Positions 1 through 64,000 of a stretch of DNA of 64,000 nucleotides are shown here, piece after piece. How positions within the stretch are numbered: the stretch's first letter is position 1; every line of letters starts with the position of its first letter. Under the pieces are notes generated by a model. The model had not been told where the DNA came from, ran no database searches, and saw nothing but the letters and a program-made list of their open reading frames with translations. Source of the DNA: Shinella sp. H4-D48 (lineage in GTDB: Bacteria; Pseudomonadota; Alphaproteobacteria; Rhizobiales; Rhizobiaceae); NCBI RefSeq assembly GCF_022637395.1, contig NZ_CP093338.1, positions 496,001 to 560,000 on the forward strand. The letters are read 5' to 3'. Both the position numbers and the translations under genes were made by a program.

Positions 1-2
1 GC

Positions 3-527
3 CGTATGCCCGTGCGCGAAGCCTTCCGACGTCTGGCCGCGGAGGGGCTCGTGACGCTACGCCCGAACCGCGGATGCATCGTCGCGGGTCTCACATTGGA
101 CGAGATTTATGAGATATTCGAGATCAGATCGGTTCTCGAAGGGCTGGCGGTGCGATTGGCGGCGCCGAAAATGGACCCCGATACATTTCTCGAACTTGAG
201 CAGCTGCTCGACCGTATGGAACGTGCCGGACAGGCCGGCAGCAGCGATTGGGTCGTGCGGCATCAGGAGTTCCACGCGCTGATCTACAAGCTGAGCGGCC
301 GACCGAAGCTTATCCGAAAGATCAACGCACTGCATGTCGTGATCGAGCCCTATATGCGCATCTGGTTCGACTACGCCGACAAGCCGCTGTCCGCCCGCGA
401 AGAACATGAGCGTTTGATCCGCGCCCTGGCGCAGGGCAACGCACTTCAAGCAGATCAGATCATGCAGGAACACATTCTCGGCACCGCACCCTTGCTTGCC
501 GAATTCGCAAGTCCCGGGCGGCGTTAA
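3..527 (+). CDS. GntR-family regulator with FCD domain (5' end outside window)
   Basis: The frame is open to the window edge. The first visible in-frame residues, RMPVREAFRRLAAEGL, are the recognition-helix part of a GntR winged helix, so the true start and first helices lie upstream. They are followed by the wing (PNRGCIVAG) and an all-helical FCD ligand-binding domain, with histidines in HQEFHALIY and in the final HxxL helix that usually coordinate a metal in FadR/FCD proteins. GntR/FCD proteins repress catabolic or uptake operons and are released by small carboxylates or sugars acids. It may control the gamma-glutamyltransferase-like gene 236 bp downstream on the same strand, but no operator was recognised. 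The methionine at position 6 is internal and not the start. Confidence 0.9.
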   Translation, partial: RMPVREAFRRLAAEGLVTLRPNRGCIVAGLTLDEIYEIFEIRSVLEGLAVRLAAPKMDPDTFLELEQLLDRMERAGQAGSSDWVVRHQEFHALIYKLSGRPKLIRKINALHVVIEPYMRIWFDYADKPLSAREEHERLIRALAQGNALQADQIMQEHILGTAPLLAEFASPGRR

Positions 528-763
528 GCGTCGTTCGGCTAAAGTATCCAAACCGGGGAAACCATCCGGCAGGGACAGGGAACCGCCGTCTATAACGGCT
601 TAAGCGAAGAGGAAAAGTCATGTCGATCCGTCGCATGGCCGTGCTGACGGCTGCCTTCACGACACAATGTTCGTTGCGGAATCGCTTGCACAGAGCACGT
701 TGAAGCCCACACCCGCGTGGCCGACCGGCCCAACAAAATTCGTCGAACAAGGGGACGACAAGA

Positions 764-2356
764 ATGCGCAACTTCGAAAAGCCGACCCGCTCCGTTGCCG
801 TTGCCCGCCACGCAATGGCGGCAACTTCGCATCCCTCCGCAACATTGGTCGCATTGCAAATCCTGGAGGCTGGCGGCAACGCGATGGATGCGGCTATTGC
901 TGCTTCGGCCATGCAATGCGTCGTCGAACCGGGCTCGACGGGCATCGGCGGTGATTGCTTCGTGCTGTATGCACCCGCCGGGTCCGACAAAGTTGTCGCC
1001 TACAATGGATCCGGCCGCACGCCGGCAGCGCTGACGCTCGACTGGTTCACCGAGCGCGGGCTTGCCGAAGTACCGCGGCAATCACCCTCCGCCGTGACCA
1101 TTCCGGGCGCCATTGATGCGTGGACGCGGCTGCATGCCGATCACGGCCGAATGCCTTTCGCCGACGTGCTGGCACCGGCCATTCGTTTCGCTGAGGAAGG
1201 CTATGCGGTCAGCCCGCGCGTCCATCATGACTGGATGCTGGAAGAGACGCTGCTGGCCTCGGACCCGGCCGCTGCGCGCATCTTCCTGCCAAAGGGGCGC
1301 GCGCCCAGGATCGGCGAGGTACACCATCAGCCGGAGCTCGCAGCCACGCTAAGGCGCATCGCGGCCGAAGGGCGCGACGGGTTCTATACGGGGGCAGTGG
1401 CGGATGACATGGTGTCCTATCTGCGCGCGCTTGGCGGCCTGCACACCCTTGAGGATTTCGCGGATGCGCGGGGCGATTACGTAACACCCGTCACAACGGA
1501 TTTTCGGGGCCATACCATCCACGAATGCCCACCGAACGGACAGGGCATCATCGCCCTGCTGATCCTCAACATCCTCGGTCGTTTCGATGCCAAGGGCGAT
1601 CCGCAGTCGCCTGACAGGCTGCATCTGGAAATAGAGGCGACACGGCTCGCCTATGCCGCACGCGACGCCTGGATCGCAGACCCGGACAAGGCGCAGGTAC
1701 CCGTCGAGGAATTGCTGTCAGGCGCTCTCGCCGACCGGCTGGCGGGCATGATCGACCTGAAGCGCGCGCTGACGGACCTTCCGGCCTTCGACATGCCGCT
1801 GCACCGTGACACGGTCTATATTTCCGTGGTGGACCGCGAGCGCAATGCCGTCAGTTTCATCAACTCGGTCTTCGACAGCTTCGGTACCGGTCTTGTCGCA
1901 CCACGGTCTGGCGTTGTGCTGCACAATCGCGGTCAGAGCTTCTCCTTGAAGCCGGACCATCCCAATGTCGTGGCACCGGGCAAGAGGCCGCTGCACACCA
2001 TCATTCCCGGCATGGTCACGCGAAACGGCCGCGTGGAAATGCCCTTCGGCGTGATGGGCGGCTATTATCAGGCAATGGGCCACGCTCACCTTATCTCCAA
2101 GGTCTTCGATTACGGCATGGACCTTCAGGAGGCGATCGATTTGCCACGCCTCATCCCTAAATCCGAAGGCACGCTCGTCGAAGCCGAACATACGCTGCCG
2201 GCCACCACCGCAAGCGAGCTCGAACGCCGCGGTTTCTCGCTCGTTGCTGCCGAAGGGCCGATCGGCGGGGCGCAGGCGATCCGCATCGACTGGGAAAACG
2301 GTACGCTGATCGGCGGGTCGGAATCGCGCAAGGATGGCATCGCACTTGGGATCTAG
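764..2356 (+). CDS. Gamma-glutamyltransferase-family Ntn hydrolase (YwrD-like)
   Basis: The 530-residue protein is colinear with gamma-glutamyltransferases: an N-terminal large-subunit region with GGNAMDAAIAAS and the glycine-rich GSTGIGGDCF, and a predicted autoprocessing site at Thr350 in RDTVYISVVD, where the new N-terminal Thr would be the nucleophile. Downstream come NSVFDSFGTG and the GKRPLHTIIPGMV stretch typical of the small subunit. No signal peptide is evident, unlike periplasmic Ggt, which points to the cytosolic YwrD-like branch. Start ATG 764 has AAGGGGAC about 8 bases upstream. It hydrolyses or transfers gamma-glutamyl groups, or acts on related amides; the substrate is unknown. 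It is convergent with the amino-acid ABC operon. Confidence 0.88.
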   Translation: MRNFEKPTRSVAVARHAMAATSHPSATLVALQILEAGGNAMDAAIAASAMQCVVEPGSTGIGGDCFVLYAPAGSDKVVAYNGSGRTPAALTLDWFTERGLAEVPRQSPSAVTIPGAIDAWTRLHADHGRMPFADVLAPAIRFAEEGYAVSPRVHHDWMLEETLLASDPAAARIFLPKGRAPRIGEVHHQPELAATLRRIAAEGRDGFYTGAVADDMVSYLRALGGLHTLEDFADARGDYVTPVTTDFRGHTIHECPPNGQGIIALLILNILGRFDAKGDPQSPDRLHLEIEATRLAYAARDAWIADPDKAQVPVEELLSGALADRLAGMIDLKRALTDLPAFDMPLHRDTVYISVVDRERNAVSFINSVFDSFGTGLVAPRSGVVLHNRGQSFSLKPDHPNVVAPGKRPLHTIIPGMVTRNGRVEMPFGVMGGYYQAMGHAHLISKVFDYGMDLQEAIDLPRLIPKSEGTLVEAEHTLPATTASELERRGFSLVAAEGPIGGAQAIRIDWENGTLIGGSESRKDGIALGI

Positions 2357-2386
2357 GGGCAGGTTCCTTGCCTGTTGGCCTCGGCG

Positions 2387-2418
2387 CCCCGATGCCCCGG
2401 TGCCCCGGTGCCCCGGTG
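2387..2418. repeat. Four tandem 8-bp units between convergent genes
   Basis: The unit CCCCGGTG occurs three times head to tail (2395, 2403, 2411), preceded by one copy with a single change, CCCCGATG (2387). It lies in the 78-bp gap between two convergent genes, so copy-number change would not alter a protein. Confidence 0.85.
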
Positions 2419-2434
2419 CACGAGCCCGATCGCA

Positions 2435-3205
2435 TCAATGCCGCCCGAGAACCTCCCCTAGGAATTTTCGGGTGCGTTCATGTTTCGGATTGGAGAAGAA
2501 CTCGGCGGGAGGGGCCTCCTCGACGATCACGCCGCTGGCCATGAAGACGATGCGATCGGCAACCTGGCGAGCAAAACCCATTTCATGGGTCACGCAGATC
2601 ATCGTCATCCCCTCTTCGGCCAGTGCAATCATCGTATCGAGCACTTCCTTGACCATCTCCGGATCGAGCGCGGATGTCGGCTCGTCGAACAGCATCGCCT
2701 TCGGCCGCATGCAAAGGGCGCGCGCAATGGCAACGCGCTGCTGCTGCCCCCCGGAAAGTTGGGCAGGATATTTCTCTGCCTGCTCGGAAATCTTGACCCG
2801 TTCCAGCAATGTGCGGGCTCGACCCTCCGCTTGCGGCTTGTTAAGACCAAGCGTCCGCATCGGGGCCAGCATGCAGTTCTGCAGCACGGTTAGATGCGGA
2901 AAGAGATTGAACTGCTGGAAGACCATGCCGACTTCCCGGCGAACGGCATCGATCACCTTCGATCCGTGCCCAAGCCTAATACCGCCGACATGGATATCGC
3001 CTTTCTGATAGGCTTCCAGATGATTGATGCAACGGATGAGCGTGGATTTGCCGCTTCCCGAAGGGCCGCACAGCACGATCTTTTCCCCCTTCGCGACAGA
3101 CATGTTGATGCTATCGAGAGCCTGAAAAGCGCCATACCATTTGCCCACGCCGGATAGGCTGATCATCGGCTCGATCGAATTGTCGCTGGTTCGGACCTGG
3201 CTCAT
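2435..3205 (-). CDS. Polar amino-acid-type ABC transporter ATP-binding protein
   Basis: This is a 256-residue ATPase of the GlnQ/HisP class. Visible motifs are Walker A GPSGSGKS (residues 47-54), the Q-loop [13 protein letters not shown], signature LSGGQQQR, Walker [12 protein letters not shown] and H-loop VTHEM. The frame opens at a GTG at 3232, but ATG 3205 has a GGAG at proper distance, so it is chosen. It is the last gene of the minus-strand operon binding protein - AroQ-like - permease - permease - ATPase, 34 bp after the second permease. It powers import across the inner membrane. The FNLFPHLT loop is typical of amino-acid importers, but the substrate is unknown. Confidence 0.93.
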
Positions 3206-3239
3206 CAATGAAACTCCGGGTGTTCTCGCCACGCACTGC

Positions 3240-3881
3240 CTAGCGGCTGGCAGTCAGGAACTTGCGCTCTAGATGGGCGCCATAAATGGTGAGCGGGCAG
3301 CACATCAGGAAGTACAGCGCTCCAACGATGCCAAAGACGGTCAGTGGCTGGAATATCTGGTTTGAGATGATGTTGCCTGCGCGGGTAAGCTCGGTGAAAC
3401 CGACGATCGAGGCGAGCGATGTACCCTTGATGAGCTGCACCAGGAAGCCGACCGTCGCCGGCAGCGAGATGCGGATCGCCTGGGGAAGCACGACGTCCTT
3501 CATGCGCGATACGTAACCGAGGCTCAGCGCCTTTGCCGCCTCCGTCTGGCCGCGGGGGACTGCTTCAATCGATCCGCGCCAGATTTCTCCAAGAAAGGCG
3601 CTGGCATGAAGCGTCAGGCCGACCGAGACCGCGGCCCACGCATCCATCTGGATACCAATCAGGGCAAGGCCGTAATACACCACGAAAAGCTGCATCAGGA
3701 GCGGCGTGCCCTGGAAAACCGCGATATAGCCAGCCGTCAGACGCTCGATGATGGCGACGCCGGACGTGCGCAGCAAGGCCACCATCAGCCCGGCAACACA
3801 GCCGCACACGAAGGCGACCGCGGACAGCGCGACCGTCCATTTGAGCCCTGTCAGCAGGAAAAGAAACTCCTCACGTCCCAT
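3240..3881 (-). CDS. Polar amino-acid-type ABC transporter permease
   Basis: The 213-residue membrane protein has the HisMQ-type fold: TM segments around [13 protein letters not shown] and [16 protein letters not shown], and the coupling loop [20 protein letters not shown] (an EAA motif). ATG 3881 is chosen over an upstream in-frame ATG (3956) because AGGAGGA sits directly before it and the longer version would run into the preceding permease. It probably forms a heterodimer with the product of 3893-4561. Confidence 0.93.
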
Positions 3882-3892
3882 TGGATCTCCTC

Positions 3893-4561
3893 CTATCTGA
3901 GCGGGTAGCTGAAGTAGCGGGCGGAGAAGAATGCGAAGATGCGCATCATCACCCACGAAATGACGAGGTAGAACACGGTCACGGTGAAATAGACCTCGAA
4001 GCTGCGGAAGCTGTCAGATTCTATCCGCTGCGACACCGACGTCAGTTCATAAGCCGATATGGCAGATGCGATGCTCGTCGTCAGCGTCAGCAGGATGAAC
4101 TGGCTCGTGAGCGATGGATAGATCGTCCTCAGCGCCGGCTTGAGGATGATCAAGCGAAAGACCTGGGCTTTGTGCAGCCCGAGCGCCAGCCCCGCCTCCG
4201 TCTGGCCTTTCGAGATCGATTGCACCCCACCCCGGATGATCTCGATGGCGTAGGCCCCGCCGTTGATGCCGAGCGCGATGATAGCAGTCGGCGTCGGATC
4301 GAGCCGGATACCCGCCAGCGGCAGCGCGAAGTAGATGAAGAAGATCTGCACCAGAAACGGCGTGTTGCGTATCAGCTCGACAAAGCCAATCACAAGCCAA
4401 CGCAATAGCTTGACTCTTGACTGGCGCAGAATGACGCCCCCGATGCCGATGACGATCGCCAGAAGCATGCCGGAGATAGCCAGCGTGAATGTTCCCAGAC
4501 AAGCCCAGAGAAGGTTGGGAAGACCGTCGATGACCGGAGTGAAATCAAGGGTGTAATTCAT
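3893..4561 (-). CDS. Polar amino-acid-type ABC transporter permease
   Basis: The 222-residue inner-membrane protein is a paralog of the downstream permease, with hydrophobic segments LLWACLGTFTLAISGMLLAIV and FLVQIFFIYFALPLAG and the EAA loop GVQSISKGQTEAGLALGLH. ATG 4561 has AGGAG 6 bases upstream; an in-frame ATG at 4651 would overlap the aroQ-like gene. It lies 22 bp after that gene and 11 bp before the partner permease, so co-transcription is likely. Confidence 0.93.
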   Translation of the reverse strand: MNYTLDFTPVIDGLPNLLWACLGTFTLAISGMLLAIVIGIGGVILRQSRVKLLRWLVIGFVELIRNTPFLVQIFFIYFALPLAGIRLDPTPTAIIALGINGGAYAIEIIRGGVQSISKGQTEAGLALGLHKAQVFRLIILKPALRTIYPSLTSQFILLTLTTSIASAISAYELTSVSQRIESDSFRSFEVYFTVTVFYLVISWVMMRIFAFFSARYFSYPLR

Positions 4562-4583
4562 GACATCTCCTGCGGCACACTCT

Positions 4584-5027
4584 TCAGGACGGCCTTGCCA
4601 GGCCCGCCATCGCCTCGATAGCCAGTTCGTAACCAGCTGCCCCAAAACCAATCATGACCCCGGTCGCGGTCCGGGAAATCAGGGAATTGTGATAGATGCT
4701 CTCGCGCGCATGCACGTTGGATATATGCAGTTCGATCTTCGGGCCATCGAAGGTTTTCAAGGCGTCCAGAAGGGCTATGGATGTGAAGGTATATGCCGCC
4801 GGATTGATGATGATGCCGCACGCATCCTTCCGCGCCTGGTGGACGGATTCGACCAGCTCCCCCTCGAAATTCGTCTGGCGGAAATCGACTGTGAAACCAA
4901 GGGACACGGCTTTCGCTTCGCATCGGTCCCTGATGTCACACAGTGTCGTGGTGCCATAAATGGAAGGCTCCCGCTCACCAAGAAGGTTGAGATTGGGGCC
5001 GTTAAGGACAAAGATCGTCTTGCTCAT
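4584..5027 (-). CDS. AroQ-like type II 3-dehydroquinate dehydratase with altered active site
   Basis: The 147-residue protein aligns without gaps to type II dehydroquinases, which convert 3-dehydroquinate to 3-dehydroshikimate as dodecamers. The lid residues Arg19 and Tyr24 ([10 protein letters not shown]), Asn75, His101 and Arg108 are present. Two residues that hold the substrate in characterised enzymes (numbering as I recall it for Mycobacterium tuberculosis AroQ) are changed: His81 is Phe in [10 protein letters not shown] and Arg112 is Tyr in ARESIYHNS. The gene sits between the binding protein and permeases of an ABC importer, where a catabolic dehydratase would act on the imported compound. 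It could degrade quinate/dehydroquinate or a different hydroxy-acid. ATG 5027 is chosen over an unlikely 25-residue extension. Confidence 0.88.
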
Positions 5028-5130
5028 GGAAAAACTCCAGGCAGCATCGGCGCACGTGTAAACGCACGCCGACGCCTGCACCGCTGTCTGGTGCCGCCTC
5101 AAAAATACAGGCTTTACGAAGAGCCGTAGC

Positions 5131-5961
5131 TCAGTTCGCAGTGAACGGAATGCCTTCCAGACTGGTTGGGAACTCCGGCACGGGAACCTTCATCCACTTG
5201 TCATAGATCGTCTTCAGTTCGCCATCGGCCTTGATCTTGTCGATGAATGCGTTCACCGCGACGTTAAGCTCTTTCTCGCCGAGACGCGTGCACGCGCCAT
5301 TGTAGAGCTTCTGGAACTCGAGCTTGTTCTCGAATTTGCCAGGGACAGCCTTTTCGACACGATCAAGATAGAAGATGTTGCCGCCGAGCGCGTCGGTCTG
5401 GCCGGAAACCAGCGCCTGAACACTCGCTGCGTCACCGTCATAACGGCGGATGGTTGCGGTGGACGGTGCATTCTTCGTGACCTGGGTATCCTGGGCTGCA
5501 CCCTTGGCGACGCTGATGGTCAAACCGGCCATATCCTCGTTCGTCTTGATGGATTTGTCCTTCGGGCCAATCAAAACGATGGCGTTGGCATTGTATGGCT
5601 GGCTGAACTGCACGGCTTTGGCGCGATCCGGCAACATGGCCATCGTTGCGAACAAAATGTCGACACGCCCTGAGGTCAGCGCGGGAATGCGATTGTTCAC
5701 TTCCAGCGGAACGAACTCTACCTCGACACCGAGTTCCTTGGCGAACAGGGCGCCCATATCGGCATCGAAACCATCTTGCTTGCCGGCGCTGGTGACGAAA
5801 CCCCATGGCGGGTTATCGCCCTGAATGCCGACGACCAACTTGCCCTTCGCCTTGATTTCCTCAGGCGTGATCGCTGCTGCCGGCTGCGAAAACGATACTG
5901 CGGCGACAATTGCCGCGGCGCCCATCAGGGCGTGACGCCGATTCAATTTGAATCCAAACAT
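5131..5961 (-). CDS. Periplasmic substrate-binding protein, polar amino-acid family
   Basis: The 276-residue protein begins with a signal peptide ([14 protein letters not shown], hydrophobic [10 protein letters not shown], cleavage after PAAA; the paired Arg would also allow Tat export). It then has the SBP_bac_3 fold: [30 protein letters not shown], and the hinge region [13 protein letters not shown]. It is the first gene of the minus-strand operon. ATG 5961 has GGAGGAG before it, whereas the longer frame start lacks one. The family binds amino acids and some organic acids; the ligand cannot be read from sequence, though the neighbouring AroQ-like gene hints at a cyclic hydroxy-acid. Confidence 0.92.
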
Positions 5962-6381
5962 AAAGTACTCCTCCTCCAGTAACCAAGGGGCCGGCAAGCT
6001 CTCCTCCAACCGGCACCACACAAAAACTGGCATAAGGCCAATTGCAAATCAACTGAGTTTTTATAAAATCTCCGATAAAATTCATTTCGGCATTCACATG
6101 GAAAATTGCTATACGGATTTAAGAGGTTGAGACGACTGCCCGAGGGAAGGATGATGAAAAACGTCGGTCGTCACCGCCTCGATCGGTTGATTTACCGAAA
6201 ACTGTGAGTAATGCCGGCCCAGTGGGGCGGGAATCGCAAAGCGATTGCCCTCGGGCCACGCTGGGCCACATTCGAGTAGGGGCAGATCACTGCGCCTGAA
6301 TTGTTCCGATTGCTTTGCAGGCGGGTTTAAATAAGCGGACGCAATATGTATGAGGAATTAGAAAATCTCTGAGATGAGCGC
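5962..6381. promoter_or_regulatory. Divergent control region with candidate operator at 6229-6249
   Basis: This 420-bp gap separates the ABC operon (leftward) from the GntR pair (rightward) and must hold both promoters. It contains an inverted repeat, AATCGC-AAA-GCGATT (6232-6246), flanked after one mismatch by GG and CC. No clear -35/-10 pair was assigned and no ORF is supported here. Confidence 0.5.
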
Positions 6382-7056
6382 ATGCTGTCCGATCTAGCAA
6401 CCGAAACCATCGCCGAAAGTAGCTACAAGCGCATTCGGGCCGACATCATGTTCGGACGCCTTGCCCCAGGCCAGAAGTTGAAGCTTGAAAAGCTCAAGGA
6501 AGCCTACGACACCAGCATCAGCACACTAAGAGAAATCCTGAGCCGGCTCGCCTCCGAAGGTCTCGTCGTGGCGGAGGGCCAACGGGGCTTTCATGTGGCA
6601 CCGATGTCATCAACCGACCTGAAAGAGATTGCCGCGCTGCGTCTGTTGCTGGAGACGCACGCGCTTGAGCAGTCCTTCGCACGGGGCGACGTCGATTGGG
6701 AGGCCCGGCTCGCATCAGCCCATTACAAACTGGCACGCATGGAAAGCATTATGGCCAGCGGGGATACCAGCCAGACAGAAGCCTGGAAGCGTTACGACTG
6801 GGAGTTTCACCAGGCTCTGATTTCCGCCTGTGGGTCCAGACTGCTGATGGAAACCCATGCCGCCGTCTTCGACAAGTACCTGCGCTACCAAATGGTTGCC
6901 CTCTCCTATCGCGGCAAGATCGCCGAGGACGAACACAGGCAACTCCTGGACGCTGCCCTCAAGCGAGATCAGGAGACCGCGAAGAAAATCCTCGGTCTGC
7001 ACATTCAGGGCGGTGTCGAACATGCGTTGGCGGGGAAGTCACCCCTTCAGGATTGA
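6382..7056 (+). CDS. GntR-family regulator with FCD domain (first of tandem pair)
   Basis: The 224-residue regulator has an N-terminal winged helix (SYKRIRADIMFGRLAPGQKL, then STLREILSRLASEGLV and wing EGQRGFHVAP) and a C-terminal FCD domain with DWEFHQALI and a late DEHRQLLDAAL helix. It is clearly paralogous over its full length to the next gene, 2 bp downstream, so the two may act as homo- or heterodimers. It is divergent from the ABC/AroQ-like operon, its most likely target. Confidence 0.93.
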   Translation: MLSDLATETIAESSYKRIRADIMFGRLAPGQKLKLEKLKEAYDTSISTLREILSRLASEGLVVAEGQRGFHVAPMSSTDLKEIAALRLLLETHALEQSFARGDVDWEARLASAHYKLARMESIMASGDTSQTEAWKRYDWEFHQALISACGSRLLMETHAAVFDKYLRYQMVALSYRGKIAEDEHRQLLDAALKRDQETAKKILGLHIQGGVEHALAGKSPLQD

Positions 7057-7058
7057 TC

Positions 7059-7763
7059 ATGCACGAAGAACGATCAGGTGAGCACGAACGGGTGAATGAC
7101 CTCGGCGAAAGCATCAGCGATGCGGTCTTTCGGCGTTTGCGACACGACATCATAATGGGAATCCTGCCGCCCGGCTCCAAGATCAAGCTTGAGAGGGCCC
7201 GCGAGCGATATTCGATCGGCATTTCCTCACTGCGCGAGATCCTGTCCAGATTATCGGCAGAGAACCTCGTGCTTGCGGAAGGGCAGCGCGGGTTCGAAGT
7301 GAGCCCCGTTTCCAGGCAGGAACTGACGGAGCTGGCCGACCTTCGTACCGTGTTGGAATGCCATGCAATCGGCCTGTCATTTGCAGTCGGGGATCTTGAA
7401 TGGGAAGGATCGATCGTCGCTGCCCATCATCGACTGGCGGCCGTGGAACGCCGGCTTCTCGCTGGCGATATTACCCGTACGATCGACTGGGTCCGATGCG
7501 ATTGGGAATTCCATCGGGCGATCGTTGCCGCGAGCAATTCGATGACGCTTCTTCAAAGCCTATCGTCGGTATTCGACCGCTTCCTGCGATATCATATGCT
7601 TGCTGGAAGCTTCCGAGGCAAGGCTGTCGTTGACGATCACAAACTGCTCTTTGAACGGGCGCTCGCAAGAGATGCCGATGGCGCAAGGCAGATCATAACA
7701 AGCCACGTTCAGAGAGGAATTGACCATATCCTGAAAGAACCGAAATTTCTTTCAGGAAAATGA
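7059..7763 (+). CDS. GntR-family regulator with FCD domain (second of tandem pair)
   Basis: The 234-residue protein repeats the architecture of the preceding gene: winged helix ending in SSLREILSRLSAENLV and EGQRGFEVSP, then FCD with CDWEFHRAIV and DDHKLLFERAL. ATG 7059 follows the upstream stop by 2 bp, consistent with translational coupling; a longer open frame reaches back inside the first gene and is not coding. The near-identical recognition helices (LREILSRL) suggest similar operators, while the FCD pockets differ. Confidence 0.92.
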   Translation: MHEERSGEHERVNDLGESISDAVFRRLRHDIIMGILPPGSKIKLERARERYSIGISSLREILSRLSAENLVLAEGQRGFEVSPVSRQELTELADLRTVLECHAIGLSFAVGDLEWEGSIVAAHHRLAAVERRLLAGDITRTIDWVRCDWEFHRAIVAASNSMTLLQSLSSVFDRFLRYHMLAGSFRGKAVVDDHKLLFERALARDADGARQIITSHVQRGIDHILKEPKFLSGK

Positions 7764-8023
7764 GGCTTCCGAATTCGCTAGCTTGATCCGGCCTGAACCA
7801 ATGGCCGTGCGAAGGAATCCGCCTTTTCGTGCATCTCACCTTCTCCGATTACCCGGCTAAAGCCTCATAACAGGCGACGCCAGATTTGTATGGTGCATCG
7901 GATCACCAAGCTGGTTGATCCGCTTGCCGATGCCTTCTCGACGAGCGGGAGGCGGCATGGTTAGGTCATGAGCGTTGGCGTGGGCATCTGCGGCGCCAAC
8001 CCGACGCCACCTCGTGGGCCCGT

Positions 8024-8521
8024 TCAGCGCTCGAACCTGTCCAGCATCTTCCTCAGCTGCGTATTCTGCAGGCGAAGCTTGTTCGCCAATTGCTCCCGAA
8101 GAAACCTGATCTCGGCCTCTAGGTCGCTCATACCTTCGGAGATGGTGCGGGCAACTGGGGAGGTCTGCACGACAGCTGCGGGGGTCTCGACTGGTTTGAG
8201 ACGTCCTGATCGCCTGTGCGAGACGGCCTTGGCGGTCTTCTTGATCTTTGGAGCGGCATCGTCCAGCGAAGCTGTGTTGCCTGTCGGGACGTCGGCATCA
8301 TTCTTCGCCAACGTCCCGTCAATGGCATTGTCGCCGCCGGTCTCGTCGAACGGTCCGTGCGCGGCGGAAGGACCGTCAAGTTCATCGCCGGCCCCTGGCT
8401 TATCCGTAGAGCCAACGATCGGCGAAACGGCCGGGCTTGCGCCCTCGTCCGTGGCCTCGTCCTGCGCTGGCGGGCGTCGCGGCGACACGAGACGCGCAAG
8501 CAACTTCCATGGAGACGCCAT
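8024..8521 (-). CDS. SyrB-related low-complexity protein with C-terminal coiled coil
   Basis: The 165-residue protein starts MASPWKLLARLVSPRR, has a long acidic, Ala/Pro/Gly/Asp-rich middle that looks disordered, a basic patch (KIKKTAKAVSHRRSGRLK), and ends in a leucine/charge heptad segment (DLEAEIRFLREQLANKLRLQ). The C-terminus resembles the ending of SyrB proteins and of the next gene on the same strand. SyrB in Sinorhizobium meliloti is a negative regulator of syrM. No DNA-binding domain is recognisable here, so the role is unknown. The start is ATG 8521 with only a weak Shine-Dalgarno. Confidence 0.7.
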   Translation of the reverse strand: MASPWKLLARLVSPRRPPAQDEATDEGASPAVSPIVGSTDKPGAGDELDGPSAAHGPFDETGGDNAIDGTLAKNDADVPTGNTASLDDAAPKIKKTAKAVSHRRSGRLKPVETPAAVVQTSPVARTISEGMSDLEAEIRFLREQLANKLRLQNTQLRKMLDRFER

Positions 8522-8645
8522 TTGTTCGACCCCGCATTTATCCGTTCGCAGACTGCGCGTTCACCGTTGGTCGCAGCCAGGCGCCATCAGAACACTCGTC
8601 ACGAAACGCATGACCATGCGGCCAACCATTGGCCACCTGCCTCGA

Positions 8646-9311
8646 TCAGGCGAGCTTCAGCCGCTTGCGCAGATCGGCGTTTTCAGCGCGCAGCTTTTCG
8701 GCAAGCAGCTTGCGCAGCTTCTGGTTTTCTTCTTCCAGCTGCAGCAGATCCGCGATGTCGTCAATCGCCGGGGATACGGCAGATGCCGCCTGTACCGTCT
8801 TGGGAGCACGCTTCACGGGCTTGCGCTTTGCAGGGCTTGCAGCTTCGACCGCTTTTGCTTTGCGACCCCGCTTCTGCTTTCCAGCGGCTTCCGTTGAAAC
8901 AGCGGCTGTTGCCGCCACAGTGCCAACAGAAGCGGGTTCTGCGGCCACTTTCTTAGCCCGGGGCTGGCGTTGCTTCTTCGGCAAGGTGGGCGTTTCAACA
9001 ACGGCCGGGGCATCACCAGTGGTCATCGTTTCGCTTTCATCGGCCATGTTCGTCTCCTCGTTAGCGGCTTCAGTTGTGTGCTGCCGAACCGGTTGTGTCA
9101 AGAACGGTCCAACCGTCTCGGTGTTCGTCGCAAGCACATTGCCAGCGGATTGGCCATCCGGTTCATCTGCTGGCGGGTATGGCGCCGCCTCGACCTCGAC
9201 ATCGCGGGCAACAGACTTGAGGTCGATGCCGCCCCAGATGGAGTTGGACTTGGGGTCCGGCTTTCGTCGACCCTTATATTCGACGGAAAAACTGCGTTGC
9301 GTTTTTTTCAA
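8646..9311 (-). CDS. SyrB-like regulator
   Basis: The C-terminal segment LLQLEEENQKLRKLLAEK followed by LRAENADLRKRLKLA is almost the signature tail of rhizobial SyrB. The middle is Ala/Lys-rich (KRGRKAKAVEAASPAKRKPVKRAPK), resembling a histone-like basic linker. Two starts are possible. A TTG at 9311 gives 221 residues and includes a conserved-looking segment (RSFSVEYKGRRKPDPKSNSI). An ATG at 9047 (MADESETM) has a good GAGGAG 6-7 bases upstream and gives 133 residues, close to SyrB (about 150). Both forms may be made. SyrB represses syrM in S. meliloti; no syrM or nod gene is in this window. Confidence 0.75.
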   Translation of the reverse strand: MKKTQRSFSVEYKGRRKPDPKSNSIWGGIDLKSVARDVEVEAAPYPPADEPDGQSAGNVLATNTETVGPFLTQPVRQHTTEAANEETNMADESETMTTGDAPAVVETPTLPKKQRQPRAKKVAAEPASVGTVAATAAVSTEAAGKQKRGRKAKAVEAASPAKRKPVKRAPKTVQAASAVSPAIDDIADLLQLEEENQKLRKLLAEKLRAENADLRKRLKLA

Positions 9312-9590
9312 AGTTCGAAGCCCTGCATATCCAAGGAAATGTCCGGCGGCGCATCAGGAAAGCCGCAGGCCTACTGCATAATGATTGGATGCCTATCAGT
9401 CCAGCCCCACTGTGACCCTAGAATTACTCTGTGTTCGCGGCTGATACCCGTTAAGGACTGCCGCCTTGCAACGAACAACACTTCTCAGGTGTTGCTTCTG
9501 TTCGCGTCACCTTTCTCATTAACGCGAAATTGGCATGACGGAGGACTTTGCAAAGACTGCGCAAAGCTAACGATAAAGAGGTGAACTATC

Positions 9591-9857
9591 ATGAACGCCT
9601 GCTCCCTTGCGGCAACGCTGCTTCTTGCCCTCGCATCAACCACGAGCCATGCTGCGGAAAGCGCAATGAGGATCAACAATGGCGGAAGGGGCCTCGCCGG
9701 CATCCTGAACCTGCCGGACAATGGGAAGAACCCGCCCATCGTCCTTATGCTACATGGATTTACCGGCAGCCCACCGATCTGTGGTTTTCCCGATGGAGAG
9801 GCTCATCCTGCATGTCAAGGCATCACCGGCTTGCGGCGCAGGATCATACCGCCATGA
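9591..9857 (+). pseudogene. Alpha/beta-hydrolase N-terminal remnant
   Basis: An intact start (ATG 9591, with AGAGG before it) and signal peptide (SLAATLLLALASTTSHAAES) lead into IVLMLHGFTGSP, the beta-strand and oxyanion HGF motif of an alpha/beta hydrolase. After about residue 62 the similarity stops, no GxSxG appears, and the frame ends at 88 residues inside the oppositely oriented Atu4866-like gene. A deletion joining two unrelated pieces explains this best. Confidence 0.65.
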
Positions 9858-10141
9858 TGCAATGTGTTCGCATCCACGAAATCGCCATCGGCAGTGAAGC
9901 CCGTGTCGTCCCAGTACTCGATATGCGTCCCGTCGACTTCGTAGCGTCCTTCATAGGCGCGTTCTCGCTGCCCGCGGGCCTCGACGTAACGCCCGCTCGG
10001 TAGAAGTTCGTGTCGAACACGGTTGTCGTCCGTGACCCACATGCCGACATAGGGGTGGTTGGGTTGCAAATTGGTCTCCTGCGCTTCTACGGATTGAAAG
10101 GAAAGGGTGGCGGCCATGAGTGCCGCAAGTGACTGTCGCAT
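9815..10141 (-). CDS. Atu4866-family protein, exported
   Basis: The 108-residue protein has a short signal peptide (MRQSLAALMAATLSFQSVEA) followed by a single Atu4866 domain: HPYVGMWVTDDNRVR, LLPSGRYVEARG, IEYWDDTGFTADGDF, TLHHGGM. This small beta-barrel family was named from an Agrobacterium protein of unknown function. It follows the SnoaL-like gene and aldo-keto reductase on the same strand and may belong to their operon. Its last residues overlap the hydrolase remnant on the other strand. Confidence 0.88.
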   Translation of the reverse strand: MRQSLAALMAATLSFQSVEAQETNLQPNHPYVGMWVTDDNRVRHELLPSGRYVEARGQRERAYEGRYEVDGTHIEYWDDTGFTADGDFVDANTLHHGGMILRRKPVMP

Positions 10142-10246
10142 GATGTGGCTCCGTCAAGCGTTACTGTTGTCGGTCTAGAGGTGACGGCGCATGGGGGCGC
10201 GGTTTCGGTTCGACAGACATCAGGTCTGCCGAACCGCAGGCACCGG

Positions 10247-10801
10247 TCATTGGGAACGCGGGGCGTTGTTATCGACAACCTGCTGATAGGCAACGAGGTC
10301 CAGGAAGGCTTCCGCCTTGACGACGAGGCCATCCTTCATCTGAAATATCCAGACAAACTGATTGCTGTAGGGTGCGCCCGACGTCGTGGTCGCCGATCCG
10401 TCGAAGCGTATGATGATCGTGTCGCCGTCGGCGAAGATGTCGCGCACCTCCGGCACGACCGGCGTCGCGAGGCGGCTTGTCAGCGGAAGCGAGGCCTGCT
10501 CGATAAAGTCCTTCTGGTTGCGATAAGTGCCCGCCACCGGGCCAGAGCCATGGATCGTCCAGACGACGTCGGGAGCAAGAAGGTCCCCAAAGACGTAAGT
10601 GCCCCCGCGCCATTTTTCGAAGGCGGCTTCGACGATCGCGCGATTCCGTTGCTCGATTGTGGCATTGTCTGGGGACTGCACCTGCGTTGCCGTGGTGATG
10701 GCGTAGGCTGTGACCGGCAGGGTGAACGAGATCAGCGCTATTGTGATCACAACAGTTATGCTCGCCCTGGCAACCCGTTGGTGTGTAGGAAGAGTGGTCA
10801 T
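10247..10801 (-). CDS. SnoaL-like (NTF2-fold) protein with N-terminal export signal
   Basis: The 184-residue protein has a hydrophobic N-terminal segment (ASITVVITIALISFTLPVTA) and then a SnoaL/NTF2-like domain: NRAIVEAAFEKWRGG, LLAPDVVWTIHGSGPVAGTY, FADGDTIIIRFDGSATT, FVWIFQMKDGLVVKAEAFLD. Such cone-shaped domains are isomerases, hydratases or ligand carriers. ATG 10801 has AGGAAAG upstream; the frame opens 44 codons earlier without support. It lies between the aldo-keto reductase and the Atu4866-like gene on the same strand. Confidence 0.88.
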   Translation of the reverse strand: MTTLPTHQRVARASITVVITIALISFTLPVTAYAITTATQVQSPDNATIEQRNRAIVEAAFEKWRGGTYVFGDLLAPDVVWTIHGSGPVAGTYRNQKDFIEQASLPLTSRLATPVVPEVRDIFADGDTIIIRFDGSATTTSGAPYSNQFVWIFQMKDGLVVKAEAFLDLVAYQQVVDNNAPRSQ

Positions 10802-10901
10802 GGTATCGGTTCTTTCCTGGTTACTCGTTGCCTGTTGAGCGCCCCATCGACCCGCACTGACGTTGCATGCATCGTCGCCGGGCCAAATGTCGCTCGAACG
10901 G

Positions 10902-11960
10902 TCATTCGCGGCGTTCGACGGCAGAACCGCCAAAGATCAATTGTTGCACGAGGGGACGCTGCGTGAAGCGATCGGGAAAGACGGGACTCGGTTCGCTGAT
11001 CCAGTTCAGTCGGTCGAGTTGCTCCGACGTCAGCCGAAGATCCAGCGCTTTGAGATTGTCCTCGGCTTGGCCAAGCGTCCGGGCACCGATGATGGAGGAA
11101 ACGACAGCTGGATTGGCCAGCGTCCAGGCAAGTGCCACGCGCGACGGCGTGGCGTTTGCTTCCTCCGCGACGGCCTTAACCTCGCTCGCTATTTCGATCG
11201 CACGTTTGTTCAAATGTCCGGACGCAGCGATGACACCTTTCCGGCTGGCAGACACGGCCGCCTCGCGCGAATCCTCGACATCGGCAAGCGAGTATTTGCC
11301 GGTGAGCACGCCTCCGCCGAGCGGCGACCACGGGAGAACCCCAAGACCTAGCGCGGCAGCCGCCGGCAGAAGTTCGTGCTCGACGGTCCTCTCGACGAGG
11401 CTGTATTCAATCTGCATCGCCACGAACGGAGACCAGCCGCGGATGTCGGCAAGCGTCTGCATCTGTGCAACGCGCCATGCAGACGTGTTGCAGATGCCGA
11501 GGTAGAGCACTTTCCCAGAACGAACGAGGTCGTCGAGTGCCCTCATAACTTCATCCGGCTGGGTCGTCATGTCCCATGCGTGAAGATAAAGGAGGTCGAT
11601 CCGATCCGTACCGAGTTGTGCCAGGCTCTGTTCGACGGAGCGCACCATGTTCAGGCGGTGGTTACCGCCCGAGTTCGGGTTGCCCGGGTCGCGCGCCATG
11701 GTGAATTTCGTCGCAAGGACGATCCGTTCGCGCTTGTCGCCGATGAAGGTGCCAAGCAGGCGTTCGGCGCCGCCGTCGGTATAGTTCACCGACGTGTCTA
11801 CGAAGTTGCCGCCCCGGTCAACATAGAGATCGAAGATGCGGCGCGCCTCGTCACCGTCCGCACCCCACCCCCAGTCGGACCCGAAGGTCATTGTTCCCAA
11901 GCTCAACGGCGAAACGCGCAATCCCGACCGTCCAAGAAGTTTGTAATGATCAATCGCCAT
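10902..11960 (-). CDS. Aldo/keto reductase
   Basis: The 352-residue TIM-barrel enzyme has the complete AKR tetrad: Asp55 and Tyr60 (FVDTSVNY), Lys85 (ATKF), His127 (LYLHAWD), and the NADPH-binding end SSIIGARTLGQAEDNLKAL. It reduces aldehydes or ketones with NADPH in the cytosol. ATG 11960 has AGGAGA 8 bases upstream. A LysR regulator starts divergently 96 bp away, the usual arrangement for LysR control of this gene. Confidence 0.93.
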   Translation of the reverse strand: MAIDHYKLLGRSGLRVSPLSLGTMTFGSDWGWGADGDEARRIFDLYVDRGGNFVDTSVNYTDGGAERLLGTFIGDKRERIVLATKFTMARDPGNPNSGGNHRLNMVRSVEQSLAQLGTDRIDLLYLHAWDMTTQPDEVMRALDDLVRSGKVLYLGICNTSAWRVAQMQTLADIRGWSPFVAMQIEYSLVERTVEHELLPAAAALGLGVLPWSPLGGGVLTGKYSLADVEDSREAAVSASRKGVIAASGHLNKRAIEIASEVKAVAEEANATPSRVALAWTLANPAVVSSIIGARTLGQAEDNLKALDLRLTSEQLDRLNWISEPSPVFPDRFTQRPLVQQLIFGGSAVERRE

Positions 11961-12056
11961 GTCAGCTATCTCCTGGTTGCGAAACCCAAGTTAAGCGCGT
12001 CGATAGGATCGGACAATTTGCCCAATGATTTCCAATCTGGTAAATGTATCTAACCA

Positions 12057-12947
12057 ATGGCAATCGATCTGAACGGCATTTCAGTCTTTCTGGCAATCGC
12101 GGAAGCGCGGAGCTTCCGCGTGGCCGCGGAGAATCTCGGCGTGACACGGCCAGCGATCAGCCAGGCGATTCGTCGTCTCGAGGATCGACTGGGAGTAGCG
12201 CTGGTGCGGCGCACGACGCGCAGTGTCAGCCTCACGGAGGCCGGCGAACAACTGTATCAGCGGGTGGCGCCGGCGATTTCCGAAGTCGGGCTGGCGCTCG
12301 ACGCGACGGCAGATCGCGACAGCGCACCAAGCGGGCTGCTACGGCTGGCGGTGTCATCCATCGCCGAACAGTTCATCTCCGGTCCGCTTCTGGCGCGTTT
12401 CGCCGATGGCTTTCCCGCCATTCAGATCGACGTCACTGTCACGGACGAGGAATTCGACATTGTCGCGGAAGGGTATGACGCGGGGGTACGGCTGGGGGAA
12501 GTCATTGATCAGGACATGATTGCCGTTCCGGTCTCGGGCGATCAGCGCCAGGGCGTCTTCGCTGCGCCGTCGTACATTGAACGTTTCGGCGAGCCAGAAC
12601 ACCCTTCTGAGCTTTCGGCGCATCGTTGTATCGGCTGGCGCCCCGCGCCGCACAGCGCACCCTATCGCTGGGAGTTCGGGCAAAAGGGGCATGACTTCGA
12701 TGTGGCTGTGAACCCGCAGATCACCACCAATGACATGTGGCTTATGATCCGCATCGCCTGCGCCGGCGGCGGCATTACCTTCGGCATGGAGGACACCTTC
12801 AAGCCCTATGTCGAATCCGGCCAGTTGGTTCCTCTCCTTCAGGACTATTGCCCTTCCTTTGCAGGCTTCTTTCTATACTATCCCAGCCGTCGCAATCTCC
12901 CTCCGAAACTGCGCGCGCTTGTCGACCATGTGAAGCGGTGGCGGTAG
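12057..12947 (+). CDS. LysR-family transcriptional regulator
   Basis: The 296-residue protein has an N-terminal LysR helix-turn-helix (FLAIAEARSFRVAAENLGVT, RPAISQAIRRLEDRLGVALV) and a C-terminal co-inducer domain (LRLAVSSIAEQFI, then the FDIVAEGYDAGVRLGE type typical of the PcpR/DmlR-like group). It is divergent from the aldo-keto reductase, so it probably regulates that operon and itself from the 96-bp gap. Confidence 0.93.
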   Translation: MAIDLNGISVFLAIAEARSFRVAAENLGVTRPAISQAIRRLEDRLGVALVRRTTRSVSLTEAGEQLYQRVAPAISEVGLALDATADRDSAPSGLLRLAVSSIAEQFISGPLLARFADGFPAIQIDVTVTDEEFDIVAEGYDAGVRLGEVIDQDMIAVPVSGDQRQGVFAAPSYIERFGEPEHPSELSAHRCIGWRPAPHSAPYRWEFGQKGHDFDVAVNPQITTNDMWLMIRIACAGGGITFGMEDTFKPYVESGQLVPLLQDYCPSFAGFFLYYPSRRNLPPKLRALVDHVKRWR

Positions 12948-13163
12948 CGTCCACGCTTTATGGCGATCAGGCGAATGCCATGCGTCAATCGATCGATCTT
13001 TTGATATGATCATCTGTCAGCAGGTTACGCAGTTTGTGCGTAAAGTCGTCGCCAACACGGAACAGATCGAACCTGCATCTGGGCGCATTGGTGCGGAGAT
13101 ACTGTACCAACCCGATCTACATGCTTGTCGATAAAGGCGTCGTCGGCAGTGACCGCTTCGTGG

Positions 13164-14975
13164 TCACGAGGCCATCTGAAAGCGCGACGTGCCTGCGTCA
13201 TCGAAACGAAACTGCCCCACCAAGTCCCGCAGTTTACGAGTTTCCGCAGCCAGCGCCTGGGAAGCCGCCGTGGACTGCTCAACCATGGCTGCATTCTGCT
13301 GGGTCGTCTGATCCATGGTGTTGACGGCTCTGTTGACCTCGACCAAACCAACGGACTGTTCCTTCGCAGCAGTCGCGACTGCGTTCATATGATGGTTGAT
13401 TCCGGAAATGCGCTGTCCGATTTCGTTGAGAGCGACGCCCGTTTCGCGAACCAGCCGCACGCCGCTTCCAACTTCGGCAGAGGATGTATTGATAAGGGCT
13501 TTAATCTCCTTGGCCGCTGTCGCCGATCGCTGCGCCAGTTCACGAACCTCCTGGGCAACGACGGCGAACCCCTTGCCGGCCTCTCCGGCGCGCGCGGCTT
13601 CGACACCAGCATTCAGCGCAAGCAGGTTGGTCTGAAACGCAATCTCGTCGATGACACCAATGATGTTTGAGATCTGTTGCGAGGAGCTTTCTATCCGCTG
13701 CATCGCTTCCTCTGCCTGGCGTACAACGTCAACCGAACGAACAGCTCCATGGTCAGCTTCCGTCGCAGCGGCACGGGCCTCTTCGGTGCGCTTGCTGGAA
13801 TTGCTTACATTTGCCGTGATTTCATCGAGCGCGGCGGCGGTCTCTTCGAGGGAGGCAGCCTGACGCTCCGTGCGGTTGGCGAGGTCATTGGCGCCGGATG
13901 AAATCTCCTGCGTGCCACCATCGATAGCGGAAATTGCCTGAGAAATCGCCATCAGTGTTCCGCCCAACTGGGTCAGCGACGAATTGAAATCGTGGCGTAG
14001 GCTCTCGAAATCCGGCGAAAACTGTTCGTTGAGCTGGAAAGCGAGATCTCCTGAGGCCAGGCGCTTGAGACCACCGGCCAGGCCGGAGGTTGCAGCTCGC
14101 AGACGCTCGGCCGCGTCGGCTTCGGCCTTCTGCTGGGTCGCCATGCGATCGTCCTCTGCTTGCTGGCGTGCACGCGCGGCATCCATCTCGAGCGCGCGTT
14201 TGGCAATCGCCCCCTTGCGGAACACCTCCACGGCGGCAGCCATGGTCCCTATCTCGTCCTTGCGACCAAGACCGGTGCAAATTACATCCGTATCGCCATC
14301 AGCAATGTTCACCATGCCTGACGAAAGCTGAAGAATGGGGGTCGTCACGGATCGACGAAAGAACGCGAAAAGTGCGATGGCCAGGATCAGCGTCAGCCCG
14401 AGAATGGCTTTCAGTGTGTAGTTGATGGTATTTGCGGTCTGAGTGCTCAGGTCGGAGATGGATGTGGTGACTGTCTCGATTTGATCGCCGGCATGCTCCA
14501 TCGCACTTTCCAGCTTCGAGAACTGCGCCATGAAATCCGGTAGCGCATTCATCGCGTCAACAGGGGTTCTCTCCGCCGCCGCCACCATGTTGGTCGCGCT
14601 GTCGATATAGGTAAGAAGCGGCGGCTCGACGCTTGCCAGCGCCTTCTGCGTGATGGGATCTTTCGCCAGCACCTTGTTCTCGTCGATCACGTTGCGGAAT
14701 GAGGCAACATGTTCCGCAAGGTCCGCTTTGACCTGCTCGAACTTTATACCGGCGGCGGGATTGGAGGCATGCAGTGCGGCAAGAACATCGGCACGCAGGG
14801 CATCATGCATCATATCGGCCTGCATATGATTGCGAAGGATCTGCCCGGATCTGGCAATGTCGACAGCATCCGCATTCATCGTCGACGCCGACCAGATTCC
14901 GACACCGGCCGCGCCCCCGGCTATAACAAAAATCGCGGTGCTCGCAGCGGTAATCTTGTGTTGGATTGATGCCAT
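13164..14975 (-). CDS. Methyl-accepting chemotaxis protein
   Basis: The 603-residue receptor has an N-terminal TM ([17 protein letters not shown]), a roughly 160-residue periplasmic helical sensor, a second TM ([17 protein letters not shown]), HAMP ([20 protein letters not shown]), and a cytoplasmic signalling domain with the conserved hairpin tip [20 protein letters not shown] and [17 protein letters not shown]. It passes ligand binding to CheA/CheW. No NWETF-type CheR tether is present at the C-terminus (ends SRFQMAS). No che genes are nearby. The attractant is unknown. Confidence 0.95.
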
Positions 14976-15256
14976 CGTGTGATCCCCATATGAGGGCCAA
15001 GCATGTTAGATTATCCTTAAGAAGCAGTAAATTATACAAATCATCCCATGGCTGCCGCCGGGACAGCTTGTCGGGATTACGGATAGAGCGGCCCGGCACT
15101 CCGGGACGAGCGCTCTAGACGCTAGCGTCAAAGGCAGTTCCCGGCTGCATCGAAGTCTGGCTGTCCAAAACGCCGCGTCGGAGAGAGTCCGACAATCGCC
15201 CCGTCTATTGCTACCTCAGCGAACCTGCTGCGACCGGCGGAAAATTGCTTGGGAAT

Positions 15257-15481
15257 TCAGACCACCATGCCGCGCGCCGTGACAGACCAGGCCTCGGCCC
15301 GAACCAATCCATTGCCAACGACAAAAACGGTATCGACCATGTTGGTGACCACACATGCGTGATTTGGCACGACACGGACCTTATGTCCGACAGACAGGCC
15401 AATCGGCCCGCTGCTGATCAGGCGTCCGTACTCTTCAACTGGTTGATGACGATGTCGTCGCGATCCCAAATGTGCCCACAA
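15257..15481 (-). pseudogene. C-terminal remnant of a D-threonine aldolase/D-serine dehydratase-like enzyme
   Basis: About 60 residues (EEYGRLISSGPIGLSVGHK, VRVVPNHACVVTNMVDTVFV, SVTARGMVV) match the C-terminal metal-binding and closing strand of fold-III PLP enzymes of the D-threonine aldolase type (conserved PNHAC). The upstream part is missing, the only frame start is a TTG without a ribosome site, and another frame (WDRDDIVINQL) continues the similarity, which suggests a frameshift plus 5' deletion. Confidence 0.6.
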
Positions 15482-15582
15482 CCTGTCCGTCCCAGGAGAT
15501 TGGATGTCAGGACTGCAAGTGACGCCTTTCCTCGACGGAACATTCCACCGCCGGCCGGCCTTTCCCTCGAAAGGAGACCGTC

Positions 15583-15753
15583 ATGGCCATTGCACCAGCC
15601 GACCCAACCCCGAAGGACCCGCCCGGCGTCGCTCCCAATCCGGCACCAGATTTGCCAGAGCCGCCGATCAGGGAACCGGAACCTGACGTATTACCTGATG
15701 AATTGCCAAACCCGAATCCCGATGAGAACGGCGATCTGCCGAAGACGCTCTAG
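15583..15753 (+). CDS. Small proline/aspartate-rich protein, 56 residues
   Basis: ATG 15583 is preceded by AAAGGAGACC, a strong ribosome site. The product (MAIAPADPTPKDPPGVAPNP, then repeated PEPP, PEPD, PNPNPDEN) is acidic, extremely proline-rich and probably unstructured, ending GDLPKTL. No signal peptide or membrane segment is present. Codon use is GC-rich at third positions like the neighbours. Function unknown; it is too short for most gene callers. Confidence 0.6.
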   Translation: MAIAPADPTPKDPPGVAPNPAPDLPEPPIREPEPDVLPDELPNPNPDENGDLPKTL

Positions 15754-15894
15754 GCCACCGGCTATGCCGGCAGTAGTCACTGCCCTCATGGCCGAGCCCG
15801 GATTTGTATCGCCTGCCACGATATGATCAGCAGAAGGGCGTTAACAGACTGGCCGCATTCTATGTGGTGCCCGGCTAGAAGGCCCTTCCACAAT

Positions 15895-16971
15895 CTATTC
15901 GTCTTCCGGGGCACCCCGACGCCAGTAGGAGACGACGAGGTGCTGACTGCTTGCGAGCTTTCGCTCTTGGCGCGCAAAGGCGCGGATCGCACGAAAAGAG
16001 TTAAACTCGCAACCGGCCCATAGATACAGGCGTTCATCCTGCCCTGGAAACTTGGTCTCGCGAATGGCATCAAACAGAAGCGTCGTGGTCCCAGGAGGTC
16101 GCTCGCCTCGAAAGAGCCACACGACCTCGATTTTTGCTGCCATATCCAGCGTCTGAACATCGGCGCTGCCCGCCACTTCAAGGAACGCCTTTCCCCTCGC
16201 CCCGGCCGGCAGGTGTTCCAGCATTCGGACGATCGCGGGAAGTGCGGTTTCGTCTCCCGCAAAAAGATACCAATCTGCCTCGACTAAACCACCACCGCCG
16301 GGACCGACGACGCCGACCTTGTCGCCCACGCGCGCTTTTTCTGCAAAGCCAGAGCCTGGCCCGGCATCATGCAACACAAAGTCAATATCGAGCGTTCCGG
16401 CGGCGAGATCGACGGAGCGTACGGTATATTTGCGCATGAGAGGCCGAAGCTCGGGCTGGTCCCAGGCGATGATACCGTTTTTTCCCACATGCGGCCACTG
16501 TGGCTCGACGGCCTCCGGGCGCTGAATCATGAGGTTGAGATGCAGCGCATCGAGGCCAGCGAAGCGTGCAATGTTTTCGCCGGAAAATGTCAGCCGACGC
16601 ATATGCTTAGTCAGCGTCCGACAGCCCACCACCTCCAGGATCTGGAAATTCGGGGGACGGACGATTTCTCCGCCATCGCCCGTCCAGGTGATGACCGGCG
16701 GGTCGTCCCCGGAAAATTCGAGAATATGGGATGCAATTGACATGCGTGCGAAGTAGAGACCCTCCAGATCGGGCGCAGCGACATCAACCACCGTTTCCTC
16801 GCCGTCCTTGGAGAAAGCGGCGCGACTACTGCCAAACGCAAGCTCTGGACCACCCGGACCTGCGGTCACCTTGGCATCGTGTTCGAGCATATGGTCGCAG
16901 AACTGCGCGATAACCCGTTCGGGTTCACGGAGCGCGATCCGGGCCTGAGCGGTGTACTCGCTGCCTTGCAT
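15895..16971 (-). CDS. Siderophore-interacting protein with N-terminal DUF2218 domain
   Basis: The 358-residue protein has two parts. Residues 1-95 look like DUF2218 (ARIALREPERVIAQFCDHML, ARMSIASHILEFSG). The rest is a SIP/ViuB ferric-siderophore reductase: FAD-binding RKYTVRSVD, GPGSGFAEKARVGDKVGVVGP, nucleotide-binding YLFAGDETALPAI, and the closing YLWAGCEFNSFRAIRAFARQ. It reduces Fe(III)-siderophores in the cytosol with NAD(P)H to release iron. It lies 8 bp after the periplasmic binding protein gene and is the last gene of the operon. Confidence 0.92.
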   Translation of the reverse strand: MQGSEYTAQARIALREPERVIAQFCDHMLEHDAKVTAGPGGPELAFGSSRAAFSKDGEETVVDVAAPDLEGLYFARMSIASHILEFSGDDPPVITWTGDGGEIVRPPNFQILEVVGCRTLTKHMRRLTFSGENIARFAGLDALHLNLMIQRPEAVEPQWPHVGKNGIIAWDQPELRPLMRKYTVRSVDLAAGTLDIDFVLHDAGPGSGFAEKARVGDKVGVVGPGGGGLVEADWYLFAGDETALPAIVRMLEHLPAGARGKAFLEVAGSADVQTLDMAAKIEVVWLFRGERPPGTTTLLFDAIRETKFPGQDERLYLWAGCEFNSFRAIRAFARQERKLASSQHLVVSYWRRGAPEDE

Positions 16972-16979
16972 ATTCTATC

Positions 16980-18131
16980 CTACGGCTGGAAATCGACCCA
17001 GAACGTGCCTTCGAGCGGCACGGCCAGAAAGCGTTCGTTGATCTCTGCGAGGGTTTGGGCGGGATTGATATCTGCGAAGACCGCGGGGTGCATCCACTTG
17101 GCAAAACACTCGAAAACGAGGATGTTGAGCACTGAAATGGAGAGCTGATGCGACACGGCGTGAGCCCGGCCTTCCCTCACCGCCGTCAGCGCGTTGCGCA
17201 TATCGCTTGCCAAAATGGCCGCAAGTGATGTTCGTGCGGCAGCCACGCTGACACCGCCACCCAGAACGAGACCACCCTGGGCGGCAAGATGTGGCCCGCC
17301 GGTCGCGATGTAGACCGTGGGGTCAGCGTCGAGCACATATTCGGAACTCAGCAAACCGTCATAGCCCGGCAAGTCGGCGCCAATATTTCTTCCTCCGGCG
17401 AACCGAAGATACTCCGTCATGCGATTTCCCTTGCCGGGCGTCGCGCAGCAAGTCGCGCCAGCATGGGCATCCAATAGCACCGAAACCGGTTCAAGCCCCG
17501 CCGTGCGATCTGTGATGCGCTTGTATCTCGCGCGCACGAAATCACCAAAGCTTTTACCTTTTTCCGCCTGCCCTACAGCCTCTGCGAGAAGCTCGACCGA
17601 GAACGCGGTCGTTTCTCCGGGGCCCTTGCCGTCATTGACCGGCCCATCGAGAAAGAGCACTGGAACGCCGGCCGCTTCAAGCGTCATCGTGACTTCCGTC
17701 CAGCCGGTCTCCCAGATCGAGACGACGAAGAGATCCGGCCTTACGGAAAGCACCGCCTCGACAGAGGTCTTCGCCGGCAGCACGCTTCCAACCGTCGGTA
17801 TCGTGTCGATCGCGGGAAAACGCCGTCGATATGCCTGGTACATGCCGCGGTCGATTCTCTGTGGCGCCGCCCAGCCGGCAAAATGCGCCACAGGATCCGG
17901 ATCCACGAGGGCCAGCGACAATAGAATGAGGCTTTCATTCGTGACGATACGCCGGGCAGGCTTGGCGAGTGTTACCGTGCGCCCGGCTGCATCGGAAAGG
18001 ACGATCTGCGCCTGTGCCGGCGCAGCCTCAAGCGTTGCCAGCGGTAGAAACACCACCAGAATCCTGAAGAATGCCGCAGGCAGCCCCGTGCGGCGCTTTC
18101 CTCTGGCTTGTGTATACGCCGCGCTCACCAC
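16980..18131 (-). CDS. Periplasmic iron-siderophore ABC-type binding protein
   Basis: The 383-residue protein has a signal peptide (FFRILVVFLPLATLEAAPAQA) and a class III cluster A binding fold: SDAAGRTVTLAKPARRIVTN, VGSVLPAKTSVEAVLSVRPD and the long connecting helix. It starts with GTG 18131, whose GTGGTGA overlaps the receptor stop, implying translational coupling. It should carry the siderophore from the receptor to an inner-membrane permease. No cognate permease or ATPase is in the window, so it must share another transporter. Confidence 0.9.
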   Translation of the reverse strand: MVSAAYTQARGKRRTGLPAAFFRILVVFLPLATLEAAPAQAQIVLSDAAGRTVTLAKPARRIVTNESLILLSLALVDPDPVAHFAGWAAPQRIDRGMYQAYRRRFPAIDTIPTVGSVLPAKTSVEAVLSVRPDLFVVSIWETGWTEVTMTLEAAGVPVLFLDGPVNDGKGPGETTAFSVELLAEAVGQAEKGKSFGDFVRARYKRITDRTAGLEPVSVLLDAHAGATCCATPGKGNRMTEYLRFAGGRNIGADLPGYDGLLSSEYVLDADPTVYIATGGPHLAAQGGLVLGGGVSVAAARTSLAAILASDMRNALTAVREGRAHAVSHQLSISVLNILVFECFAKWMHPAVFADINPAQTLAEINERFLAVPLEGTFWVDFQP

Positions 18132-20365
18132 GAGTACTTCAGCGACGCCGTGATGGCGCGACCCGCACCGTAATTGCAGCTTCCCCCGGTGCTATTGAGG
18201 CAATGCGAAACATACACTTTGTCGAACAGGTTCGTGACGTTCACGCGAAGCTTCGTGCCTGCGAAATCCTTGTCGAGTGCAGCAAAGTCGTATTCCGCTC
18301 CGATATCGACCAATCCACGTCCTGGAATGCGCAGTTCTTCCTTGTAGGTACTGTCCGTCTGGTAGGAAGACAGAGCGCGCACGCCGGCACTCAGGGTCAG
18401 GCCTTCAAACACCTCCGGCCGATAAGCGAGCCAAAGGCTTCCCTGATGTTCAGGCAGACGCAGGACCTCCCGCCCGAGCTCCACGGGATTGTTGGTCTCA
18501 AGCACCTTCGAACGCGAATAGGCATATGAGGCAAGAATATCGACGTTCGGCGTCAGCTCGTATTTGCCCTCGATCTCAATGCCACGAACGCGCTGGCGGC
18601 CAGACTGGACGTTATAGAGCGTATCGGTCGGATCCGGCGTCAGCGCATTCTTCAGCGTTAGATCGAAGAACGATGCGGCGATCATGCCACGCCCGTCCGG
18701 CGGCTCATATCTGATACCGAACTCGTACTGTGCGGCCGTCTGCGCCTCAAAGGCCTTGCCATCCTTGTCTGCCCCCAGCGTCGGCAGAAAGGCGGTGGAG
18801 TAGCTGGCATAGGGCGCAACGCCATTGTCGAAGAGATAGGCAACGCCGGCCCGCCAGGTCAGTTTCTGATCGTCTGTCGAGACGACCGGCGACGGTGTCA
18901 GCATCCGGTTCGCGCTGTCGATATCGGAGAAATCGTAACGCATACCGACAGTGCCCACCCAGTTATCATATCGAACCTGGTCCTGCACGTAGAGACCAAC
19001 CTGCTGGCGCTCCTGAAGCCCGGAACGCTGGATGGCGGGCACGGGAATGTCGACTTCGCCGTAGCGCGGATCGAGAAGATCTAGCGATGGAACACCGGCA
19101 ATGGCGTTGCCGAAATTGGTGGATGACGTTGCCTTCAAATAGTCGAGGCCGAAGAGCATGGTGTGGTCTAGTGCACCAGTGCCGAAGCGGGCCTCCACCT
19201 GCGTGTCGACATTAAAGCTCGATACCCAGTCGTCGGAAATCGCCGCCGCGCGGTTCAGCGTGTGGCCATCCGGCTGGTAAGCGAAGGCCGGGTTGACGAG
19301 AACGAGCAGCATGTTCTGGTCAGAGCGACCGTAGCGCAGGTTTTGCTTCACCGTCCAGGTTTCGTTGAACTCGTGCTCGAACTCATAGCCCAGCATGTAG
19401 AAGTCACGCTCGAAGGTACTAAGGTTGGGATCGCCGAAATTGATGTCGAGCGGGATTTGGCCGATCGGGTTTTCCAGAAGCGTGCCCACGGCGGGGTAAA
19501 AGCGGGGATTGAAGTTTTCGGGGCGATCTTTCTGATAGTATCCATAGAGGGTGAGCGATGTCTGGTCGGTGGGCGCCCAGGTGAGGCTGGGTGCGATGAC
19601 CAGTTGCCGTTCACGTTCCCGATCGACCTGGGTTCCCATGTTCTTGCCGAGAGCGGCGACCCGGTAGAGCCACTCGCCGTCCTCCGTCAGCGGGCCTGTC
19701 ATGTCGAGCGTAGCCTGCAGACCGCCGTGCGAGGAGGTTTGCACACCGACTTCGTTATGTACGGTTGCCTGCGGCCGCTTGCTGACCTGATTGACGAGCC
19801 CGCCCGGCATCGAGCTGCCGTAAAGCACGGAGGTCGGCCCCTTGATCACGTCGATACGCTCCAAGGCGAAGGGGTTGACACTCGGCGTCGCGTAATTGCT
19901 GGGATCGCCCGCCAGAGCGAGACCGTCGAGCCACATCGTGCCGTAATTGCTGAAGCCGCGTATGTAGAGCCAATCATAACGGATATCGTAACCGTTAGGG
20001 TCCGGAAGAACGCCCGGCGTATAACGCAGTGCCTCGGCGACCGTATTCGCGCCCTGCTGATCGATTTGGTCGCGCGTCACGACGCTTACGGCTTGTGGCG
20101 TCTCACGTAGCGAGGTGTTCGTCTTGGCAGCGCTGCGAGCACTTTTGGCGACGATGCCTTTCTCCGGCTCGCGGCCGCCATGTGCGCCCCCTTCGATGGT
20201 GATGGTTTCCAACGCGGTCGCACCGGAATCCTGCGCATGCGACGAGACCGCAAATCCGCTAGCGACAATTGCAACGGAAGAGATCAGCCACAAGCGCCTG
20301 CGCAATACCCCGCCCCTTCTCGTCTGCCCTGCATTCGTGCCTGCGCTCTTAAACAAAATCATCAT
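18125..20365 (-). CDS. TonB-dependent siderophore receptor (FhuA-like)
   Basis: The roughly 746-residue outer-membrane protein has a signal peptide (LWLISSVAIVASGFAVSSHA), a plug domain (LRETPQAVSVVTRDQIDQQG, VDWL-like YIRGFSNYGTMWLDGLAL, ERIDVIKGPTSVLYGSSMPGG) and a 22-strand barrel ending NYGAGRAITASLKYSW with terminal aromatic. The C-terminal YVSHCLNSTGGSCNYG, with its Cys pair, is typical of the FhuA/FoxA hydroxamate group. A TTG at 20407 opens the frame, but ATG 20365 or 20362 is more likely. It is first in the operon and divergent from an AraC regulator. Confidence 0.94.
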   Translation of the reverse strand: MMILFKSAGTNAGQTRRGGVLRRRLWLISSVAIVASGFAVSSHAQDSGATALETITIEGGAHGGREPEKGIVAKSARSAAKTNTSLRETPQAVSVVTRDQIDQQGANTVAEALRYTPGVLPDPNGYDIRYDWLYIRGFSNYGTMWLDGLALAGDPSNYATPSVNPFALERIDVIKGPTSVLYGSSMPGGLVNQVSKRPQATVHNEVGVQTSSHGGLQATLDMTGPLTEDGEWLYRVAALGKNMGTQVDRERERQLVIAPSLTWAPTDQTSLTLYGYYQKDRPENFNPRFYPAVGTLLENPIGQIPLDINFGDPNLSTFERDFYMLGYEFEHEFNETWTVKQNLRYGRSDQNMLLVLVNPAFAYQPDGHTLNRAAAISDDWVSSFNVDTQVEARFGTGALDHTMLFGLDYLKATSSTNFGNAIAGVPSLDLLDPRYGEVDIPVPAIQRSGLQERQQVGLYVQDQVRYDNWVGTVGMRYDFSDIDSANRMLTPSPVVSTDDQKLTWRAGVAYLFDNGVAPYASYSTAFLPTLGADKDGKAFEAQTAAQYEFGIRYEPPDGRGMIAASFFDLTLKNALTPDPTDTLYNVQSGRQRVRGIEIEGKYELTPNVDILASYAYSRSKVLETNNPVELGREVLRLPEHQGSLWLAYRPEVFEGLTLSAGVRALSSYQTDSTYKEELRIPGRGLVDIGAEYDFAALDKDFAGTKLRVNVTNLFDKVYVSHCLNSTGGSCNYGAGRAITASLKYSW

Positions 20366-20585
20366 CACGGCCTCAACCGACAAGTCGCCTCGTATAAACT
20401 TGACCAACTAAATCAAGTTAATATATCTCTTAGGTCAGCATTGGCACGACAGGCAATGGCGGTTCCTTTGCGGGACGCGCAGACACCTTTGCAGTCCGAG
20501 AATTCTCGGAGAGGCTTCAAAGATCGATAAGACCGGGGCGGTCAATGTTGGCAGGTTTTCACGCACGGCAAATGAAGGATTGAGC

Positions 20586-21590
20586 ATGGACGCCGCATCG
20601 GGCGAAGCCGGGAAAGGAGCGAACGAGGGGCGACTGCGCGTGCGCGACTTCCTGCGGCACGACGGCATTGCGCTGGACAGCCCTGATGACCGTCTCTCCC
20701 CCGACGATACGCTGATGAAAGGGGCGTTCCTGCATAAGGAGTTGCGCCGCGGCCTCGTTCTGCATGTCAGCGATGCGATAGAAGAGCGGGCCTTCACCGC
20801 AACCTCGCTCCTGCCGGAAGAGCTTTCGTGCATCTTCTTCCTTGAGGGCACCGTCGACCTGTCGATCGGTGACCGCCGCTTCGCCTTTCGAGCAGATCGC
20901 GGTGCGGCTCAAGGAGTAGCGATCATGAATGCCTGCCCCGAGCATTTCGCGCGCGCCTCGCGCGGACACCAGCACCTGCGTCATCTCGTTGTCTCCGCCA
21001 CGCCGGAGTGGCTGCACCGGGATGTGCTTGAAACCGTTGTCGACAGCAAGGGCGGCGCGCGCTTGCTGCGCGATCATCTGGCCGAGCACCGCTGGACGCT
21101 CACACCTCGAATGGTTGCGCTCGTGCGCGAGATTTTCGCACCGTCACCGCTCATTCCTCAGCTTTGGGACCTTTATCTGGAAAGCCGGGCTGTGGAACTC
21201 GTGGCCGAGACCATGGCCGCCGTGCTCAAAGCCGACCGCAACGAACGCGGCGGGAGCATAATGACGCGGCACGATGCAAACTGCCTCCAGCGTGCAAAAG
21301 ATTTCATCGATGCCCGTATCGCCGAACCGATCAGCGTCGATACCATCGCCCGCGAAGCCGGCATCAGCGCCAGTGGTCTGCAGCGCCTGTTCCGCATTTC
21401 GGAGAACCGCAGCATCTTCGACTACGTGCGCAACATCAGGCTCGAACGCGCGTTCACTGTTCTCGCAAGCGGCGATGTCAGCGTACAGGACGCGAGCGCT
21501 ATCGCAGGCTACACGAACCCCGCAAACTTCGCGACCGCATTCCGCCGCCGGTTTGGCGTCGTTCCCACCGCAGTGAGAAAGAAGGCATAG
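20586..21590 (+). CDS. AraC-family regulator, siderophore locus
   Basis: The 334-residue protein has an N-terminal ligand domain and a C-terminal double helix-turn-helix (CLQRAKDFIDARIAEPISVD, SGLQRLFRISENRSIFDYVR, GYTNPANFATAFRRRFGVVP). The layout resembles PchR/FhuR, which activate siderophore receptor genes when the ferric-siderophore is bound. It is divergent from the receptor gene with a 220-bp gap. ATG 20586 is chosen over a TTG two codons upstream because AAGGA lies at good distance. Confidence 0.92.
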   Translation: MDAASGEAGKGANEGRLRVRDFLRHDGIALDSPDDRLSPDDTLMKGAFLHKELRRGLVLHVSDAIEERAFTATSLLPEELSCIFFLEGTVDLSIGDRRFAFRADRGAAQGVAIMNACPEHFARASRGHQHLRHLVVSATPEWLHRDVLETVVDSKGGARLLRDHLAEHRWTLTPRMVALVREIFAPSPLIPQLWDLYLESRAVELVAETMAAVLKADRNERGGSIMTRHDANCLQRAKDFIDARIAEPISVDTIAREAGISASGLQRLFRISENRSIFDYVRNIRLERAFTVLASGDVSVQDASAIAGYTNPANFATAFRRRFGVVPTAVRKKA

Positions 21591-21657
21591 TGGTGCGCGC
21601 TCGGACCCGCCATAGCCTCCGGCAGCTTTTAATCCGCAATACGGTTGCCGAAGAGAA

Positions 21658-22140
21658 CTAAGGGGACGAGCGTGAGGTCATGGTGCGCTCATCGTCCTTC
21701 GCAGGCACGACGGACTTGGCATCAGACAATAGCAAGTACAGAACCTCCTCCAGTTCGGCACTGCCTTCATCACCCAGCTTCGCGTTGAGCTGCCGCTGTG
21801 CATCATTGCCGATGCTCTCAACCCTCGCCAATGCTTCCGCGCCCTTGTCCGATATAAACACGAGCACGCGGCGACGGTCCTCTGGATCGGGTCCGCGATA
21901 GACGTCCGCGGAGGCGACCATCTTGTCAATGATCCTGGTCAGGGTTGGCGAATCAACGAATACCCTGGCAGCAAGATCCCCCATCGGCATGCCGTCGACG
22001 ACGTCCAGCGCCCTCAACACCCGGTACTGCTCAATTGAAAGGCCATGGGGCTTCAGATTCGCCTCGATTGACTGCTCAAACTTGCGATTGACGCTGCAGA
22101 TCAAATCCACGAGATGCACGCTATGAACCTCCCGAGACAC
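21658..22140 (-). CDS. MarR-family transcriptional regulator
   Basis: The 160-residue winged-helix protein shows the MarR order: dimer helix (LVDLICSVNRKFEQSIEANL), LSIEQYRVLRALDVVDGM, recognition region VFVDSPTLTRIIDKMVASAD and wing DPEDRRRVLVFISDKG. Two GTG starts are possible; the one at 22119 has GGGAGG 8 bases upstream and may be the true one (153 residues). It is divergent from the AmiC-like gene. The 270-bp gap is AT-rich near 22141-22190 and probably carries its operator. Confidence 0.92.
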   Translation of the reverse strand: MSREVHSVHLVDLICSVNRKFEQSIEANLKPHGLSIEQYRVLRALDVVDGMPMGDLAARVFVDSPTLTRIIDKMVASADVYRGPDPEDRRRVLVFISDKGAEALARVESIGNDAQRQLNAKLGDEGSAELEEVLYLLLSDAKSVVPAKDDERTMTSRSSP

Positions 22141-22411
22141 ATTATCTCGATTTTCAATATTTCACTTTACATATAATTTGCATCACAGGAGCACAAGCCT
22201 TTGCCGAAATGCCCGCACAACAATTGTGCAGCGCGATTGCTTGTTGCGTACAAATTTGGCGCGGCGCCAGAAACCCCCGGCGAGTAGGCCAGGGAATTCC
22301 CGTCAAACGGGATTCTGACAGGACTAATTGGCTCATATATGTGTTGCGGCGAATGGCACGTTTCGTGCTTTCGTCAAACCTGTCGTCCCGGAGCGCAAAA
22401 CGAAGAGGGGT

Positions 22412-23461
22412 ATGGCAGTGCGTAGCGTGCGGATTGGTCTGCTTATCGCCCAGAGCGGCTCTGCGGGATTATGGGCTCCTTCAGCAGAGGCCTGCGGGCG
22501 CCTCGCGGTACAGGAAATTAACCGTGACAGCGGCATCCTCAAACGGCATGTCGAACTCTTCGTGATCGATGCAGGATCGACGGCGAATTCTGCAGCGACA
22601 GCCGTCGGGCAGGCTATCGAAGAACAGAAGGTGTCGGGCGTCGTCACCATGATCCCGAGCTACGCGCGCGAAGCGGTCGCCAACGTCACGAGCGACCGCG
22701 TGCCACTGGTCTACACGCCGCAGTTCGAAGGTTTTGCTCCGGAGCGCAACGTCATGACCACGGGCGAGACTTCCGATGAGCTGATCGCGCCCGCCCTCCG
22801 CTGGCTCATGGAGCGTAAGGGCGCAAGGCGCATTTTTCTCTGCGGCAACGATTACATCTGGCCGCGGTCGAGCCTCAGGATCGCTCGCGAACTCATCAGG
22901 CACGCCGGCGGTATTGTAACGGGCGAACTCTACGTTCCGGTCGGCGTGCACGACTACGACGAGATACTCGACCGCATCAAGACGACGGCATCCGATTTGG
23001 TCCTGCCCTACTTTCTCGGCTCGGACAGCGTCGCCTTCAATCGCGCCTTCTGCAGCATGGGGCTCTCGCCGGGTGTGCTGCGCTTCACCTCGGCTATCGA
23101 CGAAACGATTGTCTATGGCCTGCAGGCACACGAAACCGAGAACATTTTCGTTTCCTCAGCTTATTTTTCCTCCTTGCGCTCCCGCAACAACGGCGCCTTT
23201 CTCGAGCGCTATCACACCACTTACGGTGACAATCCACCTCCGGCCAATGCCTTCGGCCAGTCCTGCTATGAAGGCATTTATTCTCTCGCAGCCATGGTGG
23301 AAGAGGCTGGAAGTTTCGACGCTCGTCTCCTCAAACGTGTTTTTGGACGAACACTTCTGCAAAAGACCGCGCGCGGCAATGAAGCGAAACCGATTGTCGG
23401 CAGCCGCCATCCCGTGCACCTGGCGCGCATCGACGGTTATGATTTCTCAATTTTGACATAG
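22412..23461 (+). CDS. AmiC-like cytosolic amide/urea-sensing protein
   Basis: The 349-residue protein is a type I periplasmic-binding fold without a signal peptide: MAVRSVRIGLLIAQSGSAGL, AVQEINRDSGILKRHVELFV, then YTPQFEGFAPERNVMTTGET and FGQSCYEGIYSLAAMVEEAG. This is the pattern of AmiC, the cytosolic amide sensor that restrains the antiterminator AmiR in Pseudomonas. It precedes an amide/urea-type transporter and an amidase, fitting a sensor for their substrate. No AmiR-like (ANTAR) gene is nearby. ATG 22412 follows GAGGGG; an in-frame opening at 22328 lacks a ribosome site. Confidence 0.85.
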   Translation: MAVRSVRIGLLIAQSGSAGLWAPSAEACGRLAVQEINRDSGILKRHVELFVIDAGSTANSAATAVGQAIEEQKVSGVVTMIPSYAREAVANVTSDRVPLVYTPQFEGFAPERNVMTTGETSDELIAPALRWLMERKGARRIFLCGNDYIWPRSSLRIARELIRHAGGIVTGELYVPVGVHDYDEILDRIKTTASDLVLPYFLGSDSVAFNRAFCSMGLSPGVLRFTSAIDETIVYGLQAHETENIFVSSAYFSSLRSRNNGAFLERYHTTYGDNPPPANAFGQSCYEGIYSLAAMVEEAGSFDARLLKRVFGRTLLQKTARGNEAKPIVGSRHPVHLARIDGYDFSILT

Positions 23462-23481
23462 TCATAAAAATTACTTGATTT

Positions 23482-23494
23482 TGCAAATATTGCA
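23482..23494. promoter_or_regulatory. Candidate operator TGCAA-ATA-TTGCA
   Basis: A perfect 5-bp inverted repeat with a 3-bp spacer lies in an AT-rich 78-bp gap directly upstream of the binding-protein gene of the amide/urea-type operon. Its size and symmetry suit a regulator such as the nearby MarR, but no second copy was confirmed. Confidence 0.4.
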
Positions 23495-23539
23495 TATTTA
23501 AGTATCCCCATTGCGATCGAACCAAGGGGAACCAAAACC

Positions 23540-24778
23540 ATGATCCTGTCCCGCCGCCGCTTTCTGCACCAGTCCGTGCTGGCCTCCGCAAGCCTGCTCG
23601 CCGCTCCCGCCGTGCTGCGCCAGGGTGCGTTTGCGGCAGATGATCCAGTCCTCGTCGGGAGCTTGCATGACCAGTCGGGCGCGCTCGCCGCATCCGGCGT
23701 GCCCATGGTTTACGCGCTCAATCTGGCGATCGACGAGATCAACGCTGCGGGCGGCCTGCTTGGTCGACCGCTCAAGGTCATTCATTATGACACGCAGTCG
23801 AACATCCAGATGTATTCGCAGTATGCCCAGCAGCTGGCGCTGAAGGATAAGGTCGCCGTGGTCCATGGTGGCATCACCTCGGCCTCGCGAGAGGCGGTTC
23901 GCCCGACCTTCGACCGGTTCAAGGTTCTCTATTTCTACAACGTGCTCTACGAGGGCGGCGTCTGCGACCGGAACACGTTCTGCACCGGCACAACGCCGGC
24001 GCAGACCGTCGAGAAGCTGGTGCCTTTTGCGATGGGCAAGTCGGGCAAAAAGGCCTACATCATCGCCGCCGACTACAATTACGGCCAGATCACCGCCAAA
24101 TGGATGACGAAATATGTCAAGGACAATGGCGGCGATGTCCTGTCGATCGATTTCTTCCCGCTCGACGTCACCAATTTTGGCCCGACCATCTCCAAGATTC
24201 AGGCGGCCAAGCCCGATCTGGTGCTGTCGGCGCTCGTGGGAGGCAACCACACTGCCTTTTATCGCCAGTGGACTTCGGCGGGCATGAAGGGCCAGATCCC
24301 AATCGCCTCGACCACATTCGGCCTCGTCAACGAACCATCGACCCTTGATGCCGCCGAAAGCGAGAACATCCTCGGCGCCTATGGCTACTTCGAGGAGCTC
24401 GACACGCCGGCGAGCAAGAGCTTCGTGGAGAAGATCAAAAAAGCGCATCCCGACACGCCCTATATCAGCGAGCTCGCGGCAGCGACGTATGAGGGCGTCT
24501 ATCTCTGGGCCGAAGGCGTGAAGAAGGCTGGCAGCCTCGATCGCATGGCAGTGATCGAGGCGCTTGAATCCGGTCTTTCCTATGAGGGTCCCAGCGGCAA
24601 GGTCACGCTCGACAAGGCGACCCATCACACGACGCGCAATGCTTTCCTTGCCGAGGTCAAGAGCACTAAATGGTCGGTGCTGGAGAGCTACCCCGATGTA
24701 CTGCCGGCCGATACGGCCAGCGTCTGCGATCTCGTGAAGAATCCGAGGGACGTCAAGCAATACGTCATCAATCTCTAA
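23540..24778 (+). CDS. Urea/amide-type ABC transporter substrate-binding protein, Tat-exported
   Basis: The 412-residue protein carries a twin-arginine signal (SRRRFLHQSVLASASLLAAP) and a type I binding fold of the UrtA/FmdD group: VLVGSLHDQSGALAASGVPM, LAIDEINAAGGLLGRPLKVI, and two cysteines at CDRNTFC that are common in this family. AAGGGGA precedes ATG 23540. It heads five transporter genes in the order binding protein, permease, permease, ATPase, ATPase, as in urtABCDE. The amidase downstream and AmiC-like sensor upstream favour a short-chain or aromatic amide ligand over urea. Confidence 0.92.
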   Translation: MILSRRRFLHQSVLASASLLAAPAVLRQGAFAADDPVLVGSLHDQSGALAASGVPMVYALNLAIDEINAAGGLLGRPLKVIHYDTQSNIQMYSQYAQQLALKDKVAVVHGGITSASREAVRPTFDRFKVLYFYNVLYEGGVCDRNTFCTGTTPAQTVEKLVPFAMGKSGKKAYIIAADYNYGQITAKWMTKYVKDNGGDVLSIDFFPLDVTNFGPTISKIQAAKPDLVLSALVGGNHTAFYRQWTSAGMKGQIPIASTTFGLVNEPSTLDAAESENILGAYGYFEELDTPASKSFVEKIKKAHPDTPYISELAAATYEGVYLWAEGVKKAGSLDRMAVIEALESGLSYEGPSGKVTLDKATHHTTRNAFLAEVKSTKWSVLESYPDVLPADTASVCDLVKNPRDVKQYVINL

Positions 24779-24853
24779 CGGTCCCGCCGCGGCGACGCGC
24801 GACAGCGCTCCGCCGTATCCCCGCTTACGCGCAGGAGAAGAAAAAGGATCGAA

Positions 24854-25720
24854 ATGGACATCTACGTTATATTGCTGCTCGACGTCATCAATGGTGCGTC
24901 GTCGCTTTTTCTGATTTGCCTCGGGCTGGCGATCATTTTCGGCATGATGAAGATCATCAACCTCGCCCATGGCGAGTTCATCATGCTCGGCGCCTACGCG
25001 ACCGTGATCTCGGCCAATAACGGCGTCAATATCTGGATCGCCATGCTGGTCGTCGCGCCGCTTTTCGTCGGCCTTGTCGGATTGGTCATCGAGCGATGCC
25101 TGATCCGCTTCCTCTACGGACGGCTCGTCGATTCGATGCTGGCGACCTGGGGACTGAGTTTGCTGATCATTGGCATCGTCACGACCATTTTCGGCAACAC
25201 GATCCAGGGCGTTCCTACGCCACTCGGCGGCTTTTCCATCGGCGCCTACCGGTCGAGCTATTATACGCTCTTCCTCCTCCTCATGGCCGTTCTGATGATG
25301 GCGGCGATCTATGTCGTCATGCGCTATACGCGGCTCGGCCTGATCGCGCGGGCGACGATGCAGAATCCCGGCATGGCGAACACGCTCGGCGTCAACCCCT
25401 CCACGGTCTATATGGGCACGTTCGCGGCAGGTGCGGCGGTTACCGGCCTGGCCGGCGGCCTGCTCGCCCCGGTCTCGGGCATTACGCCGGTCATGGGCGG
25501 CGCTTATGTCGCGAAAGCCTTCATCACCGTCGTGGGCGGCGGGGCCGCCATTCTTTCGGGCACGCTTTCGTCAGCCAGCCTGTTCGGTGCGCTCAATCAG
25601 GTCGGCGCCTACCTGACCACACCCGTCTTCGGCGAGGTGATCGTCTTCACCGCCGCCATCATTCTCATTCGCCTCCTGCCGCAAGGCATTTCCGGGCGGT
25701 TTTTCAAGGGGAACCTCTAA
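24854..25720 (+). CDS. Urea/amide-type ABC transporter permease (LivH/UrtB class)
   Basis: The 288-residue inner-membrane protein has eight or so hydrophobic segments and the class landmarks IFGMMKIINLAHGEFIMLGA and YTRLGLIARATMQNPGMANT, ending in RLLPQGISGRFFKGNL. AAAAAGGATCG precedes the ATG. Its stop overlaps the next start by one base (TAATG). Confidence 0.93.
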   Translation: MDIYVILLLDVINGASSLFLICLGLAIIFGMMKIINLAHGEFIMLGAYATVISANNGVNIWIAMLVVAPLFVGLVGLVIERCLIRFLYGRLVDSMLATWGLSLLIIGIVTTIFGNTIQGVPTPLGGFSIGAYRSSYYTLFLLLMAVLMMAAIYVVMRYTRLGLIARATMQNPGMANTLGVNPSTVYMGTFAAGAAVTGLAGGLLAPVSGITPVMGGAYVAKAFITVVGGGAAILSGTLSSASLFGALNQVGAYLTTPVFGEVIVFTAAIILIRLLPQGISGRFFKGNL

Positions 25721-26769
25721 TGACCCAGCGGCTAGCCCTTTTCACCCAGGCGCTTGCGGTCGTCGTTGCCGCCGTGGCAATCGCCATCGCACCGGGGATG
25801 ATCGAAATCTTCACGCTGATGCAAATCACGCTGTTTGCCTCGATGGCGGTGCTGTCGCTCAGCCTCGCCTTCATCTGGGGGTTTGGCGGAATCCTGTCCT
25901 TCGGACAGACTGCATTCTTTGGCCTTGGTGGCTACGCCTATGCGGTGGCCGCTATCAATTTCCAGGATTCGACCCAGGCGATCATGCTGGCTGTCATCGT
26001 GCCGGCACTGTTTTCGGCAATCCTCGGCTACTTCGCCTTCTATGGCCGCATCTCGGATGTGTATCTCGGCGTCATTACGCTGACAGTGACGCTCATCCTC
26101 TTCAACGTCATCAACTCCACGTCCGGCGACGAATACCGGATCGGCGAGGCGATGCTCGGCGGCTTCAACGGTATTCCGGCCGTACCGACCTTCAATATGC
26201 CGTTCGATCCGGAGAGCCCGCTTTCGCCCGAACAATCCTGGTGGGCGACGGCGGGAACCCTGCTCCTCGTCTATCTCGGCCTGCGCGCACTGCTCGCCAG
26301 CCCGTTCGGCCGGGTGATCGTCGCCGTGCGCGAAAACGAGGTCCGCGCCTCGCTGCTCGGCTATGATCCGCGCGTCGTCAAACTCATGACCTTCATTCTC
26401 GGTGGGGCGATCGCCGGGTTGGCAGGAGCGCTGTACGTCAACTGGGGCGCCTTCGTCGGGCCGACGATATTCAGCCTGTCGCTGTCGGCGGAAATCATCA
26501 TCTGGATCACCGTCGGCGGTCTTGGGACGCTGCTCGGCCCGATCATCGGCTGCATCCTGATCGAATATATCGTCGCCGGTATCGGTTCACAGCAGACCTT
26601 GAATTCCAACCTCGTCCTCGGCTCCGTTCTCGTCTTCTTCGTACTGCTCATCCCGAAGGGCATCGTTCCGACGATCCGCGACATCGCGACCGGTCTTCTG
26701 GCTCGCATCGGCCGCGGGCATGGCGATGCTACGCCGGCCACCATGCCGCAAACCGCAGGAGTGAAATGA
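25720..26769 (+). CDS. Urea/amide-type ABC transporter permease (LivM/UrtC class)
   Basis: The 349-residue membrane protein has the LivM signature region FIWGFGGILSFGQTAFFGLG and the coupling loop SPFGRVIVAVRENEVRASLL, ending with a short cytoplasmic Pro/Thr-rich tail. ATG 25720 overlaps the previous stop; the much longer open frame upstream is out of register with the real coding sequence of the first permease. Confidence 0.93.
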   Translation: MTQRLALFTQALAVVVAAVAIAIAPGMIEIFTLMQITLFASMAVLSLSLAFIWGFGGILSFGQTAFFGLGGYAYAVAAINFQDSTQAIMLAVIVPALFSAILGYFAFYGRISDVYLGVITLTVTLILFNVINSTSGDEYRIGEAMLGGFNGIPAVPTFNMPFDPESPLSPEQSWWATAGTLLLVYLGLRALLASPFGRVIVAVRENEVRASLLGYDPRVVKLMTFILGGAIAGLAGALYVNWGAFVGPTIFSLSLSAEIIIWITVGGLGTLLGPIIGCILIEYIVAGIGSQQTLNSNLVLGSVLVFFVLLIPKGIVPTIRDIATGLLARIGRGHGDATPATMPQTAGVK

Positions 26770-26770
26770 C

Positions 26771-27499
26771 ATGGCCGAACTCACGCCCCTGCTCAGGACG
26801 GAACATCTGACGATGCGCTTCGGCGGCGTCGTCGCCAATGACGACATCAACTTCACCCTGCAGGAAATGGAGCTTCGTTGCCTGATCGGCCCGAACGGGG
26901 CCGGCAAGAGCACGTTCTTCAAGTCGCTCACTGGTCAGCAGACTCCAACCTCCGGCACGATCGCGTTTCGCGGTCTGCCGATCACCGGCCGCCTGCCGCA
27001 TGAGATCGCCCGCATGGGGATCGGCATCAAAACGCAGGTTCCCAATGTCTTCAACGGCCTTACGGTCAGGGAGAACATCTGGCTCTCCGCCCGCCGCAAG
27101 ACGACGTCGCAGAGCCTGTCCGCCGCCGTCCGCGGCGTGCTCGACCTCATCCGGTTGACGCCGCAGGCCGACCGCACCGTAGCGACGCTGTCGCACGGGC
27201 AGCGGCAGTGGGTGGAGATCGGCATGGTGCTGGCCGCCGAGCCGCACCTCATCCTGCTCGACGAACCGGCGGCCGGCATGACCGATGAGGAAACGCTGCT
27301 GACTGCCGACATCATCCGCGACATCAACCTGTCGCGTGCGATCGTCGTCGTCGAGCACGACATGGCCTTCATCCGCCTGATCGCCAAGACGGTAACCGTG
27401 TTCCACCAAGGCCGGGTGCTGATCGAGGACACGGTCGACAAGGTGCTGGCCGACCAGCGGGTACGCGACGTCTATCTCGGAAAGAAGGTGGCGGCATGA
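26771..27499 (+). CDS. Urea/amide-type ABC transporter ATP-binding protein (LivG/UrtD class)
   Basis: The 242-residue ATPase has Walker A GPNGAGKST, the LivG-type Q-loop region KTQVPNVFNGLTVREN, a degenerate signature LSHGQRQWVEIGM (LSHGQ rather than LSGGQ, usual for UrtD) and Walker B LILLDEPAAGMTDEE, followed by VVEHDM. It starts 1 bp after the permease and overlaps the next ATPase by 4 bp. Confidence 0.94.
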   Translation: MAELTPLLRTEHLTMRFGGVVANDDINFTLQEMELRCLIGPNGAGKSTFFKSLTGQQTPTSGTIAFRGLPITGRLPHEIARMGIGIKTQVPNVFNGLTVRENIWLSARRKTTSQSLSAAVRGVLDLIRLTPQADRTVATLSHGQRQWVEIGMVLAAEPHLILLDEPAAGMTDEETLLTADIIRDINLSRAIVVVEHDMAFIRLIAKTVTVFHQGRVLIEDTVDKVLADQRVRDVYLGKKVAA

Positions 27500-28194
27500 C
27501 CAGGCTTCTGGGCGTCAGCGGCCTGCGCTCCGGCTACGGGCGGATTCCGATCCTCACCGGCATCGACATGGCGATGGAAGCGGGCGAATATCTTGGCATT
27601 CTGGGCCATAACGGCATGGGCAAGACGACGCTCATGAAAACGATGATGGGCCATTTGCCAGCGACCGCCGGAAGCATCCTGTTCGAAGGGCGGGACATCA
27701 CCGCGATGAAGCCCTACGAGCGTTCACGGCTCGGCATGGGGCTCGTGCCGCAGGGCCGGGAGATATTCCCCGAACTCAGCGTGCATGAAAACCTACGCAT
27801 GGGCCTGGCGGCAGCGGCGAACGAAGACCGCGGCGTCATCGATGCAGTGCTCGAGGACTTTCCGCGACTGGTACGGCTTCTCGATCGGCGGGGTGGGGCG
27901 CTTTCCGGCGGGGAGCAACAGCTCCTGGCGCTGGCGCGCTGCCTCTGCACAAAGCCCCGCCTGATCCTACTCGATGAACCGACGGAGGGTATCCAGCCCT
28001 CGATCATCGAAGAAATCATCGACACGCTCCTGGCGCTGAAGACGCGTTGGAAGCTTTCGCTGATCGTCGTCGAGCAGAATCTCGAATTCATTACATCACT
28101 TTCCGATCGCATCCTCCACATCCAGAAGGGCCGCATGACCGGCGAACTGGATCGGGATGCAGTCCTCGCCGGAGAAGTCGGAATGATGGCCTGA
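27496..28194 (+). CDS. Urea/amide-type ABC transporter ATP-binding protein (LivF/UrtE class)
   Basis: The 232-residue ATPase has Walker A GHNGMGKTT, LVPQGREIFPELSVHENL, signature LSGGEQQLLALARCL, Walker B LILLDEPTEGIQPSI and VVEQNL. It overlaps its partner by ATGA. LDEPTEGIQPSI is the usual UrtE form, supporting a urea/amide rather than branched amino-acid importer. Confidence 0.94.
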   Translation: MTRLLGVSGLRSGYGRIPILTGIDMAMEAGEYLGILGHNGMGKTTLMKTMMGHLPATAGSILFEGRDITAMKPYERSRLGMGLVPQGREIFPELSVHENLRMGLAAAANEDRGVIDAVLEDFPRLVRLLDRRGGALSGGEQQLLALARCLCTKPRLILLDEPTEGIQPSIIEEIIDTLLALKTRWKLSLIVVEQNLEFITSLSDRILHIQKGRMTGELDRDAVLAGEVGMMA

Positions 28195-28283
28195 CCTAGC
28201 ACCGCACGGCCGGCGCCCCGGCGCCCGCCACTCCCTGACATCCCTGTTTCAACTGCGCTTGTCTCAACAAGAAAGGATGACCT

Positions 28284-29798
28284 ATGTCCATTACACGCCC
28301 AACAGCCGCCGACGTTGCCGACCTGGCCGCCGACCTGCATATGAACATGTCGCTCGACGAGGCCGCCGAATATCTCGGCCTCATGGGCGGCATGTTCGAT
28401 GCCTACGACATTATCGACGAATTGCCGAACCCGCTGCCGCCGGTGAAATATCCGCGCACGCCCGGCGCCAAGCCGGCAACGGTCGACAACAAATACGGCG
28501 CATGGGCCATCAAGACCGAGGTGAAGGGCGCCGCGGAGGGGAAGCTCGCCGGCAAAACGATCGCGCTCAAGGATAATGTGGCGCTCGCCGGCGTACCGAT
28601 GATGAACGGCTCGACCACGCTCGAAGGTTTCGTGCCGGCGGCCGATGCGACCATCGTCACCCGCATCCTCGATGCCGGCGGCACGATCGTCGGCAAGGCG
28701 GTCTGTGAGCATTTTTGCCTTTCGGGCGGCAGCCACACCTCCAACCCCGCGCCGGTGCACAATCCGAACCGGCTCGGCTATTCGGCCGGCGGCTCGTCCT
28801 CGGGCAGCGCGGCGCTGGTGGCTGCCGGCGAGGTCGACATGGCGATCGGCGGCGATCAGGGCGGCTCGATCCGTATTCCCGCCTCCTATTGCGGCATTTA
28901 CGGCATGAAGGCGACGCACGGCCTCGTTCCCTATACCGGCGTCATGCCAATCGAATCGACCATCGACCATACCGGCCCGATGACGGCAAGCGTCGCCGAC
29001 AATGCGCTGCTGCTGGAAGTGCTTGCCGGCGCCGATGGTCTTGATCCCCGCCAATATGCGCCGAAGGTCGCCGCTTATACCGAGGCGCTCGGCAAGGGCG
29101 TGAAGGGCATGAAGATTGGCATTCTCAAGGAAGGCTTCTCCTATGCGAACATGCAGCCGGGCGTGGCCGAAAAGGTGCGCGCCGGCGCCGAGCGCCTCGC
29201 TGCCCTCGGCGCCAATGTCTCGGAGGTCTCGATCCCCGAACACCTGACGGCGCTTGCGGCGTGGAACCCGATCACGCTCGAAGGTTTCGTGGTGCAGATG
29301 ATGCATGGCAACGGCATGGGCTTCAACTGGAAGGGCCTCTACGATGTCGGCCTGCTCGACGCACATTCGAACTGGCGGCAGAAAGCCGATGATCTCTCGA
29401 AGACGCTGAAGCTGACCATGCTGGTTGGCCAATGGGGCCTCAGCCACTATCGCGGCCGCTACTACGCCAAGGCACGCAATATCGCGATCGCGGCAAAGGC
29501 TGCCTATGATGCCGTGTTCGGCGAGTACGATCTCCTGTTGATGCCGACACTGCCCTGCGTCGCCACGCCGATCCCCGGCAAGGACGCGCCGCTTGAGGAA
29601 ATCATCACTCGCGCCTTCGAAATGACTGCATCGACCAGCCCGTTCGACGTCACCGGCCATCCGGCCATGTCGATCCCTTGCGGACTTTCCGAAGGTCTTC
29701 CTGTCGGTCTGATGCTGATCGGCAAGGATTACGACGAGGCGACCATCTACCGCGCCGCCAGTGCCTTCGAGGCGGAAGGTGACTGGAGAGGTTTCTGA
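28284..29798 (+). CDS. Amidase-signature hydrolase (enantioselective amidase type)
   Basis: The 504-residue enzyme contains the full Ser-cisSer-Lys triad with canonical spacing: Lys96 ([10 protein letters not shown]), Ser171 ([11 protein letters not shown]) and Ser195 ([12 protein letters not shown]). The whole-length pattern ([40 protein letters not shown]) closely follows the enantioselective amidase of Rhodococcus nitrile degraders, which converts carboxamides to acids and ammonia. It follows the transporter by 89 bp, has AAAGGATG before ATG 28284 and is translationally coupled to the ABM protein. No nitrile hydratase is nearby. Confidence 0.94.
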
Positions 29799-30097
29799 TG
29801 CAGACGATCAGCGCAATTATCCGCGTCAAGCCAGGCGAGGAAGAGGTGATGCTCGACGGCCTCCTGGCAGTCGCCGAACATGTCCGACTGAATGAGCCGC
29901 AGACGATCGGCTTCTACATCGCCCAGGGCGACGATGACCCATGCCTCTTCACCACCTACGAGCGCTTTACCGACAAGGCGGCGATGGACCTCCACAATGG
30001 TTCGGAAGCTGTGGCGAAGTTTTTCGCCATCGCCAAGCCCATTCTCGACGGACCGGTGACGCTGGTGACGGCGCTGGAGCAGTCGAGCAACACCTGA
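29798..30097 (+). CDS. Antibiotic biosynthesis monooxygenase (ABM)-domain protein
   Basis: This 99-residue ferredoxin-like protein fits the ABM/YgiN fold: SAIIRVKPGEEEVMLDGLLA, TIGFYIAQGDDDPCLFTTYE, ERFTDKAAMDLHNGSEAVAK, LDGPVTLVTALE. Its ATG overlaps the amidase TGA, so the two are made together. Such proteins are cofactor-free monooxygenases, dimeric ligand binders or isomerases. Next to an amidase it may process the released acid or protect against a by-product; this is inference. Confidence 0.85.
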   Translation: MQTISAIIRVKPGEEEVMLDGLLAVAEHVRLNEPQTIGFYIAQGDDDPCLFTTYERFTDKAAMDLHNGSEAVAKFFAIAKPILDGPVTLVTALEQSSNT

Positions 30098-30165
30098 AGA
30101 GACAGCCGGCGACCGCAAGGCCGCCGGCCACCATTTGAAGACCCCCGCTGCAATAGGAGAAAGCC

Positions 30166-30669
30166 ATGACCATCGCACCGGAAATCCGGAGTTGGCGCGA
30201 CAGGGCCGAGGGGCTGAAGCTGGAGGGCCGCTTGTTTATCGACGGCGATTTCGTGCCAGCGCAATCCGGAGCCGTGTTCGAAAGCATCAACCCTGCAAAC
30301 GGCGACGTTCTGGTAGAGGTGGCGCGGGGCGATGCCGCAGACGTGGATCTCGCGGTTGCCGTTGCGCTCAAAGCCTTTAAAGGGGGCGCCTGGTCGCGGA
30401 TCGCGCCGCGCAAGCGGATGGCGACGCTCTATCGTTTCGCCGACCTCATCGAGGCGCATACTGAGGAATTCGCGCTCATAGATACGATGGACATGGGCAA
30501 GCCGATTTCCGAAATGCTCAACGTCGACGTTCCGCTGGCGCTCACCTGCCTGCGGTTCACCACCGAATGCATCGACAAACTGCAGGGTACGGTCGGCACG
30601 ACTTCGCCCGACACCCTGTCCTATGTGCTGCGCCAGCCGCTCGGCGTCGTCGGCTGCATCGTCCGATGA
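30166..30669 (+). pseudogene. Aldehyde dehydrogenase, truncated after 167 residues
   Basis: The start is intact (AGGAGA before ATG 30166) and residues 1-166 match the N-terminal third of a PuuC-type aldehyde dehydrogenase (FIDGDFVPAQSGAVFESINP, AFKGGAWSRIAPRKRMATLY, LRQPLGVVGCIV). The expected PWNFPL and the catalytic Cys/Glu domains are absent: after GCIV the sequence turns into R-stop and no later frame resumes the family. The break at about 30662 marks a deletion or insertion junction. A product lacking the NAD loop and active site would be inactive. Confidence 0.85.
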
Positions 30670-30944
30670 ACCCTGACGAAAATGAGCGGCGTAGCAAATG
30701 TCAAGCCTCCGGTTGATGACAGCGGTGCGCTCCTGCAACGATATAGTCGATCATTGCTGCTACACTTGGAGAACACTACAGGAATGAACTTGGAACATCA
30801 TTTCCATAGGCAGGCGGAAATGGGTATGAGACGTATCCCCTTCTGAACCGCACGCCTCCGCCAACGACGGCTTCTTCTGCCGAACAGTTCTTTCAGCCAG
30901 GCATAACGCAGAAGAGATGCCGCGGCACACCTGGCCCTTCGGTT

Positions 30945-32441
30945 TTACGTAGCGCCGAGCAGCTGCTTCATGACCTTTCTCCCGAGAGTCGTCATGAGGG
31001 GCAACAAGCATATCAACACGACAGCGGTATAGGCGCCGATCGATATTCCGCTCGACACGAAGGCTCCGAAATCCCCGCTCGACATGGTCAGTGTTCGTCG
31101 GAAATGCTCCTCCAACATCGGGCCCAACACAAAGCCGAGCAGCATCGGGCCCAGTGGGAAGTTATATCGGCGTGCGACAATACCCAGAATGCCCGTTAGC
31201 ACGACCAGAAGCAGGTCGGACTTGCTGAGGTCAACAGCATAGGTGCCGATGCATATGAAAAGGAGGATAACGGGGTATAGATAACTGACCGGGATTCGCA
31301 GAAGGCGCACCCAGATCCCGATGAGCGGAATGTTTAGAAGCACGAGAAGAATGTTGCCGACCCAGAAGCTCATGACCAAACCCCAGCCCACCTCGGGATG
31401 ATCCATCATCAATCTGGGGCCCGGCGTGATGCCATGGGCAATCAGAAGGCTCAGGATCAGCGCCATCGAAGCGGAGCCTGGAATTCCGAGGGTCAAAGTG
31501 GGAATGAACGATGTTATGTTCGAGCAGTTTGATGCCGCCTCGGGCCCTGCCAATCCCTCCACCGCGCCCTTGCCGAAACGCGACTTGTCCTTAGCGACAT
31601 TCCGCTCCACGCCGTAAGCGACCATCGTCGAAATGGTCGATCCGCTGCCCGGCAGCGGACCGAAGAAGGCGCCGATGCTCGCGCCGCGTAGGATGGGCAT
31701 GATCGTCTGCTTCAATTGCGCGGTCGAGGGCAGCATGTCGCGGACGGCAAGGCGCTGCAGTGCGAACGGCTTGGCGTTGTAACTCGTGACGATTTCGGAG
31801 ATGCCGAACGCCCCCATCGCCACGACCACCAAGCTTATTCCGTCTCTCAGGGAGTTGAAGCCGAAGGTGAAACGTTCGACACCCTCGTTGAGATCGATCC
31901 CCACGAGGCCGAGCAGGATGCCGATCGCAGCCATCGCGAGGCTATGGGACACCGGGCTGTCCGACATGGTCGTCGCCGCGAACATTCCCAGCACGAACAA
32001 GGCAACATATTCGGGTGAGCCTATGGCGAGGGCAGCTTCGGATATGTGCGGAGCAAGAGCGATCGTAAGGATAATGCCGATCGCCCCGCCGGCGAAAGCA
32101 GCCACGGTGGTCAGGAAAAGCGCTATTCCCGCCTGCCCTTTCTGCGCCATCGGAAAACCGTCCATGCAAATGACGGCGGCATCTGTTTCGCCGGGAACGT
32201 TCAGCAGAATGGCGGTGATCTTCCCGCCATAGGTCGTACCGTAATAAATCCCCGCGAGAAGGATCAGGGAATGTGCGGGGTCGAGGTGGAAGGTGAGCGG
32301 GAACAGAATCGATATGGCGGCAAGCGCCCCGATGCCGGGCAGGACGCCGACGACCATGCCCATCAAAACGCCAAGGGCGCAGTAGAGCACGCCTTTCAAG
32401 GATAACGCGACCGCAAGGCCCGCCAGGATATTATCGGCCAT
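30945..32441 (-). CDS. tctA: Tripartite tricarboxylate transporter large membrane subunit
   Basis: The 498-residue protein has about 12 TM helices and the TctA landmarks VLPGIGALAAISILFPLTFH, AGIYYGTTYGGKITAILLNV and PGSGSTISTMVAYGVERNVA. With TctB and TctC it imports citrate or other carboxylates using an ion gradient. AGGAAG precedes ATG 32441; it lies 12 bp after tctB. Confidence 0.94.
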   Translation of the reverse strand: MADNILAGLAVALSLKGVLYCALGVLMGMVVGVLPGIGALAAISILFPLTFHLDPAHSLILLAGIYYGTTYGGKITAILLNVPGETDAAVICMDGFPMAQKGQAGIALFLTTVAAFAGGAIGIILTIALAPHISEAALAIGSPEYVALFVLGMFAATTMSDSPVSHSLAMAAIGILLGLVGIDLNEGVERFTFGFNSLRDGISLVVVAMGAFGISEIVTSYNAKPFALQRLAVRDMLPSTAQLKQTIMPILRGASIGAFFGPLPGSGSTISTMVAYGVERNVAKDKSRFGKGAVEGLAGPEAASNCSNITSFIPTLTLGIPGSASMALILSLLIAHGITPGPRLMMDHPEVGWGLVMSFWVGNILLVLLNIPLIGIWVRLLRIPVSYLYPVILLFICIGTYAVDLSKSDLLLVVLTGILGIVARRYNFPLGPMLLGFVLGPMLEEHFRRTLTMSSGDFGAFVSSGISIGAYTAVVLICLLPLMTTLGRKVMKQLLGAT

Positions 32442-32453
32442 TGGTCAAACTTC

Positions 32454-32942
32454 CTAAAAGAAGGTGAGAATCGGAACGGACACCGACAGTGCGATGGGGA
32501 AGAGCAGGCATGTCAGCACGGCACCGAACACCGAGAGGCCAATGCTTTTTGCCCAAGACAGGCCGGAAGCACTGCGCGATGCGATGAGGACCTGGATGAA
32601 TGCCGCGGGGAAAAACCCTGCCCACTCGATAAGAGCAGCGAAGGCACAAACCGATGCGACGACCAGGGTGAAGGTCTTCAGACTGATGTGCTCGGCGGAC
32701 GGTGCATCCTGCCCTTCCAACGCGAGGGCAGACAGGACGCCACGCCACAGCTTCTCGCCTGTGGTCACAATCCCGAGGCCGGTCAAAAAAAGACCGACCA
32801 GCAAAGGCAGCCCCCCCGGACCGGGATTGTCGAAGCTGCCGGTCGGGAGCTTCAGCCACGTATATCCTGTGGTCAGCACGCCAATGGCCAGAATTGCGCC
32901 CGGAGGTCCGAGTGAGGACACCTGCGATGTGTTGCTCATCAT
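32454..32942 (-). CDS. tctB: Tripartite tricarboxylate transporter small membrane subunit
   Basis: The 162-residue protein has four hydrophobic segments (AILAIGVLTTGYTWL, GGLPLLVGLFLTGLGIV, TFTLVVASVCAFAALIEWAG, SIGLSVFGAVLTCLLFPIAL), the PGPGGLP start of TctB and a cytoplasmic loop. Sequence conservation in this family is low and the call rests on topology and position between tctC and tctA. Confidence 0.9.
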   Translation of the reverse strand: MMSNTSQVSSLGPPGAILAIGVLTTGYTWLKLPTGSFDNPGPGGLPLLVGLFLTGLGIVTTGEKLWRGVLSALALEGQDAPSAEHISLKTFTLVVASVCAFAALIEWAGFFPAAFIQVLIASRSASGLSWAKSIGLSVFGAVLTCLLFPIALSVSVPILTFF

Positions 32943-32990
32943 CTAAAGCTTTCGATATGCGATGGAACTGTCGTGCAAAGCGACGCCGAT

Positions 32991-33012
32991 AAAAGCGGGC
33001 CGAGTGGCCCGC
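32991..33012 (-). terminator. Intrinsic terminator/attenuator between tctC and tctB
   Basis: On the minus strand GCGGGCC-ACTC-GGCCCGC forms a 7-bp all-GC stem with a 4-base loop, directly followed by TTTT. It stands 23 bp after the tctC stop. Partial read-through would give more binding protein than membrane subunits, common in such transporters. Confidence 0.75.
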
Positions 33013-33034
33013 TCGGCGCCGGTATTGGCAGCGC

Positions 33035-34009
33035 TTACTTTTTCAGGCCGATCTCGGTCGCAGTGGTCTCGAAACCCTGGATAATGGAGGCGATTTCCGT
33101 CCTGAATTCCTCGCGATCGCCGGTTTCGACAAGATAGGATGTCTCGGTCACCAGGATCTTGTTTACGTCCTCGGAGGCGAGGACGTCCGCGATGGCCGCA
33201 CTCAGCACATCAACGGTCTGCGCAGGCGCTCCGGCACGCGTGATGACGCCGTAGAACTGGGTGAGATCGAAACCGGGCAGTGTTTCGGAAACAGCCGGGA
33301 TGTCGGGATATCGAGGGTGCCTCTTTGCAGAGGATACAGAAAGCATATGCGCCTTGCCGTCTTCGACATATTGCTTGACCTCGTACGGGAATGCCAGGAA
33401 TAGGGGCACACGACCGGAGATGAAGTCTGCATACATGTCCCCACCCCCTTTATAGTTCACCTTGATCATTTCGATGCCGGCCTGACGGTTCAGCTTTGCA
33501 TACAGAAATGACTGAAGCGAAGCGGGGCCCGAGGTCGAGAACTTGATGGAGTTCGGGGCATCCTTCGCCTTGACGATCAGCTCAGGAAGCGACTTGACGC
33601 CAAGGCTGTCCCAGGCCGTTATGAAATAGGGGGTCGAGACAAGCTTGGCGACCGGCTCGGCATCCTTCACAAGATCGAAACCGAAGCTCTCCGCGCCGCG
33701 CACCGCCTGCGCTCCCAATTGGGAGTTGCTGATCGACATCACCGTGCAGCCGTCGGCCGGCGCCGACTTGAGAGCCTCGGCTGCGACCGAACCATCCGCA
33801 CCTCCACGGTTTTCGACCAGTATGGTGACATCAGGGAGCTTCTTGGCAAGCCGGTCCGTTATCAGCCGGCTGACCCAGTCCTGACCGCCGCCCGCCGATG
33901 CCGGAACGATCCAGCGAAGGTTCTTGCAGGCGAGGTCCGCCGCGATAGCAGGCATGGCTGCGGTCAAGCCGATCAGCATTGGCAAAGCGTATTTAAGCGT
34001 GGTTTTCAT
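33035..34009 (-). CDS. tctC: Tripartite tricarboxylate transporter periplasmic binding protein
   Basis: The 324-residue protein has a signal peptide (LPMLIGLTAAMPAIAADLAC) and the Bug/TctC fold: LRWIVPASAGGGQDWVSRLI, VENRGGADGSVAAEALKSAP, and FADFISGR-like YADFISGRVPLFLAF. The ligand-binding loops accept carboxylates; the actual one is unknown. AAGGAT precedes ATG 34009. Confidence 0.93.
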   Translation of the reverse strand: MKTTLKYALPMLIGLTAAMPAIAADLACKNLRWIVPASAGGGQDWVSRLITDRLAKKLPDVTILVENRGGADGSVAAEALKSAPADGCTVMSISNSQLGAQAVRGAESFGFDLVKDAEPVAKLVSTPYFITAWDSLGVKSLPELIVKAKDAPNSIKFSTSGPASLQSFLYAKLNRQAGIEMIKVNYKGGGDMYADFISGRVPLFLAFPYEVKQYVEDGKAHMLSVSSAKRHPRYPDIPAVSETLPGFDLTQFYGVITRAGAPAQTVDVLSAAIADVLASEDVNKILVTETSYLVETGDREEFRTEIASIIQGFETTATEIGLKK

Positions 34010-34830
34010 TTTTTTATCCTTTCAAGTGAAGATTTGCGCGGGTTTCAACATCCATGGGGCCGCCAAGATTTTCACAGGACCTCGCGACCGAGCTGAAGGC
34101 TCGACCTCGGGTGTGATTGGCGATCCCGCGCAGTCAAACGGTGCGTCAACGAGGATAGAGGACCAACGATGGCACGGATGGAGGCTATGGGAGGTTCGAA
34201 GCAGCCAATGGGTTGGGCGCAAGTCGGCATAATTTATCGGCGCACGGAGACCCCATGTCCTGCGAGACGGGTAGACACCACGAAACGCAAAGGTTTTTCC
34301 GCCACATCATGCACATGCCATTTCTCTGCAAAAACCTATATTTTTATAAAGTCTATGTATTTGATATAATAAAAACGAACGAGGATTGTTCTTCTTCCGA
34401 GATCCAAGATATTGGAAACTTTTACCAATATTCCCGCTGTATCGGCAATTGAACAGCCGGTAACGACCGAACTCCCGGTTCTGATCGGAGCTCTAGCAGG
34501 AGTGGACAGATCAGCATGTCGAAGCTTCACCAAGCAAAATCGCGCAGCAGGGTGATTTACCGTCGAAACGGCGTCGACTTCCAAAAAAAACGCTGCACAA
34601 ATTTCCCTCTTCGTCCACGGGTTCGCACGCCACATGATCCGGTTGCCAATCGGCGCGCGGCAGGCAAGCGATCATCATGCTCGACAACCCGGTTGATCAG
34701 GACAAGTTCACGCGTGCGTTCGCACAAAAAGTGTTGCCGGTCAGCAGAAGTTCGAGCGCGCGCCTGCGCCCCGCCAAACGCGGCAGACGCTGCTTGCCGC
34801 CAAAGGTTTGAAGACATCCCAGCCAGGACT
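34010..34830. other. 820-bp region without a supported gene
   Basis: Between the tctC start and the end of an aldo-keto reductase. Around 34320-34380 it is strikingly AT-rich, with TATAAT at 34365-34370, and probably holds the tct promoter. Short frames at 34500-34830 on both strands are Arg/Cys-rich, match nothing recognised and lack ribosome sites; they may be decayed coding sequence. Confidence 0.5.
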
Positions 34831-35868
34831 TCAGCCTGCCATAGGTGGATTGAGCCGAGCAAAGCCTTCTTGCCGGCGATAGGGAAAGTGAGGATATGGC
34901 GCAGTCACAAGGCTGACTTGGTCCAGCAGCGCAACCTGTTCGCGTGTCAGGCTCCAGCCGACCGCGCCGAGATTCTGGCGGAGCTGCTCCTCATTGCGGG
35001 CACCGACGATGACAGAGGAGACGGTCGGGCGTTGTGTAAGCCAGTTGAGCGCGATTTGCGGGATTGTCTTGCCGGTTTCCTCCACGAGGATATCGAGCGC
35101 ATCAATCACGCGATAGAGGTATTCGTCCTCGACCGGTGGGCCGAAGCTGGCGGTCTCGTGCAGGCGGCTTCCTTCGGGCAGCGGGCAACCGCGGCGGATT
35201 TTTCCGGTAAGCCGACCCCAGCCCAGTGGACTCCAGACCATGGCCCCAAGACCCTGGTCTTTGCCCAGCGGCATGAGATCCCATTCATAATCCCGCCCCA
35301 CCAGCGAGTAGTAGACCTGATTTACGACATAGCGCGGCCAGCCATAACGATCGGCGACAGCAAGTGACTTCATGATCTGCCAACCGGCAACGTTCGAGAC
35401 GCCAACGTGGCAGATCTTGCCGCCTCTGACGAGCATGTCGAGCGTGGACAACACCTCCTCCACCGGCGTGAACGCGTCGAAGGCGTGCAGCTGATAAATG
35501 TCGATATGATCCGTGCCGAGGCGACGTAGTGCATCCTCGACGCTGCGGATCAGGCGTGACCGCGAGGAGCCCGCATCGTTCGGCCCATCACCCATCGGCA
35601 ACGCGCTCTTGGTCGAAATCAGCACCTGCTCGCGACGGCCCCTGATAGCTTCGCCGAGGACCTCTTCCGACGCACCGTCGGAATAGACGTCGGCGGTATC
35701 GAATAGGTTGACACCGGCATCGAGGCAGATGTCGACGAGGCGACGCGCCTCGGTGGGATCCGAATGACCCCAGTTGCTGAACAGTGGGCCGGAGCCGCCG
35801 AAAGTACCCGCGCCGAAGCTGAGGACCGGCACCTTCAGGCCGGATTTGCCGAGGTAGCGATATTCCAT
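34831..35868 (-). CDS. Aldo/keto reductase
   Basis: The 345-residue AKR has the catalytic tetrad Asp57, Tyr62 (LFDTADVYSDG), Lys87 (ISTKSAL), His128 (YQLHAFD), and SSVIVGARNEEQLRQNLGAV for cofactor binding. ATG 35868 has GAAGGA 7 bases upstream, better than the ATG at 35886. It follows the SGNH esterase by 29 bp, so the pair is probably co-transcribed and under the divergent LysR at 37436. Confidence 0.92.
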   Translation of the reverse strand: MEYRYLGKSGLKVPVLSFGAGTFGGSGPLFSNWGHSDPTEARRLVDICLDAGVNLFDTADVYSDGASEEVLGEAIRGRREQVLISTKSALPMGDGPNDAGSSRSRLIRSVEDALRRLGTDHIDIYQLHAFDAFTPVEEVLSTLDMLVRGGKICHVGVSNVAGWQIMKSLAVADRYGWPRYVVNQVYYSLVGRDYEWDLMPLGKDQGLGAMVWSPLGWGRLTGKIRRGCPLPEGSRLHETASFGPPVEDEYLYRVIDALDILVEETGKTIPQIALNWLTQRPTVSSVIVGARNEEQLRQNLGAVGWSLTREQVALLDQVSLVTAPYPHFPYRRQEGFARLNPPMAG

Positions 35869-35897
35869 GGCTTGGTCCTTCGTCATGAGAGGATGGG

Positions 35898-37178
35898 TTA
35901 GCGTCCGAGAAGTTCGTCGAGGTCGACCGCCTCGGCCATCGCTCGATTGCCCGCGTCGCCGGGATGAAGGTGATCGCCGGAATCGAAGGCAGGATTGATC
36001 CGTGACTGGTCGGTCGGATCCCTCAAGACAGTGTCAAAGTCGACAACGGCGTCGAAAGCGCCGCTCGTCCTGATCCAGCGGTTTATCTCCTGCCGCAGCG
36101 TATCCTTTTCAGGTTTGTAATAATCGTCAAGCGGCGTTCCCGAGAGTGCGCCCTTGAACGGCGGCAAGGTCGCCCCGACCAGACGAATATTGTTTCCTCG
36201 TACCAGTGCTATGATCTGCTGGTAGCCGGCGATCATCTCATCGGCAGTTGGGCGCATCTGACCCGGCGCAAAGGCGGTTCCCGGCCAGGATATATCGTTG
36301 ATACCAATCAGGAGGATGGCGGCTCTCACCTTCGGCTGTGCGAACACGTCCCGTTCCAGGCGCGCGGCGACATTCACGCCCATCTTGTCCCGAAGCAGCC
36401 GCCCGCCGGAGATACCCGCATTCAGAACCGCGATCCGCTGTGGCGCAAGCCGCTCGGCCAGGAAATCCGGCCAGCGGGCATCTGCGTCCAACGTGGCACC
36501 GTTTCCATCGGTGATCGAATCCCCGATGACGACGACCGCGCCGTCGTTCGGTGTATCGACCATAAGCTCGCTGAGAAAGACGCGCGCATCCGTTGTCTGC
36601 GTTGCGGTAAAGCTCTCCGCTTGTGTCTGGTTTCCTTCGCCGAACCAAGCCGTCTGGCGGCCGTCCCAATGGAACGTGGTCAGCGGCGTTTCATCGGGCA
36701 GGTACATCGAGACGGTGAGCTTTGCCAGCGCATCGACAGAGAAGAGCAGCGGATCGCTAATGGCCGGTGCGCCAGGGGTTACGACGATTTCGTCCTTGCC
36801 GCCGAAGGTAAGCTTGTGAAGCGTACCAGCTGCGACCGCATCTTTGTCGCCTTCGATTCCGACGCTGGCGCCACCGATACGCAACGGCCGGTCGCCATAG
36901 GCATTCGAGAAGACAAGCCGCATGCGCGAGCCACCGATACTGACCCGCACGACTTGCCGGAAGGTCTGATCTGTCACCGATGCGGGGATTTTCGCCGGGA
37001 GCGGAAAATCTGCGTCCCAGATCGGCTGGGGACTGGCCATCCAGGTGCTGACCCAACTCCGGTCCCCGGCAAAGGTCGCCGACGACGAGAAGGTGGTTGC
37101 GAGCGCGAAGGCGGCGGCGAGAATAGACGACCGGATTTGTCTTAGTCCGCCAGAGACATATGGAGAATGAAGGGACAT
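35898..37178 (-). CDS. Exported SGNH/GDSL-family esterase
   Basis: The 426-residue protein has a signal peptide (SSILAAAFALATTFSSSATFA), an N-terminal beta domain of about 180 residues and a C-terminal SGNH hydrolase: block I VVIGDSITDGNG (Ser nucleophile), Gly block NAGISGGRLL, block III LIGINDI, and block V DHLHPG (Asp/His). Such enzymes deacylate sugars, polysaccharides or lipids in the periplasm or outside. ATG 37178 is chosen; upstream in-frame starts would add a non-conserved 16 residues. Confidence 0.92.
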   Translation of the reverse strand: MSLHSPYVSGGLRQIRSSILAAAFALATTFSSSATFAGDRSWVSTWMASPQPIWDADFPLPAKIPASVTDQTFRQVVRVSIGGSRMRLVFSNAYGDRPLRIGGASVGIEGDKDAVAAGTLHKLTFGGKDEIVVTPGAPAISDPLLFSVDALAKLTVSMYLPDETPLTTFHWDGRQTAWFGEGNQTQAESFTATQTTDARVFLSELMVDTPNDGAVVVIGDSITDGNGATLDADARWPDFLAERLAPQRIAVLNAGISGGRLLRDKMGVNVAARLERDVFAQPKVRAAILLIGINDISWPGTAFAPGQMRPTADEMIAGYQQIIALVRGNNIRLVGATLPPFKGALSGTPLDDYYKPEKDTLRQEINRWIRTSGAFDAVVDFDTVLRDPTDQSRINPAFDSGDHLHPGDAGNRAMAEAVDLDELLGR

Positions 37179-37435
37179 TGTAAGTTCGATCCTCGCGATG
37201 TTTCGACACATCGACGATAGACCCACTGGAGACGATGACGTAGAGTGCAGCAGGGAACATAATTTATGAATTTAATTCATTATTACGATGCAGGCTGCTC
37301 GCTTGAATGAGGCGCAGAGTGTGTAAGTAAGGACCAATATTCGCCGCCCAAAGGGATATCAGCCGGAAATCCCCGCTGAAGGAACCCAGGAAACCAACGG
37401 AATACTTGACGACTTGCTCGAAAGGACCTTGTGAC

Positions 37436-38341
37436 GTGGCAGGCCTTCACCAGAACAGATCCGGCGAAATGGAGGTATTCGTTCGCGTGGTCGAATTAGG
37501 TGGCTTCTCGCCGGCAGCGCGCGCCGAGAAAATGACACCCTCGGCGGTAAGCAAACTGATCTCCCGGCTCGAGACCCGGCTCGGAGCGCGATTGCTCAAC
37601 CGCTCCACGCGACAGTTGCTGCTTACGCCGGAAGGGTGTGCCTTCTACGAGCGCGCAACTCGCATCCTTGCCGACATCGAGGACGCCGAGCATGCAGCCG
37701 GCGCCGGCGAACAGGCGATGGGCCGCGTGCGGATTAACACGAGCGCTTCCTATTTCAATCATATCCTCGCGCCCGTCCTGCCGGAATTTCTCGCGCTGCA
37801 TCCGGGGGTGACGCTAGACATTACCCAGACCGACGTTGTGGTCGACCTGCTGGCCGAGCGCACCGACGTCGCGATCCGCGCCGGGCCGCTCAAAAGCTCA
37901 AGCCTCATCGCCCGCAAGCTCGGCGAGACGGCCCTCACCATCGTCGCCGCTCCGGCCTATCTGGAACGCTACGGCGAACCACGCTCCATCGCCGAGCTCG
38001 AATCCCACACGCGCCTTGGTTTCGGCTATGTGCGCGCTATCGATGGCTGGCCACTCGTTGAGAATGGAGAGACGAACGTCGTGCCGACGACCAGTCGTGT
38101 GCAGGCAAGCGACGGAGAAGCGCTGCGCCGTCTCGCCCTAGCGGGCGTCGGTCTTGCACGCCTCGCCTCTTTCACCGTGCGCGAGGACATCGCCGCAGGG
38201 CGGCTATCATCGGTTCTTGAACCGCTCAACTCCGGCGATACGGAAGCCTTCCATGCCGTCTATATCGGCCAGGGCGGCCCCCTGCCGTCGCGCGTGCGGG
38301 TCCTGATGGATTTTCTTACCGCACGCGCTCGCGTGAACTAG
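37436..38341 (+). CDS. LysR-family transcriptional regulator
   Basis: The 301-residue protein has the LysR helix-turn-helix (MEVFVRVVELGGFSPAARAE, SAVSKLISRLETRLGARLLN) and an effector domain with VRINTSASYFNHILAPVLPE and TDVAIRAGPLKSSSLIARKL. The frame opens at a TTG (37406), but GTG 37436 follows AAGGAC and gives a normal N-terminus. It is divergent from the SGNH esterase/aldo-keto reductase pair, the probable target. Confidence 0.9.
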   Translation: MAGLHQNRSGEMEVFVRVVELGGFSPAARAEKMTPSAVSKLISRLETRLGARLLNRSTRQLLLTPEGCAFYERATRILADIEDAEHAAGAGEQAMGRVRINTSASYFNHILAPVLPEFLALHPGVTLDITQTDVVVDLLAERTDVAIRAGPLKSSSLIARKLGETALTIVAAPAYLERYGEPRSIAELESHTRLGFGYVRAIDGWPLVENGETNVVPTTSRVQASDGEALRRLALAGVGLARLASFTVREDIAAGRLSSVLEPLNSGDTEAFHAVYIGQGGPLPSRVRVLMDFLTARARVN

Positions 38342-38755
38342 AGGCTCACACGAACTGGAGACACCGCCCAGACAAGGTGGTCATGTTGCTCACGACGCAT
38401 TTCAGTGCTTCCGAACCGGAAGAAAGCCCGCTTGCCTCATAATATCCACATGTCGGCTGGCCGCGCGCTGCGCTGCCAGCGCACCAGTGATCAGTGTGCC
38501 TCAAGGCGGTGATGCCGCAATGGAACTGGGCAACTGGAAAGGTCCATCAGCCTTGCGGATCGGCAAACATACCCTCCCGGCCCTCACTATCGCTGACGCG
38601 TGTTGCCAAGATTGGGTTTGACTGCCGCACTCGCCGCTGAAACTTTAGCGCGGCCAGCTTCGGACGTCCGGAACAAAGGCCGCGAAGCGAGGTTCTCGCA
38701 ACTACCAGCGCATGCACCTCAGATGCTTGAGGAGCTTCCGACCGCAGGATATGCC
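38342..38755. other. 414-bp gap before treZ
   Basis: No promoter, repeat or RNA was recognised. From 38600 the treZ frame is already open; starts at 38600 or 38723 would lengthen the protein by 52 or 11 residues, so part of this gap could be coding. Confidence 0.4.
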
Positions 38756-40717
38756 ATGAATGCGACTCGCGCGGCCTATGTGAAAATACAACGCCGGTAT
38801 CCGATCGGCGCCGAAATCGTCGGCGGCTGCGTATCGTTCCGGGTTTGGGCGCCGGCGCAGGAGCGCATGTCGCTCCTGCTGGAAAACGGGCGCGAGCATG
38901 CGATGCACGAGGAGCTGGATGGCTATTTCCGCCTCGATATCGACGGTCTTGCAGCTGGCAGCCTTTATCGATTCAAGTTTGATGGCAACGCCGATCCCGC
39001 CGCCGATCCCGCATCGCGTTTCCAGCCGGACGGACCTAGCGGCAATTCGATGGTGATCGATCCAAGCAGCTTTTCATGGTGCGATGACAAATGGCCGGGC
39101 ATTTCCCCCCAAGGCCAGGTCCTATACGAGATCCATATCGGGACTTTCACACTGGAAGGAAGCTACGCGGCCGCGGCGGAGAAGCTCCCCTTGCTGAAAG
39201 AGAGCGGCATCACATGCTTGGAACTCATGCCGCTAAACGAATTCTGCGGTGTATTTGGATGGGGTTACGACGGGGTCTTGCCCTATGCGCCAACGCGGCT
39301 CTACGGCAAGCCGGATGACCTGCGCTCGTTCATCGATACCGCACACGGCCTAGGGATGGGCGTTATCCTCGATGTTGTCTACAACCACTTCGGGTTCGGA
39401 GACCGCTTTCAGGATTTCACGCCGGACTATTTTACCAAGCGCTATTGGAACGATTGGGGCAACGCGATCAACTTCGACGGCGACAACAGCGCCGGCGTGC
39501 GTGAATATTTCGCGAAGAATGCCGCCTACTGGATCGACGAATATCATTTCGACGGCCTGCGCCTCGATGCAACGCAAGCGCTCTACGATTCCAGCGACGA
39601 GCACATCATCGAAGTGATCGGCCGCGAGGCACGTGCAGCGGCCGGCAAAAAGTCAATCTATCTCATCGCCGAAAACGAGCCGCAGGATACGCGCCTTGTT
39701 CGCGGAGCGCAAAACCATGGCTACGGTCTCGACGCGCTTTGGAACGACGATTTCCATCATTCAGCCATGGTGGCGCTGACCGGGCGAAACGAGGCCTATT
39801 ACCACGATCACCTCGGCCGGGCGCAGGAGTTCGTCTCGGCGGCCAAATACGGCTATCTTTTTCAGGGTCAGCGCTATGACTGGCAGGACGCCCCACGCGG
39901 TCAACCGGGCTTCGATCTTGCGCCAACCAATTTCGTTCACTTCCTTCAAAACCATGACCAGATCGCCAATTCGGGGTCGGGCGCACGTCTCGACAGGCTT
40001 GCGTCGCCCGCGCGCGTTCGCGCACTAACAGCCTTACTCCTTCTGGGGCCGCAAACACCGATGCTATTTCAGGGGCAGGAATTCGGCGCATCCAGCCCGT
40101 TTTATTACTTTGCAGATCAGTCCGGCACGCTGGTTGATGTTGTCCGCGAAGGTCGAGTTGAGTTCCTGAAGCAATTTCCGAGTTTGCGGGATGAGGCCTT
40201 CGGTGCGTCGATGCCCGTTCCTGCAGACGCTTCGACATTCGAATGTTGCAAGCTCAACTGGTCGGAGCGGGATACCAACGACCCTGTCGTGGCATTGCAC
40301 AGGGATCTGCTCGCTCTGCGCCGCCGGACCAGCGTATTGTCGACCGGCGGGAGAGGCCCGCGTGCTGCGTTTGATGGCAGCGTACTGGACGGGTCGGCAT
40401 TTCTTCTAAGGTTCTTCTCCTCCGAACCGCAGGACGAACGACTGCTTCTGATCAACCTTGGTGGAGACCTTTCAGTGGCAAGTCTGGCCGAACCGTTGTT
40501 TTCGCCACCAGCCGGCCATCAATGGTCAGTCGAATGGTCGAGCGATGAAATCATCTACGGCGGTGGTGGCCGGCGGCCACTCGATTTCCAGAGGCGATGG
40601 ACGCTTGGCGCCGATAGCGCTCTGCTTCTGCGTCCCCTGCCCGCGCAACGCCGCGGCATCCCCGACCGAGAAGAACTGTCTGCCTGGCAGGGCATGATTT
40701 CAAACATGAGCCCATGA
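38756..40717 (+). CDS. treZ: Malto-oligosyltrehalose trehalohydrolase
   Basis: The 653-residue GH13 enzyme has an N-terminal isoamylase-like beta domain (IVGGCVSFRVWAPAQERMSL), then the barrel: DVVYNHFG, FDGLRLDATQAL (nucleophile Asp), IAENEPQD (acid/base Glu), FLQNHDQIAN (third Asp). The motif LMPLNEFCGVFGWGYDGVLP is typical of TreZ. It releases trehalose from maltooligosyl-trehalose. The usual partner TreY is not adjacent. ATG 38756 has AGGA 7 bases upstream. Confidence 0.93.
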   Translation: MNATRAAYVKIQRRYPIGAEIVGGCVSFRVWAPAQERMSLLLENGREHAMHEELDGYFRLDIDGLAAGSLYRFKFDGNADPAADPASRFQPDGPSGNSMVIDPSSFSWCDDKWPGISPQGQVLYEIHIGTFTLEGSYAAAAEKLPLLKESGITCLELMPLNEFCGVFGWGYDGVLPYAPTRLYGKPDDLRSFIDTAHGLGMGVILDVVYNHFGFGDRFQDFTPDYFTKRYWNDWGNAINFDGDNSAGVREYFAKNAAYWIDEYHFDGLRLDATQALYDSSDEHIIEVIGREARAAAGKKSIYLIAENEPQDTRLVRGAQNHGYGLDALWNDDFHHSAMVALTGRNEAYYHDHLGRAQEFVSAAKYGYLFQGQRYDWQDAPRGQPGFDLAPTNFVHFLQNHDQIANSGSGARLDRLASPARVRALTALLLLGPQTPMLFQGQEFGASSPFYYFADQSGTLVDVVREGRVEFLKQFPSLRDEAFGASMPVPADASTFECCKLNWSERDTNDPVVALHRDLLALRRRTSVLSTGGRGPRAAFDGSVLDGSAFLLRFFSSEPQDERLLLINLGGDLSVASLAEPLFSPPAGHQWSVEWSSDEIIYGGGGRRPLDFQRRWTLGADSALLLRPLPAQRRGIPDREELSAWQGMISNMSP

Positions 40718-40951
40718 GAAAAAGCGCCGCCGACCTTCCCGTGCTCGTTTGCATTTTCGCTTGGGATCGATTGATGCCATCGGATCGCATATCGGTATGC
40801 TATATCACATTGCGGGAGCGTCCGGCTTGACGTGTTTAGCGAGACCGCATGAGTTACTGCCGCTTGCTGGCCAGCAAAACGGTGCTAAAAGAATTTTCGG
40901 AAAGTTTGACGCCGTTGTGAGCGTCCGGAAATCGGCGAGTAGAAAAGGCCC

Positions 40952-41719
40952 ATGATGCCGGTAAGTGAAAATGCCAGAGCGGGAGACAGCCAGTCGATTT
41001 CGAAGGCGGTTGCGGTTCTCAAGGCGGTGGCTGACCGACCGGGATGCAGCCTCGGCGAAATTGCGAAGCAGACGGGAATGCCTCGTTCCACCGTGCAACG
41101 GCTCGTCAATTCGCTCAACAATGAAGGTTTGCTGACCAAGAATTTCGGGCATCAGGGCATCTATCTCGGCATGGAACTGGCGCGACTTGGCGCCCGTGTT
41201 CATCTCGACGCGCGCACGCTTCTGCGCCCCTTCATGGAAAAACTCCATGAGGAGACCGGTGACAATATCGATCTTACTGCTCTCGAACACGGCAAGGTCG
41301 TCGTCATCGATCAGATTGCGTCTAACGAGCAGATACGGGTCATTTCATTTGTCGGCAAGCAGCACCCCATCCACTGCACGGCTAATGGTAAAGCCCATCT
41401 CAGCCTGTTGAACCCTGAGGACGCCGAAAAGCTCCTTAAGGAAGGTATGACGCAATTGACCAGGAATACGATTGTGGACAGCAAGGTTCTTATGGCGCAG
41501 GTCGCGGCGTTCAGGGAGATTGGCCTCTTCATTGATCGCGAGGAATTCGGCGAGGATGCCTGCGCGATGGCGACCACTCTTCCATCGATCGGCGGACGGC
41601 AGCTAACGATTTCGATTGCTGCGCCCCGCGCCCGGTTCAATCGCAAGGAAGAACACATAAAGACAGCCCTGCTCGCGTTCCGACGCGACGTCCAGCAAAC
41701 CTTCGGCACATCTATCTAG
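40952..41719 (+). CDS. IclR-family transcriptional regulator
   Basis: The 255-residue protein has an N-terminal winged helix (SISKAVAVLKAVADRPGCSL, GMPRSTVQRLVNSLNNEGLL) and an IclR effector domain (ISFVGKQHPIHCTANGKAHL, IDREEFGEDACAMATTLPSI). IclR proteins commonly govern aromatic catabolism (PobR, PcaR, HmgR types). It stands 350 bp before the hpaH/hpaI group on the same strand and is the likely regulator of that unit through the palindrome at 41997. Confidence 0.93.
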   Translation: MMPVSENARAGDSQSISKAVAVLKAVADRPGCSLGEIAKQTGMPRSTVQRLVNSLNNEGLLTKNFGHQGIYLGMELARLGARVHLDARTLLRPFMEKLHEETGDNIDLTALEHGKVVVIDQIASNEQIRVISFVGKQHPIHCTANGKAHLSLLNPEDAEKLLKEGMTQLTRNTIVDSKVLMAQVAAFREIGLFIDREEFGEDACAMATTLPSIGGRQLTISIAAPRARFNRKEEHIKTALLAFRRDVQQTFGTSI

Positions 41720-42069
41720 TTTCTAAGGCATTGCCGCCGTCAGGAAGGCTTGCGATCGGCCTGTCCGTTCTGCAGGTATGAAGGGCCCACAATTTTTCAT
41801 CAGGGTCACAATCGACCTCATGGCGTGTCACAAGACCATCGGCTTTGGTCGACTCGCCTGCCCTCTTCAATCTCCGATCCGTGACGCTGCATTAAATCAA
41901 CCGTCAAACACGAACTCTCCGCTGACGAGATCACGGAAGGCGAACGTGCAACGCGCGCTTGACAGACCGTCAACGCTCTGTTCATCTATAAGTACAGTGT
42001 ATCAAATAATGATACACATGGGAGGCGCCGGGGAGGCTCCCGGTCCAGTATCTTAAAGGGAGGAACCTC
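41720..42069 (+). promoter_or_regulatory. Promoter region with perfect palindrome at 41997-42017
   Basis: A TTGACA (41959-41964) is followed by TATAAG (41987-41992; spacing 22, long), and then by GTGTATCA-AATAA-TGATACAC, 8-bp arms with no mismatch. Placed just after a -10-like element and 53 bp before the start of the membrane protein gene, it is well placed for a repressor, probably the IclR upstream. Confidence 0.6.
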
Positions 42070-42504
42070 ATGCTACTCACGGCCAAAATTCTGCTGACCA
42101 TCGCCACGCTCGGCTACAGCGCCATTCCGTCACTCTTCGATTCCAATTCCACACACGTGACCAATCCATCCTATCCTGGCCACGCGCGCTTTCACGTCGT
42201 CTGGCAGGTATCGTCGTACGTCTATATCGCAGCCCTCTCGCTCTACCTGATCTGGACCGCCGGCACGGAAACCGCACCGCTGTGGATCGCGTCGATACTG
42301 GCAGGCGCGGCATATCTCGGTTTTTGGACGGCGGTGATTTTCCGTCCCGTTTACGGCGGCAAACTTGTGAGTGAGGTCAATCCTGTGCCGCCATTTGCCT
42401 GGAATGTTTTTGGCTGGAAGTTCCAGACGGATGCCAATGTCACCCTGTTCACACCGGCATTTCTTCTCGTCATCGCCGGCATGCTCGCCATTGCCTGTGT
42501 CTGA
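42070..42504 (+). CDS. Small four-helix membrane protein (DUF6640-like)
   Basis: The 144-residue protein has an N-terminal helix, then THVTNPSYPGHARFHVVWQV, a conserved-looking HARFH patch facing helix 2 (SYVYIAALSLYLIWTAG), and two more helices (LWIASILAGAAYLGFWTAVI, FLLVIAGMLAIACV). GGGAGG precedes the ATG. Family identity is from memory of the HARFH pattern and is moderate. Position at the head of the hpaHI unit suggests a role in handling an aromatic compound, but no function is known. Confidence 0.7.
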   Translation: MLLTAKILLTIATLGYSAIPSLFDSNSTHVTNPSYPGHARFHVVWQVSSYVYIAALSLYLIWTAGTETAPLWIASILAGAAYLGFWTAVIFRPVYGGKLVSEVNPVPPFAWNVFGWKFQTDANVTLFTPAFLLVIAGMLAIACV

Positions 42505-42565
42505 GGTGCCGCAGCAGAGGATTTTCCCAAGACTGTGCCCCTTTGCAATCATGTGAGATCTCAGA

Positions 42566-43348
42566 ATGTTATCGGAACACCAACGCCAAGCCGCAGCCGA
42601 AAGTCTCCTGGACGCCGAGAAGACGCGGATCGTCATCCCGCAACTTTCGAAGACTTATCCGCAGATGCAGATAGAAGACGCCTATGATGTCCAGCGGCGC
42701 TGGGCAGAAGGCCGCGTGGCCCAAGGCGCTCGCATTGTCGGCCGCAAGATCGGCCTGACCAGCAGAGCTATGCAACTCGCGTCCAAAATGACCGAACCGG
42801 ACTACGGCGTCATCCTGGACGACGCCCTGTTCAAGGATGGCGCCCGCATCTCAGCCGGCGCCTTCATCAAGCCTCGTCTCGAAACCGAACTGGCTTTCGT
42901 CATGGGCGAGGATCTGGCGGGGGCGGGATGCCAGATGCATGATGTGATGCGCGCCACGGAATTCGTTTCGCCCGCACTTGAGATCATAGATTATCGCACA
43001 GCAGTGCCACGCGCGATCGTCGACACGATTGCCGACAATGCAGCTTTTGGCGCGATCGTGATGGGAGGACGCATCTTCCGGCCTTTCGACATCGATGTAC
43101 GGTGGGTGGCAGCCACGCTATCCAAAAACGGCGTAATCGAGGAGTCGGGCGTCTCGGCGGCCATCATGGGCCATCCTGCCGCGGGCATTGCCTGGCTCGT
43201 CAACAAACTCGCCCCGCTCGGCGAAGGCTTGAAAAAGGGAGACATCGTGCTCGGAGGCTCCTTTACAAGGCCGGTCGATATCGAGTCCGGAGATGTCGTT
43301 TCCGCCGACTACGGCCCACTTGGGTCGATCGGCGTATCATTTGAGTGA
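42566..43348 (+). CDS. hpaH: 2-oxo-hept-3-ene-1,7-dioate hydratase
   Basis: The 260-residue protein matches HpaH across its length: YPQMQIEDAYDVQRRWAEGR, GRKIGLTSRAMQ, EPDYGVILDD, RLETELAFVMGEDL (metal-binding Glu), GGSFTRPVDIESGD and ADYGPLGSIGVSF. It hydrates 2-oxohept-3-enedioate to 4-hydroxy-2-oxoheptanedioate, the substrate of HpaI encoded 8 bp downstream. The MhpD-type hydratases share the fold, but the residues here favour HpaH. Confidence 0.9.
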   Translation: MLSEHQRQAAAESLLDAEKTRIVIPQLSKTYPQMQIEDAYDVQRRWAEGRVAQGARIVGRKIGLTSRAMQLASKMTEPDYGVILDDALFKDGARISAGAFIKPRLETELAFVMGEDLAGAGCQMHDVMRATEFVSPALEIIDYRTAVPRAIVDTIADNAAFGAIVMGGRIFRPFDIDVRWVAATLSKNGVIEESGVSAAIMGHPAAGIAWLVNKLAPLGEGLKKGDIVLGGSFTRPVDIESGDVVSADYGPLGSIGVSFE

Positions 43349-43356
43349 GGGTACCA

Positions 43357-44121
43357 ATGCCTGGGAATATCTTCAAAAGCAGACTTTATGAGGGAAGGCC
43401 CCAGTTTGGACTTTGGTGCACGCTCTCCAATTCCTTCGCCGCCGAGGTCGTGGCAGGCGCCGGATATGACTGGTTGCTGCTCGACACAGAACATTCGCCG
43501 GGCGATCCGCTGACGGTGCTGCCACAGCTCCAGGTTATCGCCGGTTACCCATCGGTGTCGTCGCTGGTGCGGCCTGCGGCCAATGACCCGGTACTCATCA
43601 AGCGTTTTCTCGATGCGGGTGCGCAGACCCTTCTCATACCCTATGTGCAGACGGCAGACGAGGCGAGAGCGGCCGTCGCCGCGACCCGTTATCCGCCGCA
43701 CGGTATCCGGGGCGTGTCTGCATTGACCAGGGCGACCCGCTTTGGCCGTGAAAAAGCATACTTCGAAAACGCGCAAGTCGACATCTGCGTCATTGTTCAA
43801 ATTGAAACACAGCTCGCGCTCGACAACCTCGAGAGTATCGCTGCCGTTGAGGGTGTCGACGCCTTGTTCGTCGGGCCAGCCGATCTTGCAGCTAGTCTTG
43901 GCTTTGGCGCAAACCAGATGCACCCGGACATGCGAAGCGAGGTCGTCAAAACGATCAGCCGCATCAAGGCAACTGGCAAACCGGCGGGCCTCTTGACCAG
44001 CGATGCAGTGCTTCAGAAAGCGGCATTGTCATCCGGCATAAATTTTCTCGCCGTGGGCGTCGACGCGGGTCTTCTTGCCAGATCCTCAGAAGCACTGCTC
44101 GTACAGGTGAACTCGCTCTAG
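43357..44121 (+). CDS. hpaI: 4-hydroxy-2-oxoheptanedioate aldolase
   Basis: The 254-residue class II aldolase matches HpaI: GRPQFGLWCTLSNSFAAEVV, AGYDWLLLDTEHSP, RYPPHGIRGVSA, VQIETQLALDNLESIAAVEG, VDALFVGPADLAASLG. It cleaves 4-hydroxy-2-oxoheptanedioate to pyruvate and succinate semialdehyde using a divalent metal (Glu in QIET and the downstream Asp). ATG 43357 follows GTGAGG; a GTG at 43345 is a weaker alternative. Confidence 0.91.
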   Translation: MPGNIFKSRLYEGRPQFGLWCTLSNSFAAEVVAGAGYDWLLLDTEHSPGDPLTVLPQLQVIAGYPSVSSLVRPAANDPVLIKRFLDAGAQTLLIPYVQTADEARAAVAATRYPPHGIRGVSALTRATRFGREKAYFENAQVDICVIVQIETQLALDNLESIAAVEGVDALFVGPADLAASLGFGANQMHPDMRSEVVKTISRIKATGKPAGLLTSDAVLQKAALSSGINFLAVGVDAGLLARSSEALLVQVNSL

Positions 44122-44493
44122 AATGGGCGGCTGACAGAGCCCTGTACAGGGTCAGGACATACATTTCCGTGGTTTGCAGCCGCGAGAATTTTCGTTTCTT
44201 TTCAAAAGGAAACAGGAAATATTTCTGTAATTTAAAAGCGCCTTGAAATGGAAAAATCGTTGATGTTCCGCAATTTTCATGTTGACGCAATGATGAAAAA
44301 TAATAGACTTAATTACAGATCAACACACATTAACAAGCCCACGCATTCATGTCGCGGAAGATGAATTAAACGTCCGCACTATGCGGTGACGTGCGGTTTC
44401 GCGCTGCCTGAAGAACGATTGATCACCGATACCAGTCACCCGGGGTCGCCTTCGGGGGATGGTGACTTGCTGCCAAAAAAGGGGAACACTATT
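44122..44493 (+). promoter_or_regulatory. 372-bp upstream region of the second Liv-type transporter
   Basis: It contains a 12-bp perfect palindrome CCCTGTACAGGG (44140-44151) flanked by CTGA/TCAG, and a second near-palindrome GTTTCTTTTCAAAAGGAAAC (44194-44213, one extra base). The rest up to 44330 is AT-rich. A promoter for the transporter is likely here, though no clean -35/-10 pair was fixed. Confidence 0.5.
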
Positions 44494-45747
44494 ATGGCCG
44501 GCACTATCAGCATGAAGAGAATTCTCGCAAGCACCTGTCTGCTTTCCGCGCTGAGCGCTGGTCATGCGCTGGCGGCCGAATGTAGCATCAGCATCGGCCG
44601 TGTCGTGCCGATAACTGGCCCACTCGCCGATGTCACAAAAGACACGCCATGGGTCGATGAAAACAAAATAAAGCCGATTAATGATGCCGGCGGCCTGAAG
44701 GTCGGCGATGAACTGTGCAAGATCAACTACAAGATCTACGACAGTAAGAGTACCGTCGCCGGCTCCGCGGATGCCGCCACGCAGGCCATCCTTCAGGACA
44801 AGGTGGATTTCCTGATTGCCCAGGGCACGCCCGATACGACGAACGCGCCATCCGATCTCTGCGAACGCAACAAAATCCCCTGTGTCGTCACCGGCGTGCC
44901 GATTGAAGCCTGGCTTCTCGGCCCGGACGGAAAGCCCAAGGAATACAAATACACGTTTGCGTTCTACTTCTCTGTTGGCGATCTGGTGAAAAACCATCTC
45001 GGGATGATCAAGGCCCTACCTGGCGGATTCAATGGCAAGATCGGCTATCTTTATCCGAACGACGCCGACGGCACGGTCTTCGCCAAGATATTCGACCCGG
45101 TCTTCAAACAGGAAGGGTGGACGCCCGTCGACCCCGGCCGCTTCCAGCAGGGACTGCCTGACTTCTCGTCGCTGATCAACCAGTTCAAACGCAATCATGT
45201 CGAGGTCGTCACCGGCGTGCTTGCCCCGCCCGACATGCAGAATTATCTGCAACAGGCTGCGCAGGCCGGCTTCAAGCCGAAAATGTACATCATCGACAAG
45301 GGAACGGGTTATCCCGAGCCGATGGCAGCACTTGGTGAAGCCGGCTATGGCCTGCTGTCGGTGAATTTCTGGTCTCCTGCCTATCCGGGCAACTCGACAT
45401 ATGGCGGCTATGATGGCCAGACGCTTGTTGACCGTTATGAGGAGGCCACCGGCAAGCCTTACGTCCCTCCGCTGGGCTATGATGATGCGTCCTACGACGT
45501 GCTGCTGAGTGCGATCCAGCGCGCCGGGACGAAGGACCGGGACGCCGTGCTGGCGGCACTCAAGACAACGAAGCTTGATACGGTCGATGGTCCGATTGCA
45601 TTCAACAGCCAAAACTATTCGGTCCAGCCGCTTGCCGGCGCGCAATGGCGCTTCGACGAAGCAACGGGCAAGATCGTCAAGGAGACCGTCTTCAACGAGG
45701 TCTATCCTTCGGTCAAGAAAACCGGCGAGATGAAGCTCTACGAATAG
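44494..45747 (+). CDS. Branched-chain-type ABC transporter substrate-binding protein
   Basis: The 417-residue protein has a signal peptide (MKRILASTCLLSALSAGHALA) and a type I binding fold (CSISIGRVVPITGPLADVTK, KINYKIYDSKSTVAGSADAA, LIAQGTPDTTNAPSDLCERN). It leads binding protein, ATPase, ATPase, permease, permease, hydrolase, hydrolase. Relatives bind aromatic acids, amides or hydrophobic amino acids. Context with ring dioxygenase and arylformamidase-like genes favours an aromatic ligand. Confidence 0.92.
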   Translation: MAGTISMKRILASTCLLSALSAGHALAAECSISIGRVVPITGPLADVTKDTPWVDENKIKPINDAGGLKVGDELCKINYKIYDSKSTVAGSADAATQAILQDKVDFLIAQGTPDTTNAPSDLCERNKIPCVVTGVPIEAWLLGPDGKPKEYKYTFAFYFSVGDLVKNHLGMIKALPGGFNGKIGYLYPNDADGTVFAKIFDPVFKQEGWTPVDPGRFQQGLPDFSSLINQFKRNHVEVVTGVLAPPDMQNYLQQAAQAGFKPKMYIIDKGTGYPEPMAALGEAGYGLLSVNFWSPAYPGNSTYGGYDGQTLVDRYEEATGKPYVPPLGYDDASYDVLLSAIQRAGTKDRDAVLAALKTTKLDTVDGPIAFNSQNYSVQPLAGAQWRFDEATGKIVKETVFNEVYPSVKKTGEMKLYE

Positions 45748-45788
45748 GACGTCTTCGATCTGCGAAATTCCAGAGCGGAGACGCATCT

Positions 45789-46505
45789 ATGACGAGAATT
45801 CTCGAAGTCACCAACCTGACGAAGTCCTTCGGCGCGCTCACCGTGGCGAAGGACGTCAGCTTCGATGTCGCGGAAGGTGAAGTGCTCGGCGTGATCGGTC
45901 CGAACGGAGCCGGAAAGACAACTCTTTTCGGCATGCTGTCCGGTCATATCACACCTTCGTCGGGGACGGTTCGGTTTGGCGGCAAGGACATTACCACCAC
46001 ACCGCCGCATCGCCGGGCTCAGTTGGGCATCGGAAGAACCTACCAGGTGCCGAAGCCTTTCGGGCAGATGACCGTGGAGCAGAACCTCCGGGTTGCCGCG
46101 ACATTTGCCGGTCAGATGGACCAGCGTACCGCCGATCAATGGATCGGCGAGACGCTGGCCCTCACAGGGCTTTCCGCGCACGCCGGAGCGCTCGCTGGCG
46201 GCCTGCCGCTTCTGGTGCGCAAGCGCCACGAACTGGCCCGGGCGCTCGCCATGCGCCCGCGCCTGCTGCTGATCGACGAAGTGGCTGCGGGTCTGACCGA
46301 GGAGGAGGTCAGCGCCTTCATCACCATGGTCAAAAGCGTGCGTTCACTGGGCATCGCCGTCGTGTGGATCGAACACGTGATCCGGACCATGCTGACGGCG
46401 ACCGACCGGCTGATGGTTCTGGCGGACGGCCAGATCGTCGCCGTCGGCAGTCCCGAGCAGGTCATGGCGCTGCCCGAAACCCGCCGCATCTATCTGGGAG
46501 CCTGA
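45789..46505 (+). CDS. Branched-chain-type ABC transporter ATP-binding protein (LivG class)
   Basis: The 238-residue ATPase has Walker A GPNGAGKTT, GRTYQVPKPFGQMTVEQNLR, and Walker B LLLIDEVAAGLTEEE with VVWIEHV. The signature region reads LAGGLPLLVRKRHELARAL, a degenerate form in place of LSGGQ, found in LivG proteins that rely on the partner. ATG 45789 lies 41 bp after the binding protein. Confidence 0.92.
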   Translation: MTRILEVTNLTKSFGALTVAKDVSFDVAEGEVLGVIGPNGAGKTTLFGMLSGHITPSSGTVRFGGKDITTTPPHRRAQLGIGRTYQVPKPFGQMTVEQNLRVAATFAGQMDQRTADQWIGETLALTGLSAHAGALAGGLPLLVRKRHELARALAMRPRLLLIDEVAAGLTEEEVSAFITMVKSVRSLGIAVVWIEHVIRTMLTATDRLMVLADGQIVAVGSPEQVMALPETRRIYLGA

Positions 46506-46507
46506 CG

Positions 46508-47287
46508 ATGGGCAAGCCACTATCCATTCTCTCACTTCAGGGAATCTGCGCCTACTACGGCGAGCTACAGGCTCTCTTCGACATCGATCTCGATCTGACT
46601 CAGGGCGATATCCTGGCACTTATCGGAGCAAACGGCGCTGGAAAGTCGACGCTGCTGCGCACGCTCACCGGATTGACCACGGTCGGGGGCAAGACACGGC
46701 TGACTGGACGAATGGCCTTCGAAGGCCAGCCAATCGAAAGTCTGCCACCCGAGCGGATTGTTGAAATGGGCATCGCTCTCGTGCCGGAAGGCCGAAGGCT
46801 ATTTTCCCGCATGAGCGTCGAGGACAACCTTCTGTGTGGCGCCTACCTGCCGATCTGGCGGCAAGGTGCGCGCCGCAAACTGGACGAAATCTACGCATTG
46901 TTCCCCCGGCTTGCCGAAAGGCGCCGACAGATCGTGACGCAGATGTCCGGCGGCGAGCAGCAGATGGTTGCCATCGGCCGCGCGCTGATGACCTCTCCAC
47001 GTCTGCTGCTGCTCGACGAAGTCTCGCTCGGTCTGTCGCCTGCCGCTGTCGAAGAGCTTTACGGCAATCTTCAACGGTTGCGCAACGAGCTCACCATCAT
47101 CGTGGTCGAGCAGGATTTGCAACGGGCCATGGGCTTCGCCGGCCGTGCGGCCGTCATGTTGGAAGGCCGTGTCGTCCTTGCCAACGACATCTCAAAGCTA
47201 AGCCGTGAAGAGATCACAACCGCCTATTTCGGCGGTTCTGGCCATGCCAGCCCACAAACCAAGATGCCTGTCCAGGGAGTCCATTGA
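46508..47287 (+). CDS. Branched-chain-type ABC transporter ATP-binding protein (LivF class)
   Basis: The 259-residue ATPase has Walker A GANGAGKST, LVPEGRRLFSRMSVEDNL, signature MSGGEQQMVAIGRAL, Walker B LLLLDEVSLGLSPAA and VVEQDL. It follows LivG by 2 bp and ends 2 bp before the permease start. A short C-terminal tail (GSGHASPQTKMPVQGVH) is extra. Confidence 0.93.
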   Translation: MGKPLSILSLQGICAYYGELQALFDIDLDLTQGDILALIGANGAGKSTLLRTLTGLTTVGGKTRLTGRMAFEGQPIESLPPERIVEMGIALVPEGRRLFSRMSVEDNLLCGAYLPIWRQGARRKLDEIYALFPRLAERRRQIVTQMSGGEQQMVAIGRALMTSPRLLLLDEVSLGLSPAAVEELYGNLQRLRNELTIIVVEQDLQRAMGFAGRAAVMLEGRVVLANDISKLSREEITTAYFGGSGHASPQTKMPVQGVH

Positions 47288-47289
47288 CC

Positions 47290-48210
47290 ATGACGACGGA
47301 GGATTTCTACTGGGCCTTGATCGATCTCGCCAACGGGCTGATGACCGGCGCCACGCTCGGCGGCTATTATGCGCTGATCAGCGTCGGCCTCGCGCTGACA
47401 TTCGGCGTTATGAAGCTGGTGAACTTGTCGCATGGCGACTGGCTGATCGTGGCGGCCTATCTGGCGGTCGTCATTCTCGGCCTTTATCCGGTCTCACCCT
47501 TCTGGGTATTGCTCCCGCTCGTGCCAATGATGTTTGTCATCGGCTACGTCTTGCAGCGCGGTCTTCTCAACCGGGTATCAACATTCGCGGTGGAGCGGCG
47601 CGGCCTCTCGCCGATTATGGCGATGATGCTGCCGCTTCTGATCACCTTCGGCATTTCGACGGTCCTGTCGCAGGCGCTGCAGCTTGTATTCAGCACCAAT
47701 GCCCAGACGATCCGCAACGACTATTCCTTCTCCGCGATCGCGCTGAGCCAAGACCTCAGCATTTCGACGCTGCGCCTGGGTTTTCTTGTTCTTGCCGCCG
47801 TGCTGATCGGGGCACTCGCCCTGTTCATCCAGCGCACACACATTGGCCGTGCGATCCGCGCGACGTCCGACGACGCCGAAATCGCAGCACTGATGGGGAT
47901 GCGCACGGCGCATGTCTATGGCGTCGCCTCCGGCTTGTCCCTGATGTTTGCGGCCTTCGCCGGGTTCATGATCGGAATGTCGCGTTCGTTCCAGCCGTTT
48001 GATGGCCCTCCCTATCTGCTTACGGCCTTCGGCGTCGTCGTCATCGGGGGTCTCGGCTCGCTCGGCGGCTGCTTTCTCGGCGGTATCGTGTTGGGCATCA
48101 CACAGGTCCTGGCCGGCACCTATTTTGGACCAGCCGCCCAACAGCTTGCCGGCTATCTCCTCATTCTTCTCGTACTCGCAGCGCGCCCGCAGGGGCTCTT
48201 CAAGCGATAG
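47290..48210 (+). CDS. Branched-chain-type ABC transporter permease (LivH class)
   Basis: The 306-residue inner-membrane protein has LivH landmarks LTFGVMKLVNLSHGDWLIVA, RTHIGRAIRATSDDAEIAAL and VVVIGGLGSLGGCFLGGIVL, ending AARPQGLFKR. ATG 47290 is used; a TTG two codons earlier overlaps the previous stop. Confidence 0.93.
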   Translation: MTTEDFYWALIDLANGLMTGATLGGYYALISVGLALTFGVMKLVNLSHGDWLIVAAYLAVVILGLYPVSPFWVLLPLVPMMFVIGYVLQRGLLNRVSTFAVERRGLSPIMAMMLPLLITFGISTVLSQALQLVFSTNAQTIRNDYSFSAIALSQDLSISTLRLGFLVLAAVLIGALALFIQRTHIGRAIRATSDDAEIAALMGMRTAHVYGVASGLSLMFAAFAGFMIGMSRSFQPFDGPPYLLTAFGVVVIGGLGSLGGCFLGGIVLGITQVLAGTYFGPAAQQLAGYLLILLVLAARPQGLFKR

Positions 48211-48221
48211 GAACGGTATCC

Positions 48222-49409
48222 ATGGATCTCTCTAACCTATCCGCGATTGGCGCACCCCCTGTCACCACCAACGCCTCGAAATCCGCCCCCTGGAGAATCG
48301 GAGCACTCGTGCTGCTCGCCGCCTTGGTGATCGTTCCTTTGGTGGTGGGAACCGACAGCTATATCGTGCATCTGCTGATGACGGCCTTCATATTCGCCAC
48401 TCTCGGTCACGCCTGGAACCTAATGGCCGGATATGGTGGCATGCTGTCTGTCGGGCAGCAGGTGTTTATCGGGATAGCCGGCTTCTCCGAAGCCATCCTG
48501 ATTTATTATGCCGCCGCACCGCTCGTTGCTGTCTGGATTTTTGCTGGTCTCGTGCCCCTCGCCTTCGCGGCTCTTCTTGTCGCACCCATGGGTATCAGAT
48601 GGCCGCTACGGCGATCGTGGGCGCTTGTCGTTTTCTTCTGTCTTGTCGCAGGATACGAGATCGCCGTGACAGTGAAGCCAGAACTCGACATTTTCGGCGA
48701 TAATTTCACCCGTCGTGCATTTCTGCTGCTGTTCCTGTTCCTCGGAGGCCTGCCGCTGCTGAGGCTGCGCGGCGCCCATTTCGCGATCGCCACATGGCTG
48801 ATCGCCGAGTCCGTCGCAACGATCTTCAGCGGCTGGCCGCTTGCGGGCGCTGGCGGTGGCATGCAAGTCAATGCGGATGTCGACCTGTTGACCCTCTATT
48901 ATCTGGCGCTTGGCCTTGTAGCCGTCGTCACACTCGGCATTTTCCTCTGGATGCGATCCACGTTCGGACTGGCTCTGATGGCGGTGCGCGATGACGAGGA
49001 CGCGGCTGCGAGCAGCGGTATCGACGTCATGCGGATCAAGATGTCGATCTTCCTGATCAGCGCTTTCGTTACTGGGCTGGCGGCCGGGCTCTATTTCATG
49101 GATGCAATGATCATAACGCCGGCATCCGGCTTCTCGATCTCGTGGTCGTCCTATGTGGTGTTCGTGGTCGTTGCCGGAGGTATGGGGACGGTCTCAGGGC
49201 CACTTATCGGCGCAATCGTCTTTGTCGTCGTCGACCGCATCCTTGGCCAGATGTCGGGCCAGGGCCAGCTCGTGCTCGGGCTCATGTCGATTGCCCTGAT
49301 GCTGCTCCTGCCGCAGGGGCTCGCAGGGCTTTTCGGTCGATCCATGCGCCGACGCACCCATCTCATCCCGTTCCTACGCTCACCATCCATTTCAGGAGAA
49401 GGTCAATGA
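48222..49409 (+). CDS. Branched-chain-type ABC transporter permease (LivM class)
   Basis: The 395-residue protein has an extra N-terminal hydrophobic stretch, the LivM region LMAGYGGMLSVGQQVFIGIA and coupling loop RSTFGLALMAVRDDEDAAAS. It is longer than most LivM by an extra membrane part around 110-180. Its stop overlaps the first hydrolase start (ATGA), tying transport and hydrolysis into one operon. Confidence 0.92.
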   Translation: MDLSNLSAIGAPPVTTNASKSAPWRIGALVLLAALVIVPLVVGTDSYIVHLLMTAFIFATLGHAWNLMAGYGGMLSVGQQVFIGIAGFSEAILIYYAAAPLVAVWIFAGLVPLAFAALLVAPMGIRWPLRRSWALVVFFCLVAGYEIAVTVKPELDIFGDNFTRRAFLLLFLFLGGLPLLRLRGAHFAIATWLIAESVATIFSGWPLAGAGGGMQVNADVDLLTLYYLALGLVAVVTLGIFLWMRSTFGLALMAVRDDEDAAASSGIDVMRIKMSIFLISAFVTGLAAGLYFMDAMIITPASGFSISWSSYVVFVVVAGGMGTVSGPLIGAIVFVVVDRILGQMSGQGQLVLGLMSIALMLLLPQGLAGLFGRSMRRRTHLIPFLRSPSISGEGQ

Positions 49410-50287
49410 CAAAACTGTTTGCCGGCTATGAAAGTCAGGCCGCGCTTGACGCCGCCTATGATGTTGAATCATCGGTGCCCGACTTCAGCGTCTATGCCCG
49501 GCAGTTCATGGCAGACAGCGCCGCCGCCGAAGCCGCCATCGCGGACAAGCAATTGGGCATTTCCTATGGCGCCACGCTGATGGAGAACCTTGATCTCTAC
49601 AGGCCGTCACCCGCTCCCACGAAGGCACCCATCTTCATCTTTGTCCATGGTGGCGCCTGGAAATCGCTGACGTCGCGTGTGTTCTCAATGGTTGCACCTG
49701 GGCCGGTCGCAGCCGGCGCCTGCGTCGTCAACGTTACCTACGACCTCTGCCCGACCGTCGAAATGAGCGAGATCGTTCGCCAGGTGCGTGCCGCCGTCGC
49801 CTGGACCTACAGGAATGCCGAGTCTTTCGGAGGTGATCCGGATCGGATCGTCTTGGGCGGACACTCGGCAGGTGGTCATCTGACCGCGACCACGCTCCTG
49901 ACGGACTGGTCACGCTATGGGCTGCCCGACGACATCGTGAAAGCCGGCTTTGCGATCAGCGGGCTGTTCGATTTGACCCCCCTTGCCGAAAGCTTCCTGC
50001 AGCCGGACCTCAGGCTGACCCCGATGGCGGTCCAGGAATACAGCCCGGTCTTCAATGTCCGGAGCGACCTCGCGCCTCTCGCATTGACGTGGGGCGATGC
50101 CGACCCGGAAGCCTTTGCCGGACATTCGCAGCGGCTTGAGGCGGCCTGGAAGGCCGCCGGAAACCGCGCCAGCAGCTTCATTCTACCCCAGGCCAATCAC
50201 TTCGAGGTGCTGGAGGGGTTCAAGACGCCAGACGGACGAATGACGCAGGTGGTCATGGATCTGTTCGAGGGCAAGCTCCCCGATTGA
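49406..50287 (+). CDS. Arylformamidase-like alpha/beta hydrolase, copy 1
   Basis: The 293-residue cytosolic hydrolase has oxyanion motif HGGAW (81-85), nucleophile Ser154 in GGHSAGGHL, Asp231 or Asp233 in WGDADPE and His265 in ANHFEV, the arrangement of kynurenine formamidase (HGGxW) and related carbamate or amide hydrolases. Caggagaagg precedes the ATG, which overlaps the permease stop. It differs from copy 2 at about 31 positions, including Ala84 against Tyr84 in the oxyanion motif, which could change substrate size. Confidence 0.88.
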   Translation: MTKLFAGYESQAALDAAYDVESSVPDFSVYARQFMADSAAAEAAIADKQLGISYGATLMENLDLYRPSPAPTKAPIFIFVHGGAWKSLTSRVFSMVAPGPVAAGACVVNVTYDLCPTVEMSEIVRQVRAAVAWTYRNAESFGGDPDRIVLGGHSAGGHLTATTLLTDWSRYGLPDDIVKAGFAISGLFDLTPLAESFLQPDLRLTPMAVQEYSPVFNVRSDLAPLALTWGDADPEAFAGHSQRLEAAWKAAGNRASSFILPQANHFEVLEGFKTPDGRMTQVVMDLFEGKLPD

Positions 50288-50434
50288 GCGATCATCAGCA
50301 TAGCTGGAATTCCATCAGGGACGACAAGCCGTTCAGCCGGTCGGCAATATGCCGGCCGGCCGGACCTCCTGACAGAGAGGATGCTGAACGTCATTTCTGT
50401 CCCACCTCAACCATTCGCCTTTGGGAGAACGACA

Positions 50435-51316
50435 ATGACACAATTGTTTGCAGGCTATGAGAGTCAGGCAGCGCTTGACGCCGCCTATGACGTCGAGTCG
50501 TCGGTGCCCGACTTCACTGTCTATGCCCGGCAGTTCATGGCAGACAGCGCCGCCGCCGAAGCCGCCATCGCCGACAAGCAATTGGGCGTTTCCTACGGCC
50601 CGACGCTGATGGAGACCCTTGATCTCTACCGACCGTCACCCGCTCCCACGAAGGCGCCGATCTTCATATTTGTCCATGGCGGCTATTGGAAATCGTTGAC
50701 GTCGCGCGTGTTCTCGATGGTTGCGCCTGGGCCGGTCGCAGCCGGCGCCTGCGTCGTCAACGTCACCTATGACCTCTGCCCGACCGTCGAGATCGGCGAG
50801 ATCATTCGCCAGGTGCGCGCTGCCGTTGCCTGGACCTACAGAAACGCCGAATCCTTCGGAGGCGACCCGGATCGGATCGTCATCGGCGGCCATTCCGCCG
50901 GCGGTCATCTGACGGCGACCACGCTCTTGACGGACTGGTCACGCTACGGTCTGCCTGACGATACCGTTAAAGCGGGATTTTCGATCAGCGGGCTCTTCGA
51001 TTTGACCCCCCTTGCCGAAAGCTTCCTGCAGCCGGACCTGAGGCTCACGTCACTATCGGTTCAGGACCATAGCCCGATGTTCAACGTTCGGAAATGCTTT
51101 GCGCCTCTCGCATTGACCTGGGGCGATGCCGACCCGGAAGCCTTCGCCGGGCAATCGCTACGCTTTGAAGCGGCGTGGAAGGCGGTTGGAAATGGCGCGA
51201 GCAGTTTCGTTTTGCCCAACGCCAATCACTTCGAGGTGCTTGAGGGGTTCAAGACCAGCGACGGGCGCATGACGCGCGTTGTAATGGATCTCTTCGAGGG
51301 GAAGCTGCCGGGATAG
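50435..51316 (+). CDS. Arylformamidase-like alpha/beta hydrolase, copy 2
   Basis: This 293-residue paralog of the preceding gene is about 89% identical, with no gaps, so the duplication is recent. It carries the classical HGGYW (81-85), Ser154 and His265. Differences cluster at 205-225 and in the oxyanion loop, while both triads are intact, so both copies look functional. GGGAGAA precedes ATG 50435. It closes the transporter operon and is convergent with the amidotransferase gene. Confidence 0.88.
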   Translation: MTQLFAGYESQAALDAAYDVESSVPDFTVYARQFMADSAAAEAAIADKQLGVSYGPTLMETLDLYRPSPAPTKAPIFIFVHGGYWKSLTSRVFSMVAPGPVAAGACVVNVTYDLCPTVEIGEIIRQVRAAVAWTYRNAESFGGDPDRIVIGGHSAGGHLTATTLLTDWSRYGLPDDTVKAGFSISGLFDLTPLAESFLQPDLRLTSLSVQDHSPMFNVRKCFAPLALTWGDADPEAFAGQSLRFEAAWKAVGNGASSFVLPNANHFEVLEGFKTSDGRMTRVVMDLFEGKLPG

Positions 51317-51491
51317 GGAAAACTGGACTGCTCCTCCAGCCCATGCCGACTGCGTTCGGCACGACCGGCGGCTGGCAGGGTTCCAGACCTTCGAGCGCGA
51401 GTTACATGATCAGGCAGAGGCGCCACACAATTTCGCTGTGGTCCGTCTGTCTGAAACGCCTTGCGAAGAAGCAGCGTCGGGTTGATGGCTC

Positions 51492-52214
51492 TCACCGGCG
51501 GCCCGGCAAGCCGCTTTCCGCAAGAAAGCGGGCAATTGCCTTGCCGATTATATGGTTGTCCAGCGGCTGGTTGAGAGACCGCTTGCCCTTCCGGACCACG
51601 TCGTCGGTGGCGATACCCTGCCGCATCTCACAGAGAGCGTACGAATAATCCCGCTCAAACTCCGGATGTGCCTGAAGTGTGAAGGTCGAACCGTTGTCGT
51701 AGAGAAGACCCGCACACGGCGTGAAAGCCGAGGACAGGACTGTGATCGCGTCGGATGGCGGAACCAACACCTGATCCTGATGGGAGCAAGCGATTGCGAC
51801 CTCGGACGCATCGATCAGACCATTGTCAGGACGGACCTGATAGACATGACGCCCGAGTCCCCAGCCCTTGTCCGTTCTCTGGACAACCCCGCCAAGCGCC
51901 TGAGCGATGATCTGATGACCAAAACACACGCCGACCATAGGCAGGTTTCGGGCGTGTGCGGCACGGATCAGGTCTTCAAGAGCTTTTTTCCAGGGAATTT
52001 CGTCATAGGTTCCGAACATTGAACCCGTGATCAGCAATGCCTCGACGTCATCGATATCAGGAAGATCTTGCCCCTCAACGACGCTGATGACGGCGAATTC
52101 GATGTCCGCCCGATGGGATGCAATCATCGTCTTGAACATGTCGGGCAACGATCCGAAACGGCCGCGGAGGTTGGGCGGTACCATGCCGACTTCCAGGATC
52201 GTGAGTTTCGCCAT
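51492..52214 (-). CDS. Class I glutamine amidotransferase-like protein (AtdA2/TdnT type)
   Basis: The 240-residue protein has the full GATase1 triad: Cys97 in GVCFGHQ, His183 and Glu185 in QAHPEF, and an N-terminal LLITGSMFGTYDEIPW. It has no synthetase domain. In aniline degraders AtdA2/TdnT, of this type, hydrolyses gamma-glutamylanilide back to amine and glutamate, and PuuD does the same job in putrescine breakdown. It accompanies a glutamine-synthetase-like gene and a Rieske dioxygenase on the same strand, though after a terminator. ATG 52214 follows AGAGGAAA. Confidence 0.88.
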   Translation of the reverse strand: MAKLTILEVGMVPPNLRGRFGSLPDMFKTMIASHRADIEFAVISVVEGQDLPDIDDVEALLITGSMFGTYDEIPWKKALEDLIRAAHARNLPMVGVCFGHQIIAQALGGVVQRTDKGWGLGRHVYQVRPDNGLIDASEVAIACSHQDQVLVPPSDAITVLSSAFTPCAGLLYDNGSTFTLQAHPEFERDYSYALCEMRQGIATDDVVRKGKRSLNQPLDNHIIGKAIARFLAESGLPGRR

Positions 52215-52303
52215 TTTGTTTTCCTCTATTGGTGTGCCGGCATGAATATCACCGCCCGTCGAAGCAAGGTTACCGCCTCCGCATGCGAGTGCTCTTCCAC
52301 ATG

Positions 52304-52327
52304 AAAAAGCAACCCTCACGGGTTGCT
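52304..52327 (-). terminator. Intrinsic terminator after the exported hydrolase
   Basis: On the minus strand AGCAACCC-GTGA-GGGTTGCT (8-bp stem, 4-base loop) runs into TTTTT. It lies 16 bp after the stop of the hydrolase at 52343 and before the amidotransferase, which therefore probably needs its own promoter or read-through. Confidence 0.8.
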
Positions 52328-52342
52328 TCCATGGCGAATGCA

Positions 52343-53263
52343 TCACCCCCGCATCATCTGTAGAACCGACTTGGAGACCTCACTGGCGGGATCGTTTAGC
52401 GCCTCCACAACCTCGAAATGGTTTACTGGAAGTTCGAACCTTGCCCTGAGGCTGCCCATCCCTTCCAGTGCGTTTGCGAATTCATTGGATTGACGCTTGA
52501 ACTCGGGGCTTTCGTTGGCGCCGTGAATCACGATAATATTGGATGCGACTTTATCGAGATGCCTCATCGGACTAAGCGCGGCCAACTCCGGGTCGGAAAT
52601 CGTGAGGTATTTCCGTCGCGATGACAGCATGACGGGATACAGATCGTACATCCCGCTCATCGCAACACCACCCTTGATGACGTCCGCGGGCACGTCCCAT
52701 GAAGACCAGTCCGTGGTCAGCAAGACGCCAGCCAGATGCCCGCCGGAGGAATGGCCCGACACGAAGATCTTGTTCGGGTCGCCCCCGAATTTTGCAATGT
52801 TCTTCGCGACCCAGGCCACAGCACGGCGACATTGATCGGCCATCTCCGGCAGGCGCACGGCCGGGATATTGTCGAAATTCAGCGCAATGTAGATACAGCC
52901 GTTTTCAACGAATGTCGGAGCGGGATGCGATGCGTCAGATCGGCTCAGCAGCCGCCAGGTCCCGCCGTGTACGAAGATCATGACCGGCAACTTTTCTGCA
53001 CCGGCAGGCGCGAAGATATCGAGCATCTCTGCCTCGCGCGGGCCATATTGCTCCGTTTTTGGCACGTATCTCTCACGCACCTTGGCACTGTCCGAACTGT
53101 AACGGCCGATGACTTCCTTCGCATTCGGTGCCCAGAAGCTCTGGTCATAGGCCTTGTCAAGAGCTTCCTGAGTGTAGTCCAGGAATACCGTGTCGTTGCT
53201 GCGAGCGGCGGCGGCTGAACAGAGGAGCCCAAGTATAGATGCATTAAATGTACGGCGCTTCAA
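52343..53263 (-). CDS. Alpha/beta hydrolase, arylformamidase-like, predicted exported
   Basis: The 306-residue protein has oxyanion HGGTW (99-103), nucleophile Ser172 in SGHSSGGHL and a His in VNHFEV, and resembles the two hydrolases at 49.4-51.3 kb but only distantly. It starts with TTG 53263, supported by AGGGGAA. Residues 1-21 (MKRRTFNASILGLLCSAAAA) look like a signal, possibly Tat, unlike its cytosolic relatives. It may deacylate or deformylate a substrate before uptake. Confidence 0.82.
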   Translation of the reverse strand: MKRRTFNASILGLLCSAAAARSNDTVFLDYTQEALDKAYDQSFWAPNAKEVIGRYSSDSAKVRERYVPKTEQYGPREAEMLDIFAPAGAEKLPVMIFVHGGTWRLLSRSDASHPAPTFVENGCIYIALNFDNIPAVRLPEMADQCRRAVAWVAKNIAKFGGDPNKIFVSGHSSGGHLAGVLLTTDWSSWDVPADVIKGGVAMSGMYDLYPVMLSSRRKYLTISDPELAALSPMRHLDKVASNIIVIHGANESPEFKRQSNEFANALEGMGSLRARFELPVNHFEVVEALNDPASEVSKSVLQMMRG

Positions 53264-53385
53264 TTTTATTCCCCTTTTTTTTGTTTAAGCAGGTTCATTT
53301 CTCCTTGGTCACAACCATGAAACGATTGTTGGCACCAAGCCACCAGCCCCTGCTTGCCGGCTAGGTTCTGTCCTAAAGCGAAACG

Positions 53386-53428
53386 GCGGTCGTCTTGACG
53401 CACGGGTGCGTTCGACGACCGAACGCCG
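53386..53428. other. Strong hairpin in the gap before the exported hydrolase
   Basis: CGGTCGTC (53388-53395) pairs with GACGACCG (53415-53422), and inside it ACGCA-CGGG-TGCGT forms a second stem, separated by a 3x2 internal loop. There is no clear T-run on the minus strand, so it is more likely an RNA-processing or stability element than a terminator. Confidence 0.55.
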
Positions 53429-53521
53429 CTGGATTTTTCACCCATTGATCGGAAAATTTATTCAGAATCAGATATTTACAAAAATAATCGACATCCGATG
53501 CATTCCGCAGGGTGCGCTGAC

Positions 53522-54565
53522 CTAGAGGTCCAGCACAAGTTTGCGGGTTCTCGAACGCCCGACGCAGATCATCATCGTCCGGTTTGCCTCTCGCTCCTCG
53601 TCGGTGAGCACCGTATCGCGATGATCAGGAAGCCCGGCAAGCACACCCGTCTCGCAGGTGCCGCAATAGCCATCCGAGCAGGAGAAGGACAGTCCTTGGC
53701 GAACGGTGCGGGCGCACTCCAGGATGGTCTGCCCCTTCCCTACGGTGACCGTCGCCCCGGTCTTTCGGAGCTCGACTTCAAAGGCACCATCGACATCACA
53801 CGCCTGTTGTGTCGCATCGTCGTCGCTCGGCGCAATATCCGCCGAAATCGAGATCTCCGCGCGGCCGAAGCGCTCCATATGCAGATGGATCGACGGGCGG
53901 CGCGCCACCTGCGCTGCCAGTGCGTCCATGAGTCCATTCGGACCGCAGGTATAGACAGCGGTTCCGTCAGGAAGGCCATCGATGAGGGCGGCAAGATCGA
54001 GGCTCGTGCCTTCGTCATCGATATGAATTCGGGCCAGATCAGGATCGGTGGGCGCGAGGCTGGCGACGGTCTCCATATAAGCCATCCGGCCGCGAGAGCG
54101 GCCAAGATAGTAGAGCTTCCACGGCTTGCCCTCCTGCTTCAACCGGGCGATCATCGGGAGAATGGGGGTAATGCCGATCCCTCCGGCGACGAAGACGTGT
54201 TGCACGGCAGGTTCCAGAGCGAAGGAGTTCTTCGGCTCGGTGGTAAGGATCGTATCGCCAGGCAGCAGTCTATCGTGAACATACTCGGAGCCGCCACGGC
54301 TCTGTGGTTCACGCAGGATCGCCAGTTCGTAGCTGCGGCCAGGATCGCCTGAGACGATCGAATAGGCGCGCGCCAATCCACCAGGAAGCGCAAGCTCGAT
54401 ATGCGCTCCCGGTTCCCAATCAGGAAGATCCGTCCCGGCAAGGCTCAGCTTCACGACGCCATCGGCCGCAGCCTCCTTGCTTTGCACGGTCAACCGCAGC
54501 CGGAATTTCGGCGCAACCGCGGTTTCTGGGGGCATTCTGGAAGCTGCAGCAGAGGCACTCATCAT
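53522..54565 (-). CDS. Dioxygenase reductase component (VanB/AtdA5 type)
   Basis: The 347-residue electron-transfer protein has a flavin domain (ARAYSIVSGDPG), NAD-binding VFVAGGIGITPILPMI and CGPNGLMDAL, and a C-terminal plant-type [2Fe-2S] ferredoxin with Cys296, Cys301, Cys304 and Cys334. It moves electrons from NAD(P)H to the Rieske oxygenase. It is 6 bp after the beta subunit. Confidence 0.93.
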   Translation of the reverse strand: MMSASAAASRMPPETAVAPKFRLRLTVQSKEAAADGVVKLSLAGTDLPDWEPGAHIELALPGGLARAYSIVSGDPGRSYELAILREPQSRGGSEYVHDRLLPGDTILTTEPKNSFALEPAVQHVFVAGGIGITPILPMIARLKQEGKPWKLYYLGRSRGRMAYMETVASLAPTDPDLARIHIDDEGTSLDLAALIDGLPDGTAVYTCGPNGLMDALAAQVARRPSIHLHMERFGRAEISISADIAPSDDDATQQACDVDGAFEVELRKTGATVTVGKGQTILECARTVRQGLSFSCSDGYCGTCETGVLAGLPDHRDTVLTDEEREANRTMMICVGRSRTRKLVLDL

Positions 54566-54571
54566 CTTATC

Positions 54572-55213
54572 TCACAGCAGGAACGTCATGTTGTGGTGGC
54601 TACGTGGGGCATCGAGCAGACATACGACCTTGCGGTCGATCTTGGTGATCCCGTCTTCTTCGACGAAGACATGTCCCATCCAACCGCTGAAAGTCTGGAT
54701 CTCGTGACCCGCGCGCATCTCCTGAATCAGGAATTGCGAGCGGACCTTCACCTCCGATTTGTTCTCCGACGGCATCCGCACGAAGGCCGTGCTGATATGC
54801 GACGTGTAGGAGGGCGGAAGCTGCGAATAGGCAACGCCGGTACGCAGCCAGACGATGCGGTCACCCAAGCGCCGGCGATCATCAAAGGCGATCGTCACCT
54901 GACGCTGCGGATCGGACCTTACCGGATCGGGCAGATCACCGACAGCCGGAACCCAATAGACGCACTTGCGGCTGTAGAGTTGATACCATCGCTCGAAGGC
55001 ACGGCGGTCGAGCAGCCAGTTTTCCTCGATGATCAGCGCCTCGTAGACATGCCGTTCCGCTTCGCTGAGCAGCGTACCCTTCCCTTCCCATTCGACCATG
55101 TCATTACGCAGCTTGGCGTAATAGGCATCGTCGATATAGGTCGAATCCAGCGTATCGCGCAGAATGTCCTCAAGCGTGAATCCGCCCTGCATCGGGTCTG
55201 TCGTGATGTTCAT
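54572..55213 (-). CDS. Aromatic-ring-hydroxylating dioxygenase beta subunit
   Basis: The 213-residue protein has the SnoaL/NTF2-like beta-subunit fold: YEALIIEENWLLDRRAFERW, LYSRKCVYWVPA, SHISTAFVRMPSENKSEVKV, and RKVVCLLD. It supports the alpha3beta3 oxygenase and has no metal site. ATG 55213 overlaps the alpha stop (ATGA). Confidence 0.92.
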   Translation of the reverse strand: MNITTDPMQGGFTLEDILRDTLDSTYIDDAYYAKLRNDMVEWEGKGTLLSEAERHVYEALIIEENWLLDRRAFERWYQLYSRKCVYWVPAVGDLPDPVRSDPQRQVTIAFDDRRRLGDRIVWLRTGVAYSQLPPSYTSHISTAFVRMPSENKSEVKVRSQFLIQEMRAGHEIQTFSGWMGHVFVEEDGITKIDRKVVCLLDAPRSHHNMTFLL

Positions 55214-56511
55214 TTCGCCACCCATGCGTTGCCGTATTCCATTCTTTTCAGCCATTCCTGCCAGAAGACGCGCAACGGCAGCTCGTCGGAAACCGGACCG
55301 GTCAACATGCCCTTGGCGCCGATATACTCCCTGCCGGTATCGAGATGACGGCCGGTCTGGACCCAGGCGACTTCCTCAATTTCAAGGCCGGCCTGGCATT
55401 CTTCAAAGTTCGCCAGATCATCCGGCTCACCAAAGGACGGGAAATCCTCCTGCAGGCGCATGCGCAAAGAATTGACCTCATCCGGCAGGTCGTCGGCCAC
55501 GAGCGCCGTTGCATACCAGTTGATATGGGTCTGGTTGACGCTCTGCGGCTCCAGCACCTGTATCTGGTTGCCAATAATCAAAAGGTTCGGGAAGATATTG
55601 AGGTTCATGCCCGAGCCCATGACGACGTCGAGCGCGGCTTCTCCCTTTTCACCCAGTCGCTCGCGAATGACGCGGGCATAGGTATCTTCACCGGGCATCG
55701 GCGCCGATTGATCCCAGTAGCGCGTGATTTCGGCACGCTGGTCGATGAATGTGCCGCCGTTTCCGGAATCGGAAACCGTCTGAAGACCATCGTCAACATT
55801 GCCGAGGGCCCATTGCATGTCGACGCCACCGCCGTAGCGATCCTTGCGCATGCGCAGCAGCGATGCGTGCGAGAAACCGGGATGATAACCGTCCGCCGCA
55901 TTGTCGTAGATCAGTTTCCAGTTGCCGGCACACATGAGTTTGTGCTGTCCGCGGCGCAGTTGAAGCTCCGCACCCGGCCAGCGGTCGAGCCATTCGTCGA
56001 GCAGCGCTGCCGCCGGGCCGAGATGGATCTTCAGGTCGGGTAAGTCGTTATTGAACGTGCCGAAAATGAATCCGCGATAGCTTTCGACGCGCAGCTTACC
56101 CAGGCCGAGTTCGCTCTTGTCGAAGGAAGGCCCGTAGCCGTCCTCCATCGGCACCGCTGCAAGCTCGCCCGTATTGGTGAAGGACCAGTTATGATAGGGA
56201 CAGGTGAAACGGCGGGCATTGCCCTCGTCCTGTCGACAGATCGTGGCTCCGCGGTGGGTGCAGCGGTTGAGCAGTCCGTGGAACTTGCCCTCGCGGTCCC
56301 GGGTCACGATGATGGGGCGCAGGCCGAGGCGCTTGCGCACGAAGTCGTTCGGGTTCGGCAGTTCGCTGGCATGCGCCAGGAAGGTCCAGGTACCGCCGAA
56401 GATGCGGCTCATCTCAAGATTAAAGATGCTGTGATCTGTGTAAAGGGTACGGTGAACCCGCCGGTCTTCGATCAAATGACCGAAGCCCCCTGTTGTAGTG
56501 TGAACGTTCAC
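55210..56511 (-). CDS. Rieske aromatic-ring-hydroxylating dioxygenase alpha subunit (AtdA3 type)
   Basis: The 433-residue catalytic subunit has the Rieske centre Cys84-x-His86 and Cys104-x2-His107 (NRCTHRGATIC, FTCPYHNWS) and the mononuclear iron site with His210 and His215 and bridging Asp207 (DNAADGYHPGFSHASLL). It starts with GTG 56511, supported by AAGGAAAA. It adds both atoms of O2 to an aromatic ring. The neighbouring glutamine-synthetase-like and amidotransferase genes indicate an aromatic amine, via its gamma-glutamyl adduct. Confidence 0.94.
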   Translation of the reverse strand: MNVHTTTGGFGHLIEDRRVHRTLYTDHSIFNLEMSRIFGGTWTFLAHASELPNPNDFVRKRLGLRPIIVTRDREGKFHGLLNRCTHRGATICRQDEGNARRFTCPYHNWSFTNTGELAAVPMEDGYGPSFDKSELGLGKLRVESYRGFIFGTFNNDLPDLKIHLGPAAALLDEWLDRWPGAELQLRRGQHKLMCAGNWKLIYDNAADGYHPGFSHASLLRMRKDRYGGGVDMQWALGNVDDGLQTVSDSGNGGTFIDQRAEITRYWDQSAPMPGEDTYARVIRERLGEKGEAALDVVMGSGMNLNIFPNLLIIGNQIQVLEPQSVNQTHINWYATALVADDLPDEVNSLRMRLQEDFPSFGEPDDLANFEECQAGLEIEEVAWVQTGRHLDTGREYIGAKGMLTGPVSDELPLRVFWQEWLKRMEYGNAWVAK

Positions 56512-56537
56512 GTCAGTTTTCCTTTGTTGCTGCCGTA

Positions 56538-58037
56538 TCAGTAGCGTGTGAAATACTCACGGTGCTCCCATTGGGTGACGGCGTCGGGGTCCTTCTCCCA
56601 GTCGGGTTCAGCGGCGAGGAAGCGGTTGATTTCGCTCTTCTTCATGCCGACGAGCCAATTGATGAACTGATCGCCCATCGCCGCCCTGAAGAACTGGCTG
56701 TTGTCGAGGGCGGCCGTCGCTTCCATCAGATTGGTCGGTAGCTTTGGCCGGTGCATGGCCTCATAGGGGCTGGCCTCGACTGGACCGGGATCGAGCTGCC
56801 GTTCCAAGCCATCGCAGCCGCTGAGGATTTGCGAGGCGATGTAGAGATAGGGGTTCGCACCCGGCTCGCCGATGCGGTTTTCAATATGCGAAGAACGGTG
56901 ACCGGGACGGCCCTGGACGCGCACCATGGCGGCACGGTTGTCGTAGCCCCAGGTCGAACGATCCGGCGCCAGCGAATTCGGCTTGCGGCGACGGTAACCG
57001 TTGACCGTCGGCGTCGTGAATACAGACGCCTCTACGGCATGTTCGAGAAGGCCAGCGACGTAGGCCTTGCCGGTTGGGGAAAGCAGCTCGCTTGTGCCTG
57101 GAGTGGCGACGAAGGCGTTGCGAATGCCCGGCGAGGACAAGCTCTGATGCAGATGCCAACCAGACCCGACGAAGCTTGGGAAGATCGGCCGCGTCATGAA
57201 GGTGGCATGCAGGCCCATGCGGGCCATCGTCTGCTTCACCATCGAGCGGAACAGTATCATGGAATCGGCGGCCTTCAGAGGGTCCTGGACGTCAAAAGTG
57301 AATTCCAGCTGCCCCGGCCCCATCTCGTCTTCCATGGTGCGAAGCGGCAGGCCGAGCCCCAGACAGTTTTCGGCAAGGGAATCGGTGATGTCGCTGATCC
57401 GATCCTGTTGGTCTTCTGACATATAGGCAAACCCGCGCCACAGTGCCTCGACCGTCGGAGGCGTCGGCGGCACGCCGAGCCCGCCCATATGCTCTTCGCC
57501 GAGATTGTGGTCTAGGACGCGGGTAACATAGAATTCGACTTCCAGACCGGTGACGAGTTCGAAGCCGAGCGCCTTCAGCCGCGAGATCGACGACTTCAGC
57601 TGATTGCGCGCGTCAAAGGGCACAGGCTTGCCGTTGCGCAGATAGATGTCGCAAAGCACCCAGCCAACAGTCGGCGCCCAGGGCAGGACACGGAAGGTGA
57701 GCGGATCAGGCACGAGGATAGCATTCGAGAAGCCATGCATCTCATCAAGGCCGATGCCGCCGGTCTTGCCAAAGGGATTATAGGCGACGCCTTCGGCGGA
57801 ATCGAAGCTGAAATAGGCACTGGTGAACTCCACGCCGTCACGCAGCGCCGACTTGAAGGCGTCGGGCAGCAGCGTCTTGGAGCGTAGCTTGGATTGCGCA
57901 TCCGGCACCGAGACGCGGAAAGTCTTCAGCTTGCCGCTATCGACCAGCGCTGCAATGTCGCGCGCTGCTTCGTGCTGCTCGTCCGTCCAGAGTCCAAATT
58001 CTTCGATAAAGCCGGATAATACCGGTGCATTGTCCAT
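56538..58037 (-). CDS. Glutamine-synthetase-like gamma-glutamyl-amide synthetase (AtdA1/TdnQ type)
   Basis: The 499-residue protein has the GlnA catalytic fold: Glu166 and Glu168 in LEVEFYV, GQLEFTFD (242-249), His295-Leu-His297 in GSGWHLHQ, and the ATP/Glu-binding VNGYRRRKPNSLAPDRSTWG. It is longer at the N-terminus than GlnA and, like PuuA and AtdA1, likely joins glutamate to an amine with ATP. It is first in the dioxygenase operon. ATG 58037 follows AGAGGGAA. It is unlikely to be a housekeeping glutamine synthetase given its neighbours. Confidence 0.9.
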   Translation of the reverse strand: MDNAPVLSGFIEEFGLWTDEQHEAARDIAALVDSGKLKTFRVSVPDAQSKLRSKTLLPDAFKSALRDGVEFTSAYFSFDSAEGVAYNPFGKTGGIGLDEMHGFSNAILVPDPLTFRVLPWAPTVGWVLCDIYLRNGKPVPFDARNQLKSSISRLKALGFELVTGLEVEFYVTRVLDHNLGEEHMGGLGVPPTPPTVEALWRGFAYMSEDQQDRISDITDSLAENCLGLGLPLRTMEDEMGPGQLEFTFDVQDPLKAADSMILFRSMVKQTMARMGLHATFMTRPIFPSFVGSGWHLHQSLSSPGIRNAFVATPGTSELLSPTGKAYVAGLLEHAVEASVFTTPTVNGYRRRKPNSLAPDRSTWGYDNRAAMVRVQGRPGHRSSHIENRIGEPGANPYLYIASQILSGCDGLERQLDPGPVEASPYEAMHRPKLPTNLMEATAALDNSQFFRAAMGDQFINWLVGMKKSEINRFLAAEPDWEKDPDAVTQWEHREYFTRY

Positions 58038-58422
58038 AACTAAGTTCCCTCTTTTTTAAAGTTATGGAGGCATGTTCGATATTTTACATATTTCTGTCAA
58101 TATGAAAAATTGCAAACGTCAAAGTTTATAACTTCCCAAGCCGGGCTGCCGAGATGCGCAGGGTTGGCCATCGACGAAACAGTTAAACCGTGATGTCAGA
58201 TCATGCTGCTCTGGAGAGCCGCGTGCCGGGCTTGGACAAGCTTGATAGTGGCTGCCGTGTAACGTACCGAATCCTGCAACTTGGGTCTTCCAAACGCCTT
58301 TTTACGTGCAAAAAGGAGCGCCGCAGAGAAAAGTCCGTCGCGCGATATTCGCCGAGCTGGGCTTGTCGCAGGGCGGGCGGTCGCATACAACCAAGGCGGA
58401 TAGGAGTGCGAGACAGGGTGGA
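58038..58422. promoter_or_regulatory. Divergent control region, dioxygenase operon/RpiR
   Basis: A 385-bp gap between the glutamine-synthetase-like gene and the RpiR start. Close to the former it is AT-rich and holds the inverted repeat CATATT-TCTGTC-AATATG (58087-58104), a fair operator candidate. The frame of RpiR is open back to 58306 but without a ribosome site. Confidence 0.5.
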
Positions 58423-59313
58423 ATGACGGCAAAAGAAGGAGTCGGCGGAACTGTTTCACAGCGCATCAGGGTGCTTAGGGACCGCCTGCCGCCGGCTGAA
58501 CTCGCCGTAGCCAATTCAATTTCAGACAACTATCCAATGGGCGGCCTGATGCCTGTCGTCCAGTTGGCAGCAAATGCAGGGACCAGCCCGCCGACAGTGG
58601 TGCGCTTCGTCAGGAAGCTCGGCTTTGAAGGCTATCCGGAGTTTCAGGAAGCCCTGCGCCAAGAAGCGCAGAACCGGCTGTTTTCGCCAGTCGGCAGCTA
58701 TCCCGACAATCGCGACTTTTCGGGTGAACTTTCTGCTGTCGGGCAGGCGCAACATGTCTATCTAGAAAGCATCCGCAATACCTTCGCGTCGCTTAGTGAC
58801 GCCGAAATCGCGAACGCCGTGCGGCTGCTTTGCGCTCCCGAACACGACATCGTCGTGATCGGCGGCCGATTCAGCCAAGTTCTGGCGCAGCAACTTTATC
58901 GGTACTTGTCGATCCTGCGGTCGGAAGTCCGGCTCTCGGTGCCGGATATCCATAGCCTCGTTGATCTCAGGCCCTCTACCGTCGCGGTCGTCTTCGACTT
59001 CCGCCGCTACCAGCAGACAACGATCAACTGGGGCATCGAGGCAATCAACAAGGGTACAAAGATAATTTTGGTGACGGATCAATACCTGTCCCCGCTCGCC
59101 TCGAAGGCCACGGCCTTGCTGACGGCTAGCAACAAGGGACCGGAGCCCTTCGATTCCATGACGGCCGCCTTCGCTCTAACAGAACTATTGATTTCCGAGA
59201 CGGCCCGTATGCTCGGCGAGCCCGCTCGCAACCGGCTCTCCGAATTCGTCCAACGCCAAGACGACGAAGATCGTCTGATCCTCAAGTTCGAGCCTCCGGC
59301 GCGCGACTCCTAA
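58423..59313 (+). CDS. RpiR/MurR-family transcriptional regulator
   Basis: The 296-residue protein has an N-terminal HTH_6 (SQRIRVLRDRLPPAELAVAN, AANAGTSPPTVVRFVRKLGF) and a C-terminal SIS domain (EHDIVVIGGRFSQVLAQQLY, TVAVVFDFRRYQQTTINWGI). SIS domains usually sense phosphosugars; RpiR members also act in amine and amino-acid pathways in rhizobia. It is divergent from the dioxygenase operon and likely controls it. ATG 58423 is preceded by AGGGTGGA. Confidence 0.92.
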   Translation: MTAKEGVGGTVSQRIRVLRDRLPPAELAVANSISDNYPMGGLMPVVQLAANAGTSPPTVVRFVRKLGFEGYPEFQEALRQEAQNRLFSPVGSYPDNRDFSGELSAVGQAQHVYLESIRNTFASLSDAEIANAVRLLCAPEHDIVVIGGRFSQVLAQQLYRYLSILRSEVRLSVPDIHSLVDLRPSTVAVVFDFRRYQQTTINWGIEAINKGTKIILVTDQYLSPLASKATALLTASNKGPEPFDSMTAAFALTELLISETARMLGEPARNRLSEFVQRQDDEDRLILKFEPPARDS

Positions 59314-59435
59314 AACGTTCTGAACAGACAGTTAAAGCGGACACGAGCGCCACCGCAGGCCTCAACGTTTCGGGCACGCCGCCACGAATGACAGCGGCCC
59401 GTTTGTTCAAGACAGCCTGGGCGAATGGAGCGCTT

Positions 59436-60545
59436 TCAGAGCGAACCGTTGTTCGACCGATATCGCGCGAGCCAGTGAGCATAAGGCGCCGGTAGCGTCC
59501 ATGCGGGATTCTCCTTTCCAAGCGCCATTGCGAGCTGGTAGGGATAGTGCGGATTGGCCAGCATGGCGCGGGCCATCATGACCACGTCGAGCTGGTTATC
59601 CGCTATCGCCTTTTCGGCGTCGCTGGGGGCGTCGAGAAGCCACGCGGAGGCCACGGCAATACCTGTTTCCGACCGGATACGCGAAGCGAACGGAAGCAGG
59701 AACGCCGGACCCCACGGGACATTACCGACGGGAGCAGAGAAACCCATGCTCGTGCTGATAAGATCGAGGCCACCGGCCTTCAGCTGCTTTATCACTGCGA
59801 TGGACTGCCCGAGCGCCTCTTCGTCCCGGCCATCGAATTCGACGATGCCGAAGCGAACGGTCAAGGGCAGGCTCTCCGGCCATACTTCGCGAATGGCAGC
59901 CAAGGTCTCGATCATAAAGCGGTTCCTGCCAGCCTGATCACCACCATAGGCATCGGTCCTCTGGTTGGAATAGGCCGAGAAGAAGCTGGAGGCCAGGAAA
60001 CCATGCGCGAAGTGGAGTTCAAGCCATTCGAATCCGGCGTCCTTCGCCCGTCGTGCAGCGGATACAAAATCCGCTTTTACACGGGCAATATCTGAAACCG
60101 ACATCTCTCTCGGTACTTTCGAAAGAGCGCCGCCGAAGGGTATCGCCGAAGGCGCTATAGTCTCCCAGCCGCGGGGATCGTCTGCCGGTATATGATCATC
60201 GCCTTCCCAGGGAAGGTTCACACTTGCCTTGCGGCCTGCATGTCCGATCTGGATACCCGCAACAGCACCCGCAGCTTTGATCGACGCCGCAATCTTGGCC
60301 ATGCCTTCAGTCTGTTCGTCCTTCCAAAGGCCCGTGCAACCCGGCGTAATGCGCCCTTCGGGCGATACGGCAGTCGCCTCGACGATGACAAGACCGGCAC
60401 CGCCGCGGGCAAGACTGGGATAGTGCGTGAAATGCCAATCGTTCACGAAACCGTCCTGCGCCTGATACTGGCACATGGGAGCGACAGCGATGCGGTTACG
60501 AAGGGTGACATCTTTCAATCTGTAGGATGAAAATAAAGCTGACAT
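59436..60545 (-). CDS. Old Yellow Enzyme family NAD(P)H:flavin oxidoreductase (NamA/YqjM-like)
   Basis: The 369-residue FMN enzyme has NRIAVAPMCQYQAQDGFVND (with the YqjM-type Cys), GQ-type IQIGHAGRKASVNLPWEG, LHFAHGFLASSFFSAYSNQR-TDAYGG region, and VMMARAMLANPHYPYQLA for phosphate binding. It reduces activated C=C bonds such as enones or nitro compounds. Divergent LysR at 60686. It might serve aromatic breakdown in the cluster next door, but belongs to a separate unit. Confidence 0.93.
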   Translation of the reverse strand: MSALFSSYRLKDVTLRNRIAVAPMCQYQAQDGFVNDWHFTHYPSLARGGAGLVIVEATAVSPEGRITPGCTGLWKDEQTEGMAKIAASIKAAGAVAGIQIGHAGRKASVNLPWEGDDHIPADDPRGWETIAPSAIPFGGALSKVPREMSVSDIARVKADFVSAARRAKDAGFEWLELHFAHGFLASSFFSAYSNQRTDAYGGDQAGRNRFMIETLAAIREVWPESLPLTVRFGIVEFDGRDEEALGQSIAVIKQLKAGGLDLISTSMGFSAPVGNVPWGPAFLLPFASRIRSETGIAVASAWLLDAPSDAEKAIADNQLDVVMMARAMLANPHYPYQLAMALGKENPAWTLPAPYAHWLARYRSNNGSL

Positions 60546-60685
60546 TTTGAACTTGCTCTTCTTGATAGGCCTGTGAACGGGTTTTGTGAGAGGAGAAATA
60601 GTGGCGCTGATTTGAGCGTGAAAGTGGATCAATCCCTAAATTACTGTTACTGAATTGGATAACAGTGATAATTGAGGTTGTGCTT

Positions 60686-61603
60686 ATGGATTTCGTCCAA
60701 AAGCTTAGAGTGTTCGTGACCGTCGTTGAACATGGCAGTTTCACGAGAGCGGCAGATGCTCTCGCGATGAGCCGACCGAGCGTCACCAACAGCATCGCGG
60801 ACCTCGAGCAGGAGGTAGGAGCGCGCCTCCTCCACCGTACGACCCGGCGCTCCGCCTTGACGACCGAAGGCGCACTTTTCTACGATCGCGCTACCGAAGT
60901 GCTTTCAACCGTCGGCGAGGCCCGCAATTTTTTTGGTGGAGGAAATGCACTGCCTCGTGGCCGGCTGCGTATCGATATGCCCAACTCGATTGCCAAACCT
61001 GTCATTATCCCACGTCTTCACGAGTTCTTTCAAAAGTATCCCGAAATAGAGCTTGCCTTGGGTGTCAGCGACCGACCGGTCGACTTGATCGCCGATGGCA
61101 TTGATTGCGTCCTGCGCATCGGCGAAACCACGGACAGCAGCCTCATCAGCAGTGTGATCTGTCATCTTCCGGTGGTTACGGTAGCTTCTCCAGATTACAT
61201 TGAAAAATACGGCACGCCGAAATCCATTCAAGGCCTCGATGGGCATCGCGGTGTGAACTACTTCGTCGGCCGGTCGCGTCGCGTACTTGACTGGCACTTC
61301 GTCGTAAATGGCGAGGACGTCGCAGTCCGGATGAAGCAGGCTATCCTCGTGAACGACGGCTACGCCTACACCACTTGTGCCCTCAACGGGATAGGTTTGG
61401 CACAGGCCCCTCGATTGATGTTTCACGAGGACTTGGTCGCCGGAAGGCTTGTGGAGGTTTTACCAGAGTTAAGTGGCAGGCCGCGTCCTGTCTACGTGAT
61501 GTATCCCGCGCGACAATACCTCGCCCCGCAGGTGCGCGTCTTCGTCGACTGGGTAAAGTCGATCTTCGTAATTCCGGACACAAGATGGACAAGGGTGGGT
61601 TGA
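60686..61603 (+). CDS. LysR-family transcriptional regulator
   Basis: The 305-residue protein has a LysR helix-turn-helix (LRVFVTVVEHGSFTRAADAL, SRPSVTNSIADLEQEVGARL) and effector domain (LRIDMPNSIAKPVIIPRLHE, PVDLIADGIDCVLRIGE). ATG 60686 is chosen; a GTG seven codons upstream also opens the frame. It is divergent from the Old Yellow Enzyme gene over 140 bp, a typical LysR-target arrangement. Confidence 0.92.
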   Translation: MDFVQKLRVFVTVVEHGSFTRAADALAMSRPSVTNSIADLEQEVGARLLHRTTRRSALTTEGALFYDRATEVLSTVGEARNFFGGGNALPRGRLRIDMPNSIAKPVIIPRLHEFFQKYPEIELALGVSDRPVDLIADGIDCVLRIGETTDSSLISSVICHLPVVTVASPDYIEKYGTPKSIQGLDGHRGVNYFVGRSRRVLDWHFVVNGEDVAVRMKQAILVNDGYAYTTCALNGIGLAQAPRLMFHEDLVAGRLVEVLPELSGRPRPVYVMYPARQYLAPQVRVFVDWVKSIFVIPDTRWTRVG

Positions 61604-61683
61604 GGTGCCTGAAGCTCTTGAGGGGATTGTTTGATCCAACGGTTTGATGGTGCGATCCTTTCCTTGGAATGGAAGATCCCCTA

Positions 61684-62280
61684 TGAGACAAGTTCGTCAC
61701 GGAAGCGCCCACGGCCACGCACGCTGTCCGAGCAGCAATACAGCGATCGCAAGCTTCGCTCGCGCAAATAAGCTAGGAGTTGGGCATCAACCCCAAGACC
61801 ATTGCGAAGTGGCGCAAGCGCGCAACGGTGGAGGATATGAAGACCGGTCCATCGGAACCGCGCTCGACGGTTCTCTCGGAGGCTGCGATCGTGGCTTTCA
61901 GACGCTATACGCTCCTGCAGCCATCCATCCCTCACCTGACGCGATCTGCGCTGCATCGGTGCCTGCAGCGACATGGCATATCGCGTCTGCCTGATGTGGA
62001 GGGTGACGAGCCTAAGCGGTCGAAGTTCAAGCGCAACCCCATAGGGTTCTTCCATATCGACATCGCCGAGGTTCAGACCGCTTAAGGCAAACTATATTTG
62101 TTCGCCAGTATCGACCGCACAAGCAAGTTCGCCGTGACCGAGTTCGTCGACAAGGCCGACAGGAAGAGCGCTTGGGAATTCCTTCAGCATATGCTCGAGG
62201 CCGTGCCCTACCAGGTCCATACCATTCTCACCGATAACGGCCTCCAGTTCGCAGAGCAGCCTCCCTCCAAGCGCAGATGT
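61684..62280 (+). mobile_element. Decayed IS481-type transposase
   Basis: Pieces in order match IS481 transposases: GINPKTIAKWRKRATVEDMK (helix-turn-helix linker), PSIPHLTRSALHRCLQRHGI, PKRSKFKRNPIGFFHIDIAE (first catalytic Asp), FASIDRTSKFAVTEFVDKAD and HTILTDNGLQFAE (second Asp). The N-terminus is frameshifted near 61780, a stop lies at about 62083, and the C-terminal third with the catalytic Glu is missing. It cannot be active. Terminal inverted repeats were not found. Confidence 0.85.
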
Positions 62281-62319
62281 CCTCTCCGCTCCTCACCGTC
62301 GTTGTGAGCGATACAGGTC

Positions 62320-63033
62320 TTACCTTGCCAACTTGGCGAACCCCTTGGCGAGAATGGGGCCGGTCGGACGTTGGATTGGCGAACCACCTTCATCTTCGAG
62401 GGTTATCTCGTAGAGCTGTGCATCCTCGGGCGTGGGAAGTGACCACCCCTGCAACTTCGCCGAACGTGCCTGGTCAAGTACTCCGAGAGACATTGGCCCC
62501 ATCTCCGCCGAAGGTAACGTCCAGACCTGCATTGTCTTATGGGCTGGCACAGCGAAATCTGTCAGTAGCCTGACATTCGCAGTGTCGTTTCCGTAATCCT
62601 CCACCACCGCCTGCACCTCACCCGCCTCGTTCATGAGCACCGCTATAACGAGTGGGTCGAGCGACCGTGTCATGCTCCACGTCAGGCCAATAGCCAGAAC
62701 GACCGAGGCAGCCATTGCCGAAATGGCGGCCGCTCGCCAGCCGGAACCCTGATTGTTATTGGCTGCGGAGACAGGATTAGCCGCAACTGGAAGCGAAGGC
62801 TTCGGCCGGTCGGGCAGTCGAGAAGAAACGGCATCCCACAGGCTTGGCGATACATCCACTGGGGCGAGGCCCGTATCGAGCGGCAGGAATCGTTCGCGCG
62901 CCTCATCAACGGCCCGCCTCAAAGCCACATTGCGCTCGATCTCCGCCTCGACATATGCCCGTTCGGCTTCTTCGAGCAAGCCGAGCACATATTCGTCAGC
63001 GACTGCGGGGATATCGTTGGGCTCCAATTTCAT
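62320..63033 (-). CDS. Anti-sigma factor, RskA-like
   Basis: The 237-residue protein has an N-terminal zinc-less anti-sigma domain (VADEYVLGLLEEAERAYVEA), one TM (ISAMAASVVLAIGLTWSM) and a C-terminal RskA domain (KTMQVWTLPSAEMGPMSLGV, ITLEDEGGSPIQRPTGPIL). ATG 63033 overlaps the sigma stop (ATGA). It holds the sigma factor at the membrane until a signal triggers release. Confidence 0.92.
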   Translation of the reverse strand: MKLEPNDIPAVADEYVLGLLEEAERAYVEAEIERNVALRRAVDEARERFLPLDTGLAPVDVSPSLWDAVSSRLPDRPKPSLPVAANPVSAANNNQGSGWRAAAISAMAASVVLAIGLTWSMTRSLDPLVIAVLMNEAGEVQAVVEDYGNDTANVRLLTDFAVPAHKTMQVWTLPSAEMGPMSLGVLDQARSAKLQGWSLPTPEDAQLYEITLEDEGGSPIQRPTGPILAKGFAKLAR

Positions 63034-63644
63034 GCCATACACTCCCGCAGTGAGGAAAGGCCCCGCCTTATCCAGGACTTGGCGGTGCCGAGCGGCAGCC
63101 GCAGCCTTCCGGCAATCTCGCCATGGGTGTATCCCCCGACATAGGCCATCAGGATGCCGCGTCGGCGTATCTCTTCAAGCCCGTTGAGGCACTCGTGCAA
63201 ACGGCTGTTCCGGTCCAGCGTATGCCAAGCCGCCATGATCTCGTTCAGCTGATCGGAATCTTGCAACGCTTCCACCTGATCGTCGCCGACCAGGTCCTCG
63301 CGACGCCCGTCACGTAACAGATTGAGTGCGCGGTTTCGGACAATCGAATAAATCCAGCCCCGCGCCGAGCCGCGCCCCGGCGAATATTGATGCGAATGGG
63401 TCCAGATGCGGATAAAGCTTTCCTGCACGACTTCTTCCGCAAGCTCACGTCTTCGCAGTATCCGTTGTGCGACCGCCACCAGACGTCCGGCTTCCTGGTC
63501 GAATATCCGCTTCAGCCCGTCTCGGTCTCCGTTTGCACAATCGGCAAGCGCTGCTTCGAGGTCTGTCGACTGATCCGTCACCGAGGCCAAGCGCCTTCTC
63601 CTGATGTCTATCTTGGGCAGAGCGTTCGTCTCTGCTGTTGCCAC
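63030..63644 (-). CDS. ECF RNA polymerase sigma factor
   Basis: The 204-residue protein has sigma region 2 (LKRIFDQEAGRLVAVAQRIL, LAEEVVQESFIRIWTHSHQY, ARGWIYSIVRNRALNLLRDG) and region 4 (RRGILMAYVGGYTHGEIAGR, LPLGTAKSWIRRGLSSLREC). It belongs to the SigK/RskA-linked ECF type. It starts with GTG 63644 without a strong ribosome site, so an internal start is possible. It probably drives itself and the divergent DUF4394 gene. Confidence 0.93.
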   Translation of the reverse strand: MATAETNALPKIDIRRRRLASVTDQSTDLEAALADCANGDRDGLKRIFDQEAGRLVAVAQRILRRRELAEEVVQESFIRIWTHSHQYSPGRGSARGWIYSIVRNRALNLLRDGRREDLVGDDQVEALQDSDQLNEIMAAWHTLDRNSRLHECLNGLEEIRRRGILMAYVGGYTHGEIAGRLRLPLGTAKSWIRRGLSSLRECMA

Positions 63645-63853
63645 GCCGGCATGTTCTCGTCCAGTCCAGACGCTCCGCCGGCGCGAAATTCACCTTATTG
63701 TGACAACACCTAAGATGGCGATCGGGATGCAGCATCGAAAATATTCTTCGTGGCTGCATCCGCAGGCGGTTTCTCATGTGTCTCCTGATGGAGAGCCTGC
63801 ACACGGCGTACGCCGCAAGCTCTCACCCACATGAAACGCAACTGGAGAACAAC

Positions 63854-64000
63854 ATGACCCTCGCTCGCACCGCTTTTGCCGCCTCGACTGTCCTGGTCGT
63901 ATCCATAACCGTCGCGCACGCCGCCCCGGTCCTCGGACTGACGGGAGAAAAGACATTGATCATGTTCGACACAGCGCAACCTGCTGTCACGAAGACAATG
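63854..64000 (+). CDS. DUF4394-domain protein, exported (3' end outside window)
   Basis: Forty-nine residues are visible: a signal peptide (RTAFAASTVLVVSITVAHAA) and the start of a DUF4394 domain (PVLGLTGEKTLIMFDTAQPA). CTGGAGAAC precedes ATG 63854. It is divergent from the ECF sigma/anti-sigma pair, a common pairing for this family. Between them lies a perfect palindrome CGGCGTACGCCG (63804-63815). The role of DUF4394 is unknown. Confidence 0.8.
   Translation, partial: MTLARTAFAASTVLVVSITVAHAAPVLGLTGEKTLIMFDTAQPAVTKTM

Follow-up and report, generated by a model that had tools for sequence, protein, structure and literature searches.

The window analysed here, a 64,000-nucleotide stretch of a Shinella genome, carries on its minus strand, from 51492 to 58037, all members of a gamma-glutamylation-type gene set. 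Gene calls and Pfam matches place a glutamine synthetase (GS)-like protein, Rieske alpha and beta subunits, a reductase, a hydrolase and a GATase on this one strand, just as the initial annotation had listed them. The genes are all present, but the span drawn around them was too narrow, as the system extends to a second palindrome and operon at 44274-51316. This second operon, which consists of a binding protein, a LivGFHM importer and two hydrolases and lies about 14 kb from the palindrome upstream of the ligase, was absent from that annotation, as was the palindrome common to both operons. Two operons on this rhizobial replicon apparently have one common DNA site as their switch. The features are:

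42566..44121, plus strand: HpaH-like hydratase and HpaI-like aldolase, 5' of the importer palindrome
44274..44299: palindrome, perfect, upstream of the importer operon
44494..45747, plus strand: branched-chain-amino-acid-type solute-binding protein (weak LivJ/K-type matches)
45789..48210, plus strand: LivG, LivF and LivH-type ABC importer genes
48222..49409, plus strand: LivM-type permease (PF02653)
49406..50287, plus strand: alpha/beta hydrolase hyd1, no signal seen, 89.7% identical to hyd2
50435..51316, plus strand: alpha/beta hydrolase hyd2 (BD-FAE), no signal seen
51492..52214, minus strand: stand-alone class I GATase (PRK05665-like; PF00117), 240 aa, ATG at 52214
52303..52328, minus strand: terminator-like hairpin AAGCAACCC-GTGA-GGGTTGCTT with U run (fold of 52296-52345)
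52343..53263, minus strand: alpha/beta hydrolase hyd3 (BD-FAE/HSL type; PF20434), TTG start
53522..54565, minus strand: ferredoxin-NAD(P)H reductase (Fer2 and NAD-binding domains)
54572..55213, minus strand: Rieske dioxygenase beta (PF00866)
55210..56511, minus strand: Rieske dioxygenase alpha (PF00355 and PF00848), 433 aa
56538..58037, minus strand: GS-like gamma-glutamyl organic-amine ligase, GoaS type (PF00120, 259.8 bits), 499 aa
58083..58108: palindrome with one mismatch, upstream of the ligase
58423..59313 (start corrected), plus strand: RpiR-family regulator (HTH_6 and SIS; PF01418, PF01380), divergent from the ligase
59436..60632, minus strand: XenA-type old yellow enzyme (xenobiotic reductase A structures, E about 1e-166)

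The start of beta was moved from 55255 to an inner ATG at 55213, which overlaps the alpha stop and agrees with where the Oceanobacter homologue starts. The alpha subunit contains the Rieske motif CxH-x17-CxxH at 84-107 and a D-G-Y-H-x4-H motif at 207-215, and the reductase has a C-terminal 2Fe-2S domain with the motif C-x4-C-x2-C. Rfam and tRNA scans found nothing.

The hydrolase hyd3 has HGG and GHSSG motifs and an RR-containing, signal-like N-terminus (judged by eye), and to judge from its sequence is probably exported. The best PDB match of both hyd3 (E 4e-23) and hyd2 (E 1e-30) was Lipase 1 (9n8r), with kynurenine formamidase also matched (E 2e-11 for hyd3; 4e11, E 1e-15 for hyd2); hyd1 and hyd2 are 34-35% identical to hyd3. 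A third, exported hydrolase had been proposed as a novelty of this locus. It is indeed the third, two more being encoded at 49406-50287 and 50435-51316, but it is not unique, since Mangrovicoccus (L064) has an orthologue (67%) at the equivalent position, Pseudomonas MWU16-30317 has another BD-FAE hydrolase with a signal-like start 3' of its reductase, and the aniline-type cluster of a paracetamol degrader includes an alpha/beta hydrolase. The hairpin begins about 15 nt past the hyd3 stop and runs into a U run; its 50-nt stretch folds at -21 kcal/mol (z -3.5), a value equalled by 1 of 200 shuffles. The terminator proposed to precede the GATase is consistent with this fold, but was not listed by the pattern scanner, for which terminator-like sites in general numbered 17 against 16.6 in shuffles.

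The XenA-type gene is also linked in Mangrovicoccus (74%); beyond it in the window lies a LysR gene, at 60665-61603. At the other end, an IclR gene adjoins the importer operon, and the HpaH-like protein scores just above its own model cut-off and the HpaI-like one below. The HpaH/HpaI block is kept in Rhizobium BG4, although its membership in the system is uncertain.

Kinship of the ligase, oxygenase and GATase

The ligase best matches PDB entry 8wwu (E 2.8e-136), which we take to be NpaA1, and is 46% identical to NpaA1 and 50% to a pTB30 protein. In the large GS tree, for which 34 of 118 rows, mostly near duplicates, were left out, 33 of the 34 Rieske-linked ligases fall into one group of 35 rows (support 90/86), within which the window's ligase belongs to a separate branch of 11 members (100/100); the aniline side is represented in these trees by NpaA, pTB30 and their relatives rather than by the AtdA and TdnQ records themselves. 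A second GS tree places GlnA, GlnT, PuuA, IpuC and seven of the genome's own GS paralogues (an eighth, with two partial matches, was left out) outside the 100/100 group of the window's ligase. The protein thus combines, as GoaS enzymes do, a GS catalytic domain (PF00120) with a position outside GlnA and GlnT, both of which the trees exclude as its identity, and by sequence its kin are the Rieske-linked amine ligases of the AtdA1/DcaQ/NpaA1 type, so that the phylogenetic check named in the initial annotation does not refute its proposal.

Residues of an aromatic gate have been mutated in NpaA1 (PMC11335346). One of the gate residues, F75, is kept in 10 of the 11 branch ligases, in 22 of 26 other Rieske-linked ligases and in 6 of 71 ligases whose fetched stretch holds no full alpha gene; the corresponding counts for F86 are 11/11, 26/26 and 53/71. 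E232 and E234 are kept throughout the branch (11/11), and the window's ligase retains all four of these amine-entry residues, with Met at the W235 position and Tyr at the V201 position; AtdA1 has Y205 (PMC11335346). The loop of the branch ligases nevertheless differs from that of the other Rieske-linked ones: Pro72 is found in 0 of 11 against 25 of 26, and an acidic residue 79 in 11 of 11 against 1 of 26.

The alpha subunit falls with the amine-linked alphas and not with carboxylate-type ones, so that the check named for it does not refute the proposal either. Nine of the ligase-branch loci group together in the alpha tree (99/97), the aniline side is separate (98/98), and HcaE and a BenA-like alpha, few references on long branches, lie outside the amine-linked groups. 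A loop that reads QRPQPGR on the aniline side, a signature seen in this comparison rather than taken from the literature, is APMPG in the branch, L069 excepted, whose ligase lies in the branch, whose alpha is unplaced in the tree and whose loop, APSPGRE, is intermediate. If this loop touches the glutamyl group, as it may, the adduct may be bound in another way or may itself be another compound. A carboxylate-type oxygenase for benzoate, anthranilate or phenylpropionate was rejected on NCBIfam scores far under the cut-offs and on the tree position of HcaE and the BenA-like alpha. The indoleacetate (IAA) dioxygenase IadD/E, a good PDB match but 29% identical, was rejected too.

Might the ligase instead glutamylate an aliphatic or heterocyclic amine, with the Rieske enzyme hydroxylating or dealkylating the adduct? 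Aliphatic amines are indeed substrates of some GoaS enzymes, those for isopropylamine and putrescine among them (PMC11335346), the alpha loop has changed, and Bacillus relatives adjoin hydantoinase A/B genes and an NCS1-type permease. Still, we regard a non-aromatic substrate as unlikely, as the F75/F86 gate is kept, the AF2 model of alpha (mean pLDDT 87; best matches HcaE, BphA, IadD and NDO) has the HcaE/BphA/NDO fold, and the characterised Rieske-linked systems use arylamines (in part PMC11335346).

The GATase has GVCFG and HPE motifs and is a putative gamma-glutamyl amide hydrolase; its best PDB match is gamma-glutamyl peptidase 1 (E 7.5e-14). In an unrooted tree it stands with that of Mangrovicoccus apart from the GATases of 17 other clusters (99/95), whether those form one lineage or two, and by sequence it is outside the AtdA2/TdnT lineage. 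It found no match in the fetched stretches, some of them short, of L009, L061, L062, L063, L065 and L066. The nearest database GATases are from Shewanella and others. The description of the locus as having exactly the AtdA/TdnQTA1A2B parts therefore does not hold for the GATase.

The AtdA1-A5, TdnQTA1A2B, DcaQTA1A2B and NpaA1-A5 systems resemble the window in having a GS-like ligase, a two-subunit Rieske oxygenase, a GATase and a colinear reductase (23-28%), and the trees put the window beside them, with its ligase and alpha in a separate branch and not nested. The window differs in having RpiR instead of LysR, changed pocket loops, hydrolases and an ABC importer, and a GATase that comes last, behind the hairpin, whereas it is the second gene in the AtdA/Tdn type; no ring-cleavage gene was recognised beside either operon. 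The clusters of Rhodococcus gordoniae pDND3A and Dietzia pDK2035-69, for which we know of no characterisation, share alpha, beta, GATase and ligase with the window, the former also an RpiR gene (46%), but have separate ferredoxin and reductase genes, catA nearby and a ligase on the aniline side.

A plain aniline dioxygenase of the AtdA/TdnQTA1A2B kind, acting on aniline or simple alkyl- or chloroanilines, would account for the similar core parts, the 46-50% ligase identity and two actinobacterial relatives near catA. We consider it improbable in view of the separate branch (in the alpha tree for nine rows), the changed ligase and alpha loops, the different GATase lineage and the lack of a recognised ring-cleavage gene alongside. 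Since the pocket loops of both enzymes are unlike those of the aniline branch, the substrate is probably something other than plain aniline; the proposal that an aromatic amine is oxidised through a glutamyl adduct gains from the kinship with gamma-glutamylation-dependent amine dioxygenases.

A palindrome upstream of two operons

Both the ligase and the importer operon are preceded by a 26-bp palindrome, TTTTCAT-N12-ATGAAAA. The ligase copy encloses a promoter-like TTGACA-N17-GAACAT (read by eye) and the importer copy overlaps TTGACG-16-TAGACT (44282-44309); promoter-like sites as a class are no commoner than expected, numbering 8 against 7.4 in shuffles. At up to one mismatch, the 4.77-Mb genome holds only these two sites, each upstream of one operon, and the 1.6-Mb plasmid of BG4 likewise holds only two, both perfect, at the same two promoters. 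Mangrovicoccus and Falsirhodobacter each have one copy 5' of the ligase, the latter with a further one-mismatch copy elsewhere; Oceanobacter has a variant, and none was found in the ligase upstream sequences of BTAi1, Pseudomonas and Gordonia. Because the palindrome was spotted by eye in upstream sequences and then tested, the ligase sites cannot count as independent evidence; the site at the importer operon and the whole-genome counts can. Of 394 genomes of the family, 15 others contain a perfect copy, whereas 4 contain the reversed pattern. Allowing three mismatches, the window count of 4 was reached by 5 of 100 shuffles, a weak result, and an arm-shuffle test says little, as 43 of 2000 draws reached two sites, about the rate of drawing the arm itself among only 42 different arms.

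An RpiR gene is present in 10 of the 11 branch loci and 1 of the 26 other Rieske-linked loci, as counted in loci with flanks of 0.1-10 kb, so that a gene missing from them may still lie elsewhere in the genome. RpiR rather than LysR control had been taken as a feature of this locus; the gene is indeed divergent from the ligase, but it marks the whole branch. RpiR is the putative binder of the palindrome and a putative repressor.

The importer and its hydrolases might belong to a different pathway, the common palindrome being another regulator's site or chance. The HpaH/HpaI-like and IclR genes adjoining the importer operon would suit this, as would an RpiR binding that is itself inferred. The importer, moreover, is not common to other branch genomes: relatives of the binding protein occur in BG4 (83%) and as a fragment on pCNB (79%), but among nine other branch genomes only three reached 1e-40, at 32-39%, and on an Ensifer plasmid the importer-hydrolase pair occurs with neither ligase nor palindrome in the 25 kb fetched. 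Such a separation nonetheless seems rather improbable, given that the genome has only two sites at up to one mismatch, that BG4 repeats both promoters, that all three hydrolases belong to a single family and that Mangrovicoccus has a hyd1/2 homologue in its ligase row. There, a single row runs rpiR-ligase-alpha-beta-reductase-hyd3-GATase-hyd, with XenA beside it.

Proposed pathway

Taken together, the computed gene content, kinship, common palindromes and conserved linkage suggest, with a probability of roughly two in three, a two-operon catabolic regulon for the import, hydrolysis, gamma-glutamylation and dioxygenation of a rather polar aromatic amine. We infer its steps as follows. The Liv-type ABC importer (44494-49409) would take up the amine or an ester or amide precursor, from which the three alpha/beta hydrolases, two of them cytosolic and the third probably exported, would release the amine. 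The ligase would then join glutamate to the amine by ATP-dependent gamma-glutamylation, and the Rieske alpha-beta oxygenase, with electrons from the reductase, would dihydroxylate the gamma-glutamyl arylamide at the amino-bearing carbon to give glutamine and a catechol. Surplus adduct would be undone by the GATase, and RpiR would repress both operons at the palindromes over their -35 regions.

To our knowledge, no activity or substrate is known for any branch member, and no report of the branch was found in the literature searched, whose coverage leaves out most subscription journals. A gamma-glutamyl route for 4-aminobenzoate, part of the general background here, was likewise not found in that literature. 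It is conceivable, if somewhat short of an even chance, that the branch represents an undescribed pathway, thinly scattered among alpha- and gammaproteobacteria and actinobacteria, in which a natural polar arylamine, probably presented as an ester or amide, is gamma-glutamylated and dioxygenated, and in which the ligand of the RpiR repressor's SIS domain is this amine or the glutamyl adduct and not a sugar phosphate. The XenA-type gene and the formamidase-like hydrolases give rise to the ideas of a 2-quinolinone or formyl-arylamine substrate.

Gamma-glutamylation-dependent dioxygenation is already known, from degraders of aniline, chloroaniline and 1-naphthylamine (PMC11335346, in part); what is new is the separate branch and the palindrome common to a second operon. 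A second branch that includes BG4, a root-nodule isolate, would suggest a natural amine as a further target of this chemistry, and may reveal the origin of the pollutant pathways. RpiR control of amine catabolism, if true, would widen what the family is known to sense, and because the regulon has two defined promoters, its substrate can be sought through induction of either.

A plasmid cluster of Stutzerimonas stutzeri CSW02, which has ligase, GATase-like gene, alpha/beta hydrolase, oxygenase and reductase in one row, suggests by analogy how a hydrolase could feed such a pathway. Its hydrolase is 35-37% identical, and the cluster differs in having LysR, an MFS transporter, a gene annotated only as 'dioxygenase' and a maleylacetate reductase alongside. 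The strain was published as a paracetamol degrader, and the accessible part of that report ties no genes to paracetamol (PMC9865377).

For the fate of the catechol, meta-cleavage via homoprotocatechuate, hinted at by HpaH/HpaI, was rejected, as the genome has no LigB or C23O match and HpaD scores far below its cut-off; a 2-aminophenol route, to which the binding-protein fragment on pCNB points, would depend on a LigB-type gene and was likewise set aside. The genome does have five intradiol matches, four of which were scanned, one being a protocatechuate 3,4-dioxygenase beta subunit above cut-off and three catechol-type below, so that ortho cleavage of the catechol is possible.

Genetic organisation of the locus

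The locus is part of an 893-kb contig in a 4.77-Mb, three-contig, Rhizobiaceae-like genome, and the G+C content of the cluster (58.8%) is at the level of the window (59.2%). Its genes and sites are organised as follows:

40952-44121, plus strand: iclR, a small ORF, hpaH and hpaI, upstream of the importer palindrome
44274-44299: palindrome TTTTCAT-N12-ATGAAAA, upstream of the importer operon
Importer operon, plus strand, convergent to the ligase row: solute-binding protein, livG, livF, livH, livM and two nearly identical hydrolases (49406-50287 and 50435-51316)
51492-52214, minus strand: class I GATase, following a terminator-like hairpin
52343-53263, minus strand: alpha/beta hydrolase with a signal-like start, before the hairpin
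55210-56511, minus strand: Rieske oxygenase alpha subunit, followed by beta and a reductase with a C-terminal ferredoxin domain
56538-58037, minus strand: glutamine synthetase-like putative gamma-glutamyl amine ligase, first gene of the row
58083-58108: copy of the palindrome with one mismatch, upstream of the ligase
Divergent from the minus-strand row: RpiR gene, beyond which lies the gene of a XenA-type old yellow enzyme

Short ORFs adjoining the cluster (61644-62085) resemble, by eye, insertion-sequence transposase remnants. Elsewhere in the window, 26771-30669 holds LivG/LivF-like genes, an amidase (PRK07235) and a 167-aa ORF that matches the N-terminal third of aldehyde dehydrogenases.

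Kinship of the ligase and the oxygenase

The initial annotation had read the locus as oxidising an aromatic amine through a glutamyl adduct, and the phylogenies of both key proteins agree with this. In a tree of 84 ligases, 33 of the 34 Rieske-linked rows fell within one group of 35 (support 90/86), the remaining two rows of which belong to loci where the stretch lacks a full alpha gene; the sole Rieske-linked row outside was L044. Within this group, the window ligase belongs to an 11-member branch (100/100) that adjoins ligases of the aniline, chloroaniline and naphthylamine type, together with actinobacterial and Bacillus members. A further tree (38 rows, GlnT as reference) gave an agreeing picture, with GlnA, GlnT, PuuA, IpuC and seven of the genome's own paralogues (an eighth being left out) all outside, so that the window ligase clusters with neither GlnA nor GlnT. 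AtdA1- and TdnQ-type ligases were represented in these trees by NpaA1, to which AtdA1 is reported to be 90% identical (PMC11335346), and by pTB30 and relatives. Both trees join the Rieske-linked halves with moderate support (90/86 and 81/88), which makes common descent of the Rieske-ligase linkage likely rather than certain.

In a 42-row tree of alpha subunits, the window was found in a nine-row group (99/97) with BG4 (a Rhizobium), Oceanobacter, Mangrovicoccus (two), Bradyrhizobium BTAi1, Falsirhodobacter, Pseudomonas and Gordonia, to which the alpha of Pseudonocardia pini attaches at 82/55. The alpha of L069 (Actinomycetospora) was unplaced, unlike its ligase. Aniline-side alphas formed a separate group of 19 rows (98/98), and HcaE and a BenA-like alpha fell outside. 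The window groups with amine-linked relatives in this tree, which is limited by long branches and few outgroups. An AlphaFold 2 model of the subunit (mean pLDDT 87) has the HcaE/BphA/NDO fold.

The best solved-structure match of the ligase was 8wwu (E 2.8e-136). The sequence of 8wwu corresponds to that of NpaA1 from Pseudomonas JS3066, and we take it to be the structure described in PMC11335346. In the NpaA1 numbering of that paper, F75 is kept in 10 of the 11 branch ligases, and F86 and E232/E234 in all 11. Pro72, by contrast, is found in none of the 11 and in 25 of 26 other Rieske-linked ligases, whereas residue 79 is acidic in all 11 and in one of the 26. For alpha, 16 non-branch rows were compared with 10 branch rows: R270, Q272 and R275 of the former correspond in the latter to A, M and either E or Q. 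Two sets, one of 30 rows and another of 18 additional rows, repeat this loop switch (APMPG in the branch versus QRPQPGR), with exceptions: APSPGRE in L069, P0068 and P0072, QRVAPGRE in P0120, QRLQPGRE in L070 and L071, and QHPHPSRE in L044. The putative substrate-contacting loops of ligase and alpha would therefore both have changed together, and so we infer that the branch acts on a substrate different from, and more polar than, that of the aniline branch.

Ligase, alpha and beta genes were present at all 11 branch loci, and the reductase at six, including the window. An RpiR gene lies within the stretch retrieved for 10 of these loci, versus one of 26 other Rieske-linked loci; the stretch of the eleventh branch locus, L066, extends only 112 bp beyond the ligase on the upstream side. 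Of 21 genomes of the genus, two gave an alpha match at 1e-60, one being the window's own genome and the other matching at 36% identity. In the family, 33 of 394 genomes, again counting the window's own, have a ligase matching at E 1e-90 or better; a full-length Rieske alpha lay beside the ligase in two of the 20 such genomes taken with flanks. The branch looks rare and scattered, consistent with horizontal spread. Within the family, L041 (G007) shares its gene order, ligase-GATase-alpha-beta-reductase, with aniline clusters. Rieske-linked ligases of Bacillus and Schinkia (L097, L115, L125) lie near hydantoinase A/B and permease genes, identified by annotation in L097 and by the same ORF families in the others, a setting that represents an alternative way of supplying the amine.

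A palindrome shared by two operons

The palindrome was first noticed upstream of the ligase, where comparison of upstream sequences revealed it to be kept in BG4, Mangrovicoccus and Falsirhodobacter, and was then used as a search pattern. This search of the window added one strong site, which matches the palindrome perfectly and precedes the binding-protein gene. Across the whole genome, allowing up to one mismatch, these were the only two sites, and the reversed-pattern control gave none. In BG4 the ligase operon lies about 26 kb from the importer operon on a 1.6-Mb plasmid, which carries just two sites, both perfect, at the promoters of these operons; its iclR-orf-hpaH-hpaI-SBP-livGFHM-hyd block is the same as the window's, with different flanks. 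In Mangrovicoccus the single site is that at the ligase; Falsirhodobacter has a site at the ligase and a second one elsewhere. To gauge the background, 394 family genomes were scanned: 16, the window's own among them, contain a perfect copy, and 4 contain the reversed pattern.

Each of the two sites overlaps the TTGAC box of a plausible promoter, placed as would be expected of a repressor site, although such promoter-like patterns are not enriched in the window (8 versus 7.4 in shuffles). From its linkage, RpiR is the putative binder. The palindrome was absent upstream in BTAi1, Pseudomonas and Gordonia, and present as a variant in Oceanobacter; it was not found at the binding-protein loci of Ensifer pC and pCNB. 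The pCNB locus, from Comamonas CNB-1, holds a fragment (L144:15001-15957) with 79% identity to the solute-binding protein of the window, placed between genes for 2-aminophenol 1,6-dioxygenase and 2-hydroxymuconic semialdehyde dehydrogenase.

Accessory genes and comparison with known systems

The window GATase scores best with PRK05665 (161.6 bits; PRK09065, 120.4), and five proteobacterial cluster GATases (L010, L011, L041, L145, L163) with PRK09065 (78-99 bits). In a 32-row tree it joined Mangrovicoccus and database GATases of Shewanella and Bradyrhizobium, a single branch (99/95) splitting these from all 17 other cluster GATases. Because of this split, the helper gene seems to have been acquired at least twice, or its roles differ. 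Its best PDB match, Arabidopsis gamma-glutamyl peptidase 1, is consistent with hydrolysis of a gamma-glutamyl amide.

Mangrovicoccus ximenensis has a row of rpiR, ligase, alpha, beta, reductase, homologues of the hydrolase with the signal-like start (67%) and of the GATase (63%), and one homologue of the paired hydrolases (56-59%), followed on the opposite strand by XenA (74%); in Pseudomonas MWU16-30317 the reductase is followed by a BD-FAE hydrolase, whose start looks signal-like, and by an OprD porin. These arrangements favour a supply of the amine from an ester or amide, in part outside the cytoplasm. Among PDB structures, the window's hydrolases matched a lipase and esterases best, with kynurenine formamidase lower down. 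HpaH and HpaI, encoded upstream of the importer's site, need not be pathway members. In a genome scan, no extradiol dioxygenase reached the cut-off: LigB and C23O gave no match, and HpaD a weak one.

By all signs seen in the sequence, the locus would work like the AtdA/TdnQ system. We did not assign it to that system, however, because four tested features differ: the lineage of its GATase, the order of its genes, its regulator and its loop signature. It is, as predicted from its genes, a variant of the gamma-glutamylation-dependent amine dioxygenase systems that comes with an importer, hydrolases and a predicted two-promoter regulon.

A plasmid cluster of Stutzerimonas CSW02 (L145) brings ligase, GATase-like gene, alpha/beta hydrolase, MFS and oxygenase together in one row, along with a gene annotated 'dioxygenase' and maleylacetate reductase. 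The main text of PMC9865377, which describes this strain as a paracetamol degrader with 4-aminophenol and hydroquinone detected, makes no mention of amidase, glutamine or dioxygenase. L145 is a candidate paracetamol/4-aminophenol cluster.
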